From Mycolicibacterium goodii (lineage in GTDB: Bacteria > Actinomycetota > Actinomycetes > Mycobacteriales > Mycobacteriaceae): a stretch of 64,000 bases of DNA. The notes beneath the pieces are model-generated. The model searched no databases. It had not been told where the DNA came from and was given only the letters and a program-made list of their open reading frames with translations. The DNA is taken from contig NZ_CP092364.2 in assembly GCF_022370755.2 (NCBI RefSeq), forward strand, positions 6,262,001-6,326,000. The letters are read 5' to 3'. Positions 1-64,000 of this stretch are shown here, piece after piece. The position numbers and the translations under genes were made by a program. The stretch's first letter is position 1; every line of letters begins with the position of its first letter.

Positions 1-1020
1 CGGCTCGAACAGCCCGCGCAGGGGTTCCAGGAGCGGCTCGCCGGCCGACGGTGCCCAGCGGGCCTTCTCGGCGGCCAGCACCGGGGCCATCCGCTGCGCG
101 TAGTCCTCGATGTACGCGGCCTTGCCCGTGGTGAAGATCGTCTCGGGATCGTCGACCGGATGCGTCAGCGAGTTGAGCGTCGAACCCGTGAAATCGGCTG
201 TGCTGCCCGGGATCATCAACAGCCCGCCGTCGTGGCCGTGGATGCGCAGCTGCTCCAGGAACACCATCTGGTCGGGGAAGATGTTGGCCGGGTCGCCGTG
301 GTCGTCGTTGAGGTCACGCAGCTCGTCGTCGAGGAAGCACGGCGGGCCGGCCGACGGCACCACCCATGTCGCACCGACCTGGGCGATGTACTGGCGGCAG
401 CGGTCCATCTGACGCTGGCGCTTCTGGATGCCGAACGCCTCCTTGGCGCGCGCGGGCATGTCGTAGACCATCGGATACCAGATCGCGCCGGAGTACTGCA
501 GCATGTGCACGTCCACCTGACCGAAATCGGCGTGCAGTACCTCCAGATCGACAGGGCGCGCGTCGTTCATGTTGAACGCGACCGTCTCGCCGTCGTCGAC
601 CACCAGCCCGGAGTCACCGATCGGGCCGTCGGCGGGCGCGCGCAGCGCGATGATCATGATGTCGAGGTCACCCTTGGGCCCGCTGACGGTGTGCTTGACC
701 GAGTCGGTGGTCTCGAAGAAGGCGTGGAAGCCGAGTTTCTCCAGTTCGCGGCGAAGATCGGGCACCGGATAGTCCGGCAGCAGCACCACCGCATCCTTGT
801 TGACGTACCGGCGCAGATGCTCAGGGTCGAAGTGATCCTTGTGCAGGTGCGAGACGTAGAGATAGTCGACGTCGCCGAGGGTGTCCCAGTCGAGTTGGCT
901 GTTGTCGGGGAACGGGAACCACGAGGCGAAGTAGGCGGGGTTGATCCAGGGGTCGCACAGAATGCTGCCGGCCCTGGACTCGATCAGAAAGCCGGCGTGC
1001 CCGACGCTGGTGACCTGCAC
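1..1020 (-). CDS. Metallo-beta-lactamase-fold protein, N-terminal part (Rv3818-like), runs off the window
   Basis: The minus-strand frame is open for 340 codons from GTG at 1020 to the window edge, so the C-terminus is missing. An AAAGG ribosome site sits six bases before the GTG. The early part reads VGHAGFLIES, then SHLHKDHFD (from about 850 leftward), the HxHxDH metal-binding signature of metallo-beta-lactamase-fold hydrolases of the UlaG type. Mtb has a similar gene (Rv3818) near its acyltransferase and HAD genes; that family carries a Rieske-like domain further on, which cannot be seen here. Substrate unknown. It is divergent from the acyltransferase pair that follows. Confidence 0.75.
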   Translation of the reverse strand, partial: MQVTSVGHAGFLIESRAGSILCDPWINPAYFASWFPFPDNSQLDWDTLGDVDYLYVSHLHKDHFDPEHLRRYVNKDAVVLLPDYPVPDLRRELEKLGFHAFFETTDSVKHTVSGPKGDLDIMIIALRAPADGPIGDSGLVVDDGETVAFNMNDARPVDLEVLHADFGQVDVHMLQYSGAIWYPMVYDMPARAKEAFGIQKRQRQMDRCRQYIAQVGATWVVPSAGPPCFLDDELRDLNDDHGDPANIFPDQMVFLEQLRIHGHDGGLLMIPGSTADFTGSTLNSLTHPVDDPETIFTTGKAAYIEDYAQRMAPVLAAEKARWAPSAGEPLLEPLRGLFEP

Positions 1021-1161
1021 AAACAGCCTTTCACTGGTGAAACAAGAGTGCGTGGCCAGCCTAGCTGGAATCGGGCGGAGGGCCGAAGTCCGGCAGGTCA
1101 GCCGCGTGTGGGCGGGCAACGCGGCTACGCCGCGCAAGGGGTGGGCATTACGCTTGCGGCT

Positions 1162-1953
1162 GTGGAACCGGTGTACGGGACTGTCATCCAACTGGCCCGC
1201 CTGGCCTGGCGGCTGCAAGGGCTCAAGTTCACGGTGACCGGAGTGGAGAACCTGCCCGTCACCGGTGGTGCGGTGGTGGCCATCAACCACACCAGCTACT
1301 TCGACTTCACCTTCGCCGGGCTGCCCGCCTACCGGCAGAAGCGCGGCCGCAAGGTGCGCTTCATGGCGAAGAAGGAAGTCTTCGACCACAAGATCACCGG
1401 TCCGATCATGCGCAGTCTGCGCCACATCGAGGTGGATCGCGACAGCGGTGCGGCCTCGTTCGAGCGGGCATGCGAGTACCTCAAGGCCGGTGAACTGGTC
1501 GGCGTGTACCCGGAGGCGACGATCAGCCGCAGCTTCGAGATCAAGGAGCTGAAATCCGGCGCCGCACGCATGGCGATCGAGGCGAACGTGCCGATCGTGC
1601 CGCACATCGTGTGGGGCGCCCAGCGGATCTGGACCAAGGGACATCCCAAGAACCTGTACCGGCCCAAGGTGCCGATCTTCGTGGCCGTCGGCGAGCCGAT
1701 CCAGCCGACGCTGCCCGCGCCGGAGCTCACCGCACTGCTGCACTCACGCATGCAGCACCTGCTCGAGCAGGTACAGGACTCCTACGGTCCGCATCCGGCC
1801 GGTGAGTTCTGGGTGCCGCACCGGCTCGGCGGCGGCGCGCCCTCGCTGGCCGAGGCCGGCCTGATGGACGCCGAGGAAGCGGCCGAGAAGGCGGCGCGGC
1901 GCGCGAAGCAGAGCGGCTCCGGACCTGCCGAACCCTCCGGGGCGCCGGGGTAG
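1162..1953 (+). CDS. PlsC-type lysophospholipid acyltransferase (Rv3816c-like)
   Basis: Predicted membrane-associated 1-acylglycerol-phosphate acyltransferase, about 263 aa. The H(X)4D catalytic motif is NHTSYFD with His43 and Asp48 from the chosen start. GVYPEATISRS is the substrate-binding motif, and a conserved FWVPHRLGGGAP tail is shared with the next gene. The open frame runs much further upstream, but that stretch overlaps the divergent gene. GTG 1162 (V-E-P-V-Y) is chosen because it aligns with the ATG of the downstream paralogue (M-E-P-V-F); GTG 1141 is an alternative with a ribosome-site-like AAGGGG close by. The acyl donor and lipid product are not determinable from sequence. Confidence 0.85.
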   Translation: MEPVYGTVIQLARLAWRLQGLKFTVTGVENLPVTGGAVVAINHTSYFDFTFAGLPAYRQKRGRKVRFMAKKEVFDHKITGPIMRSLRHIEVDRDSGAASFERACEYLKAGELVGVYPEATISRSFEIKELKSGAARMAIEANVPIVPHIVWGAQRIWTKGHPKNLYRPKVPIFVAVGEPIQPTLPAPELTALLHSRMQHLLEQVQDSYGPHPAGEFWVPHRLGGGAPSLAEAGLMDAEEAAEKAARRAKQSGSGPAEPSGAPG

Positions 1954-1959
1954 CGGCGC

Positions 1960-2721
1960 ATGGAACCGGTTTTCCGCAGTTTGGAGATCGCCGCACGCCT
2001 TGCCGTCCGGGCGACCGGAACCCGAATCACCTTCAGCGGCCTGGAAAATCTGCCGACGGTCGGCGGCGCGGTGATCGCGATCAACCACACGAGCTACGTC
2101 GACTTCCTGCCGGCCGGGCTCGCCGCCACCGAACGCGGTCGCCGCATGCGGTTCATGATCAAGGCCGAGATGGAGCAGGTCCCCGGCGTCAACTATCTGA
2201 TAAGGCACACCAGCACCATCCCGGTGGACCGCAGCGCAGGCGCGGGCGCCTACGCCGTCGCGGTCGAGGCCCTGCGGGGCGGGGAACTCGTCGGGGTCTA
2301 TCCCGAGGCCACCATCAGCCGCAGCTTCGAGCTCAAGGAATTCAAGACCGGTGCGGTGCGGATGGCGCTCGAGTCCGGGGTGCCGCTGATCCCACTGATC
2401 GTGTGGGGTGCACAACGCATCTGGACCAAGGACCACCCGAGGGCGATCGGGCGCAGGAAGATCCCGGTCAACGTCGCCGTCGGCGCACCCATCGAGCCGT
2501 CGGGGACCCCTGCCGAGCTCGGCACGGCCCTGCGTTCGGCGATGTCCGATCTGCTCGATCACGCGCAACGCGATTATCCGGCTCCGCCCGGCGCCTTCTG
2601 GGTGCCGCACCGCCTCGGCGGCGGGGCACCCACGCCCGAAGAGGCCAAACGCCGCGATGAGGCGGAACTGGCCGAACGGGCCCGCAGACGTGCCGAACGG
2701 AAAGCGAAGACCAACAGGTGA
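1960..2721 (+). CDS. PlsC-type acyltransferase, tandem paralogue (Rv3815c/Rv3814c-like)
   Basis: This 253-aa protein is a close paralogue of the preceding acyltransferase, starting six bases after it. His43 and Asp48 lie in NHTSYVD, and the PEATISRSFELKEF and VPHRLGGGAPTPEE segments match its neighbour. It probably acylates a lysophospholipid or related cell-envelope lipid at the inner membrane face. Its TGA overlaps the GTG of the HAD gene, so the three genes look translationally coupled. Mtb has three such paralogues in this position; two are visible here. Confidence 0.88.
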   Translation: MEPVFRSLEIAARLAVRATGTRITFSGLENLPTVGGAVIAINHTSYVDFLPAGLAATERGRRMRFMIKAEMEQVPGVNYLIRHTSTIPVDRSAGAGAYAVAVEALRGGELVGVYPEATISRSFELKEFKTGAVRMALESGVPLIPLIVWGAQRIWTKDHPRAIGRRKIPVNVAVGAPIEPSGTPAELGTALRSAMSDLLDHAQRDYPAPPGAFWVPHRLGGGAPTPEEAKRRDEAELAERARRRAERKAKTNR

Positions 2722-3542
2722 CATCTGATGCAACGCCGGGGCTCATCGCCACCGACGTCGACGGCACGCTGCTCGACGAAGACGAGCGGGTCACGCCGCG
2801 CACACGGGCGGCGGTCCGGGCTGCCGTCGCGGCCGGGACCACGTTCGTGCTCGCGACCGGGCGTCCGCCGCGCTGGATCCAGCCCGTGGTCGACGGACTC
2901 GGCATGGCACCCATGGCGGTCTGTGCCAACGGGGCCGTGATCTACGACCCGTCCACCGACCGGATCATCTCGGCGCACACACTGTCGCCCGAGGTGCTCG
3001 CCGAACTCGCTGACATCGCCACGACCGTGATCCCGGGCGCGGGCCTCGCGGTGGAGCGCGTGGGCCGTTCGGCCCATGACGCCGCCACGCCGCAGTTCGT
3101 CAGCTCACCGGGCTACGAACACGCGTGGCTGAACCCGGACAACACCGAGGTGTCGATCGAGGACCTGTTGAGCGCACCCGCGGTGAAGCTGCTGATCCGC
3201 AAGGCCGGTGCGCAGAGTGCCGACATGGCCGCCGAGCTGATCAAACACATCGGGACGCAGGGCGACATCACCTACTCGACCAACAACGGTTTGATCGAGG
3301 TGGTGCCCGCCGGCATCAGCAAGGCCACCGGGATCGCCGAACTCGCCGGGCCGCTCGGGTTCACCGACGCCGACATCGTCGCGTTCGGCGACATGCCCAA
3401 CGACGTGCCGATGCTCAGCTGGGCCGGCCGCGGTGTGGCGATGGGCAATGCTCATCCGGAGGCCAAGGCCGCCGCCGATGAGGTCACCACGACCAACTCC
3501 GAGGACGGCGTGGCGTCCGTACTCGAACGGTGGTGGGGCTGA
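2718..3542 (+). CDS. HAD-superfamily Cof-type phosphatase (Rv3813c-like)
   Basis: Haloacid-dehalogenase fold phosphatase of the Cof/IIB type, 274 aa. Motif I is ATDVDGTLLDE with nucleophile Asp13 and general acid Asp15; motif II is LATGRPPRW, and the C-terminal motif IV is AFGDMPNDVPML. Such enzymes dephosphorylate small sugar or cofactor phosphates; the substrate is unknown. GTG 2718 overlaps the TGA of the upstream acyltransferase, and this start puts motif I near the N-terminus as usual. It ends 13 bases from the convergent amidase gene. Confidence 0.88.
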   Translation: MTSDATPGLIATDVDGTLLDEDERVTPRTRAAVRAAVAAGTTFVLATGRPPRWIQPVVDGLGMAPMAVCANGAVIYDPSTDRIISAHTLSPEVLAELADIATTVIPGAGLAVERVGRSAHDAATPQFVSSPGYEHAWLNPDNTEVSIEDLLSAPAVKLLIRKAGAQSADMAAELIKHIGTQGDITYSTNNGLIEVVPAGISKATGIAELAGPLGFTDADIVAFGDMPNDVPMLSWAGRGVAMGNAHPEAKAAADEVTTTNSEDGVASVLERWWG

Positions 3543-3555
3543 ACCCCTTTCGTGG

Positions 3556-5160
3556 TCAGGCGATCGGGGTGAAGCGTTCGAGTTGCACCGGCTGATCGTC
3601 GGGGGCCGGTGGTGGCAGTTCCTGCGGGACGCCGTCGATGACGCGGACCACGGTGTGCTTCTCGCGGTCGAAGTTCAGGGTCCCGTGTGCGAAGTTCTGT
3701 TTGATCCACAGCGGCTCGTTGATCTCACCGCTGGTCGGCAGTCCCAGTGCGCCACGCTCGAAACCCAGTGAGCCCCATGCCTCGTAGATCGCACCGGTGA
3801 GTGGTTGCGCACCGGTGACCGGGGACCAGTAGATCGCGCCGTGCTCGAAGGTCGCGTAGCGCGCGTCGCCCTCGGCCGCGGCCTCGGGTGAGGTCGGGTT
3901 GCCGAGCGGGCCCGCCGGTCCACCGATCGACTGCCATCGCGCGAAGATCGCGCCGCCGCGCATCTGCTCGGCCAGTTCTTCCGGCCCGGGGGGCTGATTG
4001 AACCGAGCGGCGATGTCACGCAGGCGGTCCATCTCGGCGTACGCGGCGTTGCCCGGGCAGTCGGTGATGCCGACGTCGCGGTGCGTGAAGATCGCGGGCA
4101 GCGTCGGTGTGGCACCGCGTGGGAAGTGGGTGAACGAACCGCCTTCCGACGCGAGCACCACGGTGCCGTGCGGATCGATGCGATCGAGTCCCAGACGCCA
4201 GCCCAGAAGCCTTCCGGTGGTGCGGAGCTGGATCGGGGTCGGGGGCACGACGTCGAAGTTGCCCATCATGGCCACGCCCCAGGTGTCACGGTTGAAACCA
4301 CCGGTGTGGGCGCCCTCGACGGGCCGGTCCATGCCGCCGGCCCGGCCCTCGAAAACCTGACCGTACTTGTCGACCAGGGCGTTGTATGCGATGTCGCACC
4401 ACCCCAGGGTTCTGGTGTGGTACTCGTAGATCGATCGCACGATGCCGGCCGAGTCCTCCGGCGCGTAGTCGTTGCTGCCGGCCGTGTGGTGCACGATGCC
4501 CGCGCGGATTCCCGCGTCGTACACGGTGTTCGGGCATCGGATCGATTCGTCGGCACCCCACTGCGCGCGGCTGATGATGTGCGGCGGGACGCCGGGGGCG
4601 GTGACGGCCGTGGGTAGGGGGCCGATCTCGGCGGGGGCCTGCGGCGGGCTGATCAACACCGCGGTGAGGTTCTGGCCCAGCGGTTGCTGGACCGTCGCGG
4701 GCCGGTACCCCAGATCGGGTTTGTCGCCCGCTGCGGGTGCGGGCGGGGTCGGGGCGGCACCTTCCGGACGGGTGACCGCGATCTGCACGGTGTTGGTGCG
4801 TCCGACGAACACCGGGTCTGTGCCGTGCGGGCCGGGGCTGTCGGCGCCGACGCCGTCGAGGGCCTCGGCCTCGTACCACGGACCCCACGAACCGTCCGCC
4901 TTCTTGGCCCTGATGCGGGCCGATGTGCCCTCCAGGTCCTGCGCGGTGAGCGCGACCATCGAGAACGGCTCGTCCTGGTGGATCTCGCGGACGGTCTCGC
5001 CGCCGCCGAGGTTGTCCAGGGGCTGTTGTGTGAGTGCCGGCGCGTCGGCGGCCGGGTGGTGAGGTTCCTCGCCGGCCCCGCTGAGCGTCCACGGGACGAC
5101 GATCACGGTCGCCGCGATCGCGGTGAACAGGATCGACGGCGCGGGACGACGTGACTGCAC
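3556..5160 (-). CDS. Secreted N-acetylmuramoyl-L-alanine amidase with LGFP repeats (Rv3811-like)
   Basis: A 534-aa exported protein with an N-terminal hydrophobic segment (SILFTAIAATVIVVPWTLSG). The central Amidase_2/PGRP domain has zinc-ligand candidates in GIVHHTAGSN and FTHRDVGITDCPG, suggesting hydrolysis of the muramoyl-L-alanine bond in peptidoglycan. The C-terminal part contains LGFP-type repeats (GPLGNPTS, GALGLPTS), which anchor proteins in the corynebacterial and mycobacterial envelope. Mtb Rv3811 (also called Ami3) has similar length and position. It lies downstream of erp on the same strand, but a strong hairpin separates them. The family assignment is clear; activity is inferred. 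Confidence 0.88.
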   Translation of the reverse strand: MQSRRPAPSILFTAIAATVIVVPWTLSGAGEEPHHPAADAPALTQQPLDNLGGGETVREIHQDEPFSMVALTAQDLEGTSARIRAKKADGSWGPWYEAEALDGVGADSPGPHGTDPVFVGRTNTVQIAVTRPEGAAPTPPAPAAGDKPDLGYRPATVQQPLGQNLTAVLISPPQAPAEIGPLPTAVTAPGVPPHIISRAQWGADESIRCPNTVYDAGIRAGIVHHTAGSNDYAPEDSAGIVRSIYEYHTRTLGWCDIAYNALVDKYGQVFEGRAGGMDRPVEGAHTGGFNRDTWGVAMMGNFDVVPPTPIQLRTTGRLLGWRLGLDRIDPHGTVVLASEGGSFTHFPRGATPTLPAIFTHRDVGITDCPGNAAYAEMDRLRDIAARFNQPPGPEELAEQMRGGAIFARWQSIGGPAGPLGNPTSPEAAAEGDARYATFEHGAIYWSPVTGAQPLTGAIYEAWGSLGFERGALGLPTSGEINEPLWIKQNFAHGTLNFDREKHTVVRVIDGVPQELPPPAPDDQPVQLERFTPIA

Positions 5161-5231
5161 GGACTGATGTTACGTATGCGTCTGCTGTTACTAATGATGC
5201 GACACGCGTCACGATCGACTTCGACACGCGC

Positions 5232-5269
5232 AACGACACCGCAGAGCGCGAGGCTTCTGCGGTGTCGTT
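5232..5269 (-). terminator. Hairpin terminator behind erp
   Basis: A perfect 14-bp inverted repeat (arms 5232-5245 and 5256-5269, 10-base loop) lies 38 bases past the erp stop and 72 bases before the amidase start on the minus strand. There is no long U-tract, as is common for mycobacterial terminators. It probably insulates the amidase gene from erp transcription. Confidence 0.6.
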
Positions 5270-5306
5270 TCGGGTGATGTCTCTGTCGTGTGGACCGGGC
5301 CCTGGA

Positions 5307-6224
5307 TCAGGCCGGGGGAGGCACCGGCGCCGGCGCGGCGGCCGGGGCGGCCTGGGCGCCGGACTGGATCGCCTGCGTGATGGCCGGGAGCACCATGCCC
5401 TTCAGCAGGTCGATCGCCTGGCCCGCACCGAGCTGATCGGCCGCGGACGACAGGTCGCCGAACAGGCCACCGCCTCCGGTGCTCGCCGCGGGCATCGTCG
5501 CGAGCGACGGATCACCGAGGATCGGATAGGTCCCCAGGCTGGGGTCAAGGCCGACCGGCGCCGAGATCGGCACCTCGCCAGGGGCCGGCAGGCCCGCGGC
5601 GTTGGAGATCGGCGTCAGTGACGGATCCAGGCCGGGGGTGGTGAGGCCGGTCGACGGCGTCGTCAGACCCGGCGTGGTCGGGGTCGTCAGGGCCGGGTTG
5701 GTCAGTCCCTGGTCCGTCAGCGACGGCGTGGCGCCCAGCGACGCATCAGGTGTGGTCAGACCGGGTGTCGTCAGGCTCGGGGAAGTCAGCCCGTCGGGGC
5801 TGGTCAGGGCCGGGTTGGTGAGGGCGGGGTTGGTCAGACCCGGATCGGTCAGCGACGGCGTGGTCAGTCCCGGCGTGGTGAGTCCCGGCGTGGTCAGTCC
5901 CGGGGACGTGAGGCCCGGGGAGGTGAGGCCCGGGGAGGCCAGGCCGGGCGAGGTCAGCGTCGGGGACGCCAGCGACGGCATCGCGCCGGTCCCGCCGAGC
6001 ATCGGCATGGGGGGCAGGTTGATGCCGAACTGGGACAGGCCTTGCGAAAGCGCGGACATCAGCTCGCCGGGGAGGTCGGTGACCAGCGCGGCCTGGGTGA
6101 ACTCGCGGTGTTGAGGCGCGGGGGAGTGCTGGGTTACGGCAATCAGGGCGACTGGACTTGCGACGGCCACTGCGGCGACTGCGCTCATGGCTGTCGAGAG
6201 CTTGCGTCGACGGCGGTTCGGCAC
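5307..6224 (-). CDS. erp: Exported repetitive protein Erp (PirG)
   Basis: Secreted or surface-associated virulence-related protein of mycobacteria; biochemical role unresolved. The 305-aa product begins PNRRRRKLSTAMSAVAAV, a typical Sec signal peptide also found in Mtb Erp. A conserved segment LPGELMSALSQGLSQFGINLP follows, then a central tract of Pro-Gly-Leu-Thr-Ser/Thr pentapeptides, and a C-terminal domain with GLDPSLGTYPILGDPSL and GQAIDLLKGM. GTG 6224 is chosen because GAGGAG sits six bases upstream and the protein then matches the Mtb start; the open frame extends 11 codons further. The repeat copy number is characteristically variable between species. Confidence 0.95.
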   Translation of the reverse strand: MPNRRRRKLSTAMSAVAAVAVASPVALIAVTQHSPAPQHREFTQAALVTDLPGELMSALSQGLSQFGINLPPMPMLGGTGAMPSLASPTLTSPGLASPGLTSPGLTSPGLTTPGLTTPGLTTPSLTDPGLTNPALTNPALTSPDGLTSPSLTTPGLTTPDASLGATPSLTDQGLTNPALTTPTTPGLTTPSTGLTTPGLDPSLTPISNAAGLPAPGEVPISAPVGLDPSLGTYPILGDPSLATMPAASTGGGGLFGDLSSAADQLGAGQAIDLLKGMVLPAITQAIQSGAQAAPAAAPAPVPPPA

Positions 6225-6376
6225 GGAAGTCTCCTCAATACATGGACTGCATATCAACTGCTCGGACTGCTCCGAACAACTTCGTCAGCGGCTACGGACG
6301 GATCGTGCGAAGCCCATGAGCGCCAACGTGATCGATGGTACGGCTGTGACTACTGTGTCTAGAGTGACGTGATTGA

Positions 6377-9623
<3,247 letters not shown>

Positions 9624-9627
<4 letters not shown>

Positions 9628-10166
9628 GCGACGCCCCGCGCGGCGAAGACGCCGTGTTGGTTGCCGTGCAAGCGGCTCTCGCCGGTCGGCCCGGTGTGCT
9701 GCCGGCGGCCCGTGCCCTGTCGCACTTCGGCGAGCACAGCGCGGGCTGGGTGGCGCTCGCCGCCGCGGGTGCGCTGGCCCAGCCGGCCAAGCGCCGGTCC
9801 TGGCTCGCGGTCGGAGCGGGAGCGTTCGTGGCCCACGCGGCCGCGGTCGTGATCAAGCGCGTGGTCCGGCGGCAGCGCCCCAGCCATCCCGACATCGCCG
9901 TCAACGTCGGCACGCCCAGCCGACTGAGCTTCCCGTCGGCGCACGCCACCTCGACCACGGCGGCGGCCGTGTTGCTCGCGCAGGCCACGGGTGTGCCCGC
10001 CCCCGCGCTGCTGGTCCCCCCGATGGCGTTGTCGCGCCTGGTGCTCGGCGTGCACTATCCCACCGATGTGCTGACCGGTGTGGTGGTCGGAGCGCTCGTG
10101 GGCAGAGCCGTCGGGACGGCGGCCGGTAGGATTCCGAATTCTGTCGGTGCCGAAGGAGACAGGTGA
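9624..10166 (+). CDS. PAP2-family phosphatase, probable decaprenylphosphoryl-phosphoribose phosphatase (Rv3807c-like)
   Basis: A 180-aa membrane phosphatase of the PAP2 superfamily. All three signature motifs are present: KRVVRRQRP (KX6RP), FPSAHATS, and SRLVLGVHYPTD (SRXXXGXHXXXD). Its place between glfT2 and ubiA makes it the candidate enzyme removing the 5-phosphate from decaprenylphosphoryl-5-phosphoribose before DprE1/DprE2 act, as proposed for Mtb Rv3807c; the family has other members, so this is inference. The ATG overlaps the glfT2 TGA. Confidence 0.88.
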
Positions 10167-10192
10167 GCGGGTCGTGACGGAGCAGAGCAACG

Positions 10193-11149
10193 ATGAGTGC
10201 CACCCACATGAGTGAGGAAGCGCAGCCGACGGCGGGCCCGCCGAAAAATCTGGTCTCCGGGCTCGTCAAAGCCGTTCGCCCGCGGCAGTGGATCAAGAAT
10301 CTGCTGGTGCTGGCTGCGCCGCTGGCCGCCGTGGGCAGTGGCATCGAGTACGACTACGGCGATGTCGCCGTCAAGGTCTCCGTGGCGTTCGTGGTGTTCT
10401 GCCTGGCCGCGTCGTCGATCTACCTGATCAACGACGCACGTGACGTCGAGGCGGACCGCGCCCACCCCACCAAGCGGTTCCGTCCCATCGCAGCCGGGGT
10501 GGTTCCGGAGTGGATGGCCTACGCGCTGGCCGGCCTGTTGGCGGTCGCGTCGCTGGTGATCTCGTGGTGGCTCACGCCGAACCTCGCCATCGTGATGGCG
10601 GTGTACATCGCCGTCCAACTGGCCTACTGCTTCGGGCTGAAACATCAGGCCGTGCTCGACATCTGCATCGTGTCGTCCGGCTTCCTGATCCGCGCGATCG
10701 CCGGTGGCGTCGCCGCCGACATCCCGCTGTCGCAGTGGTTCCTGCTGGTGATGGCGTTCGGTTCGCTGTTCATGGCGGCGGGAAAGCGCTACGCCGAACT
10801 GCAATTGGCCGAGCGCACCGGTGCCAAGATCCGCAAGTCGCTGGAAAGTTACACCAGCAGCTACCTGCGCTTCGTGTGGACCTTGTCGGCCACGGCCATG
10901 GTGGTGTGTTACGGGTTGTGGGCGTTCGGCCGTGACCGGACCAACGACATGCTGAGCCTCGACGCCCAGGACGCATCCTGGTATGCGGTCACGATGATTC
11001 CCTTCACCATCGCGATCCTGCGTTACGCAGTGGACATCGACGGGGGCATCGCCGGTGAGCCCGAGGAGATCGCGCTGAAAGACCGAGTGCTGCAGATCTT
11101 GTTCCTGGCGTGGATCGGGACCATCGGTGCGGCCATCTATTTCAGCTGA
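10193..11149 (+). CDS. ubiA: Decaprenyl-phosphate phosphoribosyltransferase (DPPR synthase)
   Basis: Integral membrane UbiA-fold prenyltransferase that joins decaprenyl phosphate to phosphoribosyl pyrophosphate, the first committed step to the arabinan donor. The 318-aa protein shows the Asp-rich NDARDVEADRAHPTKRFRP motif, a second acidic region near RYAVDIDGG, and multiple hydrophobic helices. ATG 10193 has a GGAG ten bases upstream. ATG 10208 (MSEEAQPT) matches the Mtb N-terminus better and is an alternative. It sits between the PAP2 gene and aftB. Confidence 0.95.
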   Translation: MSATHMSEEAQPTAGPPKNLVSGLVKAVRPRQWIKNLLVLAAPLAAVGSGIEYDYGDVAVKVSVAFVVFCLAASSIYLINDARDVEADRAHPTKRFRPIAAGVVPEWMAYALAGLLAVASLVISWWLTPNLAIVMAVYIAVQLAYCFGLKHQAVLDICIVSSGFLIRAIAGGVAADIPLSQWFLLVMAFGSLFMAAGKRYAELQLAERTGAKIRKSLESYTSSYLRFVWTLSATAMVVCYGLWAFGRDRTNDMLSLDAQDASWYAVTMIPFTIAILRYAVDIDGGIAGEPEEIALKDRVLQILFLAWIGTIGAAIYFS

Positions 11150-11189
11150 ACGGCTCGCTCGTAGAGCGGCCTTTCCGTACGACATCTCG

Positions 11190-13127
11190 GTGCGGATCAG
11201 CCTGTGGTTGAGTGTGCTCGTCGTCGCCGGCCTGTTCGGCTGGGGCGCGTGGCAGCGCCGCTGGATCGCCGACGACGGCCTGATCGTGCTGCGAACAGTA
11301 CGAAACCTGTTGGCGGGCAACGGGCCGGTGTTCAACGCCGGCGAACGCGTGGAGGCCAACACCTCGACGCTGTGGACGTATCTGGTGACGTTCGGCGCCT
11401 GGATCGGCGGTTCGGTCCGGTTGGAGTACGTGGTGTTGGCGTTCGCGCTGGCGCTCAGCATCGCCGGTGTCGTGCTGGTCATGCTGGGCACCGGGCGGCT
11501 GTACGCGCCGAGCCTGCAGGGCAGGCGCGCGCTGCTGCTGCCCGCAGGCGCATTGGTGTACATCGCGATCCCGCCGGCCCGTGACTTCGCCACCTCGGGA
11601 CTCGAAAATGGTCTGGTGCTGGCCTATCTGGGCCTGCTGTGGTGGATGCTGGTGTGCTGGTCTCAGGCGTTGCGCGCCTACCCGGCCGAAGGCGGTGCGC
11701 CGCAGGACGCTCCGGACAACGTGCCGGGAAGGTTCTTCGAGGGGGCGCTGGCCTTCGTCGCGGGCCTGAGCGTGCTGGTCCGTCCCGAACTCGCGCTGAT
11801 CGGCGGCGGGGCGCTCGTGATGATGCTCATCGCGGCGCGGGGCTGGCGGCGACGCGTGCTGATCCTCGTTGCCGGAGGTCTGCTTCCGGTCGCCTACCAG
11901 ATCTTCCGCATGGGTTACTACGCGCTGATCGTGCCGGGAACCGCGGTCGCCAAGGACGCCACCGGATCGAAGTGGTCGCAGGGTCTGACGTATCTGGCCA
12001 ACTTCAACCAGCCGTACCTGCTGTGGGTGCCCGCGGTGCTGCTGGTGTTGCTCGGGCTCGTCCTGGTGGCCACCAGGAGCAGGCCGTGGTGGCTGCACCG
12101 GCAGGTACCACGCGGGTACGGCTGGCTGCGGCGAACCGTCCAGAGTCCGCCTGCGGTGGTCGCTTTCATGGTTCTCAGCGGCCTTGTCCAGGGCATCTAC
12201 TGGGTGCGCCAAGGTGGCGACTTCATGCACGGCCGCGTGCTGCTCACCCCGGTCTTCTGCGTGCTGGCCCCGGTCGCGGTGATCCCGCTGGTGCTGCCCG
12301 ACGGCACGCGCTTCAGCCGCGAGACGGGCTATCTGCTGGCCGCCGCGACCAGCGTGCTGTGGGTCGCGATCGCGGGATGGTCTGTGTGGGCGGCGAATTC
12401 GCCGGGCATGGGCGCCGACGCGACGCGGGTCACCTACACCGGCATCGTCGATGAGCGTCGCTTCTACTCGCAGGCCACCGGCCACGCGCACCCGCTGACC
12501 GCGGCGGACTATCTCGACTATCCGCGCATGCGCGCTGTGCTCACCGCGCTGGAGAACACGCCGGACGGCGCGCTGCTGCTGCCGTCGGGCAACTACGACC
12601 AGTGGGACGTGGTGCCCGCGTTCCCGCCGCCGCCCGACATGACGCCCGAACAGCGCAAGGCCTACAAGCCGCCGCACACCGTGTTCTTCACGAACATGGG
12701 GATGCTTGGCATGAACGTCGGACTCGACGTTCGGGTCATCGACCAGATCGGTTTGACGAATCCGCTCGCGGCGCACACCGAGCGACTCACCGACGGCCGC
12801 ATCGGCCACGACAAGAACCTGTTCCCGGACTGGGCGGTGGCCGAGGGTCCGTTCCTCAAGACGCATCCGTTCGTCCCGGCGTACCTCGACGAGGACTGGA
12901 TCGCCCAGGCGCAGGTCGCGCTGACCTGCCCGGCCACCGACGCGGTGCTCAACTCGGTGCGCGGCGAGCTGACACCGCGGCGGTTCCTCTCGAACATCGT
13001 GCATTCCTACGAGTTCACGAAGTACCGCATCGACCGTGTGCCGCTCTACGAACTGCGCCGGTGTGGCCTGGAACCTCCCGCACCTCGGAATGCGCCGTAC
13101 ACCGGCATGCCTGCAACGGGACCCTAG
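11190..13127 (+). CDS. aftB: Arabinofuranosyltransferase AftB
   Basis: GT-C membrane glycosyltransferase that adds the terminal beta-(1->2) arabinofuranose of arabinogalactan and lipoarabinomannan, using decaprenylphosphoryl-arabinose outside the membrane. The 645-aa protein has RRWIADDGLIVLRTVRNL near its start (acidic GT-C loop), about ten membrane segments, and a soluble C-terminal domain. GTG 11190 (V-R-I-S-L-W-L-S-V) corresponds to the Mtb start. The frame is open to GTG 11127, which would overlap ubiA by 23 bases. Neither start has a clear ribosome site, so the exact start is uncertain. Confidence 0.93.
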   Translation: MRISLWLSVLVVAGLFGWGAWQRRWIADDGLIVLRTVRNLLAGNGPVFNAGERVEANTSTLWTYLVTFGAWIGGSVRLEYVVLAFALALSIAGVVLVMLGTGRLYAPSLQGRRALLLPAGALVYIAIPPARDFATSGLENGLVLAYLGLLWWMLVCWSQALRAYPAEGGAPQDAPDNVPGRFFEGALAFVAGLSVLVRPELALIGGGALVMMLIAARGWRRRVLILVAGGLLPVAYQIFRMGYYALIVPGTAVAKDATGSKWSQGLTYLANFNQPYLLWVPAVLLVLLGLVLVATRSRPWWLHRQVPRGYGWLRRTVQSPPAVVAFMVLSGLVQGIYWVRQGGDFMHGRVLLTPVFCVLAPVAVIPLVLPDGTRFSRETGYLLAAATSVLWVAIAGWSVWAANSPGMGADATRVTYTGIVDERRFYSQATGHAHPLTAADYLDYPRMRAVLTALENTPDGALLLPSGNYDQWDVVPAFPPPPDMTPEQRKAYKPPHTVFFTNMGMLGMNVGLDVRVIDQIGLTNPLAAHTERLTDGRIGHDKNLFPDWAVAEGPFLKTHPFVPAYLDEDWIAQAQVALTCPATDAVLNSVRGELTPRRFLSNIVHSYEFTKYRIDRVPLYELRRCGLEPPAPRNAPYTGMPATGP

Positions 13128-13280
13128 TTAGCTGACGGCGAGGTCCGCGGAACTTCTCGTGGGCGCCGGTAACGCGCCGCCGGTCGATGTCGATACAAGA
13201 TCGACAGAACAGACCGCACGCGGTCGCGGCGGCGGTAATCGGGACGGCCCCTGCGCCACCGACTTGTGAACGGACGGTGA

Positions 13281-14294
<1,014 letters not shown>

Positions 14295-14339
14295 GGGGCG
14301 ACCGGGGAGACAACTACTGGAAAGTAGGACCACATCGAT

Positions 14340-15438
<1,099 letters not shown>

Positions 15439-15449
15439 CCGAGTTGGCA

Positions 15450-15486
15450 CTGACGGCGGCGATCCTCCCCGGATCGCCGCCGTCAG
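15450..15486 (+). terminator. Strong hairpin terminator after fbpA
   Basis: A perfect 16-bp stem (15450-15465 with 15471-15486) with a five-base loop begins 12 bases after the fbpA stop. It is followed by GCATTTCC with only a short T run. Very stable and GC-rich; it likely ends fbpA transcription, so fbpD would need its own promoter. Confidence 0.75.
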
Positions 15487-15513
15487 GCATTTCCAGGGCA
15501 GGCAACATCGGCG

Positions 15514-15528
15514 ATGTGGTTCACTACA
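15514..15528 (+). promoter_or_regulatory. Shared upstream element before fbpD
   Basis: Copy of the 15-mer found before fbpA, with one mismatch (ATGTGGTTCACTACA). It is placed between the fbpA terminator and fbpD, which is where a separate fbpD promoter would be expected. Confidence 0.4.
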
Positions 15529-15586
15529 ACGCGAGTTCGTGAGTGCGGGCACTTTTTCCGGCGGGTCCGGCAGGAAGGTCTGAGGG

Positions 15587-16489
15587 ATGAGGCGTGGGTT
15601 GAGTGTGGTTCGGGCGCTGATGCTGGCGGTCACGCTCGCTGCCGGGCTGTGGACGGTGTCGGCGACAACCGGCACGCCGGCGCGGGCCGACGGCGTGGAG
15701 TACCTGATGGTGCCCTCGGCCGCGATGGGCCGCGACATCCCCGTGGCATTCCAGGCCGGTGGACCGCACGCGGTGTTCCTGCTCGACGCGTTCAACGCCG
15801 CCCCGGATGTGAGCAACTGGGTCAACGCCGGCAGCGCCATGAGCACACTCGCGGGCCGCGGCATCTCGGTGGCCGCGCCTGCCGGTGGCGCATGGAGCCT
15901 CTACACCAACTGGGAGCAGGACGGCAGCAGGCAGTGGGAGACGTTCCTGACCGCCGAGCTGCCGGGTTGGCTGGCCGCCAACAAGGGTCTGGCCCCGGAC
16001 GGCCACGCCGTCGTGGGTGCCGCGCAGGGCGGAACGGCCGCGGTGACGTTGGCCGCGTTCCACCCCGGCTTGTTCCGGTTCGCCGGATCGCTTTCCGGTT
16101 TCCTGACCCCGTCGGCCACCACGCTCAACGGTGCGATCACCGCGGGGCTGGCGAGGTTCGGCAACGTCGATGCCAACCGCATGTGGGGTCCCCCACAGTT
16201 CGGCCGGTGGAAATGGCGCGACCCCGCGGTGCACGTGAAGCTGCTGGCCGACGCCAACACCCGGCTGTGGGTGTACAGCCCTGGCACCCTGACGTGCAGC
16301 GATCCGGCCGCGATGATCGGCTACTGCGATCAGGCGCAGGGCAGCAACCGCCAGTTCTACTCTGACTACCGCCGTGTGGGCGGTAGCAACGGCCACTTCG
16401 ACTTCCCGCCGTCGGGCCAGCACGACTGGGGCAGCTGGGCGCCGCAGCTGGCCTACATGTCCGGTGAGCTGGTCGCCACAATCAAGTAG
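15587..16489 (+). CDS. fbpD: MPT51/FbpD-like secreted antigen 85 homologue without catalytic serine
   Basis: Secreted Ag85-fold protein of 300 aa with a signal peptide ending in PARA before [17 protein letters not shown]. The nucleophile elbow reads VVGAAQGGTA where active paralogues have VVGLSMAGS, so the serine is replaced by alanine. The triad glutamate is not found at the spacing seen in its neighbours, although the His survives in GQHDWGSW. Like Mtb MPT51 it is therefore probably a non-enzymatic binding protein. It follows fbpA but is separated by a terminator. Confidence 0.93.
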   Translation: MRRGLSVVRALMLAVTLAAGLWTVSATTGTPARADGVEYLMVPSAAMGRDIPVAFQAGGPHAVFLLDAFNAAPDVSNWVNAGSAMSTLAGRGISVAAPAGGAWSLYTNWEQDGSRQWETFLTAELPGWLAANKGLAPDGHAVVGAAQGGTAAVTLAAFHPGLFRFAGSLSGFLTPSATTLNGAITAGLARFGNVDANRMWGPPQFGRWKWRDPAVHVKLLADANTRLWVYSPGTLTCSDPAAMIGYCDQAQGSNRQFYSDYRRVGGSNGHFDFPPSGQHDWGSWAPQLAYMSGELVATIK

Positions 16490-16555
16490 CCGACCGCGCC
16501 GAGACGGGGAAACAGCTGGACTGGAGCACTTTTCAGCAGCCGGTACGGTGGAGGC

Positions 16556-17026
16556 GTGCAGCACACGGTTCGGTCGAGGACGCAGGTCGTCGCGCTATCA
16601 CTCGCGATGACCGCTGCGCCGTTGCTGACCGCATGCGACGCGGGTGGGGACATGATCGCGCCGCTGGCCGTGCCGACCTCGCAAACCAACGACACCAAGG
16701 CTCAGGCCGGTGCGCTGCCGTCCGGGTCGGCGGTGCCCGCACCCGGGCGCACGGGATCGTTGACGCTCAGCAGCCAGCAGCGGGGGTACCTCGATGCGCT
16801 CCGCGCCGCGGGCGTGAGGCCGTCCAGTGAGCTGCTGGCGTTGTCCATCGGGTCCTATGTGTGCCAGGCCCGGGCTGCCAAGCAGAATGACCAGGCGGTG
16901 TGGGATTTCGTACTGCCGCTGGTGCGCAGCGATGTGCGTGCCACGCACTCGGGTGCGACCGCGCCCGGGGAGGTCGACTCGGCGACCTCCGACTACATCC
17001 GCATCGCAACCGAACGACTCTGCTAG
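16556..17026 (+). CDS. Small DUF732-like lipoprotein
   Basis: A 156-aa putative lipoprotein with an N-terminal signal and lipobox LLTAC (Cys about residue 27). The rest has a Pro/Ser-rich linker and a C-terminal region with YVCQARA and RLC cysteines, resembling mycobacterial DUF732 proteins. Function unknown. The GTG is six bases after TACGGT (16544-16549), which could be a -10 box giving a leaderless mRNA; GGAGG in between is too close for normal ribosome binding. It is followed 18 bases later by the Rv3802c-like gene, so the two may be co-transcribed. Confidence 0.75.
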   Translation: MQHTVRSRTQVVALSLAMTAAPLLTACDAGGDMIAPLAVPTSQTNDTKAQAGALPSGSAVPAPGRTGSLTLSSQQRGYLDALRAAGVRPSSELLALSIGSYVCQARAAKQNDQAVWDFVLPLVRSDVRATHSGATAPGEVDSATSDYIRIATERLC

Positions 17027-17044
17027 CAGGAGCACGAAAACTAC

Positions 17045-18055
17045 ATGGCAAAGAACGCTCGGCGTAAGCGCCACCGCATCCTGGCCCTGATCGCCGCCGC
17101 GGCGATGGCCCTCGTCGTGGTGCTCGTGGTGACGATCGTGGTCGTCATCATGCGCCGTCCGGACACCCCGGCCGCGCCGCCGAGCGCCGAACCGCCCGCA
17201 GGCGTGCAGGTGCCGCCGACGACCCGTAAACCGCGCCCGGAGTTCCAGTCGGCCGACTGCCCCGACGTGATGATGGTCTCGATCCCCGGCACCTGGGAGT
17301 CGTCGCCGACCGACGACCCGTTCAACCCGACGCAGTTCCCGCTGTCGCTGATGTCGAACATCAGCAAGCCGCTGGCCGAGCAGTTCGGCCCGCAGCGCCT
17401 GCAGGTCTACACGGTGCCGTACACCGCGCAGTTCCATAACCCGTTCGCGGCCGACAAGCAGATGTCCTACAACGACAGCCGGGCCGAGGGGATGCGGACG
17501 ACGGTCAAGGCCATGACCGACATGAACGACCGCTGCCCGCTCACCAGCTACGTGATCGCCGGGTTCTCCCAGGGCGCGGTGATCGCCGGTGACATCGCCA
17601 GCGACATCGGCAACGGCCGTGGTCCGGTGGACGAGGACCTCGTGCTTGGTGTGACGTTGATCGCCGACGGCCGTCGTGAGATGGGCGTCGGACAGGATGT
17701 CGGGCCCAACCCGGTGGGCCAGGGCGCCGAGATCACGTTGCACGAGGTTCCGGCACTGTCGGCGCTGGGGCTGACCATGACGGGGCCGCGGCCCGGCGGG
17801 TTCGGCGCGCTCAACAACCGCACCAACCAGATCTGCGGTGCGGGGGACCTGATCTGCTCGGCCCCTGAGCAGGCCTTCTCGATCCTCAACCTGCCCAAGA
17901 CGCTTGAGACGCTGTCGGGCAGCGCGGCCGGACCTGTGCACGCGCTGTACAACACGCCGCAGTTCTGGGTCGAGAACGGGCAAACCGCCACGCAGTGGAC
18001 GCTCGAATGGGCCCGCAATCTTGTCGAAAACGCGCCCCATCCGAAACACGGTTGA
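17045..18055 (+). CDS. Cutinase-like envelope lipase/thioesterase (Rv3802c homologue)
   Basis: Essential-type alpha/beta-hydrolase of the cutinase family with phospholipase A and thioesterase activity reported for the Mtb protein. The 336-aa product has an uncleaved-looking N-terminal membrane anchor (about residues 13-37), a Pro-rich linker, and the nucleophile Ser175 in AGFSQGAV, the same number as in Mtb. GDLICS carries the likely Asp and [13 protein letters not shown] the His. Its place before fadD32-pks13-accD4 links it to mycolate metabolism. The gap of 244 bases to fadD32 suggests separate control. Confidence 0.93.
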
Positions 18056-18071
18056 CGCGCGCGCCGGATTT

Positions 18072-18091
18072 GGACGGGACCACCCGTTCCC
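18072..18091 (+). terminator. Weak hairpin after the Rv3802c-like gene
   Basis: GGACGGG and CCCGTTCC pair around a four-base loop with one bulge, followed by CTTAACATTA. It is short and imperfect, so it may only be a pause or partial terminator before the fadD32 promoter region. Confidence 0.3.
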
Positions 18092-18299
18092 TTAACATTA
18101 AGAGAAAACTAAGAGCTTCACGCACGTAGAGGAGCTGATCGAGCAGTGGCGGTCGGCCGATCCATGAGCTCGGATCGCTCGGATCGCCATGCCCGGTACG
18201 ATTCTCCGGGTTTCGGTGCGTGCACCGGTCGTTGTGGCTGGGACGCGCCGTGTGACGTGCGACAACGCGATGAGCACGGCTCTGACACAGGAGAGTGAT

Positions 18300-20192
18300 A
18301 TGCCGTTCCACAATCCGTTCATCAAGGACGGACAAATCAAGTTCCCTGACGGCAGCAGCATCGTCGCGCATGTGGAGCGCTGGGCCAAGGTGCGCGGCGA
18401 CAAACTCGCCTACCGGTTCCTCGACTTCTCCACCGAACGCGACGGTGTGCCCCGCGATCTGACGTGGGCCCAGTTCAGCGCCCGCAACCGCGCGGTCGCC
18501 GCTCGTCTGCAGCAGGTCACGCAGCCAGGTGACCGTGTCGCGATCCTGTGTCCCCAGAATCTCGACTACCTGGTCGCGTTCTTCGGCGCGCTGTACGCGG
18601 GCCGCATCGCGGTGCCGCTGTTCGATCCGTCGGAGCCCGGCCACGTCGGCCGCCTGCATGCGGTGCTCGACAACTGCCATCCGTCGGCGATCCTGACCAC
18701 CACCGAGGCCGCCGAAGGGGTGCGCAAGTTCTTCCGCACCCGGCCGGCCAACCAGCGGCCCCGCGTGATCGCCGTCGACGCGGTGCCCGACGACGTCGCG
18801 TCGACCTGGGTCAACCCGGACGAGCCCGACGAGACCACCATCGCCTACCTGCAGTACACGTCGGGCTCCACCCGGATCCCGACCGGCGTGCAGATCACCC
18901 ATCTGAACCTGGCCACCAACGTGGTGCAGGTCATCGAGGCGCTCGAAGGCGAGGAAGGCGACCGCGGCCTGTCCTGGCTGCCGTTCTTCCACGACATGGG
19001 CCTGATCACCGCGCTGCTCGCCCCGATGATCGGCCACTACTTCACGTTCATGACCCCCGCGGCGTTCGTGCGGCGCCCCGAGCGCTGGATCCGCGAACTC
19101 GCGCGCAAGGAAGGCGACACCGGAGGCACGATCTCGGTGGCCCCCAACTTCGCGTTCGACCACGCCGCGGCGCGCGGTGTGCCGAAGGAGGGCTCCGCAC
19201 CGCTGGACATGTCCAACGTCAAGGCCGTCCTCAACGGCAGCGAGCCGATCTCGGCCGCGACGGTGCGCCGGTTCAACGAGGCGTTCGGACCGTTCGGTTT
19301 CCCGCCCAAGGCCATCAAGCCGTCCTACGGCCTGGCCGAGGCCACGTTGTTCGTGTCCACCACGCCCGCCTCCGAAGAGCCGAAGATCATCTCGGTGGAC
19401 CGTGACGCGCTGAACTCCGGCCGCCTGGTCGAGGTCGACGCCGATTCGCCCAAGGCCGTGGCGCAGGCGTCGGCAGGCAAGGTCGGTATCGCCGAGTGGG
19501 CCGTGATCGTCGACGCCGAGTCGGCCACCGAGCTGCCCGACGGCCAGGTGGGCGAGATTTGGATCAGCGGCCAGAACATGGGCACCGGCTACTGGGGCAA
19601 GCCCGAGGAGTCGATCGCCACATTCCAGAACATTCTCAAGTCGCGGACCAACCCGTCGCACGCCGAGGGCGCCGCCGACGACGCGACCTGGGTGCGCACG
19701 GGCGACTACGGCGCGTTCTACGACGGCGACCTCTACATCACGGGCCGCGTCAAGGACCTCGTCATCATCGACGGCCGCAACCACTACCCGCAGGACCTGG
19801 AGTACTCGGCGCAGGAGGCCAGCAAGGCGGTCCGCACCGGATACGTCGCGGCGTTCTCGGTGCCGGCCAATCAGCTGCCCGACGAGGTGTTCGAGAATGC
19901 GCACTCCGGTCTCAAGCGCGATCCGGACGACACCTCCGAACAGCTGGTGATCGTGGCCGAGCGTGCGCCGGGCGCGCACAAGCTCGACATCGGCCCCATC
20001 ACCGACGACATCCGGGCCGCGATCGCGGTCCGCCACGGTGTCACGGTGCGCGACGTCCTGCTGACCGCGGCAGGCGCGATCCCGCGCACCTCCAGCGGCA
20101 AGATCGGGCGGCGCGCCTGCCGGGCGGCCTACCTCGACGGCTCACTGCGGGCCGGCAAGGTGGCCAACGCCTTCCCGGATGCCACCGACTGA
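18300..20192 (+). CDS. fadD32: Long-chain fatty-acyl-AMP ligase FadD32
   Basis: Activates the very long meromycolic acid as acyl-AMP and loads it onto the N-terminal ACP of Pks13. The 630-aa protein has the adenylate motif [37 protein letters not shown], the hinge GRIKDLVII-type sequence ([18 protein letters not shown]), and the C-terminal lysine region [16 protein letters not shown] 18300 (MPFHNPFI) is preceded by AGGAGAG and matches the family; the frame continues upstream to 18189. It is followed 59 bases later by pks13. Confidence 0.96.
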
Positions 20193-20251
20193 CCATTCAC
20201 GCCATCAACGGATCGAACTTTTCGACCGGCGGCTTTAAGGGTGACCTGAAC

Positions 20252-27294
<7,043 letters not shown>

Positions 27295-27300
27295 ACGTTC

Positions 27301-27351
27301 CGCGAAGAGGCCCGATTCACCCGCGCGACAGGGGGATCGGGTCTTTTCGCG
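27301..27351. terminator. Bidirectional terminator between accD4 and a convergent MFS gene
   Basis: A 16-bp stem with two G-T wobbles (27301-27316 with 27336-27351) and a 19-base loop starts seven bases after the accD4 stop and spans the MFS stop codon (27317-27319). GTCTTTTCGC in the 3' arm supplies a T run for the plus strand. The placement between convergent genes fits a shared terminator. Confidence 0.65.
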
Positions 27352-28552
27352 TATCGGCCTTCCTGAGGTAGGCCCAGTGTGCGAGCGCGGCGGCCACGGT
27401 GCCGAGTCCACCGACCAGACACGCGACCCTCGGGTTGGCGTGCGCGCAGATCCAGCCGATCAGCGGACCGCCCAGGGGTGTGGTCCCGTTCGTGGCGAGC
27501 ACGAGCAGTGAGATGATCCGGCCACGGACGCCTGGATCGGAGTGCAACTGAAGAAGCGTCGTCGCGGTGGACCGGAACGTCACGCTCGCCGCGCCGACCA
27601 CGAACAGCAGGGCATACGCGATGGTCACCGTCGGCATCAGACCTGTCAGTGACAGCGCCGCACCCAGCACGCATCCGTTGAGGATCAACCACTTCGACGT
27701 GCCCCGCAGGGCACCGGCCAACGCGAGCCCGCCGAACACCGCGCCGACACCCATGCTCGTGAAGGCGAACCCCACGACGCGGGCGTCGCCGCCGAACGTG
27801 TCACGGGCGAGCGTGGGCAGCAGCACGTTCCAGTTGAACGTGAGCAGACCGGAGACCGCCATGAGGACCAGCGCCGCGGCGATGTGCGGACGCGCCGACA
27901 CGTAGCGCAGGGTCTCGCCGAGATGCCCCTTGGCGCGGACGGTTCCGGTGGTCACCTGTGCGCGGGGCCGGATCGACAGCAGCGCGATCACGACCGGTAG
28001 GTAGGACGCCGCGTTGAGGAAGAACGACGTCGATACGCCGACCGCCGAGATCAGCACGCCCGCGACGGCCGGACCGGCGATCTTGCCGCTGTTCTGGATG
28101 ATGCTGTTGAGCGTCACGGCATTGGCCATGGTCTCCGGCGTTGCGATGTCGTTGACGAAGGTCAGGCGAGCGGGTTTGTCGATCGCGTCGGCGAAGCCCT
28201 GGGCAACCGCGGCCGCCAGGATGATCCAGATGTTGACGACGTCGATCCACACCAGAATGCCCAGCATCAGCGCGGGGAGCATGCCGCCGATCGCGGTCCA
28301 CAGCAGGATCGTGCGCTTGCTGTACCGGTCGGCCAGTACGCCGGCCACCGTGGTGAACAGGAGGGTGGGCAACTGTTGGCCGGCCACGGTGATGCCGAGC
28401 AGAAGCGGGGAGTCGGTCAGTTCGAGGATCAGCCAGGCCTGCGTGAGCTTCTGCATCCAGGTGCCGCTGACGGAGATCGCCTGCCCGAGCGCGTATCGCC
28501 GGTAGTCGCGGATCGACAGGGCGCTGAACGTGGCAGCCAGATACCGTCTCAC
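27317..28552 (-). CDS. MFS transporter, EntS/MFS_3-like exporter
   Basis: About 411 aa with roughly 12 hydrophobic helices and the MFS loop motif GVLADRYSKRTILLW between helices 2 and 3. The family includes drug and siderophore exporters; substrate unknown. The frame extends to a TTG at 28573, but that codon lies inside a palindrome (28569-28586). GTG 28552 (V-R-R-Y-L-A-A-T-F) is therefore preferred. It stands alone between the mycolate and arabinan gene blocks. Confidence 0.82.
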   Translation of the reverse strand: MRRYLAATFSALSIRDYRRYALGQAISVSGTWMQKLTQAWLILELTDSPLLLGITVAGQQLPTLLFTTVAGVLADRYSKRTILLWTAIGGMLPALMLGILVWIDVVNIWIILAAAVAQGFADAIDKPARLTFVNDIATPETMANAVTLNSIIQNSGKIAGPAVAGVLISAVGVSTSFFLNAASYLPVVIALLSIRPRAQVTTGTVRAKGHLGETLRYVSARPHIAAALVLMAVSGLLTFNWNVLLPTLARDTFGGDARVVGFAFTSMGVGAVFGGLALAGALRGTSKWLILNGCVLGAALSLTGLMPTVTIAYALLFVVGAASVTFRSTATTLLQLHSDPGVRGRIISLLVLATNGTTPLGGPLIGWICAHANPRVACLVGGLGTVAAALAHWAYLRKADTRKDPIPLSRG

Positions 28553-28568
28553 AATGACCCAATGGTAT

Positions 28569-28586
28569 GTCAATAATTCTATTGAC
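28569..28586. promoter_or_regulatory. Palindromic operator candidate before the MFS gene
   Basis: A perfect 7-bp inverted repeat GTCAATA-ATTC-TATTGAC lies 17 bases upstream of the proposed MFS GTG. On the minus strand it contains TAGAAT, a plausible -10 box, so a dimeric repressor bound here would block the promoter. AT-rich in an otherwise GC-rich region. The cognate regulator is not visible nearby. Confidence 0.55.
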
Positions 28587-28663
28587 CACTAGGTGCACTC
28601 CGCGCGTGAAAGGCAGCCCACTGCGGCCGCCGCCGTCGACCTCGGACGTTCTGCGGTGCGGTG

Positions 28664-31600
28664 TCAGGGGCGGATTCGCAGCGGTCCCGGCGTGTAGAGC
28701 CCGCTGTGGGTCTGTGAGCCGAAATCCAGTTCCGCAGGCGCCGCGTCGACGACGGTGTCGAACCTGCGCAGCGAGCCCCAGTCCTGACCCCAGTCCTTCG
28801 ACAGGTAGGTCGACATCACCGAGGCCCGCAGCAGCAGGTCGGTGATGCCGAGCAGGCCGCCGTTGAGGCCGTCCTGCCACGTGTCGGTGCTCTGCAGCTT
28901 GGCGTAGTAGTCCGGTGAGATGCGGAACTTCGGTACCTCGGTGACACCGTTGGCGTGCAGCATGGGTCGCTGGCACGGGAACGCCAGGCCCACGGCCCAG
29001 TCCAACAGCACGGGCTGATCCGAGCCGACGTACTCCTGCACCGACTGCAGTTCGGGAACCCGCGGCGGGGTCACGGCGATCCAGTCACCTTGGCTCAGCG
29101 ACAGATCCTCGGCGATGACGCGCACCGCCACGGCGTCGTCGGGAATCTCCGAGCGTGGGTAGCGCAGGTTGCGCCATGACGGCGTGGGTCCGACGTCGTA
29201 CGGTGAAACCCGGCCGGCGGGCACCAGATTGCCGTCCGGTCCGCGGCGCGCGTACTCCAGGTCGACGGTCTGACCGGTGGTCAGGCCGTTGGCGACGCTG
29301 GTCCCCGTGATGGTGCCCGCGGCGGTGATGACCACCAGCGGATGCGCGGCCCGTTCGGTCTCGTCGGGGGCAGGTAGTTCGTACCAGGCCGACGCGAGCT
29401 TGCTCTCCTGTTGTGTCTCGGTGGAGTACGTGCCCGCGACCGGGACCCGTGCCGGGTCGAGGCCGTAGGGCAGCGGCACCGTGGAGCCGTTGATGCCGGG
29501 CTCGTCGAGCCTGATCGGCTGGTTCCAGTCGTAGTCGGTGCCCGGTTGCGGATTGTTGAGGCGGATGGCCTCGGCGATGATGCGGTCGGGAACCCCGTCG
29601 GCCGAGAAGCCCTGCGGGTTCTCGCCGCCCAACGGGCCGAGCGGCCCGTACGCGCCCGGCAGCGGGTTCAGAAAGCCCGCGTTCGAATCCGGTTCCACCA
29701 GAACGTCGTCGGCCAGGCCGCAGCCACCGGCGAACGCGCGGATGTTGGCCCACCCGTTGGAGTACGTCGGGTACTGGCGCACCACCCCGATCGCCATCGA
29801 CGCCATCATCACCAAGACCATGAACCCGGCCGCCACCGGGATGGGGGCCGCGGTCAACCGGTCCACGATGCGCGATTCCGCGCGGCGCGTCAGATGCAGC
29901 CAGAACGCCCACAGCGCGGTGATCGCCGACAGCGCGAAGAAGATGGCGCTGACCTGGACACCGGCGATCTTCGGCACCGAATTGTTGAACGGCGCACCGA
30001 AGTTCGACACGTACCACCAGCCGTTGGTGGAGGCGAAACAGAACGCCAGCACGAACAACACGAGCGCCAGGAACGCCATCCGGTTGCGCGCGGACCGCAG
30101 GATCTTCGGCGACACCAGCACCGTCGCCAGCGCGGCCATCGCGCCGCCCACCGCGGCGAACAGCCCGAAGTGGTGGATCCACTTGGTCGGCGTGAACATC
30201 AGGAAGAACATGGTGGCGAAGATGATGCCCATCAGACGCCAGGCCGGTCCGCGTGCGACGCCCGCGACGCGCTTGCGCCGCAGCATCATGAACAGCGCCG
30301 GGAACAGGCACATCGCGGTGAAAACGAACGCCACACGTCGTGCGATCGCGCCGTCGGTGGTCGGCAGGATCAGGTAGTAGTAGCGCAGGTTCTCGGTCCA
30401 CCATTCCTGGCTCGGGCCGATCGCGGTGCGAATCTTGGTGGCCTCCAGCACCGTCGCCAGCGTCTGGTCGGCGAACACCACGGCCAGGATCACGGTGCCC
30501 GCGGCCAGCAGCGGCGCGAGAACCGGCCAGGTCCCGACCATGCGCCGGCGACGCATGATGATCCGCAGGATCGGACGGCCGCCCGCCAGCAGCGCGGCGA
30601 CGGCGATCAGACCGGTCGGCTGGATGCCGAGGGTGAACGCGGCCGTCGTGATCGCCAGCGCGGCGGGCGTGAGCCGGCCCGAGGTGACCGCGCGTTCGAT
30701 CAGCACGTAGGTGATGAGCGCGCCGGTGGCGATCTGCCCCTCGGGACGCAGGCCGTTGTTGAACGGCATCCACGCACCCAGCAGCACCAGGCCCGCGGCC
30801 CACATCGCCGCACGACTGCCCGCCACCGCGGGTCCGAGTCGGGGCAGCACCTCGCGTGACAGCAGCACCCAGCAGATCAGGGCACAGATGAGGTCCGGCA
30901 ACCGGATCCAGATGCTGGCGTCGCTCACCTTGGTCATGAGCGCCAGCACGTTGTAGTACCAGCCGAACGGATCCTCGGGGCTGCCGAACCAGCGGAAGTA
31001 GTTCGCCATGTAGCCGGCGTGTTCGGCCGTGCGCGCCATCTGCAGGATGTAGCCGTCGTCCGATGAGTTCGCGCCGATCACGTACCAGACGGCCATGCCG
31101 CCGACCACGACGCCGTCCACCGCGGTAACGGTGCGCCAGCGCGTCGGGATGAGGTGGTGCATGCGGCGCCCGTCGAGCCGGTCGAGACGCCACAACGCGA
31201 GCAGCGCGATGACGGTCGAGACGATCGCGAGCAGCATGGCGGCGAGCTTGAGCGCCGTGGGATGCGTCGTGAAGCGCGTGTCGATCTCCGCCGACACCGA
31301 AAGCCCCTGCGGGGCGGGGCCGGTGAGATCGGTGAACACACCCACGATGGCCGGGCGCAGGTTCGGATCCGGGTATCCGGTGCGCTGCGGTTGGCCCGCG
31401 TTCTCACCGGAAACCTGTGTGAGGCCGACGAAATCGGCATAGGTGCCGTCGAGGTTCGAGGTGATCTCGATGCGCTGACAGTCCGGCCCGGCCACGCGGT
31501 CGCGGCTCACGCTCGCGACCACGACGTTGCGGACGATCACGTCGACGCGGCTCTCGCTGACGTTGACCAGCATCGCGTTGAGCGCGGCGTCGCGGCCCTC

Positions 31601-31924
31601 GGCGGGTGCGGTGCCGAACAGCAGACCGCCCTCGGCGGGCATGTCGCGGACCACCGAGCACGGCACGGTCGCGGTGAGCTGCAGCGGGGCCTGCGAGATC
31701 AGCGGCGCGGTGACGTTGTCGAGCCGACCCTGCTGCGGCCAGTTCAGTGTGGCCGTGGTCTGGGTGACCGGCAGCAGCGGGATTGACACCGCGAGTACGA
31801 ATCCGAGCAGGCCCGCGATGGTGGCGACCCAGCGTGCGATCCGCACGTCCTTACCGGGGGCACTCGCGGCCACATCCATGGTGCCGTTCTCTCCGTTCAC
31901 GGCCACATCCGTGTTCCCGCTCAC
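28664..31924 (-). CDS. embB: Arabinosyltransferase EmbB (ethambutol target)
   Basis: GT-C membrane arabinosyltransferase that, with EmbA, adds alpha-(1->3) branches in arabinogalactan. The 1086-aa protein has the family pattern of about 15 membrane helices and a C-terminal carbohydrate-binding region. The catalytic loop [20 protein letters not shown] carries the Asp pair, and its QMAR Met corresponds to Mtb Met306, the ethambutol-resistance hot spot. GTG 31924 overlaps the embA TGA by four bases; the frame also extends to 31957. It is the last gene of the embCAB run. Confidence 0.95.
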
Positions 31925-34900
31925 GGGAGGGCCCTGATCGGTCCGCCGCGACTCCATCCGAACACTCGCGTCGATCCTTCCTCGATGGCGGCCGTGGGCG
32001 CCTGCTCCTGCGGTACCACCCGGATGTAGCGCTCGATCGAGCCCCAGTCGCGGTACCAGTCGTCACGCAGATAGGTGGGAATCGCCTCCGTGCGCAACAG
32101 CGCCTGGATGAACAGGAACGGCCCGCCGTCGGCGGCGGACTGCCACTGGTTGGACGAGACCACCATCTGCTTGAAGTTGGGGATGATCCGGTACTCGGGC
32201 AACTCGGCGACACCGAGTCGCTCGGCGAACGGTCGCTGGCACGGGAAGTTCGCGGCCGTGGCGATGTCCATGAGCACCGGGGTCTGGGTGCCGAGGTAAT
32301 CCTGGGCGGTCTGCAGCACCGGTACGCGCGGCGGTGTGAACGCGAACCACTGGTCCTCGGACAGGTTGGGATCGTCGGCGACGATGCGCGCGACGTTGGC
32401 CTCCGGTGGCGCCCACGCGAGCGGGAACCGCAGGTTGCGCCAAGCCTTCTGCTGGAAGATGTCGATCGGCTGCACCTCGGACAGCGCCTGGTAGGAGCCG
32501 TCGGGCCGGTGCACGCCCCACTGCAGCTTGAGCGACTGACCGTAGTTGAACGAGCCGTCTTCCTCGTAGTACCAGATGGCGCCCGCCGCGGCGACGGTCA
32601 CGAGCGGCCGGTCCGGTGTGCGTGGCGGCAACTGGTACCAGGCCGACGTGGCCTTGGCGGCCACGGTGTTCTCGCCGTAGCTGCCCATGACGGGCGTGCG
32701 GGCCGGGTCGAGACCGAAGGGCAGGAACACCCGCGAGCCGTTGACGCCCTCGGGGCCGTAGCCGCCGCCGGTGCCCGCGGCGTAGCCGATGCCGATGTTG
32801 GGCTTGTCGACCGGGCCGTCCGAGTTCGGGGTGCCCGGGTTGGCCGCGACGGGCTCGGCGGGTTCGAGGGTGTCGCTGACGCCGTTCGGCGTGAAGCCGA
32901 CGGGGTCCTCGCCGCCGAGCGGGCCGTACTCGCCGAAGCGCTGGCCCGGAACCGGTTGCAGCATGCCCTCGTTGGGGTCGGCCTCGACCAGCACGGCATC
33001 GGCCATGGCGCAGCTCTCGCCGGACAGGCCCGCGCGCAGCGCGGCGATGCTGGCCGAACCCGTGGTGTAGACGGGGTAGCGGCCCACGGTGGCCTTGACC
33101 ATGGAGCCGAGTTCGAGCACCACCATGATGGTCGCGACGATGAGCAGCGGCGTCGACGCGAGCGCGCGGTTGCGGCCGGTGTCGGCGACCTCGGTGTGCC
33201 CGGCGTAGTCCATGCGGAAGTGCAGCCAGCCGACGAGCAGACCGCCCGCGATGGCCAGCACCAGGAAGATCGTCGTGACCGGGTAACCGAAGATCACCGG
33301 TTGTTTGTCGAACCACGGCACGCCGTAGTTGCCGACGTAGAACCAGCCGTTGAGGCCCGAGGTGGCCCACGCCAGGATGAACAGCAGCGCGGTCACGTAC
33401 AGCGCCAGGTTGCGTCGGCTGTGCAGCCCCACCCGCGCGAACGCGAACGCCGTGACACCGCCCAGCGCGCCGGCCAGACCCGCGAACGCGCCGAACTGGA
33501 TCGCCCACTTGGTCGGGGTCACGATCAGCAGCAGCAGGCCGATCGCGGTCGACCCGGTCAACCGCCACAGCGGCCCGCTGACCGCGCCGGGCACTCGGCC
33601 GCGGCGCAACGACACCATGATCAGCCCGAACAGGCACAGCAGCAGCACCAGCACCGCGAACCGGCGCGTCAGCGAGCCGTCGACGCTGTCCTCGACCGTG
33701 AGGAAGTAGTACCGCAGGAATTCCTGGTACCAGGGGATGGTCGGTCCGACGACGTACTTGATGCGCACCGCCTCGGCGACCGTGGCCAGGGTCTGGTCGC
33801 GGAAGATGATCACGAAGACCAGCGCGGCCGACGCCGCGAGCGGGGCGAGCGCGGCGAGGATCCCGGTGGCCGCGCGGCGCGCGCTCACGACGCGTCCGAT
33901 GGCGCGTGCGCCGACCAGCAGTGGCGCCAGCGCGATCAGGCCCTGCGGGGCGAGCGTGACCGAGAACATCGCGATGACGATCGCGACGGCCGCCGGCCAG
34001 AGCCGCCGCGTGCCGATGGAGTTCTCGACGAGCATCCACACCGCGATCACGGCGAACGCGATGAGCGGTTCGGGCCGCAACCCGTTGTTGAACGGCAGCC
34101 ACGCGGCGAGGAACGTCGCACCCGCGGTGAGCATCGCCACTCGGTTGGCGGCGACGCGCCTGCCGATGCGGGGCAGTACGCAGCGGCTGATGAGAAGCCA
34201 CGTCGCGATCGCGGCGGCGGTGGCGGGCAGCCGCAGCCACACGCTGTCGGTGCTGATCGCGGCCAGATGCGCCAGCACGCTCTGGTACCAGTCGAACGGG
34301 GCCTCGGAGGCGCCGAAATAGCGGTAGTAGTTCGTCGTGTACCCGGCGTCGGCCGCGACCCGGGCGATGGTCGTGTTGTAGCCGTCGTCGGACGTTGGCG
34401 CTCCGACGATGTGCCACACGAGCAGTCCGCCGATCACACCGGCGTCGGTCAGCCAGGTCCACACGCCGACACGGCCGCGGGTGCGTGGCGGGCGTCTGCG
34501 CCAGCCGCGGTCCAGCAGCGCCAGCGCGACGAGTGACGCGATGACGCAGCCGACGCCGAGCACCATCACGGCGGTCTTCAGCAGGGTCGGCGACGTGATG
34601 AAGCGGGTGTCGACGTCGATGCGGGCCGACAACCCGGGCTGGGCAGGCACCTTGAGGTCGGTGAAGACGCCGGCGACCTGAGGCCGCTTGTCGACCGGCA
34701 GGGTTCCGTTGGCGCCGGGGATGCCGACGAAGTCGGCGCCGACCGTGGCCACATCGGCCCACACGTGGATCTGGCTGCATGCGCCGGAGTCGACCGCATC
34801 GCGCGGCGCGACCGCCGCGACGGTGTCGCGGAACGCGACGTAGACGACGTCGGCGTTGGCGCGGACGAACATGCCGTTGCGGCCGGCCTCGATGCCTCCC

Positions 34901-35211
34901 GCCGGATTGGTGGAGAACACCACGCCGCCGTCGGCGGGAAGCTCGGCCACGGTGCGGCACGGGATCGTGACGTCCAGCGCCCGCGGCGCCCCGGCCACCA
35001 GCGGCGCCGTCACCTCGGTGACGTTCCCGTCGGCGTTCGTGCCCTGCGGCCACTGGATGGTCGCGGTGGTCTCCTCCACCGGGAGCAGCGGAACCAGACC
35101 GCACAACACCACGCCCGCGATGCCGGCGACGACAGCGATCAGGCGTGCGATGCGGGACGGTTCGGTCACTGCGTCATCTGCTGTTCGCTCACGTCGTTCA
35201 TCGCCCGGCAC
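31921..35211 (-). CDS. embA: Arabinosyltransferase EmbA
   Basis: Partner of EmbB in arabinogalactan arabinan branching. The 1096-aa protein is closely similar to the Mtb enzyme along its length: [17 protein letters not shown] near the start, the acidic loop [54 protein letters not shown], and the CBM end with [14 protein letters not shown] 35211 is used, but no clear ribosome site is visible; GTG 35169 ([10 protein letters not shown]) is an alternative. It is separated from embC by about 90 bases. Confidence 0.95.
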
Positions 35212-35301
35212 GAGGCTCGATGGTATGCGACCCGGATGAGAGCGTCGGCCACGCGGGCGCGCGTCGGCTCACGCGGTGTACCGCGGATGTCGGCTCAGCC
35301 C

Positions 35302-38300
35302 TCAGCTCAGCCGCAGCGGTGCGGGGCTCCACAGGCCGCCACGGGTGGCCGTGCCGAGGTCGAGCCGGGCCGGTTCGGCGTCGGGGTACCACGGCGTCAG
35401 TCGCTGCAGCGAGCCCCAGTCGCGGAACCAGTCGTCCTTGAGGTAGGTCGGCACCGACAACGGGCGCAGCAGCAGCTCGGTGATGCCGAGCGGGCCGCCG
35501 CCGAGATAGTCCATGACCGGCGAGTTGGCCTCGGCACCGAACCGGTCCGGCAGGATGCGCCACTTGGGCACCTCGATGACGCCGTAGCGGTGACCGAATG
35601 GCCGCTGGCACGGGAACGCCAGGCCCACGAGCCAGTCGAGCAGCACCGGATCGGACGAGCCGACGACGTCCTGCAGCGTGCGCAGCTCGGGGATGCGCGG
35701 CGGGGTCAGCGCGATCCAGTGCTGCGGCGCGAGGTCGTCGTCGGTGGCGACGAGCCGGATCTGGGTGGCCTCCGGGGGGATCGCGCTCATCGGGGCGCGC
35801 AGGTTCCGCCACGCGGGCGCGGCGCCGACGTCACCGAAGGTGATGCTGCCGCCGGGCTCGTTGGCCGCGGCCTGCTCGTCGGTGGCCCACTGGACCGTCA
35901 CTTCGCCCTGGTCGAACCGCCCGGCGGCCGACACCACGAGCAGCGGGCCCGCCTGATCACGGTCGGGCAACCGGTACCACGCCGAGCGCAGCACCGCGGG
36001 CTGCTGCGTCCCTGCCCGCCAGGAGCCGAGCACCGGGGTGGTGGCGGGGTTCAAGCCGTACGGCAGGCGCGCGCGTGATCCGTTGATGCCGGCCGCGGCC
36101 GTCGTGCCGCCTTCGGTGCCGACCTCGGTGCTGGTGACCACACCGGAGGCGCTGTCGGCGAAGTTGTCGGTGCCCGGCTGCTCCATGACGGGGTCGGCCG
36201 AGACGTCGGACGGGATGCCGTTGGGGCCGAAACCCAGCGACGTGACCGCGCCGAGCGCCTGGCCGGGCGGTTCCCCGATCGGGCTCAGCATGCCCGCGTT
36301 GGCGTTCTGTTCGACCATCACGTCGTTGGCCAGACCGCAGGTCTTGCCGGTCAGCGCGTTCAGATTGGAGCGGCCCACCGACCAGGCCGGGTACTGGTTG
36401 ATCATGCCCAGCGTCAGCGAGACCACCTCGAACACCACGAGTGCCCAGGTGGCAACCGCAAGCGGGGCGCCGAGGAGGCGTTGCCAGGGGCGCTGCGGTC
36501 TGACCGGTGCGGCGTCGCGGCCGCTGAAGTGGAACCACGCCGCGACCAGCAGCGTGAGCACCGAGAAGCCCAGCAGGATCGTGGTGAAGCCGAACTTGAA
36601 CTCGGGGAACGAGTTGGACCACGGCACGCCGAAGTTGGACACGTACCACCAGCCGTTGACGGTCGCGAACGACAGCGCCGTCACGAACAGCACGGCAGCG
36701 GTGAACACCGCCCGGTTGCGCCGCGACTTCATCGCGGTCGCGGCGACCGCGACGGCAGCCAGCGCGCCGAGCGATCCGGCCAGCCCCGCGAACACGCCGA
36801 AGTGGTGGGTCCACTTGGTGGGCGTGAACATCATCGCCAGGAACGAGATGATCGTGATGCCGATGATGCGCCGGCTGGGGCCCAGCGCGGTTCCCGGGAT
36901 GCGGTCCTTGCGCAGCGCCATCGCGATCGAGACCGCGAGCGCGAGCAGCAGCGTGAGCACCCCGAAGCGCCGCGCCACCGAGCCGTCCGGGCTGGTGGTG
37001 AACAGGCGCGAGTAGCGGATGTGCTCGTCGAACCAGGCCAGGCTCGGGCCGACGGCCGATTTGAAGCTGCTGGCCTGCAGTTCGGCGGCCAGCGTCTGAT
37101 CGCGGAAAATCAGGAAGATCGTGACGGTGCCCGCCGCGGCGATCGGGGCCAGAAGCGCCCAGTATCCGAAACGCGACGTGTGCGCGGCCACAATGGTTTT
37201 CAGTGGTCCGATGGCCACCAGCAGGGCGCCGATCGCGGCGATACCGGTGGGGCCGGAGAACAACGTGAGCGCGCCGATGATGATCGCGACGGCCACCGGC
37301 AACAGTCGGCTGGTGGCGACACCGCGCTCCACCGAGCACCACGTGAGCAGGATGCCGAGCGCGATGATCGGTTCGGGCCGCAACCCGTTGTTCAGCGGCA
37401 GCCAGAAGGCCAGGAACAGTCCCGCCGCGGTCCATGCCGCGGCGCGGCTGTGTTTGGCGGCCGTTCCGAGGCGCGGGATGACCTCGCGGCTGATCACCCA
37501 CCAGCAGGCCAGGCCCATCAACAGCGTCGGGAAGCGCATCCACACGCTGGCCGTGGACACGTGGGCCCACAGCGCGAGCAGGTCGTAGTACCAGCCGAAG
37601 GGTGCCTCGGGCGTGCCGAACCACCGGTAGTAGTTGGCCATGTAGCCGGCGTTCTCCGACACCCGGGCCATGGTGAGGATGTAGCCGTCGTCGGCGGTGT
37701 TGGCGCCGACGAAGTGCCACCACACGAGCATCGCGCTGACCAGCCCGTCCAGGGGCGTCATCGACCACCATCGTGACGGCAGGAACCGCTTGTGGCGCCG
37801 GCCGTCCGCGCAGTCCAGCACGTGCAGCGCGCCGAGAGCGATGACCGTCATCGCCACACCGACGATCATCGCGAGAAGTTTCGCCCACGTCGGTGAGGTG
37901 CTGTAGCGGGTGTCGACGGTTGCCGAGAACCGCAGGCCGTCGGGCGCGGGTCCGGACAGGTCGGTGAAGACGCCGACGATCTGTGGGCGGAAGTCGTAGC
38001 CGCCGCGCTCACCGCGCAGCGGTTCGCCGGGGTTCGGGTCGTCGGCGCCCTGTGTGAGGCCGACGAACTCAGCCGTCACCTTGTCGGCGTGCGCGGTGAA
38101 CGTCAACTCGCGGCACGCCGGGCTCAGCACCTCGTCGAGCGGTGCGCTGACCACCGGTGTGTTGCGCACGATGACCGTGAGGTCGTTGTTGATGCGCTCG
38201 ATCAGCAGGCCGCGGTCGATCGCCTTGGGCGCCTGCTTGGGAACCGTCGACAGCAGCACGCTGCGGTTACGGTTCTCCGGGCCCACCAGGCCCGCCGCGG

Positions 38301-38559
38301 CCTGGCACGGCACGCTGATGTCAAGGTCGGTCGCGACGTAACCGATCAGGGGCGCGTCGACGCTCTGCCAGACGCCGTTCTGCGGCCAGTTCAGTTGGGC
38401 GGTGGTCTGCTCGACCGGCAGCAGCGGCGTCGCCACCGCCAGCACGGTGCCGAGAAGACCGGCGATGATCGCGACGAGCCGCGCGGTGCGGTGGTTGCTG
38501 CCACCGGCTGCATGCGGTCCGGTCACGGGCTTCGATGCTAACGGGGTATCAGTGGCCAT
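35302..38559 (-). CDS. embC: Arabinosyltransferase EmbC
   Basis: Extends the arabinan of lipoarabinomannan; ethambutol target. The 1085-aa protein starts [14 protein letters not shown] and then follows Mtb EmbC closely: [20 protein letters not shown], the catalytic loop [20 protein letters not shown], and [21 protein letters not shown] 38559 has GGAG five bases upstream and overlaps the end of aftA by 11 bases, so aftA and embC are translationally coupled. The frame extends 14 codons further upstream inside aftA. Confidence 0.96.
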
Positions 38560-40459
38560 CGGTCTCCGGCTTTCCCCCGGGTTTCCTGATCGCGAGCACA
38601 AACGGACCGTGGTCGGACACGTCGAACCTCGGATCGTCGAACAATGCCGAGTCCAGTTCGACGTGGTACCGGCGCACGTTGGGTTGGTTGGGATACACGT
38701 CGGAGGCCAGGCGCAGCGTGTAGGTGTTGTTGGCGCCGTGACGCATCAGGAACACCGTCGGCGGCTGCCACGGCAGTTCGTCGAGTGCGGCGATGAAGTC
38801 GTCGGCCGAGCCGAGCGTGGCCCAGCCCTCGATCGCGGCGGCGCGCTTGTCGAACTGCGCGAGCGGGTTGGCGTAGTGCGAGGTGAGCCCCTGGAATCCG
38901 TAGTACGGGTAGAAGGACAGGAAGCTGTAGTCGGCCGTGAGCACCACGGTCTGGTTGCGGGGGACGCCGGTGACCTCGAGGATCCTGGCGTCGACCTCGC
39001 GGTAGTAGCGCTCGGCGCCCGGTGGTCGGCGGTCGGCGCGCTGGCCGGTGCCGTCGGTGTCGGTGTAGGCGACGTTGATGTCGGGTCGCAGCACGTCGGG
39101 GATGTCCTGGCTGAACGTGACGGCGCCGATCGCACCGACCGCGGTCGCGGCGGCGACGATGCGGCGCGCGGTCTGTTCCTGGTAGCGGCGCGCGATCGCG
39201 AGCGTCGCCTCGATGAACCCGAACGCGCCTGCCGTCGTGAGGAGCACGGTGAGCGTGGGCTGCAGGCGGAAGGACAGCAGCGTGGTGCCTGCCAGTGTGG
39301 TGAGCATCGACAGCAGCGACCACGCGTACACCGCCAGCACGGCCACCGCGAGTGCTCCGGCGCGCGTCGAGGTGCGGGCGCGCACCACCAGCCACACGGT
39401 GCCGAGCATGCACAGCGCGCCGTGCAGGGTCAGACTCAGCATCGGGAAGTGTAGCTCTGCGCCGGCATCGGGCAGGTAGTGCTGTGCGGTTCCGGAATCG
39501 GCCGGTTCGCCGCGCATCGCGGCCAGCAGGTAGGGGCCCCACGTGATGAGCGCGATGGCACCGGAGATCACCGCGATGACCGCGAGCCGCAGCAGCGGGT
39601 CGATGTGCCTGCGGGCCACGGCCACGCACAGCGCCATGATCGTCAGCGTGAATGCCGCGTACGCCAGCAGCAGCGTGTAGAACAGCGCTGCGACGCCGAG
39701 GAAGATGCCGACGCCGATGATCGCGGCCCAACCGCCGCCTCGGGTACGCGCGCCGTCGCCGGCCGTGCTCCTCGCGTGCGCACGAAGCCCGGACCATGCG
39801 AGCACGAACACCGGCGGCAACAGCACGGTGATGATCGCGGCATACGGCTCGGTGGAGGCGTACGCCAGCATCGCCGCGGTGCTCGCGGCGGTCGCGACCA
39901 GTGCGTACTCGAACCGGATCATCGCCGCCCACAACACAAGTGCGAGTGCGACGGCGATGGTGATGGACACGATCGACCAGGGTTTGAACATCTCCCACGC
40001 CGGCGTGCCGGTGGCCGCGGCGATCCGGCCGCCCAGCCAGAACCACCCCGCGGGATAGAACGGCGGCAGGCCGATGTAGGTCATGTCGTGCAGACCGGGG
40101 CTGTCGGTGAGGCGGGTCAGGTACTCGGTGCGGAACTGCTGGTCGACCGACACCCCGAACAGGTAGAGCTTGGTCGCACCGAGCGGCATCGCGAGCGTCA
40201 CCACCGAGAACGCCGAGATGAACGCAAGCGCACCCAACCGCGCCAGTGTCCTGCGGCCACGGCGCCAGAGCAGCCCCGACGCGAACAAGCCTGCCAGACA
40301 ACCGAATTGGCCCACCGTGGTGAGCGCGTGCAGCTGATTGGAAGTGTTGTAGGCGGGCCACTCGACGCGGGCGATCGCCACGATCGCCACGCCGGCGACG
40401 GCCGAGGCCATCAGCACGGCGAGCGCCATCTGGCCGAGAACCCTGGCCGCCACCGGCAT
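38549..40459 (-). CDS. aftA: Arabinofuranosyltransferase AftA (primes galactan)
   Basis: GT-C membrane enzyme that transfers the first arabinofuranose from decaprenylphosphoryl-arabinose onto galactan. The 636-aa protein contains [39 protein letters not shown] and the conserved soluble end [23 protein letters not shown] 40459 overlaps the dprE2 TGA (ATGA); the longer frame to 40540 would run into dprE2. The order dprE2-aftA-embCAB is as in Mtb. Confidence 0.95.
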
Positions 40460-41223
40460 CAGATGGGGAGCTTGCGGAAGATGGGCCGCGGAATGTGCCG
40501 CAACACCATCATCACGTACCGGAATGCGCCTGGCGCCCAAACCAGTTCCTTGCCTTTCGCAGACGCGGTGACCGCGAGGTCGGCCACGTACTCCTTGTCC
40601 ACGGTCAGCGGGGCCTCTTTGACATGTGCGCTCATCCGGGTGCGTACCTGGCCGGGGCGGATCACCAGCACGCGCACGCCGAACTCGCGCAGCGCTTCGC
40701 CAAGGCCGAGGTAGAAGCCGTCGAGGCCGGCCTTGGTGGAGCCGTACACGAAGTTGGAGCGGCGTACCCGCTCACCGGCGGCCGAGCTCATCGCGATGAT
40801 CTGCCCGAACCCCTGTGCCCGCATCTTCTCGCCGAGCAGCACGCCCACCGACACCGCGGCGGTGTAGTTGACCCCGGCGATCTGCACGGCCTTGCGCTGG
40901 TTCTGCCACAGCTCCTCGGCGTCGCCGAGCAGCCCGAACGCGACGATCGCCACGTCGACATCTCCGCCGGCGAACGCCTGCTCGATCACCGCCGGGTGGC
41001 TGTCGGTGTCGAGCGCGTCGAAATCGATCACGTCCACCGCGCTCGCACCGGCGTTGCGCATCTGCTCGATGGCCGCGTCGCGGCCGGGATCTCCCGGCAG
41101 CGCGGCCAGCACGATGCGCGCCGACGCGTTGCGCAGATAGCGCTCACAGATCGCCAGCCCGATCTCGGAGGTGCCGCCGAGCAGCAGGATCGTCTGGGGG
41201 TTACCTACGGCGTCGAACACCAT
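40459..41223 (-). CDS. dprE2: DprE2, decaprenylphosphoryl-2-keto-erythro-pentose reductase
   Basis: NADH-dependent short-chain dehydrogenase that reduces the keto intermediate made by DprE1 to decaprenylphosphoryl-arabinose. It has 254 aa, the same as Mtb. The nucleotide motif is [13 protein letters not shown] and the catalytic pair lies in [11 protein letters not shown], with [13 protein letters not shown] carrying the serine. Unlike Mtb, dprE1 is not directly upstream: furA-katG and a hairpin intervene, so dprE2-aftA-emb probably start from a promoter in 41224-41303. Confidence 0.95.
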
Positions 41224-41303
41224 CTAGTGCAGCTCCAAGCCTCGGGGACATCGTGACGAGGGTACCGTGCGGTGCAAAGCGCGAGCCCGGCGCTCGAGCC
41301 GGA

Positions 41304-41336
41304 ACGCCCAGGCCGACCCGGAGTCGGCCTGGGCGT
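41304..41336 (-). terminator. Hairpin terminator behind katG
   Basis: A perfect 14-bp stem (41304-41317 with 41323-41336) with a five-base loop lies 16 bases after the katG stop and about 80 bases before the dprE2 start on the minus strand. No U-tract follows. It should reduce read-through from furA-katG into the arabinan genes. Confidence 0.7.
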
Positions 41337-41352
41337 CCAGGTGTGAGATGCG

Positions 41353-44068
<2,716 letters not shown>

Positions 44069-44100
44069 GAATAAAGTTCTCGCCCGTTGGACGGGCTGTG

Positions 44101-45507
44101 TCAGAGCAGCTGCAGGCGCCTCGCCATGTCCGAGGCGAAGACACCGTCCGGATCCACCTTGCGCCGGACCGCGATCCACTCGTCGATGCGTGGGTACATG
44201 GCGTGGAAGGTCTCGGCGGTGGTGCGTGAGTCCTTCGCCGTGTACAGCCTGCCACCGAACTCCAGTACGCGCCGGTCGAGTTCGGTTACGAACTCGTGAA
44301 GACCTGCCTTGATCGGGAAGTCCACGCACACGTTCCAGCCCGGGATCGGGAAGCTCAGCGGGGCCTGGTTGCCAGGACCGAACAGCTTGAAGACGTTGAG
44401 GAACGAGTAGTGCCCGGACCGCTGGATGTCGACGATGATGCTCTTGAATTCGTCCACGGCCTCGGTGGGCACCACGAACTGGTACTGCAGGAAGCCGGCC
44501 GAACCGTAGGCCCGGTTCCACTCCCCGAACATGTCGAGCGGGTGATAGAACTGCGTCAGGTTCTGCACCTTGTTGCGGTACGTGCCCGACTTGCGGTACC
44601 ACAGCTCACCGATCGGGGCGAACGTGAACTTGTTGGCCAACCCGTTCGGGAAGATGTCCGGCAACGTGAGCAGTTGCGGGGCATCGAATTTCAGCGGATC
44701 CTTCTGCAGCTTGGGCGGCAGCTGGTCGAGCGTGGCCAGGGATCCGCGCGAGATCGCCGCACGCCCGAGTTTCGGCGGCTTGCTGATCGCGTCGAACCAC
44801 GCGCTCGAATACGTGTAGTTCGCCTCGCTGCCGTCGCTGTGGAACGCGATGGTTTCGTCGAGGCTCGCCGTGACGTCGCCGTCGGCGATGAAGTACGCGG
44901 TCTCCGTCGGCGTCATCTCGATCGTGGCGCGCAGGATGATGCCGGTCAGGCCGTTGCCGCCGACCGTCGCCCAGAACAGGTCCGAGTCCGGACCGGTGGG
45001 GGTGAGGTGACGCACCTCGCCGGTCGCGGTCAGCAGTTCCATCGAGCGCACGTGATTGCCGAAACTGCCTGCGCTGTGGTGGTTCTTGCCGTGGATGTCG
45101 CAGCCGATCGCACCGCCGACCGTGACCTGCCGGGTGCCGGGCAGCACCGGAACCCACAAGCCGTGGGGCAGTGCGGCTTTCATCAACTGGTCCAGGCTCA
45201 CCCCGGCGTCGACGTCGACCAGTCGGGTGCCCGAGTCGATCGAGTGGATGCGGTTGAGCGCGGGCATGTCGATGACCAGCCCGCCACCGTTCTGCGCATT
45301 GTCGCCGTACGAGCGTCCGAGCCCGCGGGCGATGACGCCACGACCACCCTCTTCGGCTGCCCGTACGACAGCGGAGATGATGACCTCGGGGTCGCTGGTC
45401 GAGAGCACCTGGGCGACGGTCGGCGCGGTGCGCCCCCAGCCCATCAAGCGCTTGGTGGTGGTCGGAAACTCGGTCGTTGACATCGTCAGTGAGGGTACCG
45501 CGCCCAC
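44101..45507 (-). CDS. dprE1: DprE1, decaprenylphosphoryl-ribose 2'-oxidase
   Basis: FAD enzyme that oxidises decaprenylphosphoryl-ribose; target of benzothiazinones. The 468-aa protein has the VAO/PCMH FAD-binding part ([37 protein letters not shown]) and the inhibitor-reactive cysteine in [10 protein letters not shown]. From GTG 45507 that residue is Cys394, the number used for M. smegmatis; ATG 45483 ([13 protein letters not shown]) aligns better with the Mtb N-terminus and is an alternative. The next genes on the strand are furA and katG, not dprE2. Confidence 0.95.
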
Positions 45508-45602
45508 CGCCCGCGACCCGCCGCATTGACCCCCGGGACCGACGGAAATGCTGCTCACAACGCCCGCGGGCGGCATCGTCGTCGATCTCGGCGTGCCGTA
45601 GA

Positions 45603-46931
45603 TCACGACGCCAGCACGGGCTCCTGTTCCTCGACCGCCGGGCGGCGCAGGAAAATCTGGAGCAGGGCGCCTGCGAGCGCGCAGGCCGACATCACGAAGA
45701 AGCAGATGATGTAACCGCGGTGGGCCTCCCAGCCGCCGCCGACGGCGATCAGCCTGCCCATCAGCAGTGGCGCGATGCCGCCGCCGATGAACATCGCCGT
45801 GGTGATGATCCCGTTGGCCGTCGATACGGCGCCCTCGGGTGCGGCGTCGGACGCGGCGGCGTAGTAGATGGGCCACACGGCGTTGGCGACCACACCGAAC
45901 GCCAACTGGATGACGACGACGAGCACCGACGACGTCGCGAAATAGAAGCACGCGACGCTGATGGCCATCCAGATGCCGCAGATCATGATCGTGGGCTTTC
46001 GGCCGATGACGTCGGACAGAGTGGGCCACAGGATCTGCCCCAGGACGCCGGTGAACGCGAACACGACGCTCAACCCGGCCGATTCCGCCAGTGACAACCC
46101 GACGACGTTGTAGAGGTATGCGGGCAGCACGACGTTGATGCCCATGTAGACGACCTGGGTGAGCAGCGTCGTGAGCGCGGTCAGGTTGATGCTGCGGATC
46201 TTGAAACACGCCGTGATCAGGCCCTTGCCGCCGGAGGCCGCGCGCGCCTCGTCACCCTCGGGCGGGGTGAGGCCCTTGGCGGCGATGTCCTCGTACAGGG
46301 TCTCGATGCGCTCCGCGGTCGAGTAGCGGCCCCAGAAGATCATGAGCGGCACCGCGACGATGAGGCCGAGGAACAGCGCGTAGGACCAGTTGTCGGGTCC
46401 GAACGCGGCGATCACCACCGCTGCTGACAGACCGCTGAGCAGCGATCCGACCGGGTAGCCGGTGTGGTGGGCGCCCAGTGCGAAGCCGCGCCGCTCCTTG
46501 GGCCACCATTCCGCGGTGTTGCTGACGCCGACCGGCTCACCCCATCCCGCGCCGAGGTTGACGCCGACGCGCAGCGCGATGAACGCCGCGGCGTGCGAGC
46601 TGACTGCCTTCAGGCCGGAGATGAAAGACAGTGCGGTGTAACCGATCACGAGCGGAACCTGGAAGCGTGCGCGCTTCCAGCCGCCGCCGTACCGGTCGCT
46701 GAGGGTCGAACCGGGGATCGCCAGCACCGCGAGCGAGATCATGATGAGCGAGGCGATGGCACCCCAGGTGTCGGGGCTGAAGTCGAAATGCTCGGAGATG
46801 GTGGGGCCGAGCCGCAGGATGATCTCGCGGTCGTAGGCGTTGAGCACCCAGATCAGCCAGCACACGGCCAGTGAGATCCAGGAATACTTGTGCGTGTTGC
46901 GCAGCGCGCCTCTGCGCGAGCCGATTCTCAT
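45603..46931 (-). CDS. MFS transporter of the SMP-30 operon
   Basis: About 442 aa with 12 predicted helices. Typical MFS signatures are present: [14 protein letters not shown] after helix 2, [16 protein letters not shown] in helix 5, and [12 protein letters not shown] in the second half. It is probably an importer of a small organic or sugar acid, judging from the neighbouring lactonase and catabolic genes; this is inference. ATG 46931 follows AAGGA at good spacing and 25 bases after the SMP-30 stop; the frame extends to 46985. Confidence 0.87.
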
Positions 46932-46956
46932 GTGGATGTCCTTGGGGTAGAGGCGA

Positions 46957-47859
46957 TCAGGCGCCGAAGCGGGGTTCGGGAACACCGCGAACGCCGAGGC
47001 CGCGGATGGCGAACAAACTGCCGCGCAGTTGCCCGTCCTCGGGGAATCGCGGCAGTGGCGGGCGCGCCATCGACGTCACGTAGAGGACGTCGAGGTCCGG
47101 TCCGCCGAACATCACGCTGGTGGGTTTGAGGACCGGGAAGTCGATGACGTGGTCGACGGTGCCGTCCGGCGCGTAGCGGATGATCTTGCCGCCGTACACC
47201 AATGCCTGCCACAGATGACCGTCGGCGTCGACCGTGGCGCCATCGGCGGCGCCGCCCCCGCTGGTGTCGACGCGGGCGAACGTGCGCCGGTTGGACACCT
47301 TGCCTGTGTCGAGATCGTAGTCGTAGCACCAGATCTCACCGGTCCACGTGTCGCAGAAGTAAAGTGTCCGTCCGTCGGGGCTCCAACACGGGCCGTTGGA
47401 GACCGTGATGCCCTCGTCGAGAATCTGCAGTGTGCCGTCCGGGCTGTAGCTGTACAGCTTTCCGCTCTGCGACTCCTCCAGGGTGTCCATCGACCCGAAC
47501 ACGAACCGGCCGCGCTTGTCGACCTTCCCGTCGTTGAGCCGGTTGCTGGGCAGGTCGCGCTCCAACTCCAGCACCTCGGTGAGGTCTCCGGTTTCGAAGT
47601 CGACTCGCCACAAGCCGTTTTCGAGTGTGGCCAGCGCGCCGGAACCGTCACGCAGAAGCGCCATCGAGCCGATCTTCTCCCGTACGTCCCATGCCCGGAT
47701 CTGGGAGCCGTCCGCGGTCGCGCGGAAGATGCGGCCGTCGGCGCTGTCGAGCCAGTAGAGCAACTGTTGCTCGGCGTCCCACAGCGGTCCCTCACCGAGG
47801 GTGGTCTTGAGATCGGCCACGACGCCGATCGAGTAGTCGCGGTTGATCGCGTTGCCCAT
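46957..47859 (-). CDS. SMP-30/gluconolactonase-family lactonase
   Basis: Six-bladed beta-propeller metal-dependent hydrolase, 300 aa. Likely metal ligands: Glu in TLGEGPLWD, Asn in SNRLNDGKVD, Asn in TVSNGPCWSPDG and Asp in GAADGATVDADG. Family members open sugar or other lactones. ATG 47859 (MGNAINRDYSIG) is chosen to place the first ligand near the N-terminus; the frame runs to 47949. It is the first gene of a leftward unit with the MFS gene and faces the LacI gene across a 232-base control region. Confidence 0.88.
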   Translation of the reverse strand: MGNAINRDYSIGVVADLKTTLGEGPLWDAEQQLLYWLDSADGRIFRATADGSQIRAWDVREKIGSMALLRDGSGALATLENGLWRVDFETGDLTEVLELERDLPSNRLNDGKVDKRGRFVFGSMDTLEESQSGKLYSYSPDGTLQILDEGITVSNGPCWSPDGRTLYFCDTWTGEIWCYDYDLDTGKVSNRRTFARVDTSGGGAADGATVDADGHLWQALVYGGKIIRYAPDGTVDHVIDFPVLKPTSVMFGGPDLDVLYVTSMARPPLPRFPEDGQLRGSLFAIRGLGVRGVPEPRFGA

Positions 47860-47892
47860 GGCTGGGAACGCTAGGTCGGGCTGAAGATGTTC

Positions 47893-48046
47893 AGCAACGT
47901 TAAGTTGTGATCTTGGACATTTCCGGACTTCTGACGTGGCGCCTCCCACGGAACGGCCGCGTTTTCCCCGGGAAGCCCCGGCTCGGCCGGAGGTCGAAAA
48001 CCAAAATCGACTTAACGTTGCTTAACGATTCGGATCACACTTAACG
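47893..48046. promoter_or_regulatory. Divergent control region with four CTTAACG boxes
   Basis: Three direct CTTAACG heptamers start at 48011, 48021 and 48040, and one inverted copy (CGTTAAG) is at 47898-47904. The 13-mer AGCAACGTTAAGT at 47893-47905 is the exact reverse complement of 48010-48022. Spacings of 10 and 19 bases put the three direct boxes on nearly the same helix face. They are candidate sites for the adjacent LacI regulator, controlling both the SMP-30 unit and the LacI/MFS side. Confidence 0.65.
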
Positions 48047-48091
48047 TCGGGACACCAGGGCGTCGGCAACGTCGCAAGCAGGGGAGGTGAC

Positions 48092-49153
48092 ATGGTGAAC
48101 GCAGAAGTCCCGGCACGGCGGCAGCGACCCGCGCGGGTCTCGGCTGCCGACGTGGCACGAGCTGTCGGCGTGTCACCGGCCACTGTCTCCTATGTCATGA
48201 ACGGACGGGCCGGCGTCTCCGCACAGACCCGCGCGAAGATCCTCGAAGTGGCCGAGGAACTGGGGCACATCTCGAGCGCGCGGGCGGACCGGCTCCGGTC
48301 CCACCAGACGCGCGTGATCGGCCTGATCCTGACCGATATCGCCAACCCCTTCTACACCGAGATCGCGGCGGGCACGATCGACGCCGCCCGCGCCCGCGGG
48401 TACGAGGTGTTCCTCGCCCACACGCAGGAGGATCCGCAGACGCTGCGGTCGATCGTCGACGCGATGATCGCGCGCCAGGTCGACGGCGTCGTCATCACCG
48501 TGCTGCATCCCGACGACGGTGAGGTGATCCGCTCGCTACGCAGCGCGCACATCCCGCTGGTGCAGTTGTCGCGGCGAATCCAGCGCATCGACGCCGATTT
48601 CGTCGGCATCGACGACCGTGCTGCGGCATCGGAAATGATGGAACACGTTGTCTCGCACGGATACCAGGACATCGTCACCGTCGTCGGGCCACGCACGTCG
48701 AGTGCGTCGGCCGCCCGCGAAGAGGGTTTCATCCGCACGGCCGAATCGCACGGCATCCGGACCGTGGCGGCCCAGCGCATCAGCACGTACCTGAGCGAGC
48801 GCGGCGGCTACGAGGCCGTCGAGCAGGTGCTGGCTCGCAAATCGCTGCCGCGCGTGATCGTGTGTGGCAGCGACGTCATCGCGCTCGGCGCCATCAGCGC
48901 ACTGCGGGAACGCTCGCTCAACGTGCCCGACGACGTCGCCGTCACCGGCTTCGACGGCCTCTATCCCGGACCGCTGGTGGAGCTCACGACGATCAACCAG
49001 CCACGACGTGAAATGGCCGAGCAGTCGATCGAACTGCTGACCCGCCGCATCGAGGGAGCGGGGGGCTCCTACCAATCGGTGTTGCGCGCGCACCAACTGC
49101 GCATCGGAACCACCTGCGGTTGCCCGCGAATGCGGCCGCACCTGGCCGCCTGA
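48092..49153 (+). CDS. LacI-family transcriptional regulator
   Basis: A 353-aa repressor-type protein. The helix-turn-helix is at about residues 16-40 (VSAADVARAVGVSPATVSYVMNGR split by the turn), followed by the hinge and a periplasmic-binding-protein fold (VIGLILTDIANPFYTEIAAG, VDGVVITVLHP, VAVTGFDGLYPGP). The C-terminal CGCPRM cysteines are unusual for the family and worth noting. ATG 48092 is preceded by GGGGAGGTGAC. It likely senses the substrate or a pathway intermediate and controls both arms of the catabolic cluster. Confidence 0.9.
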   Translation: MVNAEVPARRQRPARVSAADVARAVGVSPATVSYVMNGRAGVSAQTRAKILEVAEELGHISSARADRLRSHQTRVIGLILTDIANPFYTEIAAGTIDAARARGYEVFLAHTQEDPQTLRSIVDAMIARQVDGVVITVLHPDDGEVIRSLRSAHIPLVQLSRRIQRIDADFVGIDDRAAASEMMEHVVSHGYQDIVTVVGPRTSSASAAREEGFIRTAESHGIRTVAAQRISTYLSERGGYEAVEQVLARKSLPRVIVCGSDVIALGAISALRERSLNVPDDVAVTGFDGLYPGPLVELTTINQPRREMAEQSIELLTRRIEGAGGSYQSVLRAHQLRIGTTCGCPRMRPHLAA

Positions 49154-49217
49154 GCCCCGGCGACACCCACACCAGAATCATGACGAGGTCCCCGAGGGGC
49201 CTGGAAGGAGCATTGTC

Positions 49218-50495
49218 TTGGACAGGCTCATCTTTCGTAAGCTGATGCCGCTGCTGATCGCGGCGTACATCATCGCGTTCATCGACCGGACGAACATCGG
49301 GCTCGCCAAACACCATCTCGAAGTCGACCTCGGAATCTCCGCCGCCGCTTACGGTTTGGGTGCCGGTCTGTTCTTTCTGGCGTATTCGCTGTGTGAAGTG
49401 CCCAGTAACCTGATCATGCACCGGATCGGTGCGCGGATCTGGATCGCCCGCATCATGGTCACATGGGGCCTGCTGTCGGCCGCCATGGCGTTCGTGCAGG
49501 GTCCGGCGTCGTTCTACGTGCTGCGGATCCTGCTTGGCGCCGCCGAGGCCGGCCTGTTCCCTGGCGTGATGCTCTACCTCACCTACTGGTTCGCGCGCGA
49601 TCAACTCGCGCGGGCCAACGGCATCTTCCTGGTCGCGGTGTGTCTGGCCAACATCGTCGGTGCACCGCTCGGCGGAGCACTGCTCGGCATGGACGGTGTG
49701 CTCGGCTGGCACGGGTGGCAGTGGATGTTCGTCGTGGAGGGATTGCCCGCCGTGCTGCTCGCGGCCGTGGTGCTCAAGGTCCTGCCCAACGGTCCGCTGG
49801 AGGCCAAGTGGCTGGAACCGGCACAAGCACGTGCGCTCGTCGACCGTCTGGAACGCGAGCGGGCCGAGGGGGCCGCGGCGTCGGGCACCCACTCGTTTGC
49901 CGGGGTGTTCCGCGACAGGCAGATCCTGCTGGTCATCGCGGTGTACTTCACGCATCAGATCGCGGTGTACAGCCTCACCTACTTCCTGCCCGGCATCATC
50001 GGCGGATGGGGTGAGATGTCCGATCTGACCATCGGTCTGCTCACGGCGTTGCCATGGGTCGCGGCGGCCATCGGCACGCTGGTCCTGCCGCGTCACGCCA
50101 CCGACGGCCGCCGGTCGCGGTTGCTGCTGTTCGGTGGGATGGCGGCGATGGTGGTGGGATTCGTCGTCGGTGCGGTCGCCGGACCGGCGCTCGCGCTGAT
50201 CGGGTTCTGCATCGCGGCGTCGACGTTCTTCGTCGTGCAGTCGATCCTCTTCACGGTCCCGGCGTCGCGGCTGACCGGTGCCGCCCTCGCGGGCGGACTG
50301 GCCCTGGTCAACACGCTCGGGATCCTCGGCGGGTTCGTCGGCCCGTTCGTGATGGGCCTGCTGGAGTCCATGACCGGCAACCCCGTTGCGGGACTGTGGT
50401 TCGTTGTCGCGCTGCTGGTCGTCGGCACCGCGGTCAGCGTCACCCTCAAGGTCCGCGGCGCACCCCAACCCGAACTGAAAGGAGTGAAAGCATGA
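49218..50495 (+). CDS. MFS transporter, anion:cation symporter (ACS) type
   Basis: A 425-aa transporter of the ACS family, which imports sugar acids, phthalates and related organic anions. It starts with the family-typical LMPLLIAAYIIAFIDRTNIGLAK, then FFLAYSLCEVPSNLIMHRIGARIW and LGAAEAGLFPGVMLYLTYWF. The start codon is TTG 49218, supported by GGAAGGAG seven bases upstream. Its TGA overlaps the ATG of the dehydrogenase gene, so uptake and catabolism are coupled. Confidence 0.9.
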   Translation: MDRLIFRKLMPLLIAAYIIAFIDRTNIGLAKHHLEVDLGISAAAYGLGAGLFFLAYSLCEVPSNLIMHRIGARIWIARIMVTWGLLSAAMAFVQGPASFYVLRILLGAAEAGLFPGVMLYLTYWFARDQLARANGIFLVAVCLANIVGAPLGGALLGMDGVLGWHGWQWMFVVEGLPAVLLAAVVLKVLPNGPLEAKWLEPAQARALVDRLERERAEGAAASGTHSFAGVFRDRQILLVIAVYFTHQIAVYSLTYFLPGIIGGWGEMSDLTIGLLTALPWVAAAIGTLVLPRHATDGRRSRLLLFGGMAAMVVGFVVGAVAGPALALIGFCIAASTFFVVQSILFTVPASRLTGAALAGGLALVNTLGILGGFVGPFVMGLLESMTGNPVAGLWFVVALLVVGTAVSVTLKVRGAPQPELKGVKA

Positions 50496-51529
50496 GCGAC
50501 GCACGCATCCTCGTCGTGGGCGCGGGCGCGATCGGCGGTGTCACCGCCGCGCACCTCGCACGGGCCGGGCGGGACGTGACGGTCCTCGATGCCAACGCCG
50601 AACACGTCCGGTTGATGAACTCACCGGGCCTGAAGTTCGACGAGCTGGGCGAGATCAGCCACATCGAGATCACCGCCGTCGACACCCCGACCGCGCTCGA
50701 AGGACGATTCGACTTCGCGCTGGTGGCCCTCAAGGCCCCGTATCTGGAGTCGGCACTTTCACCGCTGGTCGCGGGCGATCTCGTCGACACGTACGTCTCG
50801 CTCGGAAACGGTTTGGTGCAGAGCACCATTCAGGAGATCGTGGGCACCGAGAGGTTCGTGGTCGGTATCACCGAGTGGGGCGCGACGAACTTCGGGCCCG
50901 GCCACGTCGCGCAGACCACCGTGGCCCCGTTCGTGATCGGCGAGGTCGACGGCAGCCTCAGCCCGCGTCTCGAAACGCTGCGGGACGTGCTTTCGGTGGC
51001 CGCCGAGGTGCACGTGTCCACCGACGTCATGAACCAGGTGTGGACGAAACTGCTTCTCAACAGCACCTTCTCGGGCCTGGCCGGCGTCGCCGGCATGCTC
51101 TACGGCGAGATCGCCGCAGACGCACTCGGCCGCACGATGGCATATCACGTGTGGACCGAGTCCTACGACGTCGCCCACGCGGCCGGTTTCGAACTCGACG
51201 CGCTCATCGGGATACAACCGCACGATCTCGTGGTGCGGTCCGCAGGTGACCGGGTACGCGCCGATGCGGCACTGGAGGTCCTGATGAGCAAGCTCGGCGC
51301 CACCAAGGCGTCGATGCTGCAGGACCTCGAACGCGGTGCGACCACCGAGGTCGACGTCATCAACGGCGGCGTGTGCGCCACCGCGGCCAAAGCCGGTGTC
51401 CCCAGCCCGTTCAACGCCCGCATCGTCGAACTGGTCCACGAGTGCGAGCGAGGCCTGCGCACACCCGGCCGCGAAACGCTCGAAGCACTCGCCGAGGTTT
51501 CCGCTCAACAACAAGGAGTCAACCCATGA
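50492..51529 (+). CDS. Ketopantoate-reductase-like (ApbA/PanE) dehydrogenase
   Basis: A 345-aa NAD(P)-dependent 6-phosphogluconate-dehydrogenase-like enzyme. The nucleotide motif is ILVVGAGAIGGVTAAHLA, and the catalytic lysine lies in WTKLLLNSTFSG. E. coli PanE has KLVINCAIN; here the second substrate-binding Asn is Ser, which argues against ketopantoate as substrate. The position in a catabolic operon suggests oxidation of a hydroxy acid to the keto acid used by the following BKACE; this is inference. The start follows AAAGGAG and overlaps the MFS stop. Confidence 0.85.
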   Translation: MSDARILVVGAGAIGGVTAAHLARAGRDVTVLDANAEHVRLMNSPGLKFDELGEISHIEITAVDTPTALEGRFDFALVALKAPYLESALSPLVAGDLVDTYVSLGNGLVQSTIQEIVGTERFVVGITEWGATNFGPGHVAQTTVAPFVIGEVDGSLSPRLETLRDVLSVAAEVHVSTDVMNQVWTKLLLNSTFSGLAGVAGMLYGEIAADALGRTMAYHVWTESYDVAHAAGFELDALIGIQPHDLVVRSAGDRVRADAALEVLMSKLGATKASMLQDLERGATTEVDVINGGVCATAAKAGVPSPFNARIVELVHECERGLRTPGRETLEALAEVSAQQQGVNP

Positions 51530-52452
51530 ACGACAAGGTCATCATCACGTGCGCCGTCACCGGCGGCATGACCGTGCCCGCACAGAGCAGGGCGATCCCG
51601 ATCACCGTCGACGAGATCGTGCGGGCCGGCGTCGAGGCCGCCGAGGCCGGCGCCGCGGTGCTGCACGTCCACGTGCGAGAAGAGTCGACCGGACGGCCGG
51701 TCGCCGACCTCGATCTGTTCGAGCGCGTGCTCACCGAGCTCAAGAAGAACACCGACGCCGTCATCCAGCCCACGACCGGTGGCGGCCGCGGCATGACCGT
51801 GGCGGAACGGGCGTCGGTCCTCAAGTTCCGGCCCGAGATGGCCACGTTCAACGCGGGCAGCTTCAACTTCGGCCTGTTCCCGGTCGCGGCGCGGGACCTG
51901 CCGTTCGCCGAGTGGGAACGTGAATACCTCGAAGGCACCACGGATTACATCTTCAAGAACACCTTCGCGGACATGACCTACATGGCCGAGCAGATGCGCC
52001 AGTCCGACACCCGCCCCGAGATCGAGGTGTACGACGTCGGCCACATCTACAACCTTGAGCAGCTCGTCTCCGACGGTGTCCTGGAACCGCCGTTCAACCT
52101 GCAGTTCGTGCTCGGTGTCCTCGGCGCCAACGCCGCCGAACCGGATCAGCTCATCCACATGCTGCGCACCGCCGAGCGGGTGTTCGGCCGCGAATCGTTC
52201 ACGTGGTCGGCGGCCGGCGTCGGGTATCGCGGCGAGTTCGGTCTTGCGGCATTGTCGTTGATCCTCGGCGGCAACGTGCGCGTCGGCCTCGAGGACAACC
52301 TGCGGATCACCAGGACCGAGAACGCGACCTCCAACGCGCAACTGGTGCGCAAAGCCGTCGACCTCGCGGCGACGTTCGACCGCACACCGGCCACCCCCGA
52401 CGAGGCCCGTCGGTTCCTGGGGCTCAAGGGCGTCGCCGCCGTCGGTTTCTGA
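51526..52452 (+). CDS. Beta-keto acid cleavage enzyme (BKACE, DUF849)
   Basis: Zinc-dependent TIM-barrel enzyme of 308 aa. Family members react a beta-keto acid with acetyl-CoA to give acetoacetate and a new CoA ester; substrates range widely (for example 3-keto-5-aminohexanoate, dehydrocarnitine). Zinc ligands His47 and His49 are in AAVLHVHVREE, and IQPTTGGGRGMT and ASFN-type NAGSFNFG segments are typical. ATG 51526 follows AAGGAG and overlaps the dehydrogenase stop. It ends four bases from the convergent GtrA-like gene. Confidence 0.9.
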   Translation: MNDKVIITCAVTGGMTVPAQSRAIPITVDEIVRAGVEAAEAGAAVLHVHVREESTGRPVADLDLFERVLTELKKNTDAVIQPTTGGGRGMTVAERASVLKFRPEMATFNAGSFNFGLFPVAARDLPFAEWEREYLEGTTDYIFKNTFADMTYMAEQMRQSDTRPEIEVYDVGHIYNLEQLVSDGVLEPPFNLQFVLGVLGANAAEPDQLIHMLRTAERVFGRESFTWSAAGVGYRGEFGLAALSLILGGNVRVGLEDNLRITRTENATSNAQLVRKAVDLAATFDRTPATPDEARRFLGLKGVAAVGF

Positions 52453-52456
52453 ACCG

Positions 52457-52870
52457 TCAGCGCAACCTGAAGATGACGGCGCGCTGCACGATGAAGTTGA
52501 TGACGGTGGCGGTGCCCTGCGCGATCACGAACGCCACCGGCACCCGCCAGGGCTTCTCGTCCCAGGCCATGTAGAACACGTAGTTGATACCGACCTGCAC
52601 GGCATAGGTCACCGCGTACAGCACGCACACCGCGATGAAGCGGGCCTTGCTGGGCGGCGCCTGGAACGTCCAGCGCCGGTTGATCAGGTAGGCCGTCGTG
52701 GTGCCCGCGACGAAGCTCAGCGTCTTGGCCACGTTGACGTGCAGCCCGACCGCGAGCAGCAGCACGTACAGGCCGAAGTCGACGATCGCCGACAACCCGC
52801 CGGTCACGATGAACCGGAACGCCTGGGTCGCCAAGCTCAGGCGGGGAGTCGTCGATGCGGTTTCGGCCAC
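52457..52870 (-). CDS. GtrA-like membrane protein (Rv3789 homologue)
   Basis: A 137-aa protein with four hydrophobic helices of the GtrA family (FIVTGGLSAIVDFGLYVLLL, TLSFVAGTTTAYLINRRWTF). Mtb Rv3789 lies next to dprE1 and has been proposed either to help decaprenylphosphoryl-arabinose cross the membrane or to anchor AftA. Here it is separated from dprE1 by the catabolic cluster. The start is GTG 52870, without a clear ribosome site. It converges with the BKACE gene. Confidence 0.88.
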   Translation of the reverse strand: MAETASTTPRLSLATQAFRFIVTGGLSAIVDFGLYVLLLAVGLHVNVAKTLSFVAGTTTAYLINRRWTFQAPPSKARFIAVCVLYAVTYAVQVGINYVFYMAWDEKPWRVPVAFVIAQGTATVINFIVQRAVIFRLR

Positions 52871-52879
52871 CCGGGCAGC

Positions 52880-54310
52880 TTAGCGAGGTGTTCGCAGAAG
52901 TACGTCTTCCAGCACGCCGCGTAACGCCTCGACCGCAGGCCGGAATGCGTGTTCGGCCGGGGCGCCGAACCCGATGATGATGCCGTCGGGGTCGGGGATG
53001 TCCGGGTGCGCCAGCGGGTGACGCATGATCGCCAGGCCCTGCAGCGCGATCCCGGCCTCGCCGGCGTGGCGCAGCACCTCGGGTTCGGCACCGTCGGGCA
53101 GGGTGAGCAGCATGTTGACGCCCGCGGCCAGGCCGCGGATGCCGACGTCGAAGTCGGCCAGCGCCGACACCAGATGGTCGCGGCGCCGCCGATAGCGGTT
53201 ACGCATGCGCCGGATGTGGCGGTCGTAGCCGCCCGTGGCGATGAAGTCGGCCAGTGTCAGCGCCGTGATGGCGTCGACGTGGTACTGCTGGCCGCCTGCC
53301 GCGGCGATCACCGGTTCGATCAAGGTCTGCGGCAGCACCATCCATCCCACCCGCAGTGTCTGCGCCATGCTCTTGCTCGCCGAACCCAGGTAGGCGACGC
53401 GGTCGGGATCCAGGGACTGCAGTGCTCCGACGGGTTGGCGGTCGTAGCGGAACTCGCCGTCGTAGTCGTCGTCGAGTACGTACCCGCCGGTGCGGCGTGC
53501 CCATTCCACGGCCTCACTGCGCCGCGACGGGTGCAGCGGCATGCCGTGCGGGCTGTGGTGTGCCGGGGTGAGCAGCACCGCGGGCGTGTCCAACGTGTCG
53601 AGATCGCTGATCACCGCGCCGTGTTCGTCGAGGCCGATCGGTGTAGTGGTGATGCCGAGCGTGGCGAGGGCGTCGCGAAAGATGAAGAGCCCGTAGGCTT
53701 CCACCGCGATGGGTCGGTTCGTCCCGAAGACCTTGCCGAGCAGTTCGACGCCGTTTCGGACGCCGGAGCAGATCACGATCGACTCCGGTGTGGTGCGCAC
53801 GCCCCGGACACGACCCAGGTATTCGGCCAGCGCCGAACGCAGTTCGGCGGGCCCTCGCGGATCGCCCATGCGCAGCGCGGACGCCGGCGCGTTGGACAAC
53901 GCCCGACGCGCCGATGCGAGCCACGCCGTGCGCGGGAACTCCGCGACGTCGGGTGAACCGGGCATCAGGTTGTGTGTGGGCGTGCCGGCGATGCGTAGCG
54001 GCGGTGGTCCGGGCCGTGCAGCCAGTTGTGGGGCCGGGGCGCGCGCGACCCACGTGCCCGCACCCTGGCGTGAGGCCAGCCAACCTTCGGCGACCAGTTC
54101 GGCGTACGCCTCGGCCACGGTGTTGCGGGCCAATCGCAGATCGGCGGCCAGCACACGCGACGGCGGGAGAACGGTTCCGGTGGCCAGGCGCCCCGAGCGG
54201 ATGCCGTCACGCAGGGCGTTGATGAGTTGTTCGCGGGCGGTGCGGCTGCCCGGGGTGATGACGGTGTGCAGCTCGAGGTCCCGAGCGCCAGAATTGGCCC
54301 GCGAAGTCAC
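52880..54310 (-). CDS. MocR/PdxR-type regulator (GntR HTH plus aminotransferase fold)
   Basis: A 476-aa chimera: an N-terminal winged HTH of the GntR type (REQLINALRDGIRSGRLATGT, LRLARNTVAEAYAELVAEGW) and a class-I aminotransferase-like domain with YVLDDDYDGEFRYD and the PLP-lysine motif YLGSASKSMAQTLRVGW. These regulators bind PLP-linked ligands. GTG 54310 places the HTH at the start; the frame reading on to 55219 is a shadow. It is divergent from the AhpD-like gene, 48 bases away, which is its probable target. Confidence 0.9.
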   Translation of the reverse strand: MTSRANSGARDLELHTVITPGSRTAREQLINALRDGIRSGRLATGTVLPPSRVLAADLRLARNTVAEAYAELVAEGWLASRQGAGTWVARAPAPQLAARPGPPPLRIAGTPTHNLMPGSPDVAEFPRTAWLASARRALSNAPASALRMGDPRGPAELRSALAEYLGRVRGVRTTPESIVICSGVRNGVELLGKVFGTNRPIAVEAYGLFIFRDALATLGITTTPIGLDEHGAVISDLDTLDTPAVLLTPAHHSPHGMPLHPSRRSEAVEWARRTGGYVLDDDYDGEFRYDRQPVGALQSLDPDRVAYLGSASKSMAQTLRVGWMVLPQTLIEPVIAAAGGQQYHVDAITALTLADFIATGGYDRHIRRMRNRYRRRRDHLVSALADFDVGIRGLAAGVNMLLTLPDGAEPEVLRHAGEAGIALQGLAIMRHPLAHPDIPDPDGIIIGFGAPAEHAFRPAVEALRGVLEDVLLRTPR

Positions 54311-54358
54311 CGCTACATTGAACCATCTGGACGGGCCTTTGCTGGATAGCGTGAACGC

Positions 54359-54820
54359 ATGACACAAACACTCGAATCCACCGAACGCGTCAAGATCTAC
54401 AAGGCGTTTCCCGAGTTCTACGACGCGATGATGAACCTGTCGGCCACCTCGGCGAAGGACTTCGACCACACCATCGGCGAGCTGGTGAAGATCCGCGCAT
54501 CGCAGATCAACCGCTGCGGGTTCTGCCTCGACATGCACGCCCGTGATGCCCGCAAGCAGGGCGAGACCGAGCAGCGACTCGCGCTGATCGCGGCGTGGGA
54601 GGAGGCCGGCGATCTGTTCACCGAGCGTGAGCAGGCGGCTCTCGCGCTCACCGAGGCGGTGACGGAGATCAACCGCGGCCCGGTGTCTGACGACGTCTAC
54701 GAACGTGCGGCCGCGGTGTTCAGCGAACGCGAACTCAGTCAGTTGATCGCGATGATCGTGACCATCAACGCGTGGAACCGCATCAACGTCACCGTGAAGA
54801 TGCCGTTCCCGCGCCGCTGA
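54359..54820 (+). CDS. AhpD-like carboxymuconolactone decarboxylase-family protein
   Basis: A 153-aa protein with the AhpD redox motif: Cys53, Cys56 and His60 in INRCGFCLDMHARDA, preceded by KIRASQ. Such proteins act as peroxidase partners or reductases; a decarboxylase role is less likely because the CxxC is intact. The ATG is six bases after TAGCGT (54347-54352), a possible -10, giving a leaderless transcript. It is divergent from the MocR gene, a common pairing suggesting direct control. Confidence 0.88.
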   Translation: MTQTLESTERVKIYKAFPEFYDAMMNLSATSAKDFDHTIGELVKIRASQINRCGFCLDMHARDARKQGETEQRLALIAAWEEAGDLFTEREQAALALTEAVTEINRGPVSDDVYERAAAVFSERELSQLIAMIVTINAWNRINVTVKMPFPRR

Positions 54821-54838
54821 ATCACTCACACTGAAGGT

Positions 54839-55612
54839 ATGCAGTCCCGGTCCGGTGCACACCTGACGAAGCACGAGGGCATCGTGCACAAGCTGCACCG
54901 GCCGGGCACCGATCCGCGTGCCCTGGCCGCGCGTTTGCGCGCCGCCACCGCGGTGGACGCTCTGCTCACCCCCGTGTCGCCCGTCCCCGAGCGGATGGGC
55001 GACCGCTGGCGCACCCGCTGGCCTTGTGTGAGAACACTCGCACCAGAACCTGATTCGGTGCCGTGGGCTGACGTCGCCCGTCTGCTGGCGCGGCTGCACA
55101 ACTCCGCTGTCGACCAGCGGTTGCCCGTGCACGGGTGGCCGGCCCGCCTGCGCAGGGCGCTCGGCGCGGCGCGGGGCAACGCGACGATCGCGGGCGCCGC
55201 GGCCGGCCTGCCGATCCACGCGTGGCGCGGCGGCTCACCCGAACGGCCCCGCACGCTCGTGCACGGCGACTTCCATCTGGGGCAGGTGGGCCATCGAGAC
55301 GGCGACTGGTGCCTGATCGATGTCGATGATCTCGGCGTCGGAGACCCGGCGTGGGATCTGGCGCGTCCGGCGGGGTTCTGGGCCGCCGGTCTGATCCCCG
55401 ATCGGGACTGGGCGACGTTCGTCGACGCCTACCGCGCGGCCGGCGGCCCGGCTCTGGCTCCCGGCGATCCGTGGCCGGTGCTCGAACCTTTCGCGCGGGC
55501 CGCGGTGATACAGGCCGCCGCCGGCGATCCCGGCGACGACCTGCTGATGGCCGCGTGCGCGCGGATGCCTCAGCTGGAGAAGAACAGCCTGCCGAAGCCC
55601 TGCTTGCGGTAG
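54839..55612 (+). CDS. Aminoglycoside-phosphotransferase-fold (APH) protein
   Basis: A 257-aa kinase-like protein. The catalytic loop is LVHGDFHLGQV (the usual Asn is Gln) and the metal motif is LIDVDDLGVGDPAWDLARP. APH-fold proteins phosphorylate small molecules such as drugs, choline or sugars; substrate unknown. The N-terminal ATP-binding half looks short for the family. It follows the AhpD-like gene by 18 bases, and its end overlaps the convergent zinc-ribbon gene by 43 bases. Confidence 0.8.
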   Translation: MQSRSGAHLTKHEGIVHKLHRPGTDPRALAARLRAATAVDALLTPVSPVPERMGDRWRTRWPCVRTLAPEPDSVPWADVARLLARLHNSAVDQRLPVHGWPARLRRALGAARGNATIAGAAAGLPIHAWRGGSPERPRTLVHGDFHLGQVGHRDGDWCLIDVDDLGVGDPAWDLARPAGFWAAGLIPDRDWATFVDAYRAAGGPALAPGDPWPVLEPFARAAVIQAAAGDPGDDLLMAACARMPQLEKNSLPKPCLR

Positions 55613-55896
55613 TGCTTGTTGCCGCGGTAACCCCAGCCCGGTCCGTAGTCGGAATAGCCGTGGTGTTGCGGCGGCATGGGCGGCGGCGCCGACTGCACGA
55701 ACCGGTTCTCCATCTGCGTGAGTGCCTCGAGCTCGCCGAAGTCGAGGAAGATGCCTCGGCAGGTGTCGCACTGTTCGAGGTGGATGCCGTTGCGTTCGTA
55801 TGTCTTCATGACGCCCGAACACTTCGGGCACAGCAGCGTGTGACCGGCATTCGTCGGCGGCGGGGACTTCGGCGGTTCATATGGCGGGATGCTCAT
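55570..55896 (-). CDS. Zinc-ribbon (zf-TFIIB-like) protein
   Basis: A 108-aa protein with a TFIIB-type zinc ribbon: Cys23 and Cys26 in LLCPKCSG, Cys43 and Cys46 in EQCDTCRGIF, followed by FLDFGELEAL. The C-terminal half is Pro, Gly and Tyr rich and ends in basic aromatic residues (YRKQGFGRLFFSS). Function unknown. The 3' end overlaps the APH gene on the opposite strand, so the two may affect each other's expression. Confidence 0.85.
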   Translation of the reverse strand: MSIPPYEPPKSPPPTNAGHTLLCPKCSGVMKTYERNGIHLEQCDTCRGIFLDFGELEALTQMENRFVQSAPPPMPPQHHGYSDYGPGWGYRGNKHYRKQGFGRLFFSS

Positions 55897-55940
55897 ACGC
55901 GCATAACGACCGAGGTTCCTGTGAAGTGCCTGGGCGTGCC

Positions 55941-56000
55941 CGCGAGTGTGAAACCTCGGCGAGAAAACGGCCGAGAACTCGCCGACGTTTCACACTCGCG
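55941..56000. repeat. Long near-perfect palindrome (REP-like element)
   Basis: Outer arms of 14 bp (55941-55954 with 55987-56000) and inner arms of 7 bp (55957-55963 with 55978-55984) are separated only by a 2x2 mismatch, giving a 23-position stem with a 14-base loop. It lies between divergent genes, so it is not an ordinary terminator. It may be a dispersed palindromic repeat. Confidence 0.7.
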
Positions 56001-56065
56001 GCGGCAAGTGGCGCCACGTGTGTCGAGCCGCGATCGGCACGATCGCCGAACGCTAGGGTTGGGCC

Positions 56066-56470
56066 ATGGCCAGCCCGGTGTCGGTCCTGAGCGAGGAGGA
56101 AAGCTGGCGGCTGCTCGCGAGCGTGCCGATCGGACGGTTCGTCACCACGATCGGCACCCGGCTGGAGATCTTCCCGGTGAACTTCGCCGTGCAGGACCGC
56201 ACGGTGCTGTTCCGCACCGCCGAGGGCACCAAACTGATCACCGCGATCATGAGTGACCGGGTGCTTTTCGAGGCCGACGGTCACACCGTCACCGACGGCT
56301 GGAGCGTGATCCTGCGTGGAACCGCCGAACTGTTGCAGACCGCCGAGGACATCGCCGTCGCCGAGCGCACACAGCTGATGTCGTGGACCTCACCGGCGAA
56401 ACGGCGCTACGTGCGCATCACCCCGAAGGAGATCTCCGGGCGGTTCTTCACGTTCGATCAGACCCAGTAG
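56066..56470 (+). CDS. Pyridoxamine-5'-phosphate-oxidase-like flavin split-barrel protein
   Basis: A 134-aa protein of the split-barrel fold (VPIGRFVTTIGTRLEIFPVNF, TKLITAIMSDRVLFEAD, WSVILRGTAELL). Mycobacteria have many such proteins that bind FMN, F420 or heme; cofactor and substrate are unknown. TAGGGT (56054-56059) ends six bases before the ATG, suggesting a leaderless mRNA. Its end overlaps wzm on the other strand by 13 bases. Confidence 0.85.
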   Translation: MASPVSVLSEEESWRLLASVPIGRFVTTIGTRLEIFPVNFAVQDRTVLFRTAEGTKLITAIMSDRVLFEADGHTVTDGWSVILRGTAELLQTAEDIAVAERTQLMSWTSPAKRRYVRITPKEISGRFFTFDQTQ

Positions 56471-57288
56471 GGCACGCGGCCGCGGTACTGACGCATCGCG
56501 AACGCCGCGAACGTCCATCCGATCACCGTGAAGACGAGGACCACGAGCCAGTGCCGCAGTTCCTGGTCCGCGCCGAGCAGTGGGGCGCGCACGATGTCGA
56601 GATAGTGCAGCAGCGGGTTGATCTCGACGATCTTGGCCCACGAGCCCGCACCTTGCTGCTGCAGCGTCGACTCGTTCCAGATGATCGGCGTCATGAAGAA
56701 CAGCAACTGCACGACGCTGGCGAGCAGCGGCCCGATGTCGCGATAGCGCGTGGCCAGAATCCCGAAACACAATGCGACCCACACCATGTTCAGCACGATG
56801 AGTCCCAGCGCCGGGATGACCGCGAGATCGGTCCATTTCCACGGTTTGGGATAGATGATCGCGATGACCACGAAAATGATGATGTTGTGGCCGAACAGGA
56901 TGATCTGCCGCCACACCAGCCTGTAGACGTGCACCGACAACGGCGTCGGAAGCTGTTTGATCAGGCCCTCATTGGCGATGAACACCTCGGCGCCTTCGAG
57001 GATCGACGCATTGATGAGGTTCCAGATGATCAGGCCCAGCGTCACGTAGGGCAGATGCTCGGAGAGTTCCAGCTTGAACAGCTTGGAGTACAGCACGCCC
57101 ATCGCCACGGCGGTCGCACCGGTGGCGATGGTGATCCAGAAGGGGCCGAGCACGCTGCGGCGGTACCGCTGCTTGATGTCCTGCCAGCCCAGGTGCAGCC
57201 ACAGCTCGCGTTTGCCGAAACCCTCGACCAGGTCGCGGCGGGCTCTGGCCATGGTCTTCGACTGAGCTGCCGCGTCGGTGAACGTCAT
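56458..57288 (-). CDS. wzm: Galactan ABC exporter permease Wzm (Rv3783-like)
   Basis: ABC-2-type membrane subunit, 276 aa, with an N-terminal WLHLGWQDIKQRYRRSVLGPFW segment and six hydrophobic helices, as in O-antigen and galactan exporters. With Wzt it moves the lipid-linked galactan across the plasma membrane. ATG 57288 overlaps the glfT1 TGA; the frame extends to 57333. It is the last gene of the bpa-wzt-glfT1-wzm unit. Confidence 0.93.
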   Translation of the reverse strand: MTFTDAAAQSKTMARARRDLVEGFGKRELWLHLGWQDIKQRYRRSVLGPFWITIATGATAVAMGVLYSKLFKLELSEHLPYVTLGLIIWNLINASILEGAEVFIANEGLIKQLPTPLSVHVYRLVWRQIILFGHNIIIFVVIAIIYPKPWKWTDLAVIPALGLIVLNMVWVALCFGILATRYRDIGPLLASVVQLLFFMTPIIWNESTLQQQGAGSWAKIVEINPLLHYLDIVRAPLLGADQELRHWLVVLVFTVIGWTFAAFAMRQYRGRVPYWV

Positions 57289-58184
57289 CGCTGGAACCTT
57301 TCGCGTCTCCCCAACCGCCGCAGCCGAATCCACTCACGCAGACCAGCGGGGTCGCGGCGTGACACCAGAAAGTACCAGCCGAAGCGCACCCACTCCTGCA
57401 GCAGGAGCTTGCGAAGGCCCGGCTGTGCCAACAGGTAGCCGCGGTTGCGGTAGGTGAAGAACCGCTTGGTCTCGTCGTCCGGATACTGCGTGTGCATGCG
57501 CCCGCCGAGGATCGGCTTGAACTCGTCGGTGCCGCACGGGTGCAGATAACTTGCGGTCAAACAGGTTCCGAAGGGCAGGCCGGACCGCACCAGGCGGCGG
57601 TGCAGCTCCACCTCGTCGCCCCGCACGAACAGTCGCAGGTCGGGGACGCCGATCGCGTCGACCGTGTCCGCACGGAACAGCGCACCGTTGAACAGCGACG
57701 CGATGCCGGGCAGCAGGTCGCCGCTGCCGTCGGTGCGCAGTTCCGAGGTGAGCCGGCGCCACACCAGGCCGCGGCGCAGCGGGAACGCGAGGCGCTGCGG
57801 ATCGTCGAGGTTGCACACCATGGGGGAGACCTCGGCCAGGCTGTGCGTGTGCGCGCAGGACAGCAATGTCGAGAGCACGGTCGTGTCGGCAGGCCTGCCG
57901 TCGTCGTCGGCCAGCCAGATCCAGTCGGCGCCGAGAGCCAGCGCATGCAGCATGCCCAACGCGAAACCACCTGCGCCGCCGAGGTTTCGGCGCGACCCCA
58001 GATATGTGGACGGGACGGGCTGGCCGGTCACCAGTTCCCGCACCTGCGGGTCGTTGTCGTTGTCGACGACGATCAGGTGGTCGGGTGTGCGGTCCTGCGA
58101 GACGACGGCGTCGAGCGACGTGGCCAGCAGTTCTCGACGCCGGTGGGTCACCACGACCGCACAGACGACCTCAGTGTGCGTCAC
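57285..58184 (-). CDS. glfT1: Galactofuranosyltransferase GlfT1 (galactan initiator)
   Basis: GT2 enzyme that adds the first two galactofuranoses to the polyprenyl-linked GlcNAc-rhamnose acceptor. It has 299 aa, with VVVTHRRREL at the start, GSRRNLGGAGGFALG and the metal-binding LADDDG (Asp93-95), then RGDEVELHRR and YLHPCGTDEFKP. GTG 58184 has GAGGAAA upstream and overlaps the end of wzt by 14 bases. GlfT2, encoded 48 kb away in this window, continues the chain. Confidence 0.95.
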   Translation of the reverse strand: MTHTEVVCAVVVTHRRRELLATSLDAVVSQDRTPDHLIVVDNDNDPQVRELVTGQPVPSTYLGSRRNLGGAGGFALGMLHALALGADWIWLADDDGRPADTTVLSTLLSCAHTHSLAEVSPMVCNLDDPQRLAFPLRRGLVWRRLTSELRTDGSGDLLPGIASLFNGALFRADTVDAIGVPDLRLFVRGDEVELHRRLVRSGLPFGTCLTASYLHPCGTDEFKPILGGRMHTQYPDDETKRFFTYRNRGYLLAQPGLRKLLLQEWVRFGWYFLVSRRDPAGLREWIRLRRLGRRERFQR

Positions 58185-58980
58185 GCGCGGTTTCCTCGAG
58201 CACTTCACGCACGTGGCGTGCGGCGTCCTCACCCTCGTAGGCGCGTACGACCTCTTCGATGCCGCCGGTCATCCTGATGGTGCCGTGGTCGATCCACATC
58301 GCGGTCTTGCACAGCCGGGCCAGGAACTCGTTGGAATGGCTTGCGAACACCAGGATCCCGGAGCGTTCCACGAGATCCTGCAGGCGGGTCTGGGCCTTCT
58401 TCAGAAACTCCGCGTCGACGGCGCCGATGCCCTCGTCGAGCAGCAGGATCTCGGGGTCGATGCTCGTGACCACACCCATCGCCAGCCGCACGCGCATACC
58501 GGTCGAGTAGGTGCGCAACGGCATCGACAGGTACTCGCCGAGCTCGGTGAATTCGGCGATCTCGTCGACCTTTGCCAGCATCTGCTTGCGCGTCTGACCG
58601 AGGAACAGACCCCGGATGATGATGTTCTCGAATCCCGAGATCTCGGGATCCATCCCGACGCCGAGATCGAACACCGGGGCGACGCGGCCGGTCACGGTCG
58701 CCGAACCGCGAGTGGGCTCGTAGATCCCCGACAGCAGCCGCAACAGCGTCGACTTGCCTGCGCCGTTGTGGCCGACCAGGCCGACCCGGTCACCCATCTG
58801 AAGCGACATCGTGATGTCGCGCAGCGCCTCGATGACCACGACGTTCGACTGGTTGCGGCCGATGGCACCACCGGCCTTGCCCAGGAAAGCCTTCTTCAAC
58901 GAGCGGGTCTTGGCATCGAAGATCGGAAACTCGACCCATGCGTCGCGCGTCTCGATGCGCGGTGCAGAAGAGGATGTCAC
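58171..58980 (-). CDS. wzt: Galactan ABC exporter ATPase Wzt (Rv3781-like)
   Basis: ABC ATPase of 269 aa. Walker A is GHNGAGKST (about residues 70-78), the signature loop YSTGMRVRLAMG, Walker B EILLLDEGIGAVD, and the switch His in FASHSNE. It lacks the extra C-terminal carbohydrate-binding domain of some O-antigen Wzt proteins. GTG 58980 follows AGGA and lies seven bases after the bpa stop. The longer overlapping frame is a shadow of bpa. Confidence 0.93.
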   Translation of the reverse strand: MTSSSAPRIETRDAWVEFPIFDAKTRSLKKAFLGKAGGAIGRNQSNVVVIEALRDITMSLQMGDRVGLVGHNGAGKSTLLRLLSGIYEPTRGSATVTGRVAPVFDLGVGMDPEISGFENIIIRGLFLGQTRKQMLAKVDEIAEFTELGEYLSMPLRTYSTGMRVRLAMGVVTSIDPEILLLDEGIGAVDAEFLKKAQTRLQDLVERSGILVFASHSNEFLARLCKTAMWIDHGTIRMTGGIEEVVRAYEGEDAARHVREVLEETARDAH

Positions 58981-58987
58981 GCGCGTC

Positions 58988-59515
58988 CTACAGGTACTGC
59001 CCGGTGCCGGGGTGGGTGGCGCCGCCACGCTGGGCGCCGGGAACCTGGATGCCGGGTGGCAGCGCGCCCTGACGCATCTGCTCCAGCTGGGCCCGCGCGG
59101 CCATCTGCTGTGCGAACAGTGCCGTCTGGATGCCGTGGAACAGCCCCTCCAGCCAACCGACCAGCTGAGCCTGGGCGATGCGCAGCTCGGCGTCGCTGGG
59201 CACGTTGTCGTCGGTGAACGGGAGCGTGAGGCGCTCCAGCTCCTCGCGCAGTTCGGGCGCGAGACCGTCTTCGAGCTCCCGGATGCTGGTCTGGTGGATC
59301 TCGCGCAGGCGGTTGCGGCTCGCATCGTCGAGCGGAGCGGCCCGCACCTCCTCGAGCAGCTGCTTGATCATGGTGCCGATGCGCATCACCTTCGCCGGCT
59401 GTTCGACGAGGTCGGTGAGCGACTTGCCCTCGCCCTCACCCTCGCCTTCTGTGTCGGCACCGCCCGCAGCGCCGGTCAGGATCTCGATGTTGTCGTCATC
59501 CGGATTGATGGTCAT
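58988..59515 (-). CDS. bpa: Bacterial proteasome activator Bpa (PafE, Rv3780-like)
   Basis: ATP-independent ring-forming activator of the 20S proteasome, 175 aa. The C-terminus ends GTGQYL; the GQYL tail is the motif that opens the proteasome gate. An acidic low-complexity stretch (GADTEGEGEGEG) precedes the helical core (VMRIGTMIKQLLEEVR, AELRIAQAQLVGWLEGLF). ATG 59515 has GGGAAGG upstream. It is seven bases ahead of wzt, so it appears co-transcribed with galactan export genes. Confidence 0.94.
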   Translation of the reverse strand: MTINPDDDNIEILTGAAGGADTEGEGEGEGKSLTDLVEQPAKVMRIGTMIKQLLEEVRAAPLDDASRNRLREIHQTSIRELEDGLAPELREELERLTLPFTDDNVPSDAELRIAQAQLVGWLEGLFHGIQTALFAQQMAARAQLEQMRQGALPPGIQVPGAQRGGATHPGTGQYL

Positions 59516-60154
59516 GGCCTTCCCGTCACCTGTCGTTGTTCGGTTGGTCGTCTTCACGCCGGCGGTGGATCCGATCCGCGCCGTGATCCTCGCCGCTGTC
59601 GTGAATCTTCTCCCACGACGATCTTCTCCCTTGACCGTGAGGTATCTAGCGACACTAGCCCGTCGGGCATGACGAACCTCCCGGCCACCGGGGTGCTCGT
59701 CATCACGTGACCGGGGCGGAGCGCCTCCGGGCCACCGCGCAGGCCAGTGCGGCCGCGACGACCAGGGCGGCATTCCGGGGCGGCGTCGGGAAATCCGGGG
59801 AGACCCTCCACCGGGTGATCGGAAGCAAGATCAGCAAACGCCGTGGTGGTGACCTGCGACGGCGCGGTGTGGGCGCCGAACGGCCCGATCTTGAACCCGG
59901 CGACGCCGAACGTCAAGGCAGACGCCCACCGCCGTCGCCGCCGGTGTGCACTGCCCGCCGCCCCGGCGATGACCGCGGCGGATGGTCCGGCAACAGCAGA
60001 CCCATTAGCACTCCGAACCCGCAGCGCACTGGACTAGTATGGCTGCCCAGGGCGACCCGTCCCGAGCGCGGCCTCGGCAGCCGAGACGCACGGTCGGGGG
60101 CTCTTTCACATCGTGCAGTTTGTGGTAGTTGCGGACGCTCTTAAGGTGGCTGGC
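59516..60154. other. Intergenic region between bpa and the aminotransferase-fold gene
   Basis: About 640 bases with no convincing gene. A minus-strand open frame (59554-59916, TTG start, 120 aa) has GC-rich third positions only in its upstream half and no recognisable motif. In Mtb a large membrane protein gene (Rv3779) lies here; it is absent. TAGTAT at 60035-60040 could be a -10 box for the rightward gene. Confidence 0.5.
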
Positions 60155-61351
60155 ATGGCATACGACGTCGCCCGGGTGCGTGGCTTGCACCCAACGCTGG
60201 GCGATGGGTGGGTGCATTTCGACGCCCAGAGCGGGATGTTGGTACCCGATGCGGTCGCCACCACGGTTTCCACCGCTTTCCGCGGGTCGATGCCAAGCGC
60301 ACTCGGCCCCCACCCGTCCGCTCGCCGCAGCGCCGCCGTCCTCGCGGCGGCCCGCCAGGCGGTAGCCGATCTCGTCAACGCGGACCCGCGGGGCGTGGTC
60401 CTCGGCCCGGACCGGGCCCATCTGCTGACCTCGCTGGCCGAGGCGTCGTCGGCACGCGTCGGGCTGGGCTATGAGGTGGTGGTGACGCGTCTCGACGACG
60501 AGGCGAACATCGCGCCGTGGCTGCGCGCGGCGAATCGTTATGGCGCCAAGGTGAAGTGGGCCGAGGTCGACATCGAGACCGGTGAGCTGCCGTCGTGGCA
60601 GTGGGAAGGTCTCATCGACAAACCGACCCGGTTGGTGGCCATCGCTTCGGCGTCGTCCACCCTGGGCACCGTCACCGACCTACGTGAGGTGACCAAGCTG
60701 ACACACGAGGTCGGCGGTCTCGTCGTGGTCGACCACTCCGCAGCCGCGCCCTACCGGCTGATCGACGTCAACGAGATCGAGGCCGACGTCGTCGCGCTCA
60801 ACGCCGTCGGCTGGGGCGGTCCGCCGATCGGCGCCCTGGTGTTCCGCGACCCGGCCCTGATCGACTCGTTCGGATCGGTGTCGTTGAACCCCTACGCCAC
60901 CGGTCCGGCCCGCCTCGAACTCGGCGTGCACCAGTACGGGCTGCTGGCCGGAGTTGTCGCGAGCATCGAATACCTGTCCAACCTCGACGAGGCGGCATCC
61001 GGCACCAGGCGTGAACGCCTCGAGATCTCAATGCAATCCGCCGCTGTCTACCTGAGCCGGCTGTTCGACTATCTGCAGACCTCGCTGCGGTCGCTGCCGC
61101 TGGTGATGGTGATCGGCAGCCCGGAGACCTCCATCCCGGTGCTCAGCTTCGCGGTGCGCGACGTGCCGGCCGAGCGCGTTGTGCAGCGCCTGGCCGACAA
61201 CGGCGTGCTCGCGATCGCCAACGCGAGCTCGCGCGTGCTCGACGTCATCGGTGTCAACGACATCGGCGGTGCGGTGACCATCGGCCTGTCGCACTACTCG
61301 ACGACCGCCGAGGTCGACCAGCTGGTGCGGGCGCTGGCCTCCCTCGGCTAG
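60155..61351 (+). CDS. Aminotransferase class V (cysteine-desulfurase-like) protein lacking the PLP lysine (Rv3778c-like)
   Basis: 398 aa, the same as Mtb. The fold is that of SufS/CsdB-type enzymes ([32 protein letters not shown]), but the SGHK motif bearing the Schiff-base lysine reads [11 protein letters not shown]. The PLP-stacking His (EHHAN) reads DDEAN and the Gln of DxxQ is Ala. It may be a non-catalytic relative or use a different chemistry. ATG 60155 follows AAGGTGG and matches the Mtb start; the frame extends to 60113. Confidence 0.88.
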
Positions 61352-61369
61352 TCACGCCAGCCCCGGGTG

Positions 61370-62347
61370 TCATTCGGAGACGCGCAGCAGGACCTTCCCG
61401 GTCACCTTCCCGGAGGCCAGCAGATCGTGGCCCTGCTGGGCGTTCTCGATGGGCAGCTCGGCACCGATGATGGGCTTCACGCGGCCGTCGGCGATCATCG
61501 GCCACACGTTCTCGCGCACGGCCCGCACGATCTCGCCCTTGCCTCCCGGCCCGTCGACCGGCCGCGGCCGCAGTGACGTCGCGATGACGCCGGCGCGCTT
61601 GCCCAGCAACTTGCCGATGTTGAGCTCGGCCTTGACGCCGCCCTGCATGCCGATGATGACGAGCCGGCCACCGGTCGCCAGCGCGTCGACATTTCGGTCC
61701 AGGTATGCCGCACCCATGATGTCGAGGATCACGTCGGCGCCGTCGGTCTCGCGGCGCAACCGCTCGACGAAATCCTCCTCGCGGTAGTTGATCGTGATGT
61801 CGGCACCCAGGTCGCGGCAGATTCCGAGTTTTTCCTCGGAGCCCGCGGTGACCGCGACGCGCGCACCCATCGCCTTGGCCACCTGGATGGCGTGTGTGCC
61901 GATGCCGCTCGCGCCGCCGTGCACCAGCAGCAGATGGCCCGCCGTCAGCCCCGCCGTCATCACGACGTTCGACCACACCGTGCACGCCACCTCGGGCAGA
62001 CCGGCCGCGTCACGCAGGCTCACTCCGTCGGGGACGGGGAGAACCTGCGGCGCGGGCGCGGCGACGTATTCGGCGTAGCCGCCGCCCGCCAGCAGAGCGC
62101 ACACGGGCTGCCCGACGGACCACCCGGACACGCCGTCGCCGAGCGCCTCGACGGTCCCGGAGACCTCCAGCCCGATGACCTCACTTGCCCCCGGCGGGGG
62201 CGGATATTTCCCGGCGGCTTGTAGCAAGTCGGCGCGATTGATCCCTGCGGTGTGGACCTTGATCAGAACTTCACCGTTTGCTGGCGCGATACTGGCTACG
62301 TTTTCCCAGTTCAGCCCGCCGTTCACGGAGGCGACAATTGCATGCAT
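61370..62347 (-). CDS. NAD(P)H quinone oxidoreductase, zinc-free MDR family (Rv3777-like)
   Basis: A 325-aa medium-chain reductase of the QOR type: HTAGINRADLLQAAGKYPPP, EVIGLEVSGTVEALG, the cofactor loop LVHGGASGIGTHAIQVAKAMGA, and no structural-zinc cysteines. It probably reduces quinones or enones with NADPH. ATG 62347 is chosen; the frame reaches 62452. It is divergent from the MarR gene, 67 bases away, which may regulate it, and convergent with the aminotransferase-fold gene. Confidence 0.9.
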   Translation of the reverse strand: MHAIVASVNGGLNWENVASIAPANGEVLIKVHTAGINRADLLQAAGKYPPPPGASEVIGLEVSGTVEALGDGVSGWSVGQPVCALLAGGGYAEYVAAPAPQVLPVPDGVSLRDAAGLPEVACTVWSNVVMTAGLTAGHLLLVHGGASGIGTHAIQVAKAMGARVAVTAGSEEKLGICRDLGADITINYREEDFVERLRRETDGADVILDIMGAAYLDRNVDALATGGRLVIIGMQGGVKAELNIGKLLGKRAGVIATSLRPRPVDGPGGKGEIVRAVRENVWPMIADGRVKPIIGAELPIENAQQGHDLLASGKVTGKVLLRVSE

Positions 62348-62414
62348 TTTTTCGACGGTACAACCCTTCGAGTTATCGCGCGCAGCAATACTTACGTCCC
62401 TTACGATTACGCGC

Positions 62415-62927
62415 ATGGTGGGGATGATTGCCGGACGCACGGCAGGAGACATGCCGGGTCTGGATATCGCCGAGGAGAGATCGTGGCAAAACTATCTCGA
62501 CTCGGCGCTGAGGTTGTACGCGACGTTGAACCGGTCGTTGGTGGACCAGCATCATCTGACGCTCAATGATGTGCGCCTGCTCGACTACCTGGACAAGTCG
62601 CCTACCGGATCGGCCAGGATGGGGGATCTGGCGGACCGGCTGATGTCGCTCCCGAGCCGGGTCACCCGGCAGATCCGGCGTCTGGAGGTCCAGAACTTCG
62701 TGGTGCGCGGCGCGAGCCCGGAGGACGGGCGCGGCGTGGTCGCCAAGATCACCGACGAGGGCCGCGCCGCGGTCCGCGAGGCGATGGTGACCTACGGCCA
62801 AGGCGTGCGCACGCACTTCCTGGGCAGGTTGTCGCGCCCCCAGATCGCTGCGATGGGCGAGAACTGTCGCCGTATCAGCGCCGCGCTGAAGAACGGAGCC
62901 CCGCCCGCCAAAATCGGTCGGGTGTAG
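62415..62927 (+). CDS. MarR-family transcriptional regulator
   Basis: A 170-aa winged-helix protein: LTLNDVRLLDYLDKSP, the recognition helix MGDLADRLMSLPSRVTRQIRRLE, and the wing SPEDGRGVVAKITDEGRAAV. TACGAT (62402-62407) ends seven bases before ATG 62415, which favours a leaderless start; ATG 62451 with GGAG very close is an alternative. MarR proteins often sense phenolic or oxidising compounds, which fits the divergent quinone reductase. Confidence 0.87.
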   Translation: MVGMIAGRTAGDMPGLDIAEERSWQNYLDSALRLYATLNRSLVDQHHLTLNDVRLLDYLDKSPTGSARMGDLADRLMSLPSRVTRQIRRLEVQNFVVRGASPEDGRGVVAKITDEGRAAVREAMVTYGQGVRTHFLGRLSRPQIAAMGENCRRISAALKNGAPPAKIGRV

Positions 62928-62945
62928 TCCCGTACTCTTATCGGC

Positions 62946-63032
62946 GGTGGCGTGGCAGAGCGGCCTAATGCACTCGCCTTGAAAGCGAGAGACGGCTAAC
63001 ACCGTCCGGGGGTTCAAATCCCTCCGCCACCG
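62946..63032 (+). tRNA. tRNA-Ser (anticodon UGA)
   Basis: A cloverleaf of 87 bases: acceptor arms GGTGGCG and CGCCACC with discriminator G, anticodon stem CTCGC/GCGAG with loop CTTGAAA giving anticodon TGA (62980-62982), a long class-II variable arm, and the T-loop GGTTCAAATCC. The 3' CCA is not fully encoded. A decayed segment follows, consistent with use as an integration site. Confidence 0.96.
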
Positions 63033-63396
63033 CAGGTCAGGAGGGGTTTCGGCGTCAAGCCAGGCGCCAGTTACCTCCGAAAATTGACACTTTTTGACAC
63101 AACGGCGCCTGATCTACCAGCTGTGCGCAGCGATGGCGAACGACTTCGACACCGCACGCAGCCGCGGTTGCGGCGAACTGCTACTGGCGGCCACCGCGTT
63201 AGTCACGCGAGAGCACCGCGTCATGCCGTTATGCCTCCTAAATGCGGTGGTGCAGGCAAGTGATTTTTCGGCCACGCCGCACTCGCCGTGCAACGGTTGT
63301 GCCCGTCGGCGTCCGGGTTGATCGTGGGTGTCGTGCGAGCGCGTCGACCGAATCCACCTGCCGGTGTTGTCCGAAGTGGGCCATACGCTTCGCGGC
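63033..63396. other. Non-coding or decayed stretch after tRNA-Ser
   Basis: No supported gene. The frame 63094-63321 (75 aa, MTQRRLIYQLCAAMAND) has no motif, and its composition is less GC-rich than the core genes around it. It may be the remnant of inserted DNA. Confidence 0.4.
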
Positions 63397-63860
63397 GTGA
63401 CCCTGGAGCTCGTCGACCACCGAGCCCCACCCCGCGAAGAATTCCTGGACCCCGTTCCCGTCTTCGGAGGGCTACGAGCACCCGGACTGGTGGGAGAACG
63501 CCGGCGGGGCGGTCGGCGACCCGTGGCTCGTCGAGGTGTTGGAGGGTGGCGTCCAAGTGACCCGGGTGCAGCTCGACGAGCGCGGGGGCGTCAACCCGGA
63601 GTATGTGGACGCGCCGCGATCGACACCAACGACCTCCTCGAGATCGAGAACATCGAGGGGCGCACTGCTGCACGACGGCGCAAGATCGCGACTCGCGTGG
63701 TGCAGGCCCTCGCCGAGCGAGAACGGGGTGCCGGCTGATGGCGTACAGCAAGGGCGCTGGCGCGGACGACTTCTGGGCGTCCCTCGGCTGGGAGCCGTTC
63801 TACGATTCGCGGCGGGGGCCTGCCGGCCGCACCTTGTTCATCCAGCCGGCGGACTGGTGA
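63397..63860 (+). pseudogene. Frameshifted GNAT-family acetyltransferase remnant
   Basis: Coding pieces are spread over several frames: VTLELVDHRAPPREEFLDPVP, then SEGYEHPDWWENAGGAVGDP and RVQLDERGGVNPEYVDAP in another frame, then LLEIENIEGRTAARRRKIAT and RVVQALAERE, and finally DDFWASLGWEPFYDSR in a third reading. The RRRKIATRVV and FWASLGWEPFY segments resemble the acetyl-CoA loop and C-terminal part of GNAT enzymes. At least three frameshifts separate them. The mapping is by eye and needs an alignment. Confidence 0.65.
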
Positions 63861-64000
63861 GCCACCGCGTCAGCTCCGCAGCAGTCACCGCGCCGGTCCC
63901 GCGCAGCAGCCGATTCCACGCGCGTTCTCCGACCAGGTACTCCTCCACCACAGCCGGTAGCACCGGCCTGATCAGATCCCCCGCCAACTCATCCCCACCC
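63838..64000 (-). CDS. Hypothetical protein, C-terminal fragment at the window edge
   Basis: A minus-strand frame with stop at 63838-63840 is open to the window end (about 53 codons), reading for example PVLPAVVEEYLVGERAWNRL and GAVTAAELTRWLTSPPAG. Codon use is GC-rich in the third position, as expected for a gene. No family recognised; the 5' part is outside the window. It overlaps the pseudogene end. Confidence 0.45.
   Translation of the reverse strand, partial: GGDELAGDLIRPVLPAVVEEYLVGERAWNRLLRGTGAVTAAELTRWLTSPPAG

Follow-up and report, generated by a model that had tools for sequence, protein, structure and literature searches.

The window, meaning the whole 64-kb stretch of DNA analysed, carries a six-gene cluster flanked by dprE1 (NF053785, 811 bits) and a GtrA-family gene, which we take to be adjacent to one another in M. 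tuberculosis. All six genes were confirmed as open frames with Pfam matches above the curated cut-offs (Table 1). The gene set, its two flanks and the ATGA overlaps linking the last three genes had been described in the earlier note, and all were borne out: the overlaps lie at the ACS-PanE and PanE-BKACE junctions, and lacI stands 64 bases before the gene for the ACS-type transporter.

Table 1 Genes and putative operators of the cluster (positions in the window)
Feature	Position	Strand	Details
MFS transporter 1 (MFS1; deoxyribonate MFSb type)	45603..46931	-	ATG start inside longer listed ORF
SMP-30/SGL lactonase, probable deoxyribonolactonase	46957..47859	-	PF08450, 272.7 bits; ATG start inside longer ORF
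Putative LacI operator	47894..47904	-	Exact GCAACGTTAAG; 33 bases ahead of lactonase ATG; conserved
Putative LacI operator upstream of lacI	48011..48021	+	
LacI-family regulator	48092..49153	+	PF00356, PF00532 and PF13377 above cut-off
ACS-type MFS transporter (deoxyribonate MFSa type)	49218..50495	+	TTG start
Ketopantoate-reductase-family (PanE-like) dehydrogenase	50492..51529	+	PF02558 and PF08546; proposed NAD-dependent deoxyribonate 3-dehydrogenase
BKACE	51526..52452	+	PF05853; proposed 2-deoxy-3-ketoribonate cleavage enzyme

While the cluster was initially thought to be undescribed and to match no known pathway set, its composition corresponds to the oxidative deoxyribonate pathway as presented in PMC6365646. 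There, an SDR dehydrogenase, a BKACE, a lactonase and two MFS transporters of P. simiae lie in one putative operon and are required for growth on deoxyribonate. Acetoacetate and glyceryl-CoA are the expected products and glycerate kinase is needed, with the oxidised position left undetermined and the cleavage without direct evidence in that study (Price et al. 2019; PMC6365646). The window shares a lactonase, a dehydrogenase and a BKACE with the pathway of P. simiae and Paraburkholderia, as well as the two MFS transporters of P. simiae, but has a PanE-family dehydrogenase in place of the SDR, a BKACE from a distinct clade, and a LacI regulator where P. simiae has GntR and P. bryophila AraC. 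Glycerate kinase also lies outside the window cluster, unlike in the published pathway: the best match in the window's own genome is unlinked and 44% identical, and its locus (L069) is without the 11-base operator, which weighs against a role in deoxyribonate use.

We compared the lactonase and transporters with those of a K. pneumoniae cluster (L049), whose sequences served as the reference in place of the P. simiae or K. michiganensis proteins. Its gene order is the one given for K. michiganensis in PMC6365646, according to which the K. michiganensis cluster is needed for 2-deoxyribonate use and is likewise without an SDR deoxyribonate dehydrogenase (Price et al. 2019). Identity to the Klebsiella proteins was 62% for the lactonase, 66% for MFS1 (to the second Klebsiella MFS) and 56% for the ACS-type transporter (to the first), whereas a CoA-synthetase, dehydrogenase, thiolase and CoA-transferase replace the free-acid dehydrogenase and BKACE in Klebsiella. 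With the Klebsiella lactonase and first MFS as queries, the window lactonase (405 versus 126 bits for the next match) and ACS-type transporter (505.8 versus 301 bits) each ranked first in their own genome, and MFS1 in the reverse search found one place in the Klebsiella record at E ≤ 1e-40. The ACS-type transporter is also 59–64% identical to the MFS that follows SDR-BKACE in Burkholderia and Caballeronia, where each of the five records with a relative (E ≤ 1e-80) places a BKACE no more than about 300 bases from it and two (L074 and L075) show the order SDR-BKACE-ACS. Relatives of the lactonase and ACS-type transporter at 54–56% identity were found in BKACE-free clusters of P. oryzihabitans (L070) and Acinetobacter (L054), and so homology at that level does not fix the substrate.

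A search for the same gene set elsewhere, which had been suggested as a check on the cluster, found co-occurrence. Among 297 genomes of the genus, and at thresholds that we set ourselves, the lactonase was detected in five (E ≤ 1e-90) and BKACE in seven (E ≤ 1e-40), with all five lactonase genomes included in the seven (hypergeometric p = 1.1e-9, kinship ignored), which argues against a chance grouping. Lactonase, MFS1, LacI and BKACE were clustered in each of the five. Across 21 distinct loci of the window-type BKACE clade, PanE was immediately upstream of BKACE or one gene away in 14, while a PanE match was absent from the remaining seven, which counts against a role in deoxyribonate use. 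Glycerate kinase adjoins this clade in 3 of the 21 loci (Rhodococcus L026 and L045 and the MAG L019), and the Rhodococcus sister operons have the order LacI-MFS-PanE-BKACE-glycerate kinase. These Rhodococcus operons suggest glyceryl-CoA as the cleavage product and, by extension, a 2-deoxypentonate as the substrate. In M. wolinskyi, 3-oxoacid CoA-transferase A and B directly follow BKACE.

Three other mycobacterial genomes (L028, L029 and L030) carry clusters of the form LacI-SDR-BKACE-MFS1-lactonase, two of them with glycerate kinase. Compared with the window, their lactonase (73–81% identity), MFS1 (78–81%) and LacI (47–48%) are related and the operator word is common to both, but they have an SDR dehydrogenase, a BKACE with 46% identity, no ACS-type transporter and other chromosomal places. 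The window LacI is closer to that of eight sister PanE-type loci (64–89%). In the BKACE tree, the window clade and the SDR-type clade split at 100/100, and the lactonase arm has a history that differs from that of the BKACE arm; the BKACE tree contains a very long branch (L032) and long branches meet in the LacI tree, and both were used for the A/B split only. As judged from these trees, the window cluster is mosaic, combining two modules. An SDR dehydrogenase is absent from the window cluster, the best SDR in its own genome reaches 110 bits and 37% identity to the L029 enzyme, and the genome has only two PF05853 matches, leaving PanE and BKACE as the remaining candidates.

Regulatory sites were sought in the intergenic stretches. 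When 12 clusters of the PanE and SDR types were taken together, 21 of the 22 AACGTT sites in their intergenic stretches (an unfiltered count) were covered by the operator word CTTAACGTTGC. Within the window, GCAACGTTAAG at up to one mismatch has only two matches in 64 kb, and further CTTAACG half-sites lie at 48021–48027 and 48040–48046. Centre-to-centre spacing of the operators was 118–119 bases in four of the five two-site loci and 162 in the fifth. The operator is an imperfect palindrome; a perfect CG-centred palindrome was not found in the window's intergenic stretch (24 intergenic stretches searched). When the window alone was shuffled, 5 of 100 shuffles gave two GCAACGTTAAG matches at up to one mismatch and 4 of 100 gave four CTTAACG, a modest chance estimate, and so the case for the operator is drawn from its conservation across clusters. 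The proposal that these genes form a single, putatively LacI-controlled catabolic unit is supported.

We consider it probable that the cluster serves the oxidative catabolism of 2-deoxy-D-ribonate or deoxyribonolactone (or a stereoisomer), with an enzyme of the ketopantoate reductase family replacing the SDR and with its own BKACE clade. This reading is based on the P. simiae gene set, the Klebsiella homology, the SDR-type mycobacterial clusters and the linked glycerate kinase, together with the M. wolinskyi CoA-transferase, the ACS-BKACE linkage in Burkholderia and Caballeronia and the operator common to both cluster types. We infer a route in which the two MFS transporters would import deoxyribonate or its lactone, the SMP-30 enzyme would open the lactone, the PanE-like enzyme would use NAD+ to oxidise C3, giving 2-deoxy-3-ketoribonate, and BKACE would move C1-C2 onto acetyl-CoA, giving acetoacetate and glyceryl-CoA. 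Hydrolysis of glyceryl-CoA, phosphorylation of glycerate and activation of acetoacetate would fall to enzymes encoded elsewhere in the genome, and LacI would repress both arms via the two CTTAACGTTGC sites. The sequence comparisons lend support to the flow proposed in the earlier note, from import through lactone opening and oxidation of a beta-hydroxy acid to BKACE cleavage into acetoacetate and a CoA ester, and for the substrate, which had been left unnamed, they point to 2-deoxyribonate or a stereoisomer.

The BKACE itself is a family member (PF05853, 329.9 bits versus a cut-off of 24.8), in which H47, H49, E167, R252 and E256 are invariant across 16 rows; E167 and R252 correspond to E171 and R254 of BKACE15 and both are kept. 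However, it belongs to a sister clade only 43–47% identical to the other clade compared, and it fails the 3,5-dioxohexanoate BKACE equivalog NF053538 (345.5 bits, with 430 needed), which the SDR-type BKACE of L029 passes (533 bits). Pocket motifs also differ between the clades (TGGM versus TGAI, and QPTTGG versus NITTGG), and a related substrate is therefore possible. The same chemistry might act on a different stereoisomer of 2-deoxypentonate, or on a closely related beta-hydroxy acid or lactone, to which the divergent BKACE and PanE would be adapted; the lactonase/MFS1 arm would then have been acquired from a deoxyribonate cluster. The deep clade split, the separate history of the lactonase arm and the 54–56% relatives in other settings would all fit, but we think this unlikely: glycerate kinase beside the BKACE clade limits the acyl product to glyceryl-CoA in those three loci, and hence the substrate to a 2-deoxypentonate, while the resemblance of the ACS-type transporter to its Burkholderia counterpart and the common operator favour deoxyribonate.

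The PanE-like dehydrogenase resembles ketopantoate reductase (PanE/ApbA) in fold family, nucleotide motif and catalytic Lys, Asn, Ser and Glu, and its score against TIGR00745 (2-dehydropantoate 2-reductase) is above the cut-off (173.7 versus 141.35 bits), which counts against the deoxyribonate reading. Lys186, Asn190, Ser274, Glu286 and Asp33 are invariant in 30 rows. Five of the six substrate and catalytic residues of the E. coli enzyme, which we take to be Asn98, Lys176, Asn180, Asn184, Ser244 and Glu256, are kept; the exception is Asn184, which aligns with Ser194, a Ser in 19 of 19 family rows (window included), confirming the altered substrate residue noticed earlier. The enzyme also differs from ketopantoate reductase in its invariant Asp33 and its linkage to BKACE; an Asp after the second strand usually marks an enzyme that uses NAD and not NADP. 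In the literature searched, no paper tied a PanE-type enzyme to deoxyribonate in M. smegmatis and six M. smegmatis locus tags gave no match. The TIGR00745 score and the retained catalytic residues would suit catabolism of pantolactone or pantoate, with the lactonase opening pantolactone and the PanE-like enzyme acting as ketopantoate reductase in reverse. We rate this as very improbable because ketopantoate is an alpha-keto acid rather than a BKACE substrate type, Asn184 is replaced by Ser across the whole family, the glycerate kinase and deoxyribonate-type transporters would be left unexplained, and the genome has a higher-scoring PF08546 gene (112 versus 92 bits). The alternative raised in the earlier note, in which the BKACE would act on dehydrocarnitine (or some other betaine) and its neighbours would be unrelated, deserves hardly any credence, for although BKACE substrates reportedly include this type, the lactonase, the sugar-acid-type MFS pair and glycerate kinase would have no role, and the lactonase is accompanied by BKACE in all five genus genomes that carry it.

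Oxidative deoxyribonate catabolism would provide a testable substrate for an uncharacterised LacI regulon of mycobacteria and other actinobacteria, and would extend deoxyribonate use to soil actinobacteria, from proteobacteria only in the literature searched. It suggests that enzymes of the ketopantoate reductase family have a further, new activity, and would make the dehydrogenase of one route swappable (SDR, PanE-type and perhaps 3HCDH-type) while transporters, lactonase and operator stay. GapMind lists glyceryl-CoA hydrolase as missing from the pathway (PMC9007349), and concrete candidates can be named for it. Tentatively, Actinobacteria may have evolved both a second pair of enzymes for the same step, a PanE-family NAD-dependent deoxyribonate 3-dehydrogenase with its own BKACE clade, and a glyceryl-CoA hydrolase that is either a PaaY/gamma-carbonic-anhydrase-like hexapeptide protein or a 3-hydroxyisobutyryl-CoA-hydrolase-like (HIBCH-like) protein.

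HIBCH-like genes were observed in L030 and L072. A wide search with the L030 protein returned 173 plasmid records, mostly ordinary relatives, indicating that the family is not pathway-specific, and the window's own genome also has a 62% relative. A PaaY-like gene directly follows BKACE in 6 of the 21 loci, and in two of these it lies between BKACE and glycerate kinase. Both kinds of gene are located where a glyceryl-CoA hydrolase would be expected, as candidates only.

Frames and domain matches placed all six genes of the cluster where the earlier note had put them, between DprE1 and a GtrA-family gene, and bore out the ATGA overlaps joining the ACS-type MFS, PanE-like and beta-keto acid cleavage enzyme (BKACE) genes. 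From sequence comparison, the cluster probably serves catabolism of 2-deoxyribonate (or a stereoisomer) and its lactone, with the PanE-type enzyme as dehydrogenase. According to Price et al. 2019 (PMC6365646), P. simiae uses deoxyribonate for growth by means of a putative operon encoding an SDR deoxyribonate dehydrogenase, a BKACE, a lactonase and a pair of MFS transporters. This route is expected to yield acetoacetate plus glyceryl-CoA and depends on glycerate kinase. In K. michiganensis, the lactonase, the two transporters and glycerate kinase accompany a CoA-ester version of the chemistry (PMC6365646). Counting against our reading, Price et al. left the oxidized carbon unfixed and the cleavage without direct evidence.

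Positions of cluster genes and of neighboring genes in homologous loci
Locus	Feature	Position	Strand	Remark
Window	MFS transporter (MFS1)	45603-46931	minus	
Window	SMP-30/SGL lactonase	46957-47859	minus	
Window	LacI regulator	48092-49153	plus	
Window	ACS-type MFS	49218-50495	plus	
Window	PanE/ApbA-family enzyme	50492-51529	plus	
Window	BKACE	51526-52452	plus	
L010 (M. wolinskyi)	3-oxoacid CoA-transferase subunits A and B	10905-12340		directly after BKACE, before GtrA gene
L014	AttM/AiiA-like, metallo-beta-lactamase fold	9019-9924		beside BKACE
L016	same	8097-8966		beside BKACE
L017	same	7870-8739		beside BKACE
L025	same	7896-8792		beside BKACE
L011	PaaY/gamma-carbonic-anhydrase-like	10908-11396		
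L015	same	1668-2198		
L019	same	6124-6678		
L017 and L025	same	10947-11444		
L026	same	10982-11425		
L030	3-hydroxyisobutyryl-CoA-hydrolase-type	8387-9454	minus	between BKACE and lactonase; NF004127 430.6 vs 274
L072 (Agrobacterium)	3-hydroxyisobutyryl-CoA-hydrolase-like	11711-12793	plus	39% to that of L030; after glycerate kinase

Sequences were compared with a K. pneumoniae record of the same gene order as K. michiganensis (CoA ligase, CoA-transferase, FabG-like dehydrogenase, thiolase, MFS, SMP-30, MFS, glycerate kinase). Identities to the window were 62% for the lactonase, 56% for the ACS and 66% for MFS1; the MFS1 search went from the window into the Klebsiella record and hit a single place there at E ≤ 1e-40. 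As queries in the M. goodii genome, the Klebsiella lactonase retrieved the window lactonase first (405 bits, next 126) and the first Klebsiella MFS retrieved the ACS (506 bits, next 301). Lactonase and ACS relatives at 54–56% also occur in clusters lacking BKACE (L070, L054), which counts against deoxyribonate; the cluster could act instead on a different but similar substrate, though we consider this unlikely.

The deoxyribonate reading also draws on the BKACE, whose acyl product reveals its substrate. Glycerate kinase comes after window-type BKACE in two Rhodococcus loci (L045 and L026, the latter sharing its record with L044) and a MAG (L019), and the CoA-transferase genes after the M. wolinskyi BKACE are fitting for acetoacetate as second product. 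With glyceryl-CoA and acetoacetate as products, the substrate would be 4,5-dihydroxy-3-ketopentanoate; this implies a 2-deoxypentonate parent acid, whatever its stereochemistry. The window BKACE retains the zinc ligands, and its E167 and R252 correspond to E171 and R254, the catalytic residues of BKACE15 according to PMC11961710. It falls below the NF053538 cut-off (345.5 against 430), whereas the BKACE of L029, an SDR-type cluster, passes (533), and its pocket motifs are unlike those of SDR-type enzymes.

The PanE-like enzyme matches PF02558 and PF08546 and passes the TIGR00745 cut-off, but need not make pantoate, since a second PF08546 gene in the genome scores better. As it is the sole dehydrogenase of the cluster and no close SDR relative was found in the genome (best 37%), we infer that it oxidizes the beta-hydroxy acid. 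Of the substrate and catalytic residues of E. coli PanE, it retains Asn98, Lys176, Asn180, Ser244 and Glu256, and the changed residue noticed earlier is a Ser at the Asn184 position in 19 of 19 family rows. Asp33 is invariant in 30 rows of the family; an acidic residue at such a position usually favors NAD over NADP.

Two copies of CTTAACGTTGC, a putative LacI operator, lie in opposite orientation in the 233-base gap that separates the lactonase gene from lacI, one of them 33 bases ahead of the ATG of the lactonase. The 64-kb window has four CTTAACG and two AACGTT words, and every one falls in this gap. Across the intergenic stretches of 12 clusters (nine PanE-type, three SDR-type), the full 11-base word surrounds 21 of 22 AACGTT words; it is present in 21 of 78 fetched loci, overlapping loci counted. 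The LacI recognition segment ATVSYVMNG is identical in the window and SDR-type proteins, at only 47–48% whole-protein identity. L028 and L029 have a further operator word between lacI and a divergent glycerate kinase; the word is absent from the glycerate kinase locus of M. goodii (L069).

The lactonase was found in 5 of 297 genus genomes (E ≤ 1e-90) and the BKACE in 7 (E ≤ 1e-40). The co-occurrence that the earlier note had proposed to look for was seen, all five lactonase genomes lying within the seven (hypergeometric 1.1e-9, with genomes treated as independent and kinship ignored). Two of the five, M. goodii and M. wolinskyi (G245), have the PanE-type cluster; the others (G199, G177 and G056; loci L028, L029 and L030) carry LacI, SDR, BKACE, first MFS and lactonase at other chromosomal places, presumably adjoining aro genes in L028 and L029 (by sequence look). 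Among 401 genomes of the family, six have a close relative of the window BKACE, as do five of 394 genomes of the class, M. goodii and M. wolinskyi included in both counts; the distribution is patchy. The closest named BKACE is from M. goodii (96%).

The lactonase tree nests the window and M. wolinskyi among the mycobacterial SDR-type sequences (98/97 and 99/96) and puts the PanE-type Streptomyces L013 outside them. The BKACE tree separates PanE-type from SDR-type clades at 100/100, with M. wolinskyi and L042 neighboring the window. Identity to L028 and L013 is 81% and 64% for the lactonase and 46% and 77% for the BKACE. Together these indicate that the lactonase–MFS1 and LacI–ACS–PanE–BKACE arms differ in history, and the two arms have the putative operator in common.

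Gene content was counted in 21 distinct loci with the window BKACE clade (the window, L010–L026, L042, L043 and L045; duplicates L027, L044 and L046–L048 left out), several on short contigs, so that absences there weigh little. PanE adjoins BKACE or lies one gene away in 14; the seven without it (L014, L019–L024; several contigs short) count against strict pairing, and one, L014, has a 3HCDH-type dehydrogenase, found nearby in five loci overall. LacI close to the window's (at least 64%, window counted) occurs in nine, ACS in seven, SMP-30 lactonase and MFS1 in three, and glycerate kinase in three. Four loci have an AttM/AiiA-like protein, perhaps a stand-in for the SMP-30 lactonase; that of L016 scores 174.8 bits against a cut-off of 390.

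The glyceryl-CoA hydrolase of the deoxyribonate route is listed as unknown in the GapMind paper (PMC9007349). Hexapeptide proteins directly follow BKACE in 6 of the 21 loci (L011, L015, L017, L019, L025 and L026), in L019 and L026 between BKACE and glycerate kinase; their best models are gamma-carbonic anhydrase/PaaY, every score under cut-off. These and the 3-hydroxyisobutyryl-CoA-hydrolase-like proteins in or beside SDR-type clusters are leads for this hydrolase, not findings. The window cluster has neither gene type; elsewhere the M. goodii genome encodes a 62% relative of the L030 protein. In a Rhizobium SDR/3HCDH/BKACE cluster, genes for nickel-dependent lactate racemase (larA, larB, larC-like; L073:10431-14468) separate the lactonase from the glycerate kinase gene; hydroxy-acid racemization may be part of this variant.

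The M. goodii genome, a single contig of 6.74 Mb, has a second BKACE match (G000:C1:328252-328965, 103.5 bits) with one TAG within the matched stretch. Extra genes seem to appear on both sides of DprE1: on its far side lie, by sequence look, katG-like catalase-peroxidase and Fur-family-like genes (41353-44033) and, beyond them, an SDR gene (40459-41223). Just past GtrA (52880-54820), a MocR-like regulator/aminotransferase frame and a divergent alkylhydroperoxidase-like gene were likewise named by sequence look.
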